Origin: Saprospiraceae bacterium
GTDB lineage: Bacteria; Bacteroidota; Bacteroidia; Chitinophagales; Saprospiraceae
NCBI GenBank assembly: GCA_026993525.1
Contig: JALWSS010000177.1
Location: 1 to 42,367 of the forward strand
Direction: 5' to 3'
DNA: 42,367 nt
Position 1 is the stretch's first letter; every line of letters starts with the position of its first letter. This document shows, in pieces, positions 1 to 42,367 of this stretch. The position numbers and the translations under genes were made by a program. The notes under the pieces were generated by a model, which saw only the letters and a list, made by a program, of their open reading frames with translations, was not told the DNA's origin and ran no database searches.

Positions 1-75
1 GGGAGAACCTAAGGTTCCGAATTCATTTCGGAACGGATTAATCCCGAGGCAAGCTCGGGACCGCTCTAACCAGCT
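1..75 (-). pseudogene. tRNA-Asn fragment interrupted by palindromes
   Basis: Three blocks match the intact tRNA-Asn gene at 118-191 in the same order: GAACCTA near 6-11 (T-arm), CGGATTAA at 34-41 (anticodon arm) and CCGCTCTAACCAGCT at 61-75 (D-arm; exact match to 164-178). Between them sit two palindromes, TTCCGAATTCATTTCGGAA at 15-33 and the 21-bp ATCCCGAG...CGGGAC type at 41-61. The anticodon arm and the acceptor 5' strand are lost, so it cannot fold as a tRNA. The window edge may cut further sequence. Reading it as a decayed tRNA copy is inference from the collinear matches. Confidence 0.5.
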
Positions 76-81
76 ATCACG

Positions 82-114
82 AAAAAAGCCCGGCAGTATT
101 CAACTACCGGGCTT
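82..114 (-). terminator. intrinsic terminator after tRNA-Asn
   Basis: On the minus strand the tRNA 3' CCA is followed directly by AAAGCCCGGTAGT, a five-base loop, ACTGCCGGGCTTTTTT. The stem is 13 bp and ends in a run of six T. It would end the tRNA transcript right after the mature 3' end. Confidence 0.85.
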
Positions 115-191
115 TGGCGCCCCCTCTAGGACTTGAACCTAGGACCTACGGATTAACAGTCCGCCGCTCTAACCAGCTGAGCTAAGGAGGC
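115..191 (-). tRNA. tRNA-Asn (anticodon GTT), CCA encoded
   Basis: The minus strand folds as a complete cloverleaf. The acceptor stem is GCCTCCT/AGGGGGC (one T-G pair), followed by TA, the D-arm GCTC-AGCTGGTTA-GAGC, the anticodon arm GCGGA-CTGTTAA-TCCGT, and the T-arm CTAGG-TTCAAGT-CCTAG. Loop positions 34-36 read GTT, which decodes asparagine. The discriminator G at 118 is followed by an encoded CCA (117-115). A strong terminator follows immediately, and a TACATTTG promoter lies about 110 bp upstream. Confidence 0.97.
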
Positions 192-200
192 CTATTTGCT

Positions 201-247
201 TTTTGCCGCTCTAACTCCCGAATTCATTTCGGGAAGCCAGGGAGGCC
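201..247 (-). pseudogene. second tRNA-Asn 5'-half fragment with palindrome
   Basis: CCGCTCTAAC at 206-215 and GGAGGCC at 241-247 match the D-arm and acceptor 5' strand of the neighbouring tRNA-Asn. The segment between them is replaced by the palindrome TCCCGAATTCATTTCGGGA (216-234) plus AGCCAG. The palindrome shares a 15-base core with the one at 15-33. This fragment lies between the predicted promoter and the intact tRNA, so it would be in the 5' part of the tRNA precursor. Confidence 0.45.
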
Positions 248-299
248 TTTTGTCTTGTGAAAAAGTGCTTTTAAGAACTTGCCTTTTCAAAGGCGGGTG

Positions 300-307
300 C
301 AAATGTA
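300..307 (-). promoter_or_regulatory. Bacteroidota -7 box upstream of tRNA-Asn
   Basis: The minus strand reads TACATTTG, an exact TAnnTTTG match. A TTG lies 22 bp upstream (330-332), within the TTG-N17-23-TAnnTTTG spacing described for Flavobacterium promoters. It points at the tRNA gene. Confidence 0.5.
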
Positions 308-377
308 TTACACTTTCAAAAAAAATGAACAATGGGCAGGGAAAATTTTATCCGGGGGGAGGTGTCGGGGCTCCCAA

Positions 378-2315
378 TCAGTTGAGTACCAGCGACAAGG
401 CTCCCAATACTTTGGCGTACAATTCTTCCGGTTTGAATGGTTTGGTGAGGTAATCGTTCATTCCAACCTTCAGGCAGCGTTCCTGCTCGGGAACTGAGGC
501 ATTGGCTGTAAGGGCGATAATCGGGACATTGCTGAATTTACGGATGGCCTGGGTGGCGTCAAATCCGTCCATCACGGGCATTTGAAGGTCCATCAATACG
601 AGATCGAAATGGTTTTGCTCCATCATTTCTACGCCCTTCTGCCCGTTGGCTGCTATTTCCACACTCACGTGCGGCGACCATGCGGTCAGTACTTTTTTGG
701 TGGTGATCTGGTTGATCGGATGGTCTTCCACCAGAAGGATTTTCACAGGTACATCCGGAACGCCTCCGGCCAGGAAACGGGCTTTACGGACGGCTTTTAC
801 CGGTACGGTGACCTGGAAGGAACTGCCCTGTCCCAACCTGGACTCAACATTAAGTTCTCCGTCCATCACCTGTACCAACTTGTTCACAATGGCGAGGCCG
901 AGTTTTTTATTATCGTTGTCTTTGTTCCGGGTGAGCAAATCATTGCTGTTCAGTATTTCTTCGAGTTCTTCTTCCCGGATGCCTGGTCCGCTGTCGTTCA
1001 CACTGAAATGCAGGTTCAGCTTACCACCGGTTGCACTTTCACCTCTGAAGGCAACCATTACCAGGCCTCCTTCCGGAGTGAATTTAATGGCGTTGTCGAG
1101 CAGGTTGTAAAGTACCTGATTGATCTTCCTGGGGTCTGCAATGATCTTTTCCGGCAATTGCGGAGCGAGTTCAAATTGCAGCCTGATCTGTTTAGCATCG
1201 GCTTTGATCTGCATCACATCGCCGATGCCCTTGACGAAGTCCTTCAGCACCACTTCTTCTTCCGTCACCTCCATGGTGTCTGATACCATCAAAGAGAAAT
1301 TAAGGAGGTTGTTGACAGCCACTGAAAGGTCAGACACAGAGGTTTTTAAATCGCCAAAAGAAGCCTGTTGCTGTGGGGTGAGCCCGGCGCTTTCCATCAG
1401 GTGCAGCAGGCTGGTCACGGAGGAAAGCGGCGTGCGGATGTTGAAGCTCATTTTGGCCAGCGCTTCTTCCTGAATGCTGGCGGTTTTCGAAGAAATGTTT
1501 TTCTCCAGCATGAGCTGCTCATTCAGCTTTCGTTCCGTAATGTCCTGAATTCCGCCTACAATCTGAATTTTGCCATTGGCAGAACCCATTTGCAATTTGG
1601 CGTGTACGGCAACATACCTGATGGCTTTGCCATCCACGATGATGCGGTGTTCGATGTGGTGCAGTTGTGTATTTTGGGAAGCCCTCTGGAAAAAGGCGTT
1701 CACGGCTTCCTTGTCTTCCGGGTGCACATACTCTTTGTAGGTTGACAAGGTCGGGATGATGGCCCCGGGTTTGAATCCGAGTATCCTGTACACCTCGTCG
1801 GTCCAGTGCATTTTGTTGGTTACCAGGTCCAATTCCCAGGTTCCCAGGCGTGCCATTTCCTGCACTTCCAGAAACCAGCGCCTGGCGCTTTCAAGCTCCT
1901 GTGCAGTTCTTGCCAGTTGTTGCTTTTCATTGGAACGTTGTATGGCGTATCGAATAGCCCGGCCGAGGAGTTTTCCGTCGAAATGGCCTTTTACCAGGTA
2001 ATCCTGGGCACCGGCCTTTACAGCTTGATTGCCAATGATTTCGTTGTTCATGCCGGTTGTCAGGATCACTGGTGCCTCAGGTGCTTTTTCCAGAAAAGTG
2101 GTCAGGGTTCTGAATCCATTGGAGTCGGGCAGGTTAAGATCCAGCAAGACCAGCCCAATGTCCCGCTTTTTCAACAATTCAAGTCCGCTGTGCAAAGTGT
2201 CTTCATGAAACAAGTCATACCGTATGCCTGCGTCTTCCAATCTCGATTTCATAATTGCCACATCACCCGGGTTGTCTTCTATGAGCAGAATGGGTATTCT
2301 CGACTTGCTGTTCAT
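378..2315 (-). CDS. hybrid histidine-kinase-like protein, H-box His replaced by Phe
   Basis: This is a 645-residue cytoplasmic signalling protein with no membrane segment. Order of domains: REC (about 7-125; acidic pair E13/D14, phospho-acceptor D59, K109), a short coiled linker, a PAS domain (about 150-265, ending in the typical GGIQDITERK), a dimerisation helix, a HATPase_c domain (about 388-505; N-box around N404-N408, G1 DSGPG at 441-445, G2 LGLAIV) and a C-terminal REC (about 524-640; D576, K625). The H-box reads KMSFNIRTPLS, where the family has MSHEIRTPL. F291 occupies the phospho-acceptor His position, and the codon is TTC on the coding strand. The ATP-binding half looks intact. It therefore probably cannot autophosphorylate in the usual way and may act as a binding-driven scaffold or regulator. 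It lies 28 bp after a single-domain response regulator on the same strand, so co-transcription is likely. Confidence 0.9.
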   Translation of the reverse strand: MNSKSRIPILLIEDNPGDVAIMKSRLEDAGIRYDLFHEDTLHSGLELLKKRDIGLVLLDLNLPDSNGFRTLTTFLEKAPEAPVILTTGMNNEIIGNQAVKAGAQDYLVKGHFDGKLLGRAIRYAIQRSNEKQQLARTAQELESARRWFLEVQEMARLGTWELDLVTNKMHWTDEVYRILGFKPGAIIPTLSTYKEYVHPEDKEAVNAFFQRASQNTQLHHIEHRIIVDGKAIRYVAVHAKLQMGSANGKIQIVGGIQDITERKLNEQLMLEKNISSKTASIQEEALAKMSFNIRTPLSSVTSLLHLMESAGLTPQQQASFGDLKTSVSDLSVAVNNLLNFSLMVSDTMEVTEEEVVLKDFVKGIGDVMQIKADAKQIRLQFELAPQLPEKIIADPRKINQVLYNLLDNAIKFTPEGGLVMVAFRGESATGGKLNLHFSVNDSGPGIREEELEEILNSNDLLTRNKDNDNKKLGLAIVNKLVQVMDGELNVESRLGQGSSFQVTVPVKAVRKARFLAGGVPDVPVKILLVEDHPINQITTKKVLTAWSPHVSVEIAANGQKGVEMMEQNHFDLVLMDLQMPVMDGFDATQAIRKFSNVPIIALTANASVPEQERCLKVGMNDYLTKPFKPEELYAKVLGALSLVLN

Positions 2316-2343
2316 AAAAATCAGTTTAATTGATAGTCAGAAT

Positions 2344-2793
2344 TCACTTGATCATCGTGGGCAGTACTGCCGTTTGCACCCAGAATTCCTCGATGGTTTG
2401 GATGATGTCGAAGAACCGGTCAAAATCCACGGGCTTGTTGATGTAGCTGTTTACATGCAGGTTGTAGCTTTTGAGAATGTCCTGCTGTGCATTGGAAGTG
2501 GTCAGCACCACGATGGGAATACACTTCAGATCAGGGTCAGATTTCACCTCCTGCAGGACTTCCCGGCCATCTTTCTTGGGCAGGTTGAGATCGAGGAGAA
2601 TCAAATCCGGAGTGACGACGTCCTGGTAGGGGGCCTCTTTGTGAAGAAACTTGATGGCTTCCAGACCATCCATCACCACTTCGAGGTTGACATTGTACTT
2701 ACCTTCTTTGAACGCCTCCTGGGCAAGTCTTACATCTCCGGGGTTGTCTTCGATAAGCAGGATGTTCACAGGTCTGAAGTTTTGCATATACAT
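2344..2793 (-). CDS. single-domain response regulator (Rcp1/CheY-like)
   Basis: A 149-residue stand-alone REC domain. It shows the acidic pocket E15/D16, the phospho-acceptor D68 in LILLDLNLP, T98/T99 and the conserved K120 in INKPVDF. Length, the GDVRLAQEAF helix and the long C-terminal helix resemble the Rcp1 group, which often partners phytochrome-type or PAS kinases. There is no output domain, so it must act by protein contact. It is the first gene of a two-gene unit with the kinase-like protein at 378-2315. A second Met is two codons in; no Shine-Dalgarno site helps to choose. A near match to the -7 motif (TACCTTGG) lies about 110-120 bp upstream. Confidence 0.93.
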   Translation of the reverse strand: MYMQNFRPVNILLIEDNPGDVRLAQEAFKEGKYNVNLEVVMDGLEAIKFLHKEAPYQDVVTPDLILLDLNLPKKDGREVLQEVKSDPDLKCIPIVVLTTSNAQQDILKSYNLHVNSYINKPVDFDRFFDIIQTIEEFWVQTAVLPTMIK

Positions 2794-2963
2794 GGTTGTT
2801 GGTTCGTTACCCGGTACAAGGCACCGGCAGGTGTTTATCCATTGATTCTCAAGCTGGGGGGAGAAAGGGTTAGGTGTCGGTGTCGGTGAGCAGCTTCAAG
2901 TGCTACCCAAGGTAAAACGAGGAAATAATTTCCACACCGGGAAGGTCATTGTAGATGGAGGCC

Positions 2964-2971
2964 TATTTTTG
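2964..2971 (+). promoter_or_regulatory. -7 box of polyprenyl synthase gene
   Basis: TATTTTTG is an exact TAnnTTTG match. A start around 2978 would give a leader of about 30 nt to the ATG at 3009. It would also exclude the upstream in-frame ATG at 2955, which supports the shorter protein. No good TTG is seen at the usual spacing. Confidence 0.45.
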
Positions 2972-3008
2972 CTTTCTTCAAAAATTTCCTTCCGGACAAG
3001 CTCAAAAA

Positions 3009-3986
3009 ATGCAAACATTACACCAAATACAATCAGAATTTCAAGAGTACCTCGATCAACAAACATTTGGCACTGAGCCCGACAACCTTTACCTGCCTGT
3101 CCGCTACATCATGTCATTGGGTGGCAAACGGCTTCGCCCGGCGGTTTTGCTGCTTTGTCATAAACTTTTCAATGACAACATTGCACCTGCAATGCCGGCC
3201 GCCCTGGCCATAGAAGTTTTTCACAATTTCACCCTGGTACATGACGACATCATGGATCAGGCCCCCCTGCGAAGGGGCCAACCGACAGTCCATCACAAGT
3301 ACGGCACCAACAAAGCCATCCTCTCCGGAGATGTGATGCTGGTGCTGGCATACCAATACCTGCTCCGCCTGGAAAACCCCGACCTGATCACCAACATTTC
3401 GAAGCTATTTACAAAGACCGCCATCGAAGTTTGCGAAGGCCAGCAAATGGACATGGATTTTGAGGAAAGGACGGATGTCACCGTTGATGAGTACATCCGG
3501 ATGATTGAACTAAAAACTTCTGTTTTGGTCGCTGCCGCAATGAAAATAGGAGCCCTGACCGGGGGGGCCGGTGAAAATGATGCAAAGCGACTTTATGAGT
3601 TTGGACGCAACCTCGGCATTGCGTTTCAATTGCAGGATGACCTGCTGGACAGCTTCGGCGATCCGGAAAAGTTCGGAAAACAGCCCGGCGGGGATATTCT
3701 TCAAAACAAAAAGACCTACCTGTTTTTGAAAGCCCTCGAACTTGCCGACGCCGACACCAAAACAGAATTGCTCAATTGGTACAGTGCCACTGATTTTGAC
3801 GAAGGAAAAAAAATTCAAAGCGTAAAAGGCATCTTTTCCAAACTGGAAATTCCTGCCCATACGGAACAGTTGAAAACGGCATTTGAGGAAAAAGCCCTGG
3901 GCCGGCTTTCCGGTCTGAACGTTTCACCTGACCGCATCGAATGGCTCAGAGCGTTTGCCAAAAGGCTGATGCAACGGAAATTCTGA
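3009..3986 (+). CDS. polyprenyl (isoprenyl) diphosphate synthase
   Basis: A 325-residue trans-isoprenyl diphosphate synthase. It condenses isopentenyl diphosphate onto an allylic diphosphate in the cytoplasm for quinone, carotenoid or other isoprenoid synthesis. Visible motifs are GGKRLRP (38-44), the first aspartate-rich motif DDIMD (79-83), GQ (143-144), KT (169-170) and the second aspartate-rich motif DDLLD (210-214), followed by GK. Phe lies five residues before the first motif, a position that limits chain length in short-chain enzymes. A C15-C20 product is possible, but chain length cannot be read reliably. An in-frame ATG lies 18 codons upstream, but that stretch overlaps the predicted promoter and lacks family similarity, so the start at 3009 is chosen. 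Confidence 0.93.
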   Translation: MQTLHQIQSEFQEYLDQQTFGTEPDNLYLPVRYIMSLGGKRLRPAVLLLCHKLFNDNIAPAMPAALAIEVFHNFTLVHDDIMDQAPLRRGQPTVHHKYGTNKAILSGDVMLVLAYQYLLRLENPDLITNISKLFTKTAIEVCEGQQMDMDFEERTDVTVDEYIRMIELKTSVLVAAAMKIGALTGGAGENDAKRLYEFGRNLGIAFQLQDDLLDSFGDPEKFGKQPGGDILQNKKTYLFLKALELADADTKTELLNWYSATDFDEGKKIQSVKGIFSKLEIPAHTEQLKTAFEEKALGRLSGLNVSPDRIEWLRAFAKRLMQRKF

Positions 3987-4340
3987 AAGAAAAAGGAGCA
4001 ACCACCGAAGTGGTCACCCCTCACACTATGAAACACTATATGATCCAATATGGAATGGAATGTTCAATACAGAATAAGCACCGCCTCAGCGGTCAGGCCA
4101 ATCAATCAACACCAGTAGAAGGGGTAGCGGATGAGTTTTCTCGGCGTCTTGCACAGCACCTGCGCACCGCTAAAATGCGCACTTTGTGCAGGATGTCACT
4201 TAACAATTTTGGCAGGAAAATGTAGCTCTGGCTCTTTTCAAATACCTTTGTGAGCCGTCGCTCATTCGCACCAACAATTTTTGGTTGCCGGATGTTTGCC
4301 CGAAGATCATATAAATCGCGGAAAAATAAAATTTGTTCTT
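3987..4340 (+). other. intergenic region with small hairpins
   Basis: No gene is recognised. An ACCGC-CTCA-GCGGT hairpin lies near 4079-4093, and TGAGC-CGTC-GCTCA lies at about 4251-4264. An exact TAnnTTTG box (TACCTTTG, 4243-4250) is the likely promoter of the downstream peptidase and would give a leader of about 85 nt. Confidence 0.4.
4243..4250 (+). promoter_or_regulatory. -7 box of M28 peptidase gene
   Basis: TACCTTTG is an exact TAnnTTTG match about 90 bp before the ATG at 4341. A small hairpin sits just after the expected start site. No -33 TTG is seen at good spacing, so this is a candidate only. Confidence 0.4.
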
Positions 4341-5567
4341 ATGAAATTTTTCAATCTGTTATTCTTCCTCCTCCTTTTCAGTGGAGGCTTGTTTGCACAG
4401 TCGCCCGACAAAGCGCTGCAACAAATGAAAGTGGATGTGGTGTACCTGGCCTCCAACCTGCTGGAAGGCCGGATGACCGGCGAAGAAGGCGAAAGGCTTG
4501 CCGCAGACTACATCGCTGCCCGTTTTGAGGAAATTGGCCTGAAACCCATGGGGCAAAATGGCTCCTGGTTCCACAATTTCAGATTTCACTACAACTCCAA
4601 CCCGCACGCTACCGAAGGCGGCATCGAAGGAACGGGTAAAAACGTTGTTGGATACCTCGACAACAATGCTCCTACAACGGTGATCATCGGTGCCCACTAC
4701 GACCACCTCGGTCATGGGCTGGACGGCTCCTCCCTTTACACCGGCGAACCGGCCGTGCACAACGGCGCCGATGACAATGCCAGCGGGGTAGCTTGCATGT
4801 TGTACCTGGCGGAATACCTCAAAAATTCCAACGCCAAAAACAACAACTACCTGTTCATTGGATTCTCCGGAGAGGAATTGGGCCTGTTCGGTTCCAAGCG
4901 ATTCACCGAAAACCCCACCATTGACCTGGGCAAAGTCAATTACATGCTGAACATGGACATGGTGGGCCGCCTCAACGAGGAAAAAGTTCTGGCCATCAAC
5001 GGTGCGGGCACTTCGCCGATGTGGAAAGAGGTGTTGCCAACCATCCAGGTGGATAGCATCAAAATCAAAACCACGGATAGCGGTATCGGGCCGTCCGATC
5101 AAACTTCTTTTTACCTTAAGGACATCCCTGTACTGCATTTCTTCACCGGTCAGCACACCGACTACCACAAGCCCAGCGATGACAGTGAGCTGGTCAATTA
5201 CGATGGATTGCATTCTGTCAGCAAGTTCATTGCAACGCTGGTTGAAACCCTGGACCAGAAAGGCAAACTGGCCTTTACAAAAACCAAAGACGAACAAAAG
5301 CAGGGCGCCAGTTTCAAGGTATCACTGGGTGTGATGCCCGATTACGTTTACGACGGAGAAGGCATGCGCATAGATGCCGTCATTGAAGGGAAACCCGCTG
5401 AAAAAGCCGGGCTGAAAGCCGGTGATGTGGTCGTAAAAATTGGCGATGTGGAAGTCAAAGACATTTACGACTACATGGAGGGCCTCTCAAAATTCAACAA
5501 AGGAGACAAAGCCACGGTGAAAGTGAAACGCAAGGACAAGGTGGTTGAGAAGGAGGTGGTGTTTTGA
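4341..5567 (+). CDS. secreted M28 zinc aminopeptidase with C-terminal PDZ
   Basis: A 408-residue exported peptidase of family M28. The start at 4341 is chosen because it begins a clean signal peptide (MKFFNLLFFLLLFSGGLFAQ, cleavage near residue 20). An upstream in-frame start would bury it. A PA-like insert is not evident. The zinc-binding set is complete: H119 in GAHYDHLG, the bridging D144 in NGADDNASG, the E178/E179 pair in FSGEELG, D206 in NMDMVG and H276 in the HTDYHKPSDD segment. A PDZ domain occupies about 325-408 (VIEGKPAEKAGLKAGDVVVKIG), a layout common in Bacteroidota M28 proteins. It probably trims peptides in the periplasm or outside the cell. An 8-bp tandem array starts a few bases after its stop. 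Confidence 0.93.
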   Translation: MKFFNLLFFLLLFSGGLFAQSPDKALQQMKVDVVYLASNLLEGRMTGEEGERLAADYIAARFEEIGLKPMGQNGSWFHNFRFHYNSNPHATEGGIEGTGKNVVGYLDNNAPTTVIIGAHYDHLGHGLDGSSLYTGEPAVHNGADDNASGVACMLYLAEYLKNSNAKNNNYLFIGFSGEELGLFGSKRFTENPTIDLGKVNYMLNMDMVGRLNEEKVLAINGAGTSPMWKEVLPTIQVDSIKIKTTDSGIGPSDQTSFYLKDIPVLHFFTGQHTDYHKPSDDSELVNYDGLHSVSKFIATLVETLDQKGKLAFTKTKDEQKQGASFKVSLGVMPDYVYDGEGMRIDAVIEGKPAEKAGLKAGDVVVKIGDVEVKDIYDYMEGLSKFNKGDKATVKVKRKDKVVEKEVVF

Positions 5568-5571
5568 GGTT

Positions 5572-5651
5572 GTTGATTTGTTGATTTGTTGAAGTGTTGA
5601 AGTGTTGAAGTGTTGAAGTGTTGAAGTGTTGAAGTGTTGAAGTGTTGAAGT
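5572..5651 (+). repeat. 8-bp tandem repeat right after a stop codon
   Basis: Ten contiguous 8-bp units: two of GTTGATTT (5572-5587) followed by eight identical GTTGAAGT (5588-5651). The array begins 4 bp after the peptidase stop codon. There are no spacers, so it is not a CRISPR. Similar short-period arrays follow alaS and cysM in this window. Confidence 0.95.
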
Positions 5652-5686
5652 CAGAAACAAGTTCAGCTTCTGAACTGGTTCAGACT

Positions 5687-5752
5687 TCAGGACTTGCGCA
5701 CCAACTTGCCCAGGTAGCCAAAAAACATGAGTATGGTCAGCAGGGTTAACAT
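5687..5752 (-). CDS. possible 21-residue hydrophobic micro-protein
   Basis: An ATG at 5752 opens a frame of 21 codons. It reads MLTLLTILMFFGYLGKLV followed by a short basic end (RKS), with an in-frame stop five codons upstream. One hydrophobic segment followed by K/R residues is the pattern of small inner-membrane peptides. No ribosome-binding site or promoter is visible, and a frame this short can arise by chance. The function is unknown. Confidence 0.2.
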   Translation of the reverse strand: MLTLLTILMFFGYLGKLVRKS

Positions 5753-5810
5753 GGCCGATAAGATTTATTGTTGGCAATTTGCGGGCGAGTGTGCAGGCTT
5801 CAAAAAATGA

Positions 5811-5847
5811 ATGCCCGAACAGGGATGCTTGTTACCTGTTCGGGCAT
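5811..5847. terminator. bidirectional terminator hairpin
   Basis: ATGCCCGAACAGG (5811-5823) pairs perfectly with CCTGTTCGGGCAT (5835-5847) across an 11-base loop. T-rich runs follow on both strands, TTTTT on plus and TTTTTTG on minus. It lies 26 bp beyond the end of the DUF885 gene and probably also ends rightward transcripts from the peptidase gene. Confidence 0.85.
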
Positions 5848-5873
5848 TTTTCTGGCTTTTTGTCGCAATGGGG

Positions 5874-7598
5874 TCAATGGTCCTTTTGACCGGCGATCCA
5901 TTGTTTTACGATTCGCTCGAGGGTGAACAAGGGTACCGAGCCGTTTTCCAGAACCAGGTCGTGGAAATCCCGGATGTCAAATTTGTCGCCGAGTTCTTTT
6001 TCTGCCAGTTGCCGCAATTCTCTGATCTTAAGCTCACCTATTTTATAGGAAACTGCCTGCCCCGGCCAACCGATGTAGCGGTCAATTTCCGTGGTGCACT
6101 CGTGCAAGGAAAGAGCAGTGTTGTCGGCCATGAAATCAATGGCTTGTTGTCTGGTCCAGCCCATGGCGTGCATGCCGGGATCCACCACCAGGCGACAGGC
6201 CCGCCACATTTCGTAGGTAAGTTTGCCGAATCGTTCATAGGGTGTGGTGTAAATGCCCATTTCCTCTCCCAGCCATTCACCGTACAGCGCCCAGCCTTCG
6301 CCGAAGGCACTGAGGTAGGTTCTCCGCCGGAATTGCGGAACGCCCTCCATTTCCTGTGCCAGGGAAATCTGCAGGTGGTGCCCCGGCACAGCTTCATGAA
6401 GCGTCAGAGAAGGCAGCACGTAGAGGGGCCTTGCGGGCAGGTTGTAGGTGTTGACCCAGTACTGCCCTGCCCTGCCGTTGGCCAGCGACCCCGGGCTGTA
6501 GCGGCCACCGGTATAGGTGGGAGCCAGCAACGCCGGCACCGGTGACACCCCGTAGGAATTGCGGGGCAGCTTGCCGAACCAGGCCGGCAATTTGCCGTCA
6601 ATTTTCTTCGCAATGAAGCTGGCTTCTTTTAGCAACTGTTCCGGGGAGGTGCAATAAAATTGCGGGTCGTTGCGAAGAAAATCCAGGAACTCCCGGAAAC
6701 TGCCCTCGAACCCCACCTCTTCTATGATGGCTTCCATTTCCTTCCGGATCCTGGCCACCTCTTTCTGACCCATTTCATAGACCTCCTCCGGGGTCATGTC
6801 CAGCGTGGTGAAATAATGGATGCGCTGTTCGTAGTATTGGCGGCCGCCGGGTTGGTCCGTTATGGCGATGCTTTCGGCTGCACCCGGTATGTACTTTTCC
6901 TTCCACAATTTTGCGAAGGCCAGGTAGGCCGGAGTGACCCTGGTAGCGATGACCTTTCTTGCTGTTGCTCGCAATGAATCTTGTTTTTCGGCCGGAATTG
7001 AATTTGGCAAATCCAGAAACGGCTTGTAAAAAGGACTCTTTTCCGGATAGGCAACCACGCATTGATCCACGATATTTTCCCTGCCGTTGAGGATGGCCTT
7101 TGGAGCAGTTCGTCCCTTTCCAAGGCCTTTTTGCATCAGGGCCATCTGCTGAAAAGCATAATCGAAAAACGCATCCATGCGCTTCAGGTAGCGCTCCAGG
7201 CTTTCGGGTGTTTTCTGTACCCTGCCGGCCTGCAGGATGAAATCGGTGTACCAGCCGCCTTCGGCGTTCAGGGGTACCAAATAGGCCTCGTTTTCAATTT
7301 CTGCGATCCGGTCTTCCAGAATGAACCGGAGCATTTCGTGGTTAATGCGCTGCTGGCGGTCCAATTTATTCACTTTTATTTTATCCAGCTTTTTCAACAA
7401 ATCCTGGTAAAAAGCCTTGCGCCGGGTAAAATCGTCCGGCTTCATGGACGGGAACAGGGGCTCGCTGAATTCGGCTTGCTGAAAAGCACTGTGGGCAGCT
7501 ATGACCTGAGCCAGCTTTTCGGCGGGCGATGACTGTGGCCGCGCTTTTTGTTGCGCAGCGAACACAACAAAAAGAAGCATGAATAGTGAACGGATCAT
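5874..7598 (-). CDS. DUF885 metal-binding hydrolase-like protein
   Basis: A 574-residue exported protein of the DUF885 family (PF05960), related to gluzincin peptidases. Residues 1-20 form a signal peptide (MIRSLFMLLFVVFAAQQKA). The metal site is HEAVPGHH (401-408), with E434 in the GEGWALYGE segment as likely third ligand. This arrangement recalls the carboxypeptidase Taq/M3-like fold. An earlier in-frame ATG at 7667 is rejected because it lies inside the upstream gene and would bury the signal peptide. It follows the CapA-like gene by 19 bp and is the last gene of a three-gene minus-strand unit, with a strong terminator behind it. The substrate is unknown; many DUF885 proteins are annotated only as putative peptidases. 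Confidence 0.88.
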   Translation of the reverse strand: MIRSLFMLLFVVFAAQQKARPQSSPAEKLAQVIAAHSAFQQAEFSEPLFPSMKPDDFTRRKAFYQDLLKKLDKIKVNKLDRQQRINHEMLRFILEDRIAEIENEAYLVPLNAEGGWYTDFILQAGRVQKTPESLERYLKRMDAFFDYAFQQMALMQKGLGKGRTAPKAILNGRENIVDQCVVAYPEKSPFYKPFLDLPNSIPAEKQDSLRATARKVIATRVTPAYLAFAKLWKEKYIPGAAESIAITDQPGGRQYYEQRIHYFTTLDMTPEEVYEMGQKEVARIRKEMEAIIEEVGFEGSFREFLDFLRNDPQFYCTSPEQLLKEASFIAKKIDGKLPAWFGKLPRNSYGVSPVPALLAPTYTGGRYSPGSLANGRAGQYWVNTYNLPARPLYVLPSLTLHEAVPGHHLQISLAQEMEGVPQFRRRTYLSAFGEGWALYGEWLGEEMGIYTTPYERFGKLTYEMWRACRLVVDPGMHAMGWTRQQAIDFMADNTALSLHECTTEIDRYIGWPGQAVSYKIGELKIRELRQLAEKELGDKFDIRDFHDLVLENGSVPLFTLERIVKQWIAGQKDH

Positions 7599-7617
7599 GG
7601 CAGTTGGGTTTGAAAAA

Positions 7618-8700
7618 CTATTCCTTCGGCAAAATGAGGCCGTCGTCGGAAATGGCCAGACCGGCATCCGGGAAATCCGCGCGGGTCAATTCCCGGATGA
7701 TCTTCAGCGCCCGGTTTTGCGGGTCGGGTTTGGGGCCATGGCTCTTTTGCTGGTAGGTTGAGAATACCTCAGCCCTGACAAACTCACCCGAAGGTGAGGC
7801 ATGCACCTTGATGATGGGAGCCACACCGGAAGCGCCGGTCAGGTTGAAGCGGCCGTATGTGCAGAAATTGCCCAGACTGTAGGCAATGAAGCGGTCTTTG
7901 TAAACTTCCACGGCGCGGGTCACGTGGGGTCCGTGGCCGAAAACCACGTCAGCGCCTGCATCAATGACTGCATGGGCAAAGGCGTGCACATTTCCCCGGT
8001 TTTCACCCAGGTAGTATTCTGTTTTCTTCGGAACGTGCTGGTGTGCTTTGCCTTCTGCACCGCCGTGGAACGAAACGATTACGATGTCGCATTTTGCAGC
8101 CAGCCCGGCTACAATCTGCTTTGCCCGTGAGAGGTTGCGCACATCGCAAGTGCCGGAATTCGGTGCGAAGGCGGCAAAGCCGTATTTCACTCCGTTCCTT
8201 TCAAAAACAGTGCTTTCATCGGTGGAGGCGAGCCCGGCGTAGGCGATGCCTGCGTCATCCAGCACTTTTTTGGTTCCTTTCCTTCCGGCCAGGCCAAAGT
8301 CTCCGGAGTGGTTGTTGGCCAGACTGACCACGTCGTAGCCCGCATTGACAAAGTGATTTACGAAAGAAGCAGGTGAGCGGAATACATAGCACTTGCTCAT
8401 GTCCCGGCACCTTTTTGGTGTTCCGGTTCCGTCGAACATGCATCCTTCCAGATTGCCGAAGGTGACGTCGGCATTTTTGAGGATGTTCTCAACAGCTTTC
8501 AGCAAATCCCGCCCTCCGTTGGCCGGCAGGTAAGATTTGTTGGGATAGTTGGTTCCCAGCATCATATCCCCGGTACCGATAATGGTGACAGTTTCCGTTG
8601 TTTGCGAAGAAAGAGTATTCAGAAACAGCAGGAGCAGGATAAAACAAAGGCTTCCGGTGTGGAAGCCTTTTGAAATTGATTTGTTCACCTTTATCTTCAT
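7618..8700 (-). CDS. CapA family metallophosphatase-like protein
   Basis: A 360-residue exported protein of the PGA_cap/CapA family (PF09587), which has a calcineurin-like metallophosphatase fold. An N-terminal hydrophobic stretch (about 13-32) acts as signal peptide or anchor. Motifs: GTGDMMLG with the first metal Asp (43-50), NLEG, SLANNHSGDFG, SFHGG, FGHGPHV and YSLGNF near the end. The founding CapA protein takes part in poly-gamma-glutamate export, but most Bacteroidota members lack the other cap genes, and none is seen here. The role may therefore be in another surface polymer. It lies 39 bp after the M23 gene and 19 bp before the DUF885 gene, so co-transcription is likely. Confidence 0.9.
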   Translation of the reverse strand: MKIKVNKSISKGFHTGSLCFILLLLFLNTLSSQTTETVTIIGTGDMMLGTNYPNKSYLPANGGRDLLKAVENILKNADVTFGNLEGCMFDGTGTPKRCRDMSKCYVFRSPASFVNHFVNAGYDVVSLANNHSGDFGLAGRKGTKKVLDDAGIAYAGLASTDESTVFERNGVKYGFAAFAPNSGTCDVRNLSRAKQIVAGLAAKCDIVIVSFHGGAEGKAHQHVPKKTEYYLGENRGNVHAFAHAVIDAGADVVFGHGPHVTRAVEVYKDRFIAYSLGNFCTYGRFNLTGASGVAPIIKVHASPSGEFVRAEVFSTYQQKSHGPKPDPQNRALKIIRELTRADFPDAGLAISDDGLILPKE

Positions 8701-8739
8701 AGTCGTTGTCAGGCGCCGGGTGGCGCTGAGAAGTTTATT

Positions 8740-9723
8740 TTAGTCAAAAGACTGGTTCTGGATTTCGGCCAGTTTGACCAGCTCGGCATACTCTCCGGGA
8801 GTGAGGCCGTCCAGCACATAGTCAATGGGGTTAACGGCTTTGCCTTTGTAATGCACTTCGTAGTGGCAATGCGGTGCGGTGGAAGTTCCGGTGCTGCCCA
8901 CACGTCCGATGGTCTGGCCCTTCTTCACTTTCTGTCCAACTTTTACATCCACCCTGGACATGTGGCCGTAAAGTGTCTGGTAGCCGTAGCCGTGGTCGAT
9001 GATGACATGCAATCCGTATCCGGTTCTTTTCCTGATGACTTTGACCACGGTGCCGTCGCCAGTGGCCTGTATGTGTGTGCCACGGGGCGCTGAGAAGTCA
9101 ATGCCTGCGTGCATTTTCACAATCTTGTGGATGGGGTGCATGCGGTAGCCGAAGCCGGAAAGGAGGTGTACGTCCCTGTTGAGTTTATCGGCACGCACAG
9201 GCTTGATGGAAGGAATGGCGGCGAGCATCTTTTCCTTGTCTCTGGCCATTTTTTCAATCTCATCGAGCGATTTGGACTGAAGCGCCATCTGCCTTTTGAG
9301 TTTGTCGGCCTTCCGGCGGATTCTGGCCATCAGCTCACCGGAGTTGCGGTAGTTTTTGTATTCGGCATAGCGGTCATGACCACCAATACCGCCTTCCCAC
9401 ACGGCATCATCGATCGGGTCCATTTCCAGTACCATCCGGTGGATGCGCTGGTCCCTGTTGTGCATGCTGGCAAGCGCATTGGACATCTTGTTGAAGTCGC
9501 TGTGCAATACGGTCAGTTCCCCTTTGAGGCGGTCAATTTCGCCCAGAAGAGCTTCCTCATGCGGTGAGGGGAAGAATTTCCAGATGATGACGGTAAAAAG
9601 GAAACCGGAAACGAGCACGGCGCTCAGGAATCCGAAGATGCGCAGGAAGATTTCCTTGTTTGTCAGCCGTACCTTCTCGTACTGTAAGGTTTGCCGATTG
9701 TAAACGAATTTTTCTCGTCTCAT
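8740..9723 (-). CDS. membrane-anchored M23 (LytM) peptidoglycan endopeptidase
   Basis: A 327-residue protein with a basic cytoplasmic N-terminus, one membrane helix (about 29-49), a coiled-coil periplasmic stem (about 55-170) and a C-terminal M23 domain (about 190-305). The zinc site is complete: H205 and D209 in MHAGIDFSAP, and H285/H287 in HCHYEV. It should cut peptidoglycan cross-links, or act in cell division or shape control as other LytM proteins do. It is divergent from alaS, an arrangement found in many Bacteroidota genomes. It is the first gene of a unit running into the CapA-like and DUF885 genes. Confidence 0.94.
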   Translation of the reverse strand: MRREKFVYNRQTLQYEKVRLTNKEIFLRIFGFLSAVLVSGFLFTVIIWKFFPSPHEEALLGEIDRLKGELTVLHSDFNKMSNALASMHNRDQRIHRMVLEMDPIDDAVWEGGIGGHDRYAEYKNYRNSGELMARIRRKADKLKRQMALQSKSLDEIEKMARDKEKMLAAIPSIKPVRADKLNRDVHLLSGFGYRMHPIHKIVKMHAGIDFSAPRGTHIQATGDGTVVKVIRKRTGYGLHVIIDHGYGYQTLYGHMSRVDVKVGQKVKKGQTIGRVGSTGTSTAPHCHYEVHYKGKAVNPIDYVLDGLTPGEYAELVKLAEIQNQSFD

Positions 9724-10248
9724 ACGTGTTCAGTTGTTGGCCTTTCCCCCTACTTTTGCAGCCCTCAAAACGGAAGGTTGAAAGCAACTTTCCGCAGTTG
9801 AAAGCAAATCGGCAGGGAGCCTCCCTCGCTGTTTAACAACCGGTTTTTGTGTGTGTATGTTTGCTTGCTTATACCGGTTGCAACAGTGGCGCTTGAACGC
9901 TTGCGAGAAGAAGTGTTTGTTTGACTTCTTACGACATGGAATTACAATCGAAAAACTCTATAGGTATATCAGTAAGGGCGATTGCTCGCTATTGAGTGTC
10001 GTCCTGGATCATTTCAAGTTGAAAACCTCAGCCACTGTCAACAACAGAGATCAAAATCTGTCAATTGGTCATCCGCAATCACTGCCTCAAAAACATGCTC
10101 ACAACACAAAGCGGATGAACAGCGGCAAATATGGGAAATTTTCCCTAATTCCCACGCTTTTGTGGAAAACTTTTATTTGGCCTAAAGTATTGACTTAAAG
10201 CAGCTTACCTGAATGGTAAGTTATATTCATACGTTAACTATTTGTAAT
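9724..10248 (+). other. 525-bp gap before alaS with promoter and stem-loops
   Basis: No convincing protein gene is seen. A frame covering 9851-10198 has no family features. The region holds an exact -7 box at 9751-9758 facing right. Just after it is a hairpin (9772-9780 with 9785-9793), then an 8-bp inverted repeat CAACCGGT/ACCGGTTG (9837-9844, 9873-9880), and a CTTACC/GGTAAG hairpin at 10204-10220 close to the alaS start. A long structured leader or a small RNA is possible. Confidence 0.4.
9751..9758 (+). promoter_or_regulatory. -7 box in the M23/alaS divergent region
   Basis: TACTTTTG is an exact TAnnTTTG match followed by C, like other starts in this window. A start near 9765 would lie almost 490 nt upstream of alaS. 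The transcript would thus have a very long leader or encode a separate RNA. Confidence 0.5.
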
Positions 10249-12888
10249 ATGACTGCCCGCCAGATTCGTCACACTTTTTTGGAGTTCTTCCGCAACAGGG
10301 GCCACAAGATCGTGCCTTCGGCGCCCATCGTGAACAAGAACGACCCAACGCTGATGTTCACCAATGCCGGTATGAACCAGTTCAAGGATTACTTCCTGGG
10401 CAACCAGGTGCCGGATGCCAGGCGGGTTGCCGACACCCAGAAATGCCTCCGGGTAAGCGGCAAACACAACGACCTGGAAGAAGTGGGCCGCGACGGCTAC
10501 CACCACACCATGTTCGAAATGCTGGGCAACTGGTCTTTTGGCGATTATTTCAAGGAGGAGGCCATCGCCTGGGCCTGGGAGTTGCTGACGGAAGTGTACA
10601 AACTGCCCAAAGACCGCTTGTATGCCACCGTTTTTGGCGGCGACGAGAACGAAGGATTGGAACGGGACCAGGAAGCTGCTGACATCTGGAAAAAATACAT
10701 TCCCGAAGACCGCATCCTGTATTGCGGAAAGAAAGACAACTTCTGGGAAATGGGTGAACAGGGCCCCTGTGGCCCCTGCTCTGAAATCCACATGGATTTG
10801 CGCAGCGAGGAAGAAAGACAGAAAAAGCCCGGAGCTGAGCTGGTCAACATGGACAACCCGGAGGTGATCGAAATATGGAACCTGGTCTTCATCCAGTACA
10901 ACCGAAAGTCTGACAGCAGCCTGGAGCCCCTTCCGGCCAAACACGTGGACACCGGCATGGGGTTCGAACGGCTCACCATGACCCTCCAGGGCAAGAACAA
11001 CACCTACGACACGGACATCTTCCAGCCCATCATCCAATTCATTGAAAACGAAAGCGGCTTCAAATACTCCCGCAGCTTTTCTCCCGATGCGAAAACCGAC
11101 ATTGCCATGCGGGTGGTGGCTGACCACCTCCGGGCCGTGGCCTTCACCATTGCCGATGGCCAACTGCCCGGAAACACCGGCGCGGGCTACGTCATTCGCC
11201 GGATATTGAGGAGAGCTGTGCGCTATTACTATTCCTTCCTCAACATCAAAACTCCGTTCCTGTACCGGCTTGTGCCCTTGCTGGCGGGCATGTTTGAAGA
11301 CGTGTTCCCCGGGTTGAAAGCCCAGGAGGCGCAGGTGGCCCGCATCATCCAGGGCGAGGAAAGTGCTTTTCTGAATACGCTGGAGAACGGCCTCCGCCGA
11401 TTTGCGGAGCTCAGTGTCCGGAACGGCACCATTGCCGGTGAAGACGCATTTGAACTCTACGACACCTATGGCTTCCCCATTGACCTCACCCGCCTCATGG
11501 CCGAAGAAAAAGGCTGGAAGGTTGACGAAGAAGGTTTTGAAAAAGCCATGCAGGCCCAAAAACAACGGGCACGGGCCGCCGCTGAAAAAGAGGTGGGCGA
11601 CTGGCAGCTCGTTGCCGAAGCGGATGAGGTGAACTTCGTGGGTTACGACACCCTGAAGGTTGAAAATGCCAGGGTGATACGCTACCGGGAGGTAAAGACC
11701 AAAAAAGCTTCGCAAATACAGCTGGTGCTTGACCAAACGCCGTTTTACGGTGAAAGCGGCGGCCAGCGCGGCGACAAAGGCTGGCTGGAAATTGGGGGCG
11801 AAAAAGTAAAAGTGCTGGACACCCAAAAGGAAAACGACCTCATCATCCACATTGTGGACAAGCTGCCTGAACAGATCAATGCACCTGTGCTGGCCCAGGT
11901 GGACCCCAAACTGCGTGCGGCCACGGCCGCCAACCACTCCGCCACCCACCTCATGCACGCCGCCTTGCACAAGGTGTTGGGCACCCACGCCACCCAGAAA
12001 GGACAGGACGTGGACCATCAGCGCCTCCGCTTCGACTTCAACCACTTCCAGAAAGTTACGGACGAGGAACTGAAACAAATCGAGACGCTGGTCAACGAGA
12101 AAATCCGCCAGAACATCCGGCTGGAAGAAGAACGCAACGTGCCCATCGGGGAAGCAAAGGCCTCCGGGGCCATGATGCTCTTCGGTGAAAAGTACGGCGA
12201 CCTGGTTCGCATCATCACCTTTGACCGCAACTTCAGCAGGGAACTCTGCGGAGGTACCCATGTGTCCGCAACCGGTGAAATTGGTTTCTTCAAAATAGTG
12301 AGCGAAACCGCTGTGGCTGCCGGCGTACGCCGCATCGAGGCATTGACAGCAGCCAACGCTGAGCAATACCTCAGAAATGAATTGGAAACACTGCACAACA
12401 TCAGGGTACAACTCAAACACCCCAAAGACCCCGTCAAAGCCATCAGCACCCTGCAGGAAGAGGTGAAAGGCCTGCAGAAAGAAGTGGAACAACTCGTTGC
12501 GGCCCAGGCCAATGCGCTGAAAGCCGACCTTTTGACGAAGGCAGAAAAAATCAACGGCATCACACTGCTCACGGCCAGGCTGCCCATTCAGGATGCAGGT
12601 GCCTTGAAAAACCTGGCCTACCAGCTTGAATCAGAGCTGGAAAATGCCGTGATCGTTTTCGGGGCTGAAGTGAAAGGCAAACCGCAACTGCTGATTGCCA
12701 TCAACAAGGCCCTCACAGCAGCCAATGAAGACCTGCACGCCGGCCAGATAATCCGCGAATTGGCAAAAGAGATCAAAGGCGGGGGCGGCGGCCAGCCGTT
12801 CTTTGCCACTGCCGGCGGTAAGGATGCCGGCGGCCTGGACCGCGCCCTGGAAAAAGCCCGCGAGATGGTGGCCGGCCAATTGGCTTGA
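10249..12888 (+). CDS. alaS: alanyl-tRNA synthetase
   Basis: An 879-residue, full-length AlaRS that charges tRNA-Ala. The N-terminal class II aminoacylation core opens with MTARQIRHTFLEFFRNRGH and contains the motif TDNFWEMG-like segment KKDNFWEMGEQGPCGPC. The RILRRAVRYY segment belongs to the tRNA-recognition domain. The editing domain has both zinc or water ligand pairs, HSATH near 563-567 and CGGTH near 666-670. A coiled coil and a glycine-rich C-Ala domain (GGGGGQPFFATAGGKD) close the protein. The start at 10249 is chosen because the family sequence begins there; twelve earlier in-frame codons show no similarity. An inverted-repeat-bounded element starts a few bases after the stop. Confidence 0.98.
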   Translation: MTARQIRHTFLEFFRNRGHKIVPSAPIVNKNDPTLMFTNAGMNQFKDYFLGNQVPDARRVADTQKCLRVSGKHNDLEEVGRDGYHHTMFEMLGNWSFGDYFKEEAIAWAWELLTEVYKLPKDRLYATVFGGDENEGLERDQEAADIWKKYIPEDRILYCGKKDNFWEMGEQGPCGPCSEIHMDLRSEEERQKKPGAELVNMDNPEVIEIWNLVFIQYNRKSDSSLEPLPAKHVDTGMGFERLTMTLQGKNNTYDTDIFQPIIQFIENESGFKYSRSFSPDAKTDIAMRVVADHLRAVAFTIADGQLPGNTGAGYVIRRILRRAVRYYYSFLNIKTPFLYRLVPLLAGMFEDVFPGLKAQEAQVARIIQGEESAFLNTLENGLRRFAELSVRNGTIAGEDAFELYDTYGFPIDLTRLMAEEKGWKVDEEGFEKAMQAQKQRARAAAEKEVGDWQLVAEADEVNFVGYDTLKVENARVIRYREVKTKKASQIQLVLDQTPFYGESGGQRGDKGWLEIGGEKVKVLDTQKENDLIIHIVDKLPEQINAPVLAQVDPKLRAATAANHSATHLMHAALHKVLGTHATQKGQDVDHQRLRFDFNHFQKVTDEELKQIETLVNEKIRQNIRLEEERNVPIGEAKASGAMMLFGEKYGDLVRIITFDRNFSRELCGGTHVSATGEIGFFKIVSETAVAAGVRRIEALTAANAEQYLRNELETLHNIRVQLKHPKDPVKAISTLQEEVKGLQKEVEQLVAAQANALKADLLTKAEKINGITLLTARLPIQDAGALKNLAYQLESELENAVIVFGAEVKGKPQLLIAINKALTAANEDLHAGQIIRELAKEIKGGGGGQPFFATAGGKDAGGLDRALEKAREMVAGQLA

Positions 12889-12892
12889 TTAA

Positions 12893-13463
12893 GGTTGAGA
12901 GAACTTGAGAGAGGTTGAAAGGGGTTGAGAGGCTAGGGATTACCCACAAATCCCAATTTCATGGAAAAGTGTCTCTGCAACACGGCCACATTGAATGTGA
13001 AAAAATCATTGTTCAATCCCGGTTCCTGGCTGTGGCAAAAAGCTGTGGTGACATCAGCCATCTTGTAACCCGCTGTTTCCTGCCTTGTCGGCAGACAGGC
13101 AACGGCGGGAATTAGGCCAGCACCCCTAATCACATCTAACTTCTATTCAAAACATCACATCAGGAATAGCATTAGCACCATATTCGGGAGATGAATTGAG
13201 ATGGATGCTGATGCTCTGTAAAGATGATTGATGTGAGTGGGGGTTAATCCCCTAACCCCTTGTTGCCCGTCTGGCCGCCGCCCGTCTGGCCGCCGGACAG
13301 GGACAGGAAGCAAGGGGTTTCAAGATGTTTGATGGGGTGAAGAATGTTTTTTCAACCCCCGGTAACTTCATAGAGTGTACTACGCTTGCAGAGCTCTCAG
13401 AACCGGAATGGGGGATTTGTGGGTAATGGATAGCTCTCTAAACCTCTCTAAACCCCTCTAAAC
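12893..13463. mobile_element. MITE-like gene-free element with mirrored 10-bp arrays
   Basis: The gap after alaS is framed by matching ends in opposite orientation. The left end has four 10-bp units (GGTTGAGAGA type, 12893-12932). The right end has three units (CTCTCTAAAC type, 13434-13463). Inside these lies a perfect 16-bp inverted repeat, ATTACCCACAAATCCC (12939-12954), with its complement at 13412-13427. The interior has a GC-rich patch with the 14-mer CCCGTCTGGCCGCC repeated twice within a hairpin (AACCCCTTG 13254-13262 with CAAGGGGTT 13311-13319). A second palindrome-like patch (CCTGCCTTGTCGGCAGACAGG) lies at about 13079-13099. No transposase or other gene is seen and no target duplication is obvious. 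The mobile nature is an inference. Confidence 0.4.
13254..13319. repeat. long hairpin with internal 14-bp direct repeat
   Basis: Nine-base perfect arms AACCCCTTG and CAAGGGGTT enclose a GC-rich loop containing two copies of CCCGTCTGGCCGCC (starting at 13266 and 13281). It is REP-like and may fold in DNA or RNA. Confidence 0.6.
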
Positions 13464-13481
13464 AAATCTGCGATACGCTCA

Positions 13482-14084
13482 TCATTTTAGTGCTGGCAAA
13501 GACCAGTGATACCGCACCGCCAGTGTGCGAATGAGAATGACAAACCCAATGGCCATCACTATGGCGGCATCATTGCTGAGGCTCACTTCCCGAAGGCCCA
13601 GGTAAAGCCCGCCACCCGACAGGCAGGCTGTGGCGTATATTTCCCTTCGGAAAATGAGAGGGATTTCATTGCACAAGGTATCGCGCACCACCCCGCCAAA
13701 CACCGCCGAAACAGTTCCCATCACAATGGCGATGGCCGGCGACAGCCCGGCATCCAGCGTTTTCTGCAGACCCATGATGGTGAAAAGTCCAATCCCCACC
13801 GTGTCAAACAGGAACATCGTTCGGCGAAGCCGGAGGATGTGGTTCTTCAACAGCCAGGTAATGGGAACGGCCAACACGATCAGGAGCAGGTAATTGCTGT
13901 CCTTCAGCCAACCAACCGGTGTGGCACCGATGAGCAAATCACGCAATGTGCCGCCCCCCACGGCGGTCACCAGCGCAATGACGGCGGCGCCAAAGGGGTC
14001 GAAACGCTTTTCCGCAGCCGTGATGGTTCCACTGATTGCGAAGACAAATGTTCCGGCCATGTCGAGGGTGTAGATGAGGTTCAT
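13482..14084 (-). CDS. TRIC/YadS family (UPF0126) membrane channel-like protein
   Basis: A 200-residue inner-membrane protein made of two homologous halves of three helices each plus a seventh helix, the bacterial TRIC fold (PF03458). The repeats show at GTITAAEKRFDPFGAAVIALVTAVGGGTLRD-like sequence (about 18-50) and GTVSAVFGGVVRD (about 120-132), where Gly kinks line the pore. Family members act as monovalent cation channels or have been linked to glycine transport, so the substrate is uncertain. The start at 14084 (MNLIYTLDMAG) is chosen because the family begins there. An upstream in-frame extension to 14447 has no similarity and would cross the intergenic palindromes. It is divergent from the OmpA-like gene. 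Confidence 0.92.
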   Translation of the reverse strand: MNLIYTLDMAGTFVFAISGTITAAEKRFDPFGAAVIALVTAVGGGTLRDLLIGATPVGWLKDSNYLLLIVLAVPITWLLKNHILRLRRTMFLFDTVGIGLFTIMGLQKTLDAGLSPAIAIVMGTVSAVFGGVVRDTLCNEIPLIFRREIYATACLSGGGLYLGLREVSLSNDAAIVMAIGFVILIRTLAVRYHWSLPALK

Positions 14085-14504
14085 GATTCGGGTTGTAAAT
14101 GATTTTGCGAAGAAAAGAAACCGGCAACTTCCGGGAACTGGTTCCCGGCTGTATTTGGGCCCGGCCTTCGGATTTCCACCGGATTTCCGACATTTGTCTG
14201 ACACTATTCCTTTCCCACCACACACTGAGCGGGTTTCAGGATTTGCTTTTACGGCAATTACACATTTCACTTTTCCTGATATTGATGCAACCTGAAGTGT
14301 CCCCTTACCGTAAGCATAAAAGCCGCCGTAGGTCAACTTCTGCGGAGGCGAAACCGATTGGATCATGACCAGGGATGAGCCGGATGGCCGCCTAAAATCG
14401 AAGGTCCTATGAAACACAAATTCCCGGATGAGGGCCTGGCCTTTCATCTTCGTAAAACCGATTTAACAACCGCATGGCAGCGACCGTGCAAAACCCGTCT
14501 TCCC
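14085..14504. other. divergent intergenic region, palindromic
   Basis: No gene is seen. A near-perfect palindrome CCGGGAAC-TG-GTTCCCGG spans 14131-14148, and CGGATTTCC occurs twice shortly after. It must hold the promoters of the TRIC-like gene (left) and the OmpA-like gene (right), but no exact TAnnTTTG box was found. Confidence 0.4.
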
Positions 14505-17006
14505 ATGAACTTGTTGAAAATCTTCACGGTGTCCGTGGCGCTGTTCCTTTTTGCCGCCACCCTTTCAGCACAAGACAATTCCGATGCTCTGAATGGCATT
14601 TCCGCCCGCGTCCTTTTCCTTGACTACAACACCCCCAACGGCATCGGTGGTACCAAAATCACCAATGGCCTGGAGATCACTTATGTCCGTGATTTTGGAT
14701 CCAGCTTTGGGCTGGGTATTCCATTCAAGGTCGGTGTTGCCAACATCGGCGGCAGTACGGAGAAAAGCACCCTGTTCAGCTTTGACCTGACAGGGCGTTA
14801 TTACTTATCCCCTTCGGGTAAAAAACTCAGACCCTGGCTCTTTGCCGGAGGCGGGTTGGTTTTCGAAGACCTCAACGACAACAACTTCCAGATACCCGTG
14901 GGAGCAGGCTTCAACCTCCGGGTGGGTGAAAATTCCGCATTCTCGCTCCAGGCTGAATACCGCAAATCAACCGCTGACAACCGCGACAACTTACAGATTG
15001 GCGTGGGATGGCATTTCATACTCAGGCCCGACCCCGAAGTCCAGCGCCTCCGCAACCAGGACAGCGACGGCGACGGCCTCCCTGATTCCGAAGACCAATG
15101 CCCCAACGAACCCGGATCCGCAGCCACCTTCGGCTGCCCGGACTCCGACAACGACGGGGTGCCCAACGCCATTGACGAATGCCCCCTGGAAGCCGGCCCC
15201 GTAAGATTTGACGGATGCCCGGATTCCGATCAGGACGGACTGCCTGACCACAAAGACAATTGCCCGTTGGAAGCCGGCCCCAAAAAACAGGGCGGCTGCC
15301 CCAAAACCACACCAACTGACAAGGACGGGGACGGTGTGCCCGATGACAAGGACCAGTGCCCCGACGTGGCCGGTACAGCGGCCTTCAACGGCTGCCCCGA
15401 ACCCGAAAAAACTTCAGACCCCCAACCCGCACCGGCAACACAGCCGCAACAACCGGCTACCCAGCCCACCCCGCCTGCAGCCAACAGCGTTGATACCGAC
15501 GGTGACGGCCTGACCAACGCCGTGGATGAGTGCCCCAACGTGGCCGGCCCCATCGAACTGAAGGGCTGCCCGGATACGGATGGCGATGGTTTGAGAGACA
15601 TAGAAGACAATTGCCCGACGGAAGCCGGCCCGAAAGAACGCAACGGATGCCCGCCTAAAGACTCTGACAACGACGGCATCCTCGACGAAAACGACGAGTG
15701 CCCCAACACCGCCGGACCTCAAAGCACCAACGGCTGCCCCGACAAAGACGGCGACGGCATTGCCGATGCAAAAGACCAGTGCCCGGACCAGGCCGGTAAA
15801 GTGGCCACCAAAGGCTGCCCCGACAAAGACCTCGACAGCGTGCCGGACAAAGACGACAACTGCCCCGACAAAGCCGGATTGCCACAGTTCGGTGGATGCC
15901 CCGACAGCGACGGCGACGGCATTGCGGACGATAAAGACCAATGCCCCAACGAACCCGGATCAGCCGCCCGACAGGGCTGCCCCCACAAAGACAGCGACGG
16001 CGACGGCATCCTCGATGACGACGACCAATGCCCCAACATCAAGGGCAGCATCACCGCACAGGGCTGCCCCGACAAAGACGGTGACGGCATCGAGGACAAA
16101 AAAGACAAGTGCCCCGATGAAGCCGGCCCGGCTTCCCGACAGGGCTGCCCCCACAAAGACAGCGACGGCGACGGCATCCTCGACGACGATGACAACTGCC
16201 CGAATATCAAAGGCAGCATCACCGCACAGGGCTGCCCCGACAAAGACGGCGACGGCATCGAGGACAAAAAAGACAAGTGCCCCGATGAAGCCGGCCCCCG
16301 TGACCGCGACGGCTGCCCGAGAAAAGACAGCGACGGCGACGGCATCCTCGACGAAGAAGACAATTGCCCCAACCTGGCCGGCAGCCTCACTGCCGGCGGC
16401 TGCCCCGATGCCGATGGCGACGGGGTGAAAGACAGTGACGACAAGTGCCCGCAGGCCTTTGGCACCTTTGAAGGATGCCCCGATACCGATGGCGACGGCG
16501 TACACGATGGCATTGATGAATGCACTTTGCAGGCGGGCACCGTAGCGGCCAAAGGTTGCCCCGACAGGGACGGCGACAGCTTCCCCGACATCTCTGACAA
16601 GTGCCCGGACGAAGCCGGCACCAACCAGGGTTGCCCCGACCTGAAACCTGAGGAAAAGAAAGTCCTGGCGGATGCTGCCAGGGCGGTTCAGTTCGAAACG
16701 GGCAAGGCAACGCTGAAAGCCGAATCTTACGCCATCCTCGACCAGGTGGCCGAAATCGTAAACAAATACCCGCGGTACAGCCTTTCCATTGACGGATACA
16801 CCGACAACGTGGGCGACAAAACCAGCAACTTGCAGCTTTCAGAAGAAAGGGCCAGGTCTTGCTATGAATACCTCAGGGCCCGTGGCGTGTCCATGGAGCG
16901 CATGAGGTTCCAGGGCTTCGGCGAATCCAATCCGGTGGCCGACAACAGCACGCCCCAGGGCCGTGAGAAAAACCGAAGGGTAGAATTTGTGCTTTACCTG
17001 AAGTGA
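14505..17006 (+). CDS. OmpA-family outer-membrane protein with 18 TSP3 repeats
   Basis: An 833-residue envelope protein. It has a signal peptide (MNLLKIFTVSVALFLFAATLSAQ), an eight-stranded-type outer-membrane beta-barrel (about 25-170) and 18 thrombospondin type 3 calcium-binding repeats of the form DxDGDGxxDxxDxCP (about 183-725). A Pro/Gln-rich linker interrupts the array after the fourth repeat. An OmpA-like peptidoglycan-binding domain ends the protein (about 730-833), with the conserved Asp in IDGYTDNVG and Arg in NRRVEF. It anchors the outer membrane to the cell wall; the acidic Cys-containing repeats likely form a calcium-stiffened spacer. The start at 14505 is picked because it opens the signal peptide. 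A 168-bp segment of the repeat array is duplicated almost exactly. A strong terminator follows. Confidence 0.95.
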   Translation: MNLLKIFTVSVALFLFAATLSAQDNSDALNGISARVLFLDYNTPNGIGGTKITNGLEITYVRDFGSSFGLGIPFKVGVANIGGSTEKSTLFSFDLTGRYYLSPSGKKLRPWLFAGGGLVFEDLNDNNFQIPVGAGFNLRVGENSAFSLQAEYRKSTADNRDNLQIGVGWHFILRPDPEVQRLRNQDSDGDGLPDSEDQCPNEPGSAATFGCPDSDNDGVPNAIDECPLEAGPVRFDGCPDSDQDGLPDHKDNCPLEAGPKKQGGCPKTTPTDKDGDGVPDDKDQCPDVAGTAAFNGCPEPEKTSDPQPAPATQPQQPATQPTPPAANSVDTDGDGLTNAVDECPNVAGPIELKGCPDTDGDGLRDIEDNCPTEAGPKERNGCPPKDSDNDGILDENDECPNTAGPQSTNGCPDKDGDGIADAKDQCPDQAGKVATKGCPDKDLDSVPDKDDNCPDKAGLPQFGGCPDSDGDGIADDKDQCPNEPGSAARQGCPHKDSDGDGILDDDDQCPNIKGSITAQGCPDKDGDGIEDKKDKCPDEAGPASRQGCPHKDSDGDGILDDDDNCPNIKGSITAQGCPDKDGDGIEDKKDKCPDEAGPRDRDGCPRKDSDGDGILDEEDNCPNLAGSLTAGGCPDADGDGVKDSDDKCPQAFGTFEGCPDTDGDGVHDGIDECTLQAGTVAAKGCPDRDGDSFPDISDKCPDEAGTNQGCPDLKPEEKKVLADAARAVQFETGKATLKAESYAILDQVAEIVNKYPRYSLSIDGYTDNVGDKTSNLQLSEERARSCYEYLRARGVSMERMRFQGFGESNPVADNSTPQGREKNRRVEFVLYLK
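15971..16306 (+). repeat. 168-bp tandem duplication in the TSP3 array
   Basis: The segment starting ACAGGGCTGCCCCCACAAAG at 15971 recurs at 16139, 168 bp (56 codons) later. Only scattered synonymous changes are seen through most of its length. Each unit holds two TSP3 repeats. The near identity points to a recent in-frame duplication or gene conversion. Confidence 0.85.
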
Positions 17007-17025
17007 AAATAATGACCGGAAATGA

Positions 17026-17062
17026 GAAAGGCCGCGGCAGGAAGTCGCGGCCTTTCTTTTTT
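17026..17062. terminator. terminator between converging genes
   Basis: GAAAGGCCGCG (17026-17036) pairs with CGCGGCCTTTC (17046-17056) over a nine-base loop, and the plus strand then reads TTTTTT. It ends the OmpA-like transcript. The phosphoribosyltransferase gene converges from the other side and ends at 17078. Confidence 0.88.
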
Positions 17063-17077
17063 GTTCCAGGCTCCCGT

Positions 17078-17572
17078 TTACCGAAGGAAAACACTGAACT
17101 CCTCCACTTCACGGATCTGAACCTCGATGTTCTCCAGCAATGTGGTGGCAAGCGAGAGGCCAACGTAGTCCACTTTAATGGGGAAGGATTTGTGGGTGCG
17201 GTCCACCATGACTGCGGCCTCAACTTTTTTCGGAAGGGTTTTCATCAAAGGTTTGCAGGCGTAGAAAATGGTGCGGCCGGTATTGGCCACATCGTCCACC
17301 ACGATGACGACTTTTCCTTCACACTCCCGTTCCGGAATGCTCAGCTGCACTTCGTATTCGAGGGGGTCAGCAGGATTCAGCCTGAGGGTGCAAAGCAAAA
17401 AGCGTTGCCGGGAGATGGCCTGCAACTCGTTGAAAAGCAACCTGGCAAAACTCATCCCATTGCGGTTGATGCCGGCAAGGATCAGTTCCTCTTCGTCAAA
17501 ATTGTTTTCGACGATCTCGTAGGCCAGGCGGGTGATTTTTTGCCTTATCTGGCGGTCGTTGAGAATTCTCAT
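17078..17572 (-). CDS. PyrR-like phosphoribosyltransferase
   Basis: A 164-residue type I phosphoribosyltransferase. The PRPP-binding motif is VVIVVDDVANTGRT (88-101, D93/D94). The AVMVDRTHKSFPIKVDYVG segment matches the PyrR group, where LVDRGHRELPI is typical. PyrR proteins have uracil phosphoribosyltransferase activity, and in Firmicutes they attenuate pyr operons. No pyrimidine gene or pyr leader is seen nearby, so a purely enzymatic salvage role is as likely. It lies 14 bp after the DoxX gene, in a two-gene unit driven from near 18165. Confidence 0.82.
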   Translation of the reverse strand: MRILNDRQIRQKITRLAYEIVENNFDEEELILAGINRNGMSFARLLFNELQAISRQRFLLCTLRLNPADPLEYEVQLSIPERECEGKVVIVVDDVANTGRTIFYACKPLMKTLPKKVEAAVMVDRTHKSFPIKVDYVGLSLATTLLENIEVQIREVEEFSVFLR

Positions 17573-17586
17573 TTCTTTGGAATTTG

Positions 17587-18057
17587 TCAGGCTCCGGGCA
17601 CTCTCGTGGTTGCAAAGATGCGCTTTACACTGATCTCGCCGCTGCCGTTGACCAGCAAGATAAGAAGCCCGCCGATGATGGCCAGATTTTTCATGAACAA
17701 GAATCCCTGAAGCCTCCGGTAAAGGTCTTCTCCGGTTAGTCCGATGTCAGTGCAATTAAACTGAAAGACACAATCAGCCGGCACATTCCAGAAATCATGT
17801 ACCATGAAGGTCACCGGGATCCAATACATGAGCAACAGGAAAGCGCCCAGCTTGGCCCGGTAGCCCGTCAACACCGACAAGCCTCCCAGTATCAACAAAA
17901 TGATACCTCCGTAAAGCAGGTAATCCTTGTTCCAGGTGAGGCCGTAGTACTCCATTTTACTGGCCGTCCGGTTGAAATACACAAAAGAGTCGTATGCCTC
18001 ATAGAAGAAAATGAAGGAGATGAGGATTCTCCCGATCAGGTCAAATATCTTTTTCAC
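17587..18057 (-). CDS. DoxX-family membrane protein
   Basis: A 156-residue protein with four predicted membrane helices (about 5-25, 46-64, 68-88, 122-140) and the DoxX pattern (GRILISFIFFYEAYDSF at the first helix, ILLILGGLSVLTGYRAKLGAFLLL in the middle). Related DoxX/DoxD proteins are quinol-oxidase subunits or are linked to thiol and redox homeostasis, but most members have no assigned job. A loop between helices 3 and 4 contains two Cys. It is the first gene of a unit with the phosphoribosyltransferase. Confidence 0.85.
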   Translation of the reverse strand: MKKIFDLIGRILISFIFFYEAYDSFVYFNRTASKMEYYGLTWNKDYLLYGGIILLILGGLSVLTGYRAKLGAFLLLMYWIPVTFMVHDFWNVPADCVFQFNCTDIGLTGEDLYRRLQGFLFMKNLAIIGGLLILLVNGSGEISVKRIFATTRVPGA

Positions 18058-18161
18058 AACATTGGTGTTTATCGGTAATTCCGTTGGCGTTCATGGAGCA
18101 GCACCGGGCACCGGATTCGTTCAGATCGGCCGGTTTTCCACATTCCCCGGAGCCAACGCGG

Positions 18162-18169
18162 CAAATGTA
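18162..18169 (-). promoter_or_regulatory. promoter of the DoxX/phosphoribosyltransferase unit
   Basis: The minus strand reads TACATTTG, an exact TAnnTTTG box. A TTG lies 22 bp upstream at 18192-18194. This gives a leader of about 95 nt to the start at 18057. On the plus strand, TATCTTGC at about 18183-18190 may serve the divergent gene. Confidence 0.55.
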
Positions 18170-18235
18170 GCCAGCTTAGACCTATCTTGCTCAATGAATT
18201 GAATTTTGCCGAAGACAGGTACAAAATCACCCTGC

Positions 18236-20044
18236 ATGTTGAAGAAGTCAAACATTTTGATCCTGCTGGTGTGTTCAGCCTTGCTCTGCTGCCAGACAAA
18301 CGGCCAGACCAACAGTGAAGACAGCAAAGCACCCAAACGAACCAGCGCCGCCAAATCAACGCCGTCCTGGAGGCGCCCTGTTCCGCCCGAAATTCTCGAT
18401 GAGCTGCCGAAAAGCGCTGAGCGGATAAGGTCCACCGCCCATTTCGCTTTCTTTTCCTTCGGTAAAACGGAGCCGGAAGCAGCCGACCGGCTGGCGGAGG
18501 CCCTGGAAAAAAATGCCGCCCGGCTGTCCGAACAGTTTGGGCTCGACACCAGCACGGCTACTCCAGTCTTCCTCTACCCTTCTGCCGAGATCAAAGGCCT
18601 TTTGCGTCGAAACAACAGCCGAAGTGAGATTGACTCAACGGGGTCTGAAGTGCACCTGGTGCTGAATGAAATGTACAATGCCCTCACCCCATCTGAGCCA
18701 CTGGAGGTTTTTCTTCGCAAAACAATGGGTACCGGCCATGTGCCGGCTCTGACCTGCGGACTGGCCATCGCCTTCACGCCGCAATGGCAACGCCTGGGGC
18801 ATCAGGAACTGGCCCGGCGGCTTGCAGCTGCGGGCATGCTCCCCGACCTCCGGGAACTGCTCAACATGGAACTTTGGAGTACCTATTCTGACATCATCGC
18901 AGAATGCCTCACCGCTTCATTCACTGATTTCCTTCGGCAAACACTGACAGAAGAACAATTCAGAAAACTGTATCACAATGCCACCATTGACGAGCTGACA
19001 CACCATGAACAACGTTGGAAAGACTGGCTGAAAAAAGAGGCCGCCGACCGGCCTGCCACCTCGAAAACAAATCCCCTGCCTTACCTGAAAGGCTTCAACT
19101 TTGCCCATGAAGGCTACCGGATTTTCAACGGCTATGGTTCCCGAATGGCCTTGCAGTCCATGCAAGACGCACAGCAACTGGGCAGCAACGCCATGGCCAT
19201 CGTCCCTTATTCTTTTCTTCGCAATGCCCGGGTACCTGCCCCCATTCCCGTGGCCAGATTTGCCGGAGGCGAAAACGATGAAGCCGTCATGGCCAGCTGT
19301 TTTCACTCCAAAAGCCTGGGGTTCTACACCCTGCTGAAACCCCAAATCTGGCTGGGCCACGGTCAATGGCCCGGAGACATCCAAATGAATTCCGAAGAGG
19401 ACTGGAAGCTGTTTTTCAAATTCTACACCTATTGGATTGCCCATTACGCACTACTGGCTGAAATACACCAGGTGGATGCGCTTTGTACCGGAACCGAGCT
19501 GAGCAAGACCACCCTCCAGCGGCCCGATGACTGGCGCTTTCTGATCAGCAGGATCAAAAAGCTTTATTCCGGACACCTAACCTACGCTGCCAACTGGGGC
19601 CAGGAGTTTGAAAAACTCAGTTTTTGGGATGCGTTCGATTACATCGGGCTCAATTGCTACTACCCCCTGAGCCCCTCGCAAAACCCGTCAGACCGGGAAT
19701 TGAGAAACGGAATACGGGCTGCCTTTGAGAAAGCTGCTGCTGTGTCAAAAAAGTTCGCCCTGCCCGTCGTACTGACAGAAACCGGATTCCCGACCACGCC
19801 CCACCCCTGGATTGAGCCCCACCGTGACGACCGGGCCATGCAGCCCAACGACGAACAGCAGGCCCGCTGTTTTCGCCTCATGCTCGAAGAGCTGAACCAC
19901 GCCCCCTGGTGCGCCGGCCTTCTGATCTGGAAATGGCCCAGCTACCGTCGGAATTACCACGGCGACAGGGCCACCTTTCACATCTATGGCCATCCGGCTG
20001 AGCAGGTCATCCGTGATTGGTTTCTGGCGACAAAAAGCAATTGA
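18236..20044 (+). CDS. exported GH113-like protein with degenerate peptidase-MA-like N-domain
   Basis: A 602-residue exported protein. Residues 1-22 are hydrophobic and end in a Cys pair (ALLCC), so a lipoprotein is possible, although the lipobox is imperfect. Residues about 55-270 resemble the gluzincin peptidase-MA-like fold: a LTCGLAIAF segment where such peptidases have EGLA(V/I)Y, then ARRLAAAGMLPDLRELL, then ECLTASFTDFLRQTLTEEQFRKLY. The zinc motif HExxH is absent. Residues about 285-595 form a TIM-barrel like glycoside hydrolase family 113 (beta-mannanase-like), starting KGFNFAHEGY. The two expected catalytic acids are E421 in CTGTELS and E515 in LTETGFP. The start at 18236 is preferred over an upstream TTG because it opens the signal sequence. 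The substrate is unknown. Confidence 0.8.
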   Translation: MLKKSNILILLVCSALLCCQTNGQTNSEDSKAPKRTSAAKSTPSWRRPVPPEILDELPKSAERIRSTAHFAFFSFGKTEPEAADRLAEALEKNAARLSEQFGLDTSTATPVFLYPSAEIKGLLRRNNSRSEIDSTGSEVHLVLNEMYNALTPSEPLEVFLRKTMGTGHVPALTCGLAIAFTPQWQRLGHQELARRLAAAGMLPDLRELLNMELWSTYSDIIAECLTASFTDFLRQTLTEEQFRKLYHNATIDELTHHEQRWKDWLKKEAADRPATSKTNPLPYLKGFNFAHEGYRIFNGYGSRMALQSMQDAQQLGSNAMAIVPYSFLRNARVPAPIPVARFAGGENDEAVMASCFHSKSLGFYTLLKPQIWLGHGQWPGDIQMNSEEDWKLFFKFYTYWIAHYALLAEIHQVDALCTGTELSKTTLQRPDDWRFLISRIKKLYSGHLTYAANWGQEFEKLSFWDAFDYIGLNCYYPLSPSQNPSDRELRNGIRAAFEKAAAVSKKFALPVVLTETGFPTTPHPWIEPHRDDRAMQPNDEQQARCFRLMLEELNHAPWCAGLLIWKWPSYRRNYHGDRATFHIYGHPAEQVIRDWFLATKSN

Positions 20045-20075
20045 GGCCAGCGTTTCGCAATGGTCGGTCAAAGGC

Positions 20076-20083
20076 TATTTTTG
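20076..20083 (+). promoter_or_regulatory. -7 box of dcd
   Basis: TATTTTTG matches TAnnTTTG exactly and is followed by CGC. A start near 20090 gives a leader of about 30 nt to the ATG at 20120. It also argues against the longer in-frame start upstream. Confidence 0.55.
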
Positions 20084-20119
20084 CGCTCTCATTTTCGATC
20101 AAACCATACCTGGCACTGC

Positions 20120-20656
20120 ATGATACTTTCCGACAAGAAGATCCTCGAAGCAATTGAGAAAGGCGAAATCGTCATAGAACCATTTGACAGGAACTGCCTC
20201 GGCACCAACAGCTATGACGTCCACCTGGGCAAGTGGCTGGCGGTTTACGTTGACGAAGTGCTGGACGCCCGCAAACACAACAGAATTGAATACCTGGAGA
20301 TACCAGCGGAAGGGTTTATCCTCCAGCCCGGCAATCTCTACCTGGGCGTTACCGAAGAGTACACCGAAACCTTTGGCGCCGTTCCATTTCTCGAAGGAAA
20401 GAGCAGTGTGGGCCGCCTGGGCATAGACATACACGCCACTGCCGGCAAAGGTGATGTGGGCTTCTGCAATACCTGGACCCTGGAAATTTCCTGCACCAAA
20501 CCCGTCAGGGTTTATCACGGCATGCCCATTGGCCAACTGATCTACTTTGCCGTAGAGGGAGACATCGAAAGACTTTACAACAACAAGAAAGACGCTAAAT
20601 ACAACACCCGCACTGACAAACCGGTGGAAAGCATGATGTGGAAGAACAAATTCTGA
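20120..20656 (+). CDS. dcd: dCTP deaminase
   Basis: A 178-residue dCTP deaminase of the trimeric dUTPase superfamily. It converts dCTP to dUTP (or on to dUMP in bifunctional forms) for thymidylate synthesis. It starts MILSDKKILEAIEKGEIVIE and carries PFLEGKSSVGRLGIDIH with the S95-S96-x-x-R99 nucleotide-binding motif. The catalytic Glu is E122 in NTWTLEI. The C-terminal YNTRTDKPVESMMW resembles Bacteroidota orthologues. The deaminase-only versus bifunctional state cannot be settled by eye. It ends 18 bp before the converging TerC gene. Confidence 0.95.
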   Translation: MILSDKKILEAIEKGEIVIEPFDRNCLGTNSYDVHLGKWLAVYVDEVLDARKHNRIEYLEIPAEGFILQPGNLYLGVTEEYTETFGAVPFLEGKSSVGRLGIDIHATAGKGDVGFCNTWTLEISCTKPVRVYHGMPIGQLIYFAVEGDIERLYNNKKDAKYNTRTDKPVESMMWKNKF

Positions 20657-20674
20657 GAACAGCCCGGAGTCGAA

Positions 20675-21700
20675 TTACAAAATTTCTGAAGGGTTTGGCG
20701 CAGTTTTTTTTGCCCCTTCCCGCTTTTTCCTTTCTCTTTTTTCCTTTCTGCCCATTATCAGGGATACAACGATTCCTACGGTAAGAAGTACCAGAATCAC
20801 AGTGAGTGATACCCATTCTTCAAGCTCGACATGGAGAGGGTGCAAAAGGACCATTTTCAAACCTACGAACCCGAGGATGGCAGCCAGGCTGTACTTCAGG
20901 TATTCAAACTTGTCGAGCAATGAGGCAAGTACAAAGTACATGGAGCGCAAACCGAGAATTGCAAAGATGTTGGATGTGAAAACCAGAAACGGATCGGTGG
21001 TGATGGCAAAAATGGCGGGTATGCTGTCAAAGGCAAACATGATGTCTGTGGTCTCAACCACAACCAATGCCACAAACATCGGCGTCATGGCAACAATCCG
21101 CCGGTTTCTTCTGATGAAAAACTCCTGGCCCCTGATAAGTCTGGTAACCGGTAGAATCTTCCTGAAACCTCTCAGTACGAGGTTGTCCTCCGGATGAACC
21201 TCACCTTCGGCTCCAGACTTGAGCATCTTGTAAGCCGTCCACAACAGAATGGCGCCAAATACATAAAGCACCAAATCAAAATGCGAAACCAGGTAGGTGC
21301 CGGCAGCAATGAATATCCCCCTGAATACCACAGCCCCGAGGATGCCCCAGAATAAAACCCGGTGCTGGTATTGTTTCGGAATGCTGAAATAGGAAAAGAT
21401 GACCGCAATGACAAAAATGTTGTCCATAGACAAGGACAGTTCCACGATATAACCTGTCAGAAACGTCAATGCTGCATCAATGCCCCGGGCAGGATGCCCC
21501 ACCTCCTCTCCTATTCCAAACCATGCGCGGTCGTATGCGAAATAGACGAACAGGCTAAAAAGCAGGGATACGCTAACCCACAGGGTGGTCCATTTGAAAG
21601 CCTCTCTTGTGCTGATAACATGAGCACGCCGGTTGAAGACCCCCAGGTCAAGGGCCAACAGAATTACTACCAGCAAGATAAAACCCAACCAAACGGCCAT
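20675..21700 (-). CDS. TerC/Alx family integral membrane protein
   Basis: A 341-residue TerC-family protein (PF03741) with about nine membrane helices. Conserved acidic motifs lie within helices: ELSLSMDNIF near 90 and VVETTDIMFAFDSIP near 217. A charged Lys/Arg-rich tail (about 320-341) faces the cytoplasm. Members are involved in manganese export or loading of exoproteins with metal, and in tellurite resistance and pH response (Alx). Metal efflux is therefore likely but not proven here. The yybP-ykoY manganese riboswitch that precedes some homologues was looked for and not seen. A TAAGTTTG box lies 29 bp upstream. It stands alone, converging with dcd. Confidence 0.92.
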   Translation of the reverse strand: MAVWLGFILLVVILLALDLGVFNRRAHVISTREAFKWTTLWVSVSLLFSLFVYFAYDRAWFGIGEEVGHPARGIDAALTFLTGYIVELSLSMDNIFVIAVIFSYFSIPKQYQHRVLFWGILGAVVFRGIFIAAGTYLVSHFDLVLYVFGAILLWTAYKMLKSGAEGEVHPEDNLVLRGFRKILPVTRLIRGQEFFIRRNRRIVAMTPMFVALVVVETTDIMFAFDSIPAIFAITTDPFLVFTSNIFAILGLRSMYFVLASLLDKFEYLKYSLAAILGFVGLKMVLLHPLHVELEEWVSLTVILVLLTVGIVVSLIMGRKEKRERKKREGAKKTAPNPSEIL

Positions 21701-21728
21701 CGAAGTGAATTGAATACTTGTTGAGCCA

Positions 21729-21736
21729 CAAACTTA
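21729..21736 (-). promoter_or_regulatory. -7 box of the TerC gene
   Basis: The minus strand reads TAAGTTTG, an exact TAnnTTTG match 29 bp before the start codon. A TTTG lies 10 bp further up, closer than the usual spacing. Confidence 0.45.
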
Positions 21737-22422
21737 CACCCCTCAGCAAATAAGCGGATGGAAGCTTTTGATAAGTAAGGGTTGTTTCGACCAATCAAAA
21801 GCAAAACGGGCACCAAAGGAAATGATAACCACCAATACAAGCTGCGGTACAGACAGGCAGGCAAAAAAAAGGCCCCCCTCCAAAACTTTCCAGGAGAGAG
21901 GCTATCCCAAAAACCGATTACATCTTTTTAGCTCTTAGGGTTGGTAGTGTTGTACGAAAGAGTTGCTTTCAGGTTCGCACAAAAACAATTGTACGACAAA
22001 TTTTCTGATGTTGCAAAAATAGTTCCTCAACACCTTATTCAGACTAAGAAAATCAGGCTACCTGTGAGAAAAATTGAGAAGCCGGTTTACTATGGTCAAT
22101 AATGCCAGGCATTGATTAAATCGGTTGCCGGGATGGGCAGTGCTTTTGTGTTGATGTCAAGCAAAATTGGTTAGATGTCCCATTAGCCGGCTTCTCAGCT
22201 CTTGTTTGGTTGTGGACACTTCATGTTCACAGGTTATTTCATGGTGAGTTGTAAAATGTGGTTCAAAAGTATCCAATGCCATTCTGTGCAACAAATCTTA
22301 TGGCACTTTTTTTTAATGCCTGAGGGCTTACTTTTCATACGGATACCCAATTTAGGGTAGAAGTTTTCCCGGACAAGGTCATTGCACTTCGACAGCGTCA
22401 ATCCAAAGGCTGAATCCTGGCT

Positions 22423-22446
22423 ATGATGGCAAGGAACAGCCATCAT
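22423..22446. repeat. 8-bp perfect hairpin
   Basis: ATGATGGC (22423-22430) and GCCATCAT (22439-22446) pair over eight bases. It sits just past the large stem-loop downstream of the giant gene. Confidence 0.6.
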
Positions 22447-22451
22447 GTACC

Positions 22452-22513
22452 CCCCTGAAAACGCAGAACCCCTCCCCGGAATACCGGGGAGAGGTCTTGC
22501 GTGTTCTCAGGGG
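22452..22513 (-). terminator. tall stem-loop downstream of the giant gene
   Basis: Three nested arms pair in register: CCCCTGA/TCAGGGG (22452-22458, 22507-22513), ACGCA/TGCGT (22461-22465, 22498-22502) and CTCCCCGG/CCGGGGAG (22472-22479, 22484-22491), with a tetraloop. It begins 16 bp after the stop of the 17-kb gene. No poly-T tract follows on the minus strand. It may therefore protect the 3' end or need Rho rather than terminate alone. Confidence 0.55.
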
Positions 22514-22528
22514 ATTACAAGTTGTATC

Positions 22529-22780
22529 TTAATCCACGAGCAACATCATCTTCGTTGCGGAATCAGTCGGAGTATCCAACTGGTAGTAGTAGATACCACC
22601 GGCAGGAAGTTCGCTGCGCTTCAACTTGATTTCGTTGTAGCCCTTGGCGTATTCGCCGGTAATCACTTTAACTACTTTACCGGATACATCCGTGATCGTC
22701 AACGTTGCGGTAGATGCCTGCGGCAGGTTGAAACTAACCAGCGTTTCGGCACTGAATGGGTTCGGAGTATTCTGGTACAA
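22529..22780 (-). other. T9SS type A C-terminal sorting domain
   Basis: The final 80 residues begin FELYQNTPNPF and include the TATLTITDVSGKVV strand and the GIYYYQLDT strand near the end. This is the conserved Por-secretion signal that directs export through the type IX machinery and surface attachment in Bacteroidota. Confidence 0.92.
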
Positions 22781-25700
22781 TTCAAATGCACCGGCAAGTT
22801 CTCCGTTGAAAGCCAGGTCAACATCCAGCAGATCGCCGTTAGGCTTGTAAGCTTCTGCAGGAGTGAAGCGGCTGTTCACACTCAATGCTTCACTGAGCTT
22901 CACCTTGCGGTTGGCCTTGAAGGTCAGGCTGAATACCACTTCACCGTCTTCGAGATTCACATTGTTCTCGTTCCAGCTGGTGGTAATGGCGCCTTTGTCG
23001 AGCAAGGTCAAACCGAAGTTTTCAGTGCTTGCCAAAGCAGGTACTACCTCTACAAACTCAAGGGCAGTGCGGTCGTAGTTCAAAGTGAACTGGTAACCGA
23101 GGACGTTGAAGTCGTGCGCCTTGAAGTTCACGGTGTACAACTCGCCGTTTTCAATTTCAACATCGTCAATGTCGAATACGAGGCTTCCTGTCACTGTACG
23201 GTCTTCAGCACCACTTGCAAAGTTCGGCTGGGCAGAACCGTTAACGTCACCAATCTTCACTGCGATGAAGTCAGAATCGAGTTCGTCAGCAGTTACGTTG
23301 TTGAAGTTGATAACTTCCGGGAATTCCTCAACCCATGGGTCGGTCGGATCCGGGAAGACATAAGCCTTGTCAACGAATCTCCAACTGGTGTTGGCTGGGA
23401 ATTCAGTGTCAATGAACAGGATCAGTTTTCTCAACTGAACGAGGTCGAACGTGGTGATCGAGTTGGACTTGTTGGCGTCCGCAGCGATCATCTTGTACGG
23501 TGAATCGAGTTCTTGTACACCGAGGATGTGCTTGGTAATCAATACGAGGTCGAAGGTGGTAACACCGTTCAGCGGATCAACATCCTTGACCGGAGTCACT
23601 GTGTAGTCACCACCAGGAGTGACGGCGAAGCCGTACTGACCATCGTTGGTGGTCATCATGCTGGACTGGTTGCTGCCACTGAGTTGAACGTCAACATCAG
23701 CTACAGGCTCTGCACCTTCCGTTTCGATGACACCGGCAATGATCGGAGTGCCGGAGGTGTCACACTGACCCATGTTAGCCTGGATGATGATGAAGGTCTC
23801 GCAGTAATCCTGGTTACCGGCATCGTCAGTTACCCAGAGCTGAACAATCTGTTGACCAAGGTCGTCGCAGGTGTATGTGCGGCTCTTGTCGTTGACATCC
23901 GCAGAGAGTGACAATTCGAGGTTGTCATCGCAGTTGTCGAAGCTACCGGCGTCGAAGTCACTGGCCCAAACCTCAACCATTGCAGGAACGGTGTTCATGA
24001 GGTCAATCACGAGACCGTTCACGCAGTAAGGAGTCGGCTTCTTGCAATCTTCAACCGTTACAGTCGCTTCGCAATTTGTCTGGTTGTTGCAGTTGTCAAT
24101 GGCGTTGTAAGTAACGCTGTAAGTACCCGGGGCAACGTTGACGAATGGTCCGAATCCGTTGCCGAGGTCACCGCTGGCAGACAAGGTCACGATAGAGCTA
24201 CACTCAGTGATCTCAGGTTGCGGCAGGGTAACAGTAGCACCACAGGTATTGTCTTCGATGCAGACATTCGGGATATCACAACCGTTGGTGAATACCGGAT
24301 CAACATCGTCAATAACCTTGATGGTCTGCTGGTAGGTGATGAAACCATCCCATGGATCGCTGTCGAGATCAGTGTCAGGATCAGTAATGTCAGTGGCGTT
24401 GGCAGCAGTTGGCTTGCTGGTAGCATTCCAGCTGTCACGGAATGTGCGGTCGTCACAGTCTCCGTCACCATCGAGGTCACAAGCCGGGAATGGCAGACCG
24501 AGGGCATTTTCAGGAGCTTCTACAACTTCCTCATCAATGTCGTCACCAACTACGCACCAGTTGATCACTGTCCAGGTACGCAGGATCTTGTAGCATGCAT
24601 CCGGTACGGTGTTGAATACTTCGTCAACGTAAGATACAGCTACCAGTTCGCAGGTTTCGTAGAAGATCTCAGGCTCGCCGAAGTCCGGAACCTCATTACC
24701 ACAGGTTACGAGGATGTTGGCCGGGAATTCAACAACCCAGTCAGATACGTGGTCTACGAAAACGGTCTGAGTACACTGGTTAGAAACGTTACCACTTGGG
24801 TCTTCAGCAGTCCAGCTGCGAGTGATGGTACCTTCGAGGCACTGATCAATATTGATACTGATTGTGCGGTTGATCTCGAGGTCGCAGTTGTCCTGGAAGG
24901 TCGGAGTACCAAAGTACTGATCCAGCAGCTGGCTTTGAGCGTCGGCATCGCCGGCGAGGTCAGCCAATTGAGTTTCCAGGTTGTCAGCATACCAGTCGCA
25001 GAGTACACGCTGAGGTGCAGGACAAGACAGAAGGTCTGGCTTGAGCTTATCGCTAACGTTCACCTGAACCATGCATTCGTTGTAGTTGCCGTGGCAGTCA
25101 TAGGCACGGAATACGACGGTGTGCGGGCCAGGAATGTCGTTGCAGCAGAATACTACGCTCTCACCGAATACGGTGTCGTCGTGTCCATCATCGCAGTTGT
25201 CCTCCATACGGCGAACCTCGAAGTGGTCGAGACAGCAGTTGTCAGTGGTTCCATCGTCGAATGTTTCAGCGAAGATGGTGGCAATTCCGTCAATTGACAG
25301 GTTGGCATCGGTGATTTCGTCACAAACCACAGTCGGAGCAACGATATCCTGTACGATGACTGTCAAAGTGTACTCAGTGATGTTGCCACACTCGTCTTCA
25401 GCACGGTAAACAATCTCGTAAGGACCACCGAGTGGCAGACCGTCACCTGGGATGTAACCACCGTTGATGGTATTACCGGCAGGTGTCTCAACAGTCACTT
25501 CAACAACGTCGTTGCAAACGCCGTCAATCTGGGCATAAGGAATCGGACCGAACGTGCGGCACTCGAGTTGAGAACCGATTGGAGGCTCGGTAGCATTCAG
25601 GATGCAGTATCCTGTAGCCGGATCAACATCGTTGCAAGTAACGCTGATGGATGGTGGCAGATCGAGAATCTTGATGTACTGTACATAAGAGGTCTGTGTA

Positions 25701-28700
25701 GGAGCACCACCCTGAGCCGGACACCAGTCGAAGATGGTCCAGGTACGAACGATCTTGTAGCTACCCGGGCAGAGGTTAACCGTCTGGTCAACATAACTTA
25801 CACCCAGGCCACAGATACCGGTTCCGGTCGTAGTCAGGTTGAAGCCAGCAATCTGAGGCCAGCCGGTTACATTCGGATCCAGACTACCCGGTACACTGGT
25901 ACAGTTGTAATCCTTATCGGAAGGCCATACAACCTGGTCAGCTTCACCACGAACCATCGTGATGGTGTGCGTACAGGTTGACTGGTTGCCAAACTCATCA
26001 CTTACGACGAAAGTACGTACGATGACTTCGGCGATACCAGGATTATCGGCACAGTCATACTGGGTATAATCATCGGTGTACTGGCGGCTCCAGTTAGAGC
26101 ATTCATCCACACCAGGCTCACCGGTAAGAAGTTCACCGAGGTAGTTAGTCGCATCTGGATCTTCTGTACACATGATGGTTACATCATCAGGACAAGTAAG
26201 CACTGGTGGCAGTTTGTCTTCGATGAGCAACATACCCCAACAAACGTTACCGCTAATCGGGTGTACCAGGTAGGCAGTCAGGGTCTGTGTAGCATGAGCA
26301 GCTGTTACTATATTCGGTGGATCGAGCGGTACACCAGCTGCATCTTTGATTACAACACTGTAATCATCGAAGCATGGGTAAGTACCTTCAAGAACCATAT
26401 CAGGTGTCACTTCGCTTTCGCAATCCTGCTCGATGGAAACCTGAACAAGGTTGTTGCAGGTCACCTGAGAAGGAGTAGTGACTACGTTGATGAATGTAGA
26501 AATCGTCTGCTCACAACCCGGATCAAGGCGACCATCGGTGCCTGTAGCATCGCCAGGTATGGGAACTCCATTGACCTTGCGTGAAGGCTGGGCAGTTCCG
26601 GCGTCAACAGTGGCAGTAACAACGTGGTTACCAATGCCGAGTGCACCAGGATCAATGGTGTTGGTCACCACACCGTTCACGGTGAAGACTACTGAGTTGT
26701 AGGCGCCGTTGCCAGCGTACTGGTCAGTAACTTCAGGCTCGAACGGAGGCGTACTCAGACAGAAGTCCTGGTCGAGGTTGGTGAACAACGGAGTCGGATA
26801 GTAGCAGGTGTTCATGTACTCGAGCAGGTCACCAATATTGTTGCCCAACGTAGCCATGAAACCTTGTGCGTCAACGTGGCGTGCAGCCAGGGTGTAGTAC
26901 TGAATCTCATCAGCCTCGTCAACATTACCGTCGCCGTCGTTGTCCAGACCGTCCTGGTCACCAGGAGTGAGCAGCGTTCCGTTGGCTATCGGTACCGGAG
27001 CAGCCGGCGGAGCCGGGCTACTTGCCATGTAGAGGCCGGTAGAAGAAACTACGCTCCAGGTTTGACCGGCAAGTGCATGGATCTGAATCAGCTCGCTGAA
27101 TTGACCGTTGGACAGGTCAGTAGCATTGTTCAGACATACACAAGGATCAGAGCCATCAACGTCGTATTCAGGAGTACATGGAGCGTCACCTTCTACCACC
27201 GTCACAGTGATGGTGCAGGTAGCGGTGTTGCCACATGGGTCAGTAATCGTAATGGTCACCTGCGTGGTACCAAGGTCGTCGCAATCAAATGCAGTCTGGC
27301 TGGCAGTGATGGTCAATGCGCTGAATGGTGCGCAGTTGTCAGTTGTACCAGCGGCAGCTACAACCGGATCGAGCGTGGCGTTGCCATAGAGGTCAAGCGT
27401 CAGCGTCTGATCGGTGCAAGACGGTACCGGTGCCTGGGTGTCCTGAACGGTGATGATCTGAACGTGGGTGGTGGTGTTACCAGCCTCGTCAGTGATCTCC
27501 CAGGTACGTGTAATGGTGTAGTTGTAGTGACCACAAACATTCACATCTGCATCCTGTGTGCTGGTCTCAGTGAATACGATCACCAGGTCAGCAGGAGCAG
27601 TACAGTTATCGTGTACATCATCGTTGGTCAGAACGAAGGCAGCAGGAACTGCGTCGCACTCAACTGTAATATCACCAGGCATTACAATGTCGGCGTCGAA
27701 TTCCGGATCCTGCGTATCAACCACCATGATGTCAAATGAGCAGGTAGCTGTGTTACCGTGAACGTCGGTAGCTGTGTAAGTAACGGTGGAGGCAGTACCT
27801 ACCGGCACTACAGAACCACTTGGCAGACCGCCGGTCTGTTCGTTGGTTGCAATTCCACAGTTGTCTTCAGCAACCGGGATGCTCCAGTTCAGTTTGCCAC
27901 TGCACTCGTCAGGATCGTTGCCGATCATAACCATGGTAACCGGGCAGTTCACATAAACAGGAGCTTCGTTATCGGTAACGGTGACATCCATCGAGCAAGT
28001 TGCAGTGTTGCCACTGGCATCCGTTACAACGAAGGTCACAGTAGTGGTACCAACCGGGAAGGTAGCACCGTTGAGCGTGTTGCTGTTCGGAGCCATTGCA
28101 TAGTCGTGAGACAATACAGCGTCCGGACAGTTGTCTGTGTATGCCGGATCCCAGGCAGTATTGTTCACTTTGTAACTGCACTCACCGGCATCAGTTGATA
28201 CGCTCTGATCAGCACCGCAAGAGATGGTTGGGTTCTGATCGTCAACCACGATGATCTCGATACCACAGATGTCAGAAGTATTGCCGGAGGCATCCTGAGC
28301 AATCCAGGTAACCAGCGTGGAACCTACCGGGAAGGTAGAACCAGCCAGTGTGTGAGGATCAACGGCGCTGGCGTAGTTGTGCGTGATCACAACACCAGGA
28401 CAGTTGTCAGTAGCGGTCGGATCGAATCCGGCGCCAGGCATTGTGAAGCTGCACAGTGCAGAATCAGCAGATACCGTGCGTACAGTCGGACCACAGTCAA
28501 TTACCGGAGATTCCTCTTCGATAACCGTGATCTCGAATGAACAGCTTTCGGTGTTGCCGGCTACATCCGTAACCATGTATGACTGTACCGTTGTACCAAC
28601 TGGGAAGCTTGAACCAGAGGTCAAACCGGTTCCGTCTGTCTGAACAACAGTGGTTGAACAGTTGTCAGTAACAGATGGGGCGTTGTAAGTCACAACGGCT

Positions 28701-31700
28701 GAGCACGCACCCTGGTCGGTCAGTACAGTGAAGTTGCCAGGACACTCGATGTCAGGTACTTGCAGGTCAAATACCGTTACAATAGTAGTGCACTGTGAAG
28801 TGTTACCTGCTGCATCAGCAACTTGCAGGGTAACTGTAACGTTACCGAATCCGGTACCTCCTATGTCGTTGCAGTCAACGAATACAGACCCACCGAAGGT
28901 CGCACCGTCACGGCTGATGGATGTTGCAGTCACATCGCAGTTGTCTATGCTGTTGAGGTCAACATCGGAAGCAAGTACTTCGTACAAACCGTCACCATCA
29001 AGAGCAACTGAGAATGGCAACTGGCACTGGGCAGTAGGTGCATCGTCATCAGTGATGGTCACTGTGAAGGTGCAGGTTGCAGTACCGTTGCCGGCCAGGT
29101 CGGTGTATTGCCAGGTCACGGTAGTGGTACCGATCGGGAATTGCGTACCTGAAGCATAGCCGCTGGTCAGGGTTCCGAAGAGACCCGTACCGTCGCAGTT
29201 GTCAGCAAAGGTTGGCAGTGCGTAAGTCACATCGGCACCACAGGCATCAGCATCCGTACCCTGGGCAATGTTGGCCGGGCAGGAGGTGTTGGTGGGTGCT
29301 TCAGTGTCGTTGATTACGATGGTCACGGTGCAACTGGTGTGGTTACCGGCAGCATCGGTTGCAGTCCAAACCACCTCGGTGATGCCTACCGGGAAGGTAG
29401 AACCGGCCAAAGTAGTGTTGCTCACTGCAGGTCCGTAGTCGTGTGTAAAGGTCCAGTTCGGGCAGTTGTCAGATGCAGTGGCATCGAAACCGGTACCAGG
29501 CATGGTGAAGCTGCAAAGACCAGCGTCGTTAGGCTTGGTACGCACCAGCGGTGCACAGTCAACAGTCGGAGGCTCTTCGTCGAGCACGGTGATGTTGAAT
29601 GAGCAAGACTCGCTGTTGCCGGAAGCATCAACTACCTGGTAACTCTGAACAGTGGTACCAACCGGGAAGGCTGAACCGCTGGTCAGACCTGTGCCATCAG
29701 TCTGTGTAACAGTGTAAGAACAGTTGTCAGTAACAGATGGGTCGTCGTAATTCACAACGGCGCTGCACTGACCGGCATCGTTCAGCACGGTGAAGTTGCC
29801 CGGGCACTCGATGTCAGGAACCTGATCGTCGAATACCTGAACAATAGTTACACACTGATCTTTATTTCCACTCTGGTCTTCAACCTCGAGGGTAACGGTT
29901 ACGGAATTTCCGGCATCGTTGCAATCAACGAATACGGAACCACCGAAGGTTACACCGTCACGGCTGATCTCTTTGCGTACGAGTTGACCGCAGTTATCCC
30001 AGCTGGCCACATTGATGTCAGCCACGAGGATTTCAAAGTTGCCGTCTTCGTCAAGAGCTACCGTGTAGTTGTTCTGACACATTGCCACCGGATTCACATC
30101 GTCATTCACCGTCACGGTGAAGGTACAAGTGGCAGGTCCGTTACCGGCAAGGTCAGTGTACTGCCAGGTTACAGTAGTAGTACCCAATGGGAACTCAGTA
30201 CCTGGAGCATAACCGTTGGTGAGTGTACCCAGCAGGCCGGTGCCATCGCAGTTGTCAGCGAAGGTTGGCACGGCGTAGCTAACTACAGCACCACAGGAGG
30301 TTGCAGAAGTAGAAGCAGTGATGTTGGAAGGACAAGTTGTGTTCGTTGGAGCCTCATCATCGGTGATGACGATCTCAACAGAACAGAAGGACTCGTTTCC
30401 GGAGTTGTCAACAACTACCCAGTCAACGATGGTGATACCAACCGGGAAGGTGGCACCAGCCAAAGTGCTGGTCGAAGGAGCAGTCGGATAGTTGTGGGTA
30501 ATGGTTACCGGAGGACAGTTGTCCGGCTGGGTAACCTGAATGTCAAATCCTGTGCCTGGCATGGTGAATGAACAAACACCTGCATCAGCTGGCTTGGTGC
30601 GTTGCACCGGAGTACAATCAATAACCGGAGCAGTGTCATCTATTACGTTGATGACCACGGTGCAGTATGAGATGTTGTTGTTGTTGTCCTTGGCCTTGAT
30701 GGTTACGGAGTTCAACCCGAGGTCATCGCAGCAGAACTGAACAGTTTGACTCAATGCACCGGTCATCATATCCTGGAAGTCAACGCGCTCGATACCACAG
30801 TTGTCATAAAGTGACAGGATCAATCCTGAAGTATCAATGGTTGTACAACCGGTAGTAGCGTCAAGGATCACATTGGCAGAAGCCTTGCACTCGAGGTCAG
30901 GCTTGAGATTGTCCTCAATGGTTACAATAGCACCGCAAGTGCTGAGGTTGCCATTGCCATCATCATAGGTCACAGTAACTGAATGTGTTCCAACAGCAAC
31001 ACAACCGGACCATGTATTGGGACTAACACTGATCAAGGTGACCTGGCCACACTCATCGTCAACAAAATTGCTGACGTCATCAGGCATGATGGAAGCATTG
31101 CCGAGGTAATCAAACTCGATGGTAATGTCGTGACACATTCCGGCTGATGGTGGAGGAGTCACGTCATCAACAAAAGTAGCAATGGTACAAGTGCTGGTAT
31201 TGCCTTCATCATCAGTTGCCGTAACCACTACGTTAACAGTAGTTTCTGCATCTTCGCAATACATGATTGCAGGATCGAAAGCAATGTGTGGATCTGCGTC
31301 GCAGTTATCCGTTGCTCCCAGATCTGAGCCAACTACTGACAAACCGGTAGCAGCCTGATAATCAGCTACAGCTAGAACATGGGTGCCATCAGCGCTCAAG
31401 TTCACAGTTGCGCTGGTCGGGCAGGTCAGGGTTGGAGCAATCTGGTCAACTACTTCGATAACCACATCGCAGGTGGATACGTTGCCGTTCACATCCGTTA
31501 CGGTAAGCTGAACAGCATTCAGACCAATGTGGGTGCAGTTAAATGCTGTCTGTGACAGTACTTCACTGGCTATACCACATGCATCCGTGCTGGCGGCATC
31601 TGTAACGTTACCAACCGTCAATGTACCGTTGCCTGTACCATCCAATTGCAGTGTGTAAACTGAGATACAATGGATAACAGGAGCGATATCATCAACGACG

Positions 31701-34700
31701 GTTACGGTAGAGTTGCAAGTCTGATTGTTACCGTTGTTGTCAGTGTAAGTAAGTACCACGGTGTTTGCACCTACATTGGTACAATTAAATGTGTTGGGCA
31801 CAGCACTTACCAGTGTGATCAGTCCACAATTGTCATCCACAGGGCTGGCGATATCTTCCGGAATGATGGAAGCATTACCGCTGGCATCGAGGCTGATGGT
31901 GAGGTTGTGGCAAATAGATGCAGCTGGATCAACATCATCAACGAAGGTCGGAACGGTACAGCTGGTACTGTTGCCCTCATTGTCAGTAATTGTGATGACA
32001 ACATTGACAGTTGTCTCGGCATCTTCACAGTAAGCAATATCCGGAGAGAATGTAGAACTGCTCAACAGATCAGCATCCGAGGTACAGTTGTCAAATACGT
32101 CAGCTCCATCGAGTCCAAAGTCAGCATTGGTAAATACATGCGTTCCGGCAGGATTCAACGAAACAGAAGCATTTGCAGGACAAGTAAGTGTTGGAGCAGT
32201 TACATCCTGAACATCTATCGTTACTGTACAGTATGAGAAGTTGTTGTTGTTATCAGTTGCTTTGATGATCACTGAATTCAATCCGAGATCTGCACAGCAG
32301 AACGTAGTGGTGGTACTCAGAGCACCAGTCATCATGTCCTGGAAGTCGACACGTTGTATACCACAGTTGTCGTAGAGATTTACGATCAATCCAGAAGTAT
32401 CAAATGTAACACATCCACTTGTTGGATCAAGGGTCTTGACAGCAACTGACTTACACTCCAAGTCGGGGTTCAGGTTGTCCTCGATGGTCACCTGAGCACC
32501 ACAAGTGCTGGTATTGCCATTGCCATCGTCATAGGTTACCGTTACTGCATGGGTGCCAACAGATACACATCCAGACCAACTGTTTGGAGAAACACTGATC
32601 AAGGTAACCTGACCACATTCATCGTCAACGAAGTTGCTGACGTCATCAGGCATGATGGACGCATTGCCATCGTGGTCAAACTCGATGGTGATGTCATGGC
32701 ACATTCCAGCTGATGGCGGTGGCGTCACATCGTCAACCAAAGTACCTACGGTACAGGTCGAAGTATTGCCACTTCCGTCGCTGGCGGTGATCACAACGTT
32801 GACAGTCGTTTCGGCATCTTCGCAATAAACGATTGAAGGATCGAACGCCCATGAAATCGGACCGCAGGCATCAGTTGCACTCAGGTCAGGACCAACTACA
32901 TCGAGACCGGTTGCAGCCTGGTAGTCAGCAACTGCCAATACGTGCTTGCCATCGGCACTAAGCTCAACCCGGACTGATGTTGGGCAAACCAATGTTGGAG
33001 CGGTAACATCACGCACCAGTACCTGAGCCATGCACTGATCACTGTTGCTGTTGTCATCGGTCACGGTGAGGATCACCATGTTGTAACCGAGGTCGGCACA
33101 AGTGAATGCTGTGTTGTTGAGAGACATCGTCAGGGTCTGATCGCAGTTGTCAGAGCTACTGTTGTTGATGTCTGCAGTAGTAATGGTAGCATTGCCGGCT
33201 GCATCCAGGTCAACAACGATGTCTTTACATTCAGCGTCAGGATTCACGTTGTCCTGAACATTGATCACCTGACAAATAGTATTGGTACAGGTAGAAGCAT
33301 TGAATCCACCACATGCAGCGGTTTCAAGAACTTCTATCATGCAGATGGTTGACTGACCCCAGCCTGTGGCCGTGACCACGCCTGTAGCCGGATCGACAGT
33401 GGCCGCAGCCGGATTGCTCGAGGAGTAGCTGCGGGTAACCGTACCCAAGTAGGTAGGACTGGTAATGTAGTCGGTTACGTTAAACGTTACCACGGGATCA
33501 CCGTCGCCTCCATCCCAGCACCATTCCTCAGGAATGTCAAGACCTGGTTGCGGATCTTCACCAATACGTACCACGAATACCTGGGTGGCATCACAGCTGG
33601 TACCGGGCTTATCAACGGTATACTCAACCATGTAGCAACCAGGAGCGGTGTAGTACAGGTTGGTACCGAGGATGGCACCATTGGCATTTGCGACGTTGAA
33701 GCTCCAGGTGCCGCCGGTAGTCGTACCCGGGCAAAGGAGGCCTTCAAGGTCAAATGTGTGGATGTTGTATGTTGAGTTGATGGTAGTGCTACCTACATTG
33801 TAAGTATGGGTAGTTCCGGTATTATCAGCTGCACAAGGCAGTTCTACACCAACGGTACCTGTGTAACAGGTTGTCGGGATGACTGCATCTTCGTGCACGA
33901 TGATATCCTGGCAGTAGGTCTGTGCGCAATCGGGATCACCGGTGGTTACACAGATGGTGTAAGTGCCAGGCTGGCTTGGGTGGAAGGAACCTGTTGGGTC
34001 GTTACCGGTGTTGTCGGTAACATCCACTGTTCCAAGTGCACCGTACCAAACCACCTCTGACTCTCCATCAGGACTACCCGCATTGACTGATGCATCCGGA
34101 TTGTCCAGCGTCAACGTCCACGGCCCGTCGGCAATACACACTTCATCCGGAAGGGTGAAGGTAGGATCGCTGGAAGCACGAACTTGAACCGTAGTGGAAG
34201 CAACTACCGGAGAACAAATGCCACTCGGTGGGAACAATGTGTAAAGAATTGTATGGGTACCCTCACCAGCAGTAGCTGGATTGAAGGAGGCAGTAGCACC
34301 ATCTCCATTATCCGTAACACCAGGACCGAAGAAGGTGCCGAATGTAGTACCACACACACTTGGTGTACCAGTATAATCCATGTTCACCGCAGCGTCAGTG
34401 GCACAAAGTGGGCCTACATTGCTGATGCCTCCGATATCCGGACGCTCCTCGATTGCGATCGTTACGGCATCACTGTTCGGATTACAGTCGTTTGCGAAGC
34501 TGTAAGTAACGGTGATGGAACCACAACTGCCGCCGAGGTACTGCCAGTTGTTGGCATTGGCAATGCCAAGACCGCCGAGGTCAGTCACAGTGAACTGCCC
34601 GCCCGGTAGGGCAGTAGCTGCAAGAAGGTCAGAGAAAGAGATCACTTCACCGGGCTGCATGCACAGGCTGAAATCAGCTGTCAATGCAACTTCGGCAGCA

Positions 34701-37700
34701 GTGTAATCTTTCTGAACTTCAATATCGTGGCACTGGGTCTCTTCACAGGCAGGAGAACCTACGGTCACACAAATCGTGTAATCGCCAGGTGTCAGGCCGG
34801 AAGGATCAAATGTGCCGGTAATTCCATTGTCAGTTACACCGGTGCCCGTCCAGGTGATGTTGTCAGCCAGGAGCGGCTGGCCACCATCGTTGTTGGCATT
34901 GGTCAGGCTCAGTGAAAGCGCCATATCGCTCTGACAAATGGTATTTTGAAGGGTGAAAGCAGGATCACCTGAAGCATTCACCACTACATATTGATCGAAA
35001 GTGTGATTAGGACAAACGCCATTGCTGACGGTCATTGTAACGTCCACATTGACCGACTCACCAGCTACCGGGCCGGCGGAAGCGTCGAACTCACCCGTAG
35101 TGGCGTTTACAATGAAACCGGCAGGGTTGCTGGTGAAACCAACAGTAGCCCCAGCTGGCACACCTGTAATAACAGCAGCGGCATTGGGTGCATCCTGACA
35201 AACAGAAGTTGGCAGGGAGAATGCACCGTCAGGCATTTCGTCAATGGTCAATGTTACATTGTCAGAAGCAGTGCTACCATCACAGTTGGTGAGGGTGTAG
35301 GTCACAGTCAAAGTGCCGTCACCACTTCCGTAAACAAAACCATTGGGAAGAATGGTTCCAGTTACTGCGCCACCAGTCACAGCGGTAAAGGTTCCACCCA
35401 GGGAAGAACCGCTGGCCAGCAAGGTGTAGAAATCAAACACCTCATTGGGAGACAGACATATTGTCGTGTTCGGGATCAGGTCTGCATTGGCAGCAGTGTA
35501 GTTCGGGCTGACCACTACGTCGAAGCAGTAAGTACTCTTACAGGGATCAACACCGGCCTCAGCACATACGGTATAGGTGCCGGGAACTGCGGTAGCAGAA
35601 ATGGTCAGTGTACCGGTAGCATCAGCGCTGCCTGCACCGCCGTTATCGGCTACAGTTACATTTACACCGTCACCACCGTACCAGCGCACGCGCTCTCCGT
35701 TGGAAGGAGCGGTACCACTACACATGGTAGGCCAGGCAGCCAATGGATTGGCAAGTGACAGTACTTTCACATCACCCGGGCAGTTTGGTGCAGTAACTGA
35801 GAAGGTTGGATTGTCGTAAGGATAAACGAACAATTGGGCCTCGATTACAGATACACAACCTGGCTCGGCAGTACCGGCACTTGCGTTATCTGTAAAGGTG
35901 TAAGAAATGGTGTGGCAACCAGGACCTGCAGCACCCGGATCAAAGGTGGCGGTTCCATTGCCGTTGTCGGTCAAACCAGGAGCAGCGTTGTAGGCATATC
36001 CCGGGCCGAGGTAGAATGCATTGCCATTGAAGGTGCCGGTACCGGTTGTACTTACGGCACCCGTCAGGGTAATGGGAGCTGCATTTTCGCAGAGGTCCTG
36101 AATACCAAGAATCTGTGGCTCCGGATAGAAGCAGAGGTTATCCTGATGCAGGAATACGTTGGTTGGCGTACCAACTGCTGCGGGACCTTCAACATTTACA
36201 GAGTAGCCTTGATTGTCAACGTGCTCTCCGTAGAGGTAATAGCCACCCTGAGGCACTTCTATTTCGGGGTCACCATCAAGGTCGCAGCCACCAGGCACAT
36301 TACAGTAGATCAAAGTTTGACCCACTGTCACCATGGCTGGATTAGGACCTGCATTGTTGGTCAGGTCTGGTTGATGAAGACCATTAACCATGTCAACTGT
36401 CCATGTCTGACCTGGTGGCAACGCCGCACCACCAGGACCTGTCACAACCACTACTTCACGGAATGTACCGTTGTCGCCATTTACATCGGCGTCGTCAATA
36501 CACTCACACGGGTCGTGGATTGCAAACTCAGGATCACAAGACATCGGTACGTTAAGCGTAAATGTAGCCGTTCCCGTGCAGCCTTTGCTGTCGGTTACAG
36601 TATAGGTGATGGTAGTTGTACCCCCTGCTACTGCTGATACATCAGCCGTACCATCGCCATTGTCTGAAACAGTGGCAACAGCCGGGGCAGAACTTGACCA
36701 GCTGTGAGTGTAACCCGGAGTTCCACCCGTCGGATTGCCATCAAATGTCAGGGTCACTCCTGAACACATTGGAGTTACACCACTGATGGAGGCCGTTGGG
36801 TTCGGATTTACGGTTACCGTAACCTGGTCAGTGGCTGTACAACCGAAGTTGTCAGTCACTGTTACAGTGTATGTAGTGGTAGCAGTGGGAGTAGCTGTCG
36901 GATTGGCCAGTGTGGCATCGTCAAGCGTACCTGCATTGTCCCACAGATAGCTGTAAGGACCTCCACCACCACCAGAAGCGGTTGGTGCACCGCCGATTGC
37001 AGTGCTGGAACCATCACATACTTCGGTATCCATACCTGCATCGGCAGCAAGATCGGTCGTGACGGTGACAGTATGAGTACAAGTGGCAGTATTTCCGGCG
37101 CCATCGGTAGCTGTCCAGGTTACCGTGGTAGTACCCAGTGGATAATTATCAGAAGCGTCTGCTCCGTTGTTGTAATCGTTGGTAGCGGTTGCAGAGCAGT
37201 TGTCTGTTACTGTAGGAGCTCCGACAGTAACATTTGCTGAGCACATAGCAGCATTCACCGATTGTGTCACATTAGCTGGACAAGTAATCGTCGGATTCTC
37301 ATTGTCGTTGACAGTAATGTTAAAAGTACATGTACTCATATTACCGGCGCCATCCGTTGCTGTACCTGTTACAATAGTAGTACCAACCGGGAATGCGGTA
37401 CCACTGGCAGGTGATGCTGAAGTAGTCACACCCGGGCAGTTGTCTGATGCTGCAATGGAGAAGGTTACAACAGCACTGCACATGCCAGCATCATTGTTTA
37501 CTGTCAAGTTGCCAGGACAGGAGGCTGAAGGAGTCTCAATGTCATTAACAGTTACATTGAATGAACACATGCTGGTGTTACCAGCGGCATCGGTAGCAGT
37601 GACAGTTACTGAACTGGTACCGACAGCAAAGGTACTTCCACTTGCAGGTGAAGCAGTGTAAGTCACACCCGGGCAGTTGTCTGTAGGAGATGCAGTGAAA

Positions 37701-39610
37701 GTTACCACGGCACTACAATCGCCAGGATCATTGCCCTGGGTAATAGCAGCCGGACAACCCGGAGATGGTGCCTCCGTATCGTTCACGGTAACCGTGAAAC
37801 TACAACTGGCTGTGTTACCGGCAGCATCTGTTACCGTATAAGTCTCAGTGGTTGTACCTATCGGGAAGGTAGAACCGCTTCCAAGACCTGCTGTCTTTGC
37901 TGTAGTAGCACCAGGACAGTTATCTGTGCCTGTGGGAGCTGTGTAGGTTACTACAGCACTACACATCCCAGCATCATTGCCTTGAGTAATATTGGCAGGA
38001 CAACTGATCGTTGGATTCTCAGTATCATTCACGGTAACCGTGAAACTACAACTGGCTGTGTTACCGGCAGCATCTGTTACCGTATAAGTCTCAGTGGTTG
38101 TTCCTACCGGGAAGGTAGAACCGCTTCCAAGACCTGCTGTCTTTGCTGTAGTAGCACCAGGACAGTTATCTGTGCCTGTGGGAGCTGTGTAGGTTACTAC
38201 AGCACTACACATCCCAGCATCATTGCTAACTGTGATATTACCGGGAGAGGCACAGCTAATTGAAGGATTCTCTGTGTCATTCACGGTTACTGTAAAAGTG
38301 CAAGTTCCTGTGTTACCTGATCCGTCAGTAGCAGTAACTGTAACAGTAGAAGTACCTACATTGAAAGTACTGCCACTGGCAGGAGAAGCAGCAGAAGTAG
38401 CAGAGCAGTTGTCTGTGGGTGCAGGAACTGTAAATGTGACCACTGCACTGCACATGCCAGGATCGTTGGAAACTGTAACATTTGCAGGACAATTTGCAGT
38501 TGGAGCAATGTTATCCACAACATTGAAGCTACATGTAACAGTACTTGAGTTCAATGAAGGATCCGTAGCAGTAAGTACCACGGTCTGAGTACCAAGGTCA
38601 GCACAGGTATAGCTCTGTGACGGACTGGTTTCCGTAACAGGCCCACAGTTGTCAGTAGAACTTCCGTTTCCAATGTTGGCAGGTAGCGTACCGTTACCAC
38701 TACCATCCAGTGCAACATCTGCGATGGTTGCTGGACACGTAGCGGTAGGTGCCAGGTTGTCAACAACATTAAAGCTGCAAGTGACAGTATTGGTATTACC
38801 CGCCAGGTCAGTTGCAGTGAGAACAACTGTCTGAACTCCAAGATCGGCACAAGTATAGCTCTGTGAAGGGCTAGTCTCAGTGACAGTTCCCGGACAGTTG
38901 TCGGTTGAACTTCCATCACCGATATTGGCGGGAAGCGTGCCATTACCTGAAGCATCCAAGGCTACATCCGCAATAGCGGCCGGACAAACAGCCGTCGGCG
39001 GAGTAACATCGCCTGCTGTGAAGGCATGGAGGCTGTTGTCAATAGCCAAAACGCAGGGACATGGTCCCATTGCCCCATCTGAATCATCGGGGTCTTGCAC
39101 CACCTGAACCAGCATCAGATTTCCACTGATCATAGCGCCATTTGGAGTTTCGGCATCAACATCAATGGTAAACTGGCCAGTTGGGCCTGCTGTGGTACTG
39201 GTCATTGATTGCAAGTCCTGACTTCCACCCACAACCGGTACATTCACGATGATGTAATAATCATCATTCACACCGGGAGTGGTGCCCGTAGGCAAGCCAT
39301 CGACATCAATAGTCATTGTGGTATCTGCCCCGTTGATACAAACTTCAATCGCAGTGATTGAAACGGGGAGGAAGCCAGCAAGCTCTTCCGGCTGGGCACC
39401 CTGGCTCCAGTCGGTGGCAGTTTCTTCCTGAATCACAGGCTCATCAAAAATGTTGGCCAACGCCTCATTGGCCGGGGATGAGAACCCGAGTTGCTCCCAA
39501 TTTACGGTCAGGGCTGTGACTGTGCCGATCAGGCCAATGGCCAGAGGCAACAAGACAACCTTCTTAGCCAGAACCGTGAGAAGCTTCGAAGTAAAATTCG
39601 TCTTTTTCAT
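22529..39610 (-). CDS. giant HYR-repeat surface protein with dockerin-like, cohesin-like and T9SS sorting domains
   Basis: One uninterrupted frame of 5,693 codons. The N-terminus has a 17-residue basic region and a hydrophobic core (about 18-36), an unusually long signal peptide. By position: about eight HYR-like modules (39,010-37,060), PKD-like modules (37,060-36,545), an unrecognised module (36,545-36,115), Cys-containing Ig-like modules (36,110-33,260), about 23 further HYR-like modules (33,260-27,180), a second copy of the unrecognised module (27,190-26,790), a region with RTWTxxxWC motifs (26,790-23,770), a carboxypeptidase-regulatory-like domain, a dockerin-like duplicated TTFDLVxI/L motif (23,570-23,410), a cohesin-like beta domain (23,200-22,790) and a T9SS type A sorting domain (last 80 residues, YQNTPNPFSAETLVSFNLP). 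It should cross the outer membrane through T9SS and act at the surface or as a matrix or adhesion fibre. Function beyond that is inferred. No exact promoter box was found upstream. Confidence 0.93.
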   Translation of the reverse strand: MKKTNFTSKLLTVLAKKVVLLPLAIGLIGTVTALTVNWEQLGFSSPANEALANIFDEPVIQEETATDWSQGAQPEELAGFLPVSITAIEVCINGADTTMTIDVDGLPTGTTPGVNDDYYIIVNVPVVGGSQDLQSMTSTTAGPTGQFTIDVDAETPNGAMISGNLMLVQVVQDPDDSDGAMGPCPCVLAIDNSLHAFTAGDVTPPTAVCPAAIADVALDASGNGTLPANIGDGSSTDNCPGTVTETSPSQSYTCADLGVQTVVLTATDLAGNTNTVTCSFNVVDNLAPTATCPATIADVALDGSGNGTLPANIGNGSSTDNCGPVTETSPSQSYTCADLGTQTVVLTATDPSLNSSTVTCSFNVVDNIAPTANCPANVTVSNDPGMCSAVVTFTVPAPTDNCSATSAASPASGSTFNVGTSTVTVTATDGSGNTGTCTFTVTVNDTENPSISCASPGNITVSNDAGMCSAVVTYTAPTGTDNCPGATTAKTAGLGSGSTFPVGTTTETYTVTDAAGNTASCSFTVTVNDTENPTISCPANITQGNDAGMCSAVVTYTAPTGTDNCPGATTAKTAGLGSGSTFPIGTTTETYTVTDAAGNTASCSFTVTVNDTEAPSPGCPAAITQGNDPGDCSAVVTFTASPTDNCPGVTYTASPASGSTFAVGTSSVTVTATDAAGNTSMCSFNVTVNDIETPSASCPGNLTVNNDAGMCSAVVTFSIAASDNCPGVTTSASPASGTAFPVGTTIVTGTATDGAGNMSTCTFNITVNDNENPTITCPANVTQSVNAAMCSANVTVGAPTVTDNCSATATNDYNNGADASDNYPLGTTTVTWTATDGAGNTATCTHTVTVTTDLAADAGMDTEVCDGSSTAIGGAPTASGGGGGPYSYLWDNAGTLDDATLANPTATPTATTTYTVTVTDNFGCTATDQVTVTVNPNPTASISGVTPMCSGVTLTFDGNPTGGTPGYTHSWSSSAPAVATVSDNGDGTADVSAVAGGTTTITYTVTDSKGCTGTATFTLNVPMSCDPEFAIHDPCECIDDADVNGDNGTFREVVVVTGPGGAALPPGQTWTVDMVNGLHQPDLTNNAGPNPAMVTVGQTLIYCNVPGGCDLDGDPEIEVPQGGYYLYGEHVDNQGYSVNVEGPAAVGTPTNVFLHQDNLCFYPEPQILGIQDLCENAAPITLTGAVSTTGTGTFNGNAFYLGPGYAYNAAPGLTDNGNGTATFDPGAAGPGCHTISYTFTDNASAGTAEPGCVSVIEAQLFVYPYDNPTFSVTAPNCPGDVKVLSLANPLAAWPTMCSGTAPSNGERVRWYGGDGVNVTVADNGGAGSADATGTLTISATAVPGTYTVCAEAGVDPCKSTYCFDVVVSPNYTAANADLIPNTTICLSPNEVFDFYTLLASGSSLGGTFTAVTGGAVTGTILPNGFVYGSGDGTLTVTYTLTNCDGSTASDNVTLTIDEMPDGAFSLPTSVCQDAPNAAAVITGVPAGATVGFTSNPAGFIVNATTGEFDASAGPVAGESVNVDVTMTVSNGVCPNHTFDQYVVVNASGDPAFTLQNTICQSDMALSLSLTNANNDGGQPLLADNITWTGTGVTDNGITGTFDPSGLTPGDYTICVTVGSPACEETQCHDIEVQKDYTAAEVALTADFSLCMQPGEVISFSDLLAATALPGGQFTVTDLGGLGIANANNWQYLGGSCGSITVTYSFANDCNPNSDAVTIAIEERPDIGGISNVGPLCATDAAVNMDYTGTPSVCGTTFGTFFGPGVTDNGDGATASFNPATAGEGTHTILYTLFPPSGICSPVVASTTVQVRASSDPTFTLPDEVCIADGPWTLTLDNPDASVNAGSPDGESEVVWYGALGTVDVTDNTGNDPTGSFHPSQPGTYTICVTTGDPDCAQTYCQDIIVHEDAVIPTTCYTGTVGVELPCAADNTGTTHTYNVGSTTINSTYNIHTFDLEGLLCPGTTTGGTWSFNVANANGAILGTNLYYTAPGCYMVEYTVDKPGTSCDATQVFVVRIGEDPQPGLDIPEEWCWDGGDGDPVVTFNVTDYITSPTYLGTVTRSYSSSNPAAATVDPATGVVTATGWGQSTICMIEVLETAACGGFNASTCTNTICQVINVQDNVNPDAECKDIVVDLDAAGNATITTADINNSSSDNCDQTLTMSLNNTAFTCADLGYNMVILTVTDDNSNSDQCMAQVLVRDVTAPTLVCPTSVRVELSADGKHVLAVADYQAATGLDVVGPDLSATDACGPISWAFDPSIVYCEDAETTVNVVITASDGSGNTSTCTVGTLVDDVTPPPSAGMCHDITIEFDHDGNASIMPDDVSNFVDDECGQVTLISVSPNSWSGCVSVGTHAVTVTYDDGNGNTSTCGAQVTIEDNLNPDLECKSVAVKTLDPTSGCVTFDTSGLIVNLYDNCGIQRVDFQDMMTGALSTTTTFCCADLGLNSVIIKATDNNNNFSYCTVTIDVQDVTAPTLTCPANASVSLNPAGTHVFTNADFGLDGADVFDNCTSDADLLSSSTFSPDIAYCEDAETTVNVVITITDNEGNSTSCTVPTFVDDVDPAASICHNLTISLDASGNASIIPEDIASPVDDNCGLITLVSAVPNTFNCTNVGANTVVLTYTDNNGNNQTCNSTVTVVDDIAPVIHCISVYTLQLDGTGNGTLTVGNVTDAASTDACGIASEVLSQTAFNCTHIGLNAVQLTVTDVNGNVSTCDVVIEVVDQIAPTLTCPTSATVNLSADGTHVLAVADYQAATGLSVVGSDLGATDNCDADPHIAFDPAIMYCEDAETTVNVVVTATDDEGNTSTCTIATFVDDVTPPPSAGMCHDITIEFDYLGNASIMPDDVSNFVDDECGQVTLISVSPNTWSGCVAVGTHSVTVTYDDGNGNLSTCGAIVTIEDNLKPDLECKASANVILDATTGCTTIDTSGLILSLYDNCGIERVDFQDMMTGALSQTVQFCCDDLGLNSVTIKAKDNNNNISYCTVVINVIDDTAPVIDCTPVQRTKPADAGVCSFTMPGTGFDIQVTQPDNCPPVTITHNYPTAPSTSTLAGATFPVGITIVDWVVVDNSGNESFCSVEIVITDDEAPTNTTCPSNITASTSATSCGAVVSYAVPTFADNCDGTGLLGTLTNGYAPGTEFPLGTTTVTWQYTDLAGNGPATCTFTVTVNDDVNPVAMCQNNYTVALDEDGNFEILVADINVASWDNCGQLVRKEISRDGVTFGGSVFVDCNDAGNSVTVTLEVEDQSGNKDQCVTIVQVFDDQVPDIECPGNFTVLNDAGQCSAVVNYDDPSVTDNCSYTVTQTDGTGLTSGSAFPVGTTVQSYQVVDASGNSESCSFNITVLDEEPPTVDCAPLVRTKPNDAGLCSFTMPGTGFDATASDNCPNWTFTHDYGPAVSNTTLAGSTFPVGITEVVWTATDAAGNHTSCTVTIVINDTEAPTNTSCPANIAQGTDADACGADVTYALPTFADNCDGTGLFGTLTSGYASGTQFPIGTTTVTWQYTDLAGNGTATCTFTVTITDDDAPTAQCQLPFSVALDGDGLYEVLASDVDLNSIDNCDVTATSISRDGATFGGSVFVDCNDIGGTGFGNVTVTLQVADAAGNTSQCTTIVTVFDLQVPDIECPGNFTVLTDQGACSAVVTYNAPSVTDNCSTTVVQTDGTGLTSGSSFPVGTTVQSYMVTDVAGNTESCSFEITVIEEESPVIDCGPTVRTVSADSALCSFTMPGAGFDPTATDNCPGVVITHNYASAVDPHTLAGSTFPVGSTLVTWIAQDASGNTSDICGIEIIVVDDQNPTISCGADQSVSTDAGECSYKVNNTAWDPAYTDNCPDAVLSHDYAMAPNSNTLNGATFPVGTTTVTFVVTDASGNTATCSMDVTVTDNEAPVYVNCPVTMVMIGNDPDECSGKLNWSIPVAEDNCGIATNEQTGGLPSGSVVPVGTASTVTYTATDVHGNTATCSFDIMVVDTQDPEFDADIVMPGDITVECDAVPAAFVLTNDDVHDNCTAPADLVIVFTETSTQDADVNVCGHYNYTITRTWEITDEAGNTTTHVQIITVQDTQAPVPSCTDQTLTLDLYGNATLDPVVAAAGTTDNCAPFSALTITASQTAFDCDDLGTTQVTITITDPCGNTATCTITVTVVEGDAPCTPEYDVDGSDPCVCLNNATDLSNGQFSELIQIHALAGQTWSVVSSTGLYMASSPAPPAAPVPIANGTLLTPGDQDGLDNDGDGNVDEADEIQYYTLAARHVDAQGFMATLGNNIGDLLEYMNTCYYPTPLFTNLDQDFCLSTPPFEPEVTDQYAGNGAYNSVVFTVNGVVTNTIDPGALGIGNHVVTATVDAGTAQPSRKVNGVPIPGDATGTDGRLDPGCEQTISTFINVVTTPSQVTCNNLVQVSIEQDCESEVTPDMVLEGTYPCFDDYSVVIKDAAGVPLDPPNIVTAAHATQTLTAYLVHPISGNVCWGMLLIEDKLPPVLTCPDDVTIMCTEDPDATNYLGELLTGEPGVDECSNWSRQYTDDYTQYDCADNPGIAEVIVRTFVVSDEFGNQSTCTHTITMVRGEADQVVWPSDKDYNCTSVPGSLDPNVTGWPQIAGFNLTTTGTGICGLGVSYVDQTVNLCPGSYKIVRTWTIFDWCPAQGGAPTQTSYVQYIKILDLPPSISVTCNDVDPATGYCILNATEPPIGSQLECRTFGPIPYAQIDGVCNDVVEVTVETPAGNTINGGYIPGDGLPLGGPYEIVYRAEDECGNITEYTLTVIVQDIVAPTVVCDEITDANLSIDGIATIFAETFDDGTTDNCCLDHFEVRRMEDNCDDGHDDTVFGESVVFCCNDIPGPHTVVFRAYDCHGNYNECMVQVNVSDKLKPDLLSCPAPQRVLCDWYADNLETQLADLAGDADAQSQLLDQYFGTPTFQDNCDLEINRTISINIDQCLEGTITRSWTAEDPSGNVSNQCTQTVFVDHVSDWVVEFPANILVTCGNEVPDFGEPEIFYETCELVAVSYVDEVFNTVPDACYKILRTWTVINWCVVGDDIDEEVVEAPENALGLPFPACDLDGDGDCDDRTFRDSWNATSKPTAANATDITDPDTDLDSDPWDGFITYQQTIKVIDDVDPVFTNGCDIPNVCIEDNTCGATVTLPQPEITECSSIVTLSASGDLGNGFGPFVNVAPGTYSVTYNAIDNCNNQTNCEATVTVEDCKKPTPYCVNGLVIDLMNTVPAMVEVWASDFDAGSFDNCDDNLELSLSADVNDKSRTYTCDDLGQQIVQLWVTDDAGNQDYCETFIIIQANMGQCDTSGTPIIAGVIETEGAEPVADVDVQLSGSNQSSMMTTNDGQYGFAVTPGGDYTVTPVKDVDPLNGVTTFDLVLITKHILGVQELDSPYKMIAADANKSNSITTFDLVQLRKLILFIDTEFPANTSWRFVDKAYVFPDPTDPWVEEFPEVINFNNVTADELDSDFIAVKIGDVNGSAQPNFASGAEDRTVTGSLVFDIDDVEIENGELYTVNFKAHDFNVLGYQFTLNYDRTALEFVEVVPALASTENFGLTLLDKGAITTSWNENNVNLEDGEVVFSLTFKANRKVKLSEALSVNSRFTPAEAYKPNGDLLDVDLAFNGELAGAFELYQNTPNPFSAETLVSFNLPQASTATLTITDVSGKVVKVITGEYAKGYNEIKLKRSELPAGGIYYYQLDTPTDSATKMMLLVD
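23230..23570 (-). other. dockerin-like domain of the giant protein
   Basis: Two matching segments, GVTTFDLVLITKHILG and SITTFDLVQLRKLILF, are separated by ADANKSNS. This is the doubled loop-helix pattern of type I dockerins. It ends in KIGDVNGSA. A cohesin-like beta domain follows in the same chain. The pairing may be internal and structural rather than cellulosomal. Confidence 0.7.
26790..27190 (-). other. unrecognised module, copy 2
   Basis: Shares with copy 1 (36,115-36,545) the order C-x-PE-Y/F, DPCxC, NGxFxE, GQTWxV, GLY/H, YYxL, HVDxQG and CY/FYPxP. It also contains a calcium-loop-like acidic stretch, DGLDNDGDGNVDEADE. I do not recognise this domain. Confidence 0.6.
28517..30640 (-). 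repeat. 1,062-bp segmental duplication (four-module unit)
   Basis: Two adjacent units of 354 codons (29,579-30,640 and 28,517-29,578) carry the same ordered set of four modules, and a third partial unit follows. For example, CAGTTGTCAGTAACAGATGG occurs at 28659 and again at 29721, exactly 1,062 bp apart. Confidence 0.85.
30641..33008 (-). repeat. 1,566-bp segmental duplication (six-module period)
   Basis: The block 31,443-33,008 is followed by a half copy at 30,641-31,442. The anchor CGTCATCAGGCATGATGG at 31075 recurs at 32641, 1,566 bp (522 codons) apart. The modules with PPPSAGMCHDITIEFD and YDNCGIxRVDFQDMMTGALS are nearly identical between copies. Confidence 0.85.
36115..36545 (-). other. 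unrecognised module, copy 1
   Basis: Opens CDPEFAIHDPCECIDDA and runs through GQTWTVDMVNGLH and GGYYLYGEHVDNQGY to CFYPEPQ. It is collinear with the copy at 26,790-27,190 but divergent in sequence. It has at least five Cys and one DLDGD acidic loop. It matches no family that I can name. Confidence 0.6.
37784..38226 (-). repeat. 246-bp near-identical tandem HYR repeat
   Basis: Segments 37784-37980 and 38030-38226 differ at only two or three positions by eye and are offset by 246 bp (82 codons). They encode adjacent HYR modules. The identity extends through third codon positions, so the copying is recent. Confidence 0.9.
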
Positions 39611-40186
39611 AAGATTACAATTTGCATTAGTTGCTTTAGAACGCTTTGGTTTTCAAGATGAACAAAGGATTTATGTTTCGGCCTGCCTCGAAAGGAAAAC
39701 AGGTGGAGTCAAAAGATACCGACAAGGAGTCCAACTTCCGGACGCGACAAATCTCCCGGTGGAAGCGCATTGGCCTCCCGGAAGCATCACTGCCGAAAAT
39801 TTTACAAGTAGGGTCGTAGAGTTCTGTCATGGACTACAACTTGTCAAAAATCAAAAGTTTTAGTTCATTTTACCGATCCCTGAACGATCAGTAAACGTTT
39901 CAGACCTTCGCCATCCAGGATACTTCCACAGCCGAAACTTACAAAGGCTGGTAAATACCGCGGCGATGACGAAAAGTCAATGCCCTTGAACTTTGGTAGT
40001 GTAATCGGTTTTAGAATAGAAAAGACGAAACTGCCGGACACATATATACTAATGTGTGACTAACGGCGCGACCTCCTTTTGTTTTGGAATGCAAAGGCGT
40101 AGAAACAGCCTTCGGAAGAGAAGTGTGTAAGTTTCGCCATTTTCATGAGATTCAAACTGTTCAGGGACTAAACGTCGTTTTATAGC

Positions 40187-40241
40187 TTGTCAAAATCCTG
40201 CGCAAGTTATAGAAATTTGACAAACGGCACAACTTTGCGCA
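40187..40241. other. interleaved inverted repeats, H-type pseudoknot candidate
   Basis: TTGTCAAA (40187-40194) pairs with TTTGACAA (40216-40223). TGCGCAAGTT (40199-40208) pairs with AACTTTGCGCA (40231-40241) with one bulge. The arms alternate, which is the geometry of an H-type pseudoknot, with connecting segments of 4, 7 and 7 nt. No transcript is known to cover it. Confidence 0.4.
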
Positions 40242-40269
40242 AGATAAATTCACAGATTTTCGCTCAAAA

Positions 40270-40355
40270 TATTTGAATTGCAAACATTTGATTCGTCGGT
40301 AATGTCTAACTCCCTTTCACTCAGAATGTTTCACACATCGTCTGCAATTCAAATA
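40270..40355. repeat. 13-bp perfect inverted repeat with nested stem
   Basis: TATTTGAATTGCA (40270-40282) and TGCAATTCAAATA (40343-40355) pair perfectly. Directly inside, AACATT (40283-40288) matches AATGTT (40325-40330). It could be a hairpin RNA or a protein-binding site. Confidence 0.55.
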
Positions 40356-40652
40356 AAAAACTTCCAGATACCAATTTTACCCCTTTCGGGTAATCATGTT
40401 CAGGTCACATTCTGCACGTCCTCATCTTTGCACTTTGACCTTCCGGAATCCATCCTCCAAATTCAAAAATCCCGCCAAGGGAGCTGTAAAGGTAGCATCC
40501 GTTGACATTTATTTCCAAGACATGAAGGGTGTTTTTTCTCCACATTCCAAAATTTACCCTAAATGGTTTACCAAGTGGGATTTATCCATTGCGATTTCAT
40601 AGAATGTGTAAAGCTCCAATTCAACAATTCTTTCGCGAGAGCATGGTACTGG

Positions 40653-40742
<90 letters not shown>

Positions 40743-40876
40743 CCCTGGGCTTCGCCTGGGATCAGTGGGTGGCGTGAATTGCATTGTTGGGTTGTGTTAA
40801 TCCCGAATCGGGGTTCGTGCTCAAAGAACTCGCATGGGTACCCAACGCCAACAGCCTAAAAACCTCAAAAACCCCA

Positions 40877-40897
40877 ATCCCGAGCTTGCCCCGGGAC
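40877..40897. repeat. 21-bp interspersed palindrome
   Basis: ATCCCGAGCTTGCCCCGGGA plus C. The same design recurs at 40963-40983 and, with the loop in the opposite orientation, at 41-61. Confidence 0.7.
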
Positions 40898-40962
40898 AAA
40901 AACCTCAAAAAAAATTCAGGAGCTGACCGAAAGTCAGCGCCTGACGGGGCCCAAAAACCTCA

Positions 40963-40983
40963 ATCCCGAGCTTGACTCGGGAC
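40963..40983. repeat. 21-bp interspersed palindrome
   Basis: ATCCCGAGCTTGACTCGGGA plus C; differs from the copy at 40877 mainly in the loop. Both copies are flanked by AAAAACCTC. Confidence 0.7.
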
Positions 40984-41046
40984 AAAAACCTCAAAAACCA
41001 AATAAAAAACCTATCCCTCTGCGAGCGATGTTACGGGTTCACTTTG

Positions 41047-41054
41047 TACTTTTG
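41047..41054 (+). promoter_or_regulatory. -7 box of the cysteine operon
   Basis: TACTTTTG is an exact TAnnTTTG match. Transcription would begin near 41060, giving a leader RNA of about 185 nt to the attenuator terminator. The -33 region shows no clear TTG. Confidence 0.6.
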
Positions 41055-41076
41055 TGGCATAAGTTTTGAACTTTTC

Positions 41077-41109
41077 ATGACGGAGGTCCCGTTTTACGAA
41101 ATGATATGA
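41077..41109 (+). CDS. possible 10-codon upstream ORF overlapping the Cys leader
   Basis: ATG at 41077 opens a frame encoding MTEVPFYEMI. Its stop TGA (41107-41109) overlaps the ATG (41106-41108) of the poly-Cys leader in the form ATGA. Such an overlap permits translational coupling. A GGAGG lies inside it (41082-41086). It is too short to prove from sequence alone. Confidence 0.3.
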   Translation: MTEVPFYEMI

Positions 41110-41183
41110 AACCATTCTTTTCAAATAATGCATGTTGTTGTTGTTGCACGCTTCCACTGTGGAAGGGCACAATGGCGACGTAG
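41106..41183 (+). CDS. poly-cysteine leader peptide (25 residues)
   Basis: The peptide starts MKPFFSNNACCCCCTLPL and ends at TAG 41181-41183. Codons 10-14 (41133-41147) are TGT TGT TGT TGT TGC, five Cys in a row. Cys is a rare amino acid, so this is far from chance composition. The frame lies between a promoter box and an intrinsic terminator, and the next gene is a cysteine synthase. The codons just after the Cys run form arm 1 (41151-41156) and arm 2 (41159-41168) of the attenuator. Its role is regulatory: ribosome stalling when charged Cys-tRNA is scarce. The peptide itself probably has no function. Poly-Cys leader ORFs with this role are established in mycobacteria; this one is assigned by analogy and by the RNA structure. 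Confidence 0.8.
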   Translation: MKPFFSNNACCCCCTLPLWKGTMAT

Positions 41184-41244
41184 TGTTATTTGACCTGGAC
41201 TACTCGTATGCAAAAAAGCCTTTCCACGTCGGAAAGGCTTTTTT
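41151..41244 (+). promoter_or_regulatory. cysteine attenuator: mutually exclusive RNA arms 1-4
   Basis: Arm 1 CTTCCA (41151-41156) pairs with TGGAAG (41160-41165), giving a 1:2 hairpin. Arm 2 GTGGAAGGGC (41159-41168) can instead pair with arm 3 GCCTTTCCAC (41218-41227) over ten contiguous base pairs, one of them G-U. Arm 3 also forms the terminator with arm 4. A ribosome held on Cys codons would cover arm 1, leaving 2:3 to form and transcription to continue. Fast translation would let 1:2 and 3:4 form and stop transcription. The pairing is read directly from the sequence; the mechanism is inference from known attenuators. Confidence 0.75.
41212..41244 (+). terminator. attenuator terminator before the cysteine synthase gene
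   Basis: AAAAAAGCCTTTCC (41212-41225) pairs perfectly with GGAAAGGCTTTTTT (41231-41244) over a five-base loop, 14 bp in all. The stem ends in six T followed by G and four more T. It stands 41 bp before the cysteine synthase start and so would block expression unless relieved. Confidence 0.92.
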
Positions 41245-41285
41245 GTTTTCAGAAACTATTGATCTCAACTCCAAACCTGGTACCC

Positions 41286-42218
41286 ATGACAGCAGGCATC
41301 GAAACTTTAGGGCGCAATCAGAAAGAACATAGACTCTGGCAGGTGGGGCAGTTCATTGGCCGAACGCCACTGTTCGAAATCAATCGGGTGTTCCTCAAAC
41401 CCGGGGTGCGGCTCTTCGCCAAATTGGAATGGCAGCAACTCGGTGAGAGTGTAAAGGCAAGGCCTGCGTTCAACATCATCAAAAATGCCCTGCTCTCCGG
41501 GCAACTTCAAGGGCGCAACTTGCTGGATGCCACCAGTGGCAATACCGGAATAGCCTATGCCGCCATCGGGGCCGCCCTTGGTATCCCGGTCACACTGTGC
41601 CTGCCGGAGAACGCATCGGAGGAACGCAAGCGAATCCTTCGCTTTTTCGGTGCACAAATTATCTACACTTCCAAATTTGACGGAACGGACGGCGCACAGG
41701 AAAAAGCGCAGGAACTTTTCCGTGAACAACCCGACCGCTATTTCTACGCCGATCAATACAGCAACGACGACAACTGGAAGGCCCATTACGAAACCACCGC
41801 CCCGGAAATCTGGCAACAGACCCGCGGCACGGTGACCCACCTGGTGGCCGGCCTCGGCACTACCGGCACGCTGACCGGCACAGGTCGTGGTCTCCGGAAC
41901 CGCAACCCCGATCTCGAGATCATCGGGCTTCAACCTGACAACCCCATGCACGGCCTGGAAGGATGGAAACACCTGGAAACGGCCACTGTCCCAAAAATTT
42001 ACGACAACGGCCTGGCAGACCGCATTATCGAAATCGACACCATCGAGGCCTATGAAATGATCCGGCTGGTAGCAAAAAAAGAAGGCTTGCTCATCAGTCC
42101 CTCCTCTGCCGCCAACCTGGTCGGAGCTATCAAGGTCGCTTCGCAACTGGACCACGGGGTGGTTGTTACCACCTTCGCGGACAATGCGAGCAAGTATGGG
42201 GAAGTGTTGAGGAACTGA
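41286..42218 (+). CDS. cysM: PLP-dependent cysteine synthase (CysM/CysK-like)
   Basis: A 310-residue fold-type II PLP enzyme that makes L-cysteine from an activated serine and a sulfide donor. Features: GRTPLFEI at 25-32, the PLP lysine K57 in GESVKARPA, TSGNTG (83-88) that binds the substrate carboxylate, the PLP phosphate loop GLGTTGT and SPSSAANL near the C-terminus. The HGLEGWKHLETA segment is like the CysM/CBS-related group rather than classic CysK. Whether O-acetylserine or O-phosphoserine is used cannot be told. An in-frame ATG at 41190 lies inside the attenuator, so the ATG at 41286, after the terminator, is the likely start. Expression is probably attenuated by cysteine. The gene is followed at 71 bp by a JAMM-like gene. 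The symbol is by family likeness. Confidence 0.9.
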   Translation: MTAGIETLGRNQKEHRLWQVGQFIGRTPLFEINRVFLKPGVRLFAKLEWQQLGESVKARPAFNIIKNALLSGQLQGRNLLDATSGNTGIAYAAIGAALGIPVTLCLPENASEERKRILRFFGAQIIYTSKFDGTDGAQEKAQELFREQPDRYFYADQYSNDDNWKAHYETTAPEIWQQTRGTVTHLVAGLGTTGTLTGTGRGLRNRNPDLEIIGLQPDNPMHGLEGWKHLETATVPKIYDNGLADRIIEIDTIEAYEMIRLVAKKEGLLISPSSAANLVGAIKVASQLDHGVVVTTFADNASKYGEVLRN

Positions 42219-42283
42219 AGAATCGAGGAATCGAGGAATCGAGGAATCGAGGAACTGAAGAACTGAAAAACTGAAAAACGAAT
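42212..42283 (+). repeat. 8-bp period repeat spanning the cysM stop codon
   Basis: Units in strict 8-bp register: GAACTGAA, four GAATCGAG, two GAACTGAA, then AAACTGAA and AAACGAAT. The stop codon TGA (42216-42218) is part of the first unit, so the array starts inside the coding sequence. Confidence 0.92.
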
Positions 42284-42289
42284 TTTGAA

Positions 42290-42367
42290 ATGAGGAAGAA
42301 GGTCATTTTATCAGACGAAGTGGTTGAGTCCATTAAAAAGCACGGAACGGAAACCTTTCCGTATGAA
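42290..42367 (+). CDS. JAMM/M67 metallopeptidase, N-terminal part (Mec+-like candidate)
   Basis: Only 26 codons are in the window, and the gene continues past the edge. The protein starts MRKKVILSDEVVESIKKHG and then TETFPYE. This is the usual opening of JAB/Mov34 (JAMM) peptidases, where a helix is followed by xxxPxE(A/C)CG. The zinc motif is beyond the edge. Next to a CysM-like gene, the best guess is a homologue of mycobacterial Mec+, which releases cysteine from the sulfur carrier CysO. That is inference from position and a short match. It probably shares the attenuated transcript with cysM. Confidence 0.55.
   Translation, partial: MRKKVILSDEVVESIKKHGTETFPYE

Follow-up and report, generated by a model that had tools for sequence, protein, structure and literature searches.

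Ribosome-mediated attenuators of the trp, his and leu type are classic in enteric bacteria. A 2010 survey states that leader-peptide systems had previously been known just from Proteobacteria and Actinobacteria, and Firmicutes were then added (PMC2965389). With respect to cysteine, poly-Cys leaders have been described before cys operons or cbs in Mycobacterium, Propionibacterium acnes, and Bifidobacterium longum (PMC1262725). In Rhodobacterales, the uORFC-8-2 motif precedes cysS, and attenuation by Cys-tRNA has been proposed for it (PMC8632094). Within Bacteroidota, amino acid operons of Flavobacterium psychrophilum have been inferred to be under leader-peptide attenuation, the main text of that report containing no cysteine case (PMC9723704), and short ORFs resembling leader peptides have been noted in long 5' UTRs of Bacteroides thetaiotaomicron (PMC7366714). 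Our search of the open-access literature, covering few subscription papers, found no report of a cysteine attenuator in Bacteroidota; this agrees with the first-pass annotation of the present locus, which knew of none, and is not proof.

The locus studied here belongs to a Saprospiraceae bacterium, and the whole stretch of DNA analysed (contig JALWSS010000177.1, 42,367 nucleotides) is referred to as the window. Like the trp, his, and leu attenuators, the locus combines a run of codons for the end-product amino acid in a leader ORF with a competing antiterminator and intrinsic terminator, a layout that would depend on coupling between ribosome and polymerase. It differs from them in that the amino acid is cysteine and the phylum is Bacteroidota, Shine-Dalgarno cores are scarce before the leaders (GGAG or GAGG in 2 of 109), the 1:2 hairpin is without demonstrated conservation, and two units often stand in series. 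The mycobacterial poly-Cys sORFs are reportedly leaderless, in work ascribed to Canestrari in 2020. The actinobacterial Cys-codon runs upstream of cys operons or cbs are similar to ours, but that account states that no terminators were found (PMC1262725), whereas here intrinsic terminators occur together with a matching antiterminator. The uORFC-8-2 motif likewise has a uORF with Cys codons and a U-run consistent with an intrinsic terminator, although it has two Cys codons, belongs to alphaproteobacteria, and controls cysteinyl-tRNA synthetase (PMC8632094), whereas the leaders here have at least three Cys codons in a row and lie ahead of genes for sulfur assimilation and cysteine synthase. The F. 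psychrophilum case resembles ours in that a member of Bacteroidota would use attenuation ahead of amino acid operons (PMC9723704). The mechanism class and poly-Cys leaders elsewhere are thus already known, while what looks new is a poly-Cys form that uses terminators and comes in tandem, together with its distribution across sulfur genes of Bacteroidota.

Since the layout recurs in many relatives, often two in series, it is very probably a real switch for cysteine supply. We regard the feature as real and its function as a cysteine attenuator as very likely, and we hold with high confidence that the element would act as a ribosome-mediated transcription attenuator reading charged Cys-tRNA. The proposal of the first-pass annotation that charged Cys-tRNA may govern read-through is supported by the Cys-run leaders and by the leader-specific pairing of arms 2 and 3.

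Parts of the leader region and their proposed action

The features of the region are as follows.

41047 to 41054, + strand: TACTTTTG, the promoter box of the first-pass annotation, which fits TAnnTTTG
41065 to 41075, + strand: TTTGAACTTTT element, likely -33 promoter region, conserved in the aligned rows
41106 to 41183, + strand: leader peptide ORF encoding MKPFFSNNACCCCCTLPLWKGTMAT, with similar leaders at most usable distinct loci (74 of 94)
41133 to 41147, + strand: five consecutive Cys codons, the putative control codons
41159 to 41168, + strand: antiterminator arm 2 (GTGGAAGGGC), 10 bp with 41218 to 41227, suggested by the stalled-ribosome fold and by shuffled, permuted, and swapped tests
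41210 to 41225, + strand: predicted 5' arm of the terminator (arm 3)
41231 to 41246, + strand: predicted 3' arm of the terminator (arm 4), entering the T-tract, with covariation in 65 chosen leaders
41286 to 42218, + strand: cysM-like cysteine synthase gene (TIGR01138), 310 aa plus stop, first gene of the operon
42290 to 42367, + strand: the following gene, mec-like (JAMM peptidase), truncated by the contig end after 26 residues

The leader ORF contains 25 codons and a stop, and its control codons read TGT TGT TGT TGT TGC. These parts lie where the first-pass annotation had placed them, as do the ten-base pairing between arm 2 and the terminator and the ATG of cysM, which begins 102 nt behind the end of the leader ORF. 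The 14-bp terminator with T-tract described there at 41212-41244 was recovered as the core (41212-41225 with 41231-41244) of a predicted 16-bp stem that runs into the T-tract and has the character of a strong intrinsic terminator. The upstream neighbour of the leader is a 5693-codon ORF on the minus strand (22529-39610), and because it is divergent, the terminator is not the 3' end of that neighbour. The segment 41075-41250 folds with z = -5.97 relative to shuffles. In the full fold of the window sequence, the Cys codons are paired with 41167-41180 inside a stem spanning 41121 to 41193; with a ribosome on the first Cys codon and arm 4 not yet made, the predicted fold is the 10-bp antiterminator. 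No Rfam family reached its gathering score within 40500-41400, and in six relatives Rfam gave nothing but a tRNA among matches up to E 0.1.

What the sequence and its comparison show are the parts, their conservation, the leader-specific pairing, the geometry with assumed footprints, and the gene context; that the leader is translated, that the ribosome stalls, that transcription terminates, and that the system responds to cysteine is what we infer. Transcription would begin shortly before the leader ORF, with a ribosome trailing RNA polymerase. When Cys-tRNA is plentiful, the ribosome would reach the stop codon and mask arm 2, so that arms 3 and 4 could form the intrinsic terminator and cysM would be left untranscribed. 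When Cys-tRNA is scarce, the ribosome would stall in the Cys run and leave arm 2 free; this arm could then pair with arm 3 ahead of the synthesis of arm 4, and the polymerase would continue into cysM and the genes behind it. If true, this would mean that ribosome and polymerase are tightly coupled in a phylum with leaders devoid of Shine-Dalgarno sites, and the switches bear on whether this coupling is tight without Shine-Dalgarno initiation.

Poly-Cys leaders before cysM and other sulfur genes

Leaders were defined as ATG ORFs of 8-60 codons with at least 3 consecutive Cys codons, lying at most 1250 nt upstream; the second leader of L013/L101 was included through a broader pattern, CC-x(1,2)-CC. 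The loci came from a family search (150 genomes, cysM matches in 112 at E up to 1e-40, 30 loci taken) and from a scan of a named genome collection, of which the best 80 of a longer list of cysM matches were taken. These 110 cysM loci included 13 duplicates, and 3 of the 97 distinct loci had less than 250 nt upstream, leaving 94 usable. The comparison upstream of cysM homologues that had been suggested along with the first-pass annotation found a poly-Cys leader at 74 of the 94, and the relatives conserve both the Cys codons and the alternative pairing. As in trp/his-type attenuators, the leaders in the window and at these loci carry a run of the pathway's own amino acid. At least 4 consecutive Cys codons were present at 68 loci (97 distinct, 94 usable), while the remaining strand sequence of the same loci, a control of 1.26 Mb, gave 14 matches for at least 3 Cys and 1 for at least 4. 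Among the 109 leaders, Cys is encoded by TGT 399 times and by TGC 134 times.

The remaining 20 of the 94 usable cysM loci had no leader by this rule, and six of them (L027, L028, L030-L033) also had no mec, cysO, or moeZ in the stretch examined. The other 14 do carry such genes, and they are the leaderless ones among the 72 named loci with at least two of the three; the 14 comprise 3 Fodinibius (Balneolota), 1 Armatimonadota, 1 Acidobacteriota, and 9 Bacteroidota. In the CysM tree, which was midpoint-rooted and whose bootstrap had not settled, the 74 leader-bearing loci fall within one group of 88 rows (support 100/99), together with 14 others that have no leader. In the window's own genome, the covariance model gave a single strong match (E 6.8e-10) among 18 at E up to 5. 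Three full-length matches elsewhere in this genome (L175, L177, L181) were considered for further leaders and rejected, as they have no Cys leader.

The CysM of the window matches TIGR01138 with E 1.1e-91 and 307 bits, which is under the curated cut-off of 394. Its solved relatives, 2bht and 3dwg_A, are both named cysteine synthase B, and we take them to be from E. coli and M. tuberculosis, respectively. The mec-like start has 10 of 20 aligned residues identical to the mec homologue of L010. In most relatives with a leader, where the DNA reaches far enough, the unit is cysM-mec-cysO-moeZ, the genes behind cysM being a JAMM-type peptidase, a ThiS-type carrier, and a ThiF-type E1; L020/L102 show moeZ alone of this set. 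The operon of L010 contains the families Prok-JAB, ThiS, and ThiF, and its carrier matches 3dwg_C (E 4.4e-12), presumably CysO in complex with CysM. The set cysM-mec-cysO-moeZ corresponds to the CysO-dependent cysteine pathway; its neighbour genes occur in most leader-bearing relatives, and the window itself reaches just the first residues of mec. The CysO sulfur-carrier pathway is best known from mycobacteria, and our results would tie it to poly-Cys leaders in a second phylum.

Poly-Cys leaders were also found before other sulfur genes. A covariance model of leader plus terminator (R1) was run on 61 family genomes, from which 30 loci were taken; 22 had a poly-Cys leader at the match, standing before the cysM operon (6), a NirA-like reductase (13), cysH (2), and an ATP-grasp gene (1). 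Gene families were assigned on representatives of the loci. In the phylum search, 26 of 296 genomes gave a match at E up to 1e-4, and 7 of the 28 newly taken loci had a leader, at 6 distinct places: two cysK, two cysM operons, one ABC transporter gene, and one metY. R1 was rejected as a stand-alone detector, since many of its matches were terminators only (no leader in 8 of 30 family and 21 of 28 phylum loci). A direct search found the NirA-like reductase, whose NirA family match lies under the curated cut-off, in 38 of 110 genomes, with poly-Cys leaders at 27 of 30 loci and two leaders at 17 of these. The window's own genome gave no match for it at E 1e-60. A Met codon adjoins the Cys run in 34 of 44 reductase leaders compared with 16 of 109 cysM-operon leaders. 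This difference would be consistent with leaders that sense cysteine as well as methionine; it may also have another reason, such as extra start codons.

Overall, the genes behind the leaders mostly serve sulfur assimilation or the synthesis of Cys and Met, the exceptions being the ATP-grasp gene, the ABC transporter gene, whose substrate is uncertain, and peroxiredoxin genes in some cysM operons. At L008 and L021, a peroxiredoxin gene lies ahead of cysM and the leader ahead of the peroxiredoxin gene, while L015 has leaders at both places, before the peroxiredoxin gene and before cysM. Such genes inside operons might suggest that the stall senses another signal, such as stress from oxidants or persulfides that affects cysteine or cysteinyl-tRNA synthetase. 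This explanation appears improbable, although it is the best surviving alternative: no peroxiredoxin gene was found in the examined DNA of most cysM loci, and the enzymes encoded behind the leaders are mostly those of cysteine, sulfite, or sulfate. A response to Cys-tRNA supply remains the preferred reading.

Terminator, competing pairing, and ribosome position

An intrinsic terminator between the leader and the first structural gene, as in trp/his-type systems, was found behind 106 of 109 leaders, compared with 18 of 600 windows drawn at random from these loci. The three without one by the same rule are the distal leaders of L018 and L089, and L142. Covariation was assessed in alignment A2, which holds 65 of the 87 eligible leaders (run of at least 4 Cys, at most 150 nt); the other 22, which were near-copies or leaders with unusual terminators or long spacers, were removed by hand. 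In this set, double-sided changes occurred at 11 of 11 pairs of the terminator stem in 104 cells, and none of 500 shuffles was as high; because A2 was hand-picked, these counts apply to a tidied set. The pairing, geometry, and fold tests used all 106 leaders with a terminator, and the swap test used all 33 tandem pairs.

The pairing between arms 2 and 3 was specific to each leader. It reached 19.62 with the leader's own arm compared with 13.67 after permutation (sd 0.29; the maximum of 5000 permutations was 14.85). In the tandem loci, where swapping controls for genome composition, the own-arm pairing exceeded the swapped one in 32 of 33 pairs, with one tie. Against shuffles of its own spacer, arm 2 gave p < 0.05 in 29 of the 38 leaders of the first set and did not in the other 9. 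The Saprospiraceae rows mostly have GCCTTTCC-type arms and a GGAAAGGC-type arm 2, and a group including Chitinophagaceae (L095, L097, L104, L106, L112) has GCTCCAC-type arms and a GGTGGG/GTGGGG-type arm 2. The arm types differ in step between those groups, suggesting that the three arms change together.

The position of arm 2 is consistent with control by a ribosome that could mask it and so exclude one structure or the other. Arm 2 begins at a median of 13 nt past the last Cys codon. With assumed footprint sizes, it lies outside the ribosome in 106 of 106 leaders when the A site is on the first Cys codon, while a ribosome on the stop codon covers at least half of it in 72 and less than half in 34. 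When just the RNA outside the ribosome and made before arm 4 was folded, the predicted structure contained the antiterminator in 100 of 106 leaders if the ribosome was stalled on the first Cys codon and in 8 of 106 if it stood at the stop. After arm 3 was exchanged between leaders, the antiterminator persisted in 63-73 of 106. Equilibrium folding was rejected as support for antitermination: with the RNA under the stalled ribosome omitted, the terminator wins in 101 of 106 leaders, the window included. Since the terminator wins at equilibrium once arm 4 is present, antitermination must be kinetic, with the antiterminator forming first.

The reductase leaders behaved similarly and form an independent set. 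A terminator was found behind 42 of 44, own-arm pairing was 15.81 compared with 12.36 (sd 0.40), and the antiterminator was predicted in 40 of 42 with a stalled ribosome and in 3 of 42 with the ribosome at the stop. With this second operon set as independent support, Bacteroidota would gain a well-supported attenuator class for cysteine and sulfur assimilation.

Less general support was obtained for arm 1. The first-pass annotation had described a 1:2 hairpin at 41151-41165; the inverted repeat CTTCCA-CTG-TGGAAG is indeed present there, but as a structural element it was over-read and is without general support across leaders. Pairing of arm 1 is predicted in the window, whereas across the 106 leaders the Cys-codon region pairs with downstream sequence no better than permuted controls (15.04 compared with 14.76, sd 0.24), and a conserved arm 1 was rejected. 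A local hairpin behind the Cys run had a mean z of -0.51, under -1 in 33 of 106 leaders, and the whole pre-terminator segment was somewhat structured (mean z -1.56; under -1 in 67 of 106).

These results also bear on other explanations of the Cys runs. The peptide itself might be functional, in metal binding, as a sulfur store, or as a redox sensor, with an incidental terminator, and runs of this length are chemically striking and some operons contain a peroxiredoxin gene. We nevertheless consider this very unlikely, because the peptides are highly variable beyond the Cys run, and arm 2 lies just behind the run and pairs with the terminator of its own leader, such a terminator following nearly every leader. 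Equally slim is the chance that control is translation-coupled or Rho-dependent and proceeds by a route other than intrinsic termination, as proposed for mycobacterial poly-Cys leaders. The Cys-run leaders of Actinobacteria have no reported terminators and Rho has been suggested for them (PMC1262725), but the leaders described here are followed by intrinsic terminators with covariation, and in the window the leader ORF stops well before cysM. A functionless Cys-run ORF lying next to an ordinary terminator by chance has practically no standing and is refuted by the comparison: the DNA run by itself is not rare, since the window's own genome contains four consecutive TGY codons at 120 places and the reversed control pattern at 107, but short ORFs that start with ATG and contain CCCC+ are seen very rarely away from the upstream regions, and the layout is found again and again, at 74 cysM and 27 reductase loci.

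Tandem leaders and the promoter region

At 33 of the 74 leader-bearing loci, two leaders stand in series at most 320 nt apart, and 2 more loci have two leaders flanking a peroxiredoxin gene. Among cultured carriers, Saprospira grandis Lewin (L141) has two leaders, and the Paraflavitalea and Pseudoflavitalea strains (L097, L105, L112, L136) have one each. The stop codon lies 12 nt behind the Cys run in distal leaders and 33 nt behind it in proximal ones, the proximal distance being longer in 30 of 33. The promoter motif TAnnTTTG precedes 16 of 33 distal and 19 of 39 single leaders, compared with 4 of 33 and 1 of 39 in controls farther upstream, and 1 of 33 proximal leaders. As it is common before distal and rare before proximal leaders, the tandem leaders seem to share one transcript. 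Read-through of such units would then require a stall at both. The window and its 5 nearest rows in the CysM tree (fork support just 89/76) have a single leader, and because of its long tail the window leader is of the proximal type.

In Salmonella mgtCBR, the two leaders answer different signals, whereas both leaders here are poly-Cys. The presence of two leader ORFs ahead of one operon is similar to the mgtCBR tandem attenuators (PMC3641672). The arrangement bears on the dose response of two same-signal attenuators in series. We give about even chances to a joint reading in which sulfur genes would be under poly-Cys attenuators throughout the Bacteroidota, tandem leaders would work as an AND gate and make the response sharper, and the codon mix would be tuned to the operon. 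In this reading, leaders of the CysO pathway would use Cys codons, and those of the NirA-like reductase and of metY would combine Cys with Met. The first-pass annotation had noticed neither the tandem leaders nor the operon, the further genes, or the conserved promoter element.

The consensus of Bacteroidota promoters is TTTG...TAnnTTTG. The box TACTTTTG proposed by the first-pass annotation matches the TAnnTTTG part, but its position is unconserved in 6 aligned neighbours. When the window is aligned with these 6, all 7 rows contain TTTGAACTTT at 41065-41074, and 6 of the 7 contain TTTGAACTTTT; the promoter role of this element is suggested by the consensus. L067 has TATTTTTG downstream of the conserved element at -33/-7 spacing, and the -7 box of the window, expected at about 41088-41096, is degenerate there. 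In the 38 leaders for which both were found, TAnnTTTG lies a median of 19 nt before the leader ATG. Transcription probably starts near the ATG.

Leaders before a NirA-like reductase gene

Poly-Cys leaders, that is, short ORFs with a run of Cys codons, mostly followed by an intrinsic terminator, also precede a NirA-like reductase gene in genomes of the family Saprospiraceae (loci L219-L248), and 17 of these 30 loci carry two leaders. Met codons adjoin the Cys run in 34 of the 44 NirA-like reductase leaders vs. 16 of the 109 cysM-operon leaders, suggesting from codon content that the reductase leaders may sense Cys and Met jointly.

Peroxiredoxin and other genes behind leaders

At nine loci (L008, L015, L021, L084, L088, L096, L107, L127, and L194), a peroxiredoxin gene lies between a leader and cysM, and an additional leader is located behind it at L015, L096, and L107. 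At L165, a RimK-like ATP-grasp gene is preceded by the leader MNKTTIIFSCSFSATCCCLCCCLVY. Poly-Cys leaders with terminators matched by the covariance model were also found at L191, L193, L197, and L210, in genomes from outside the window's class. The genes behind them are cysK (two), an ABC transporter ATP-binding gene, which is SaoA/taurine/nitrate-like with matches below the cut-offs, and metY, whose leader contains MMPMCMMMCCCC.

Repeats and a giant ORF in the window

Three further features were observed in the window:
22529-39610, minus strand: ORF of 5693 codons with many similar repeats within
40658-40742: CAGTAGG tandem array of about 12 copies, upstream of the leader
42209-42279: short tandem repeats GAGGAATC and AACTGAAA, surrounding the cysM end and preceding the mec-like gene

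The 5693-codon ORF resembles a giant extracellular repeat protein.
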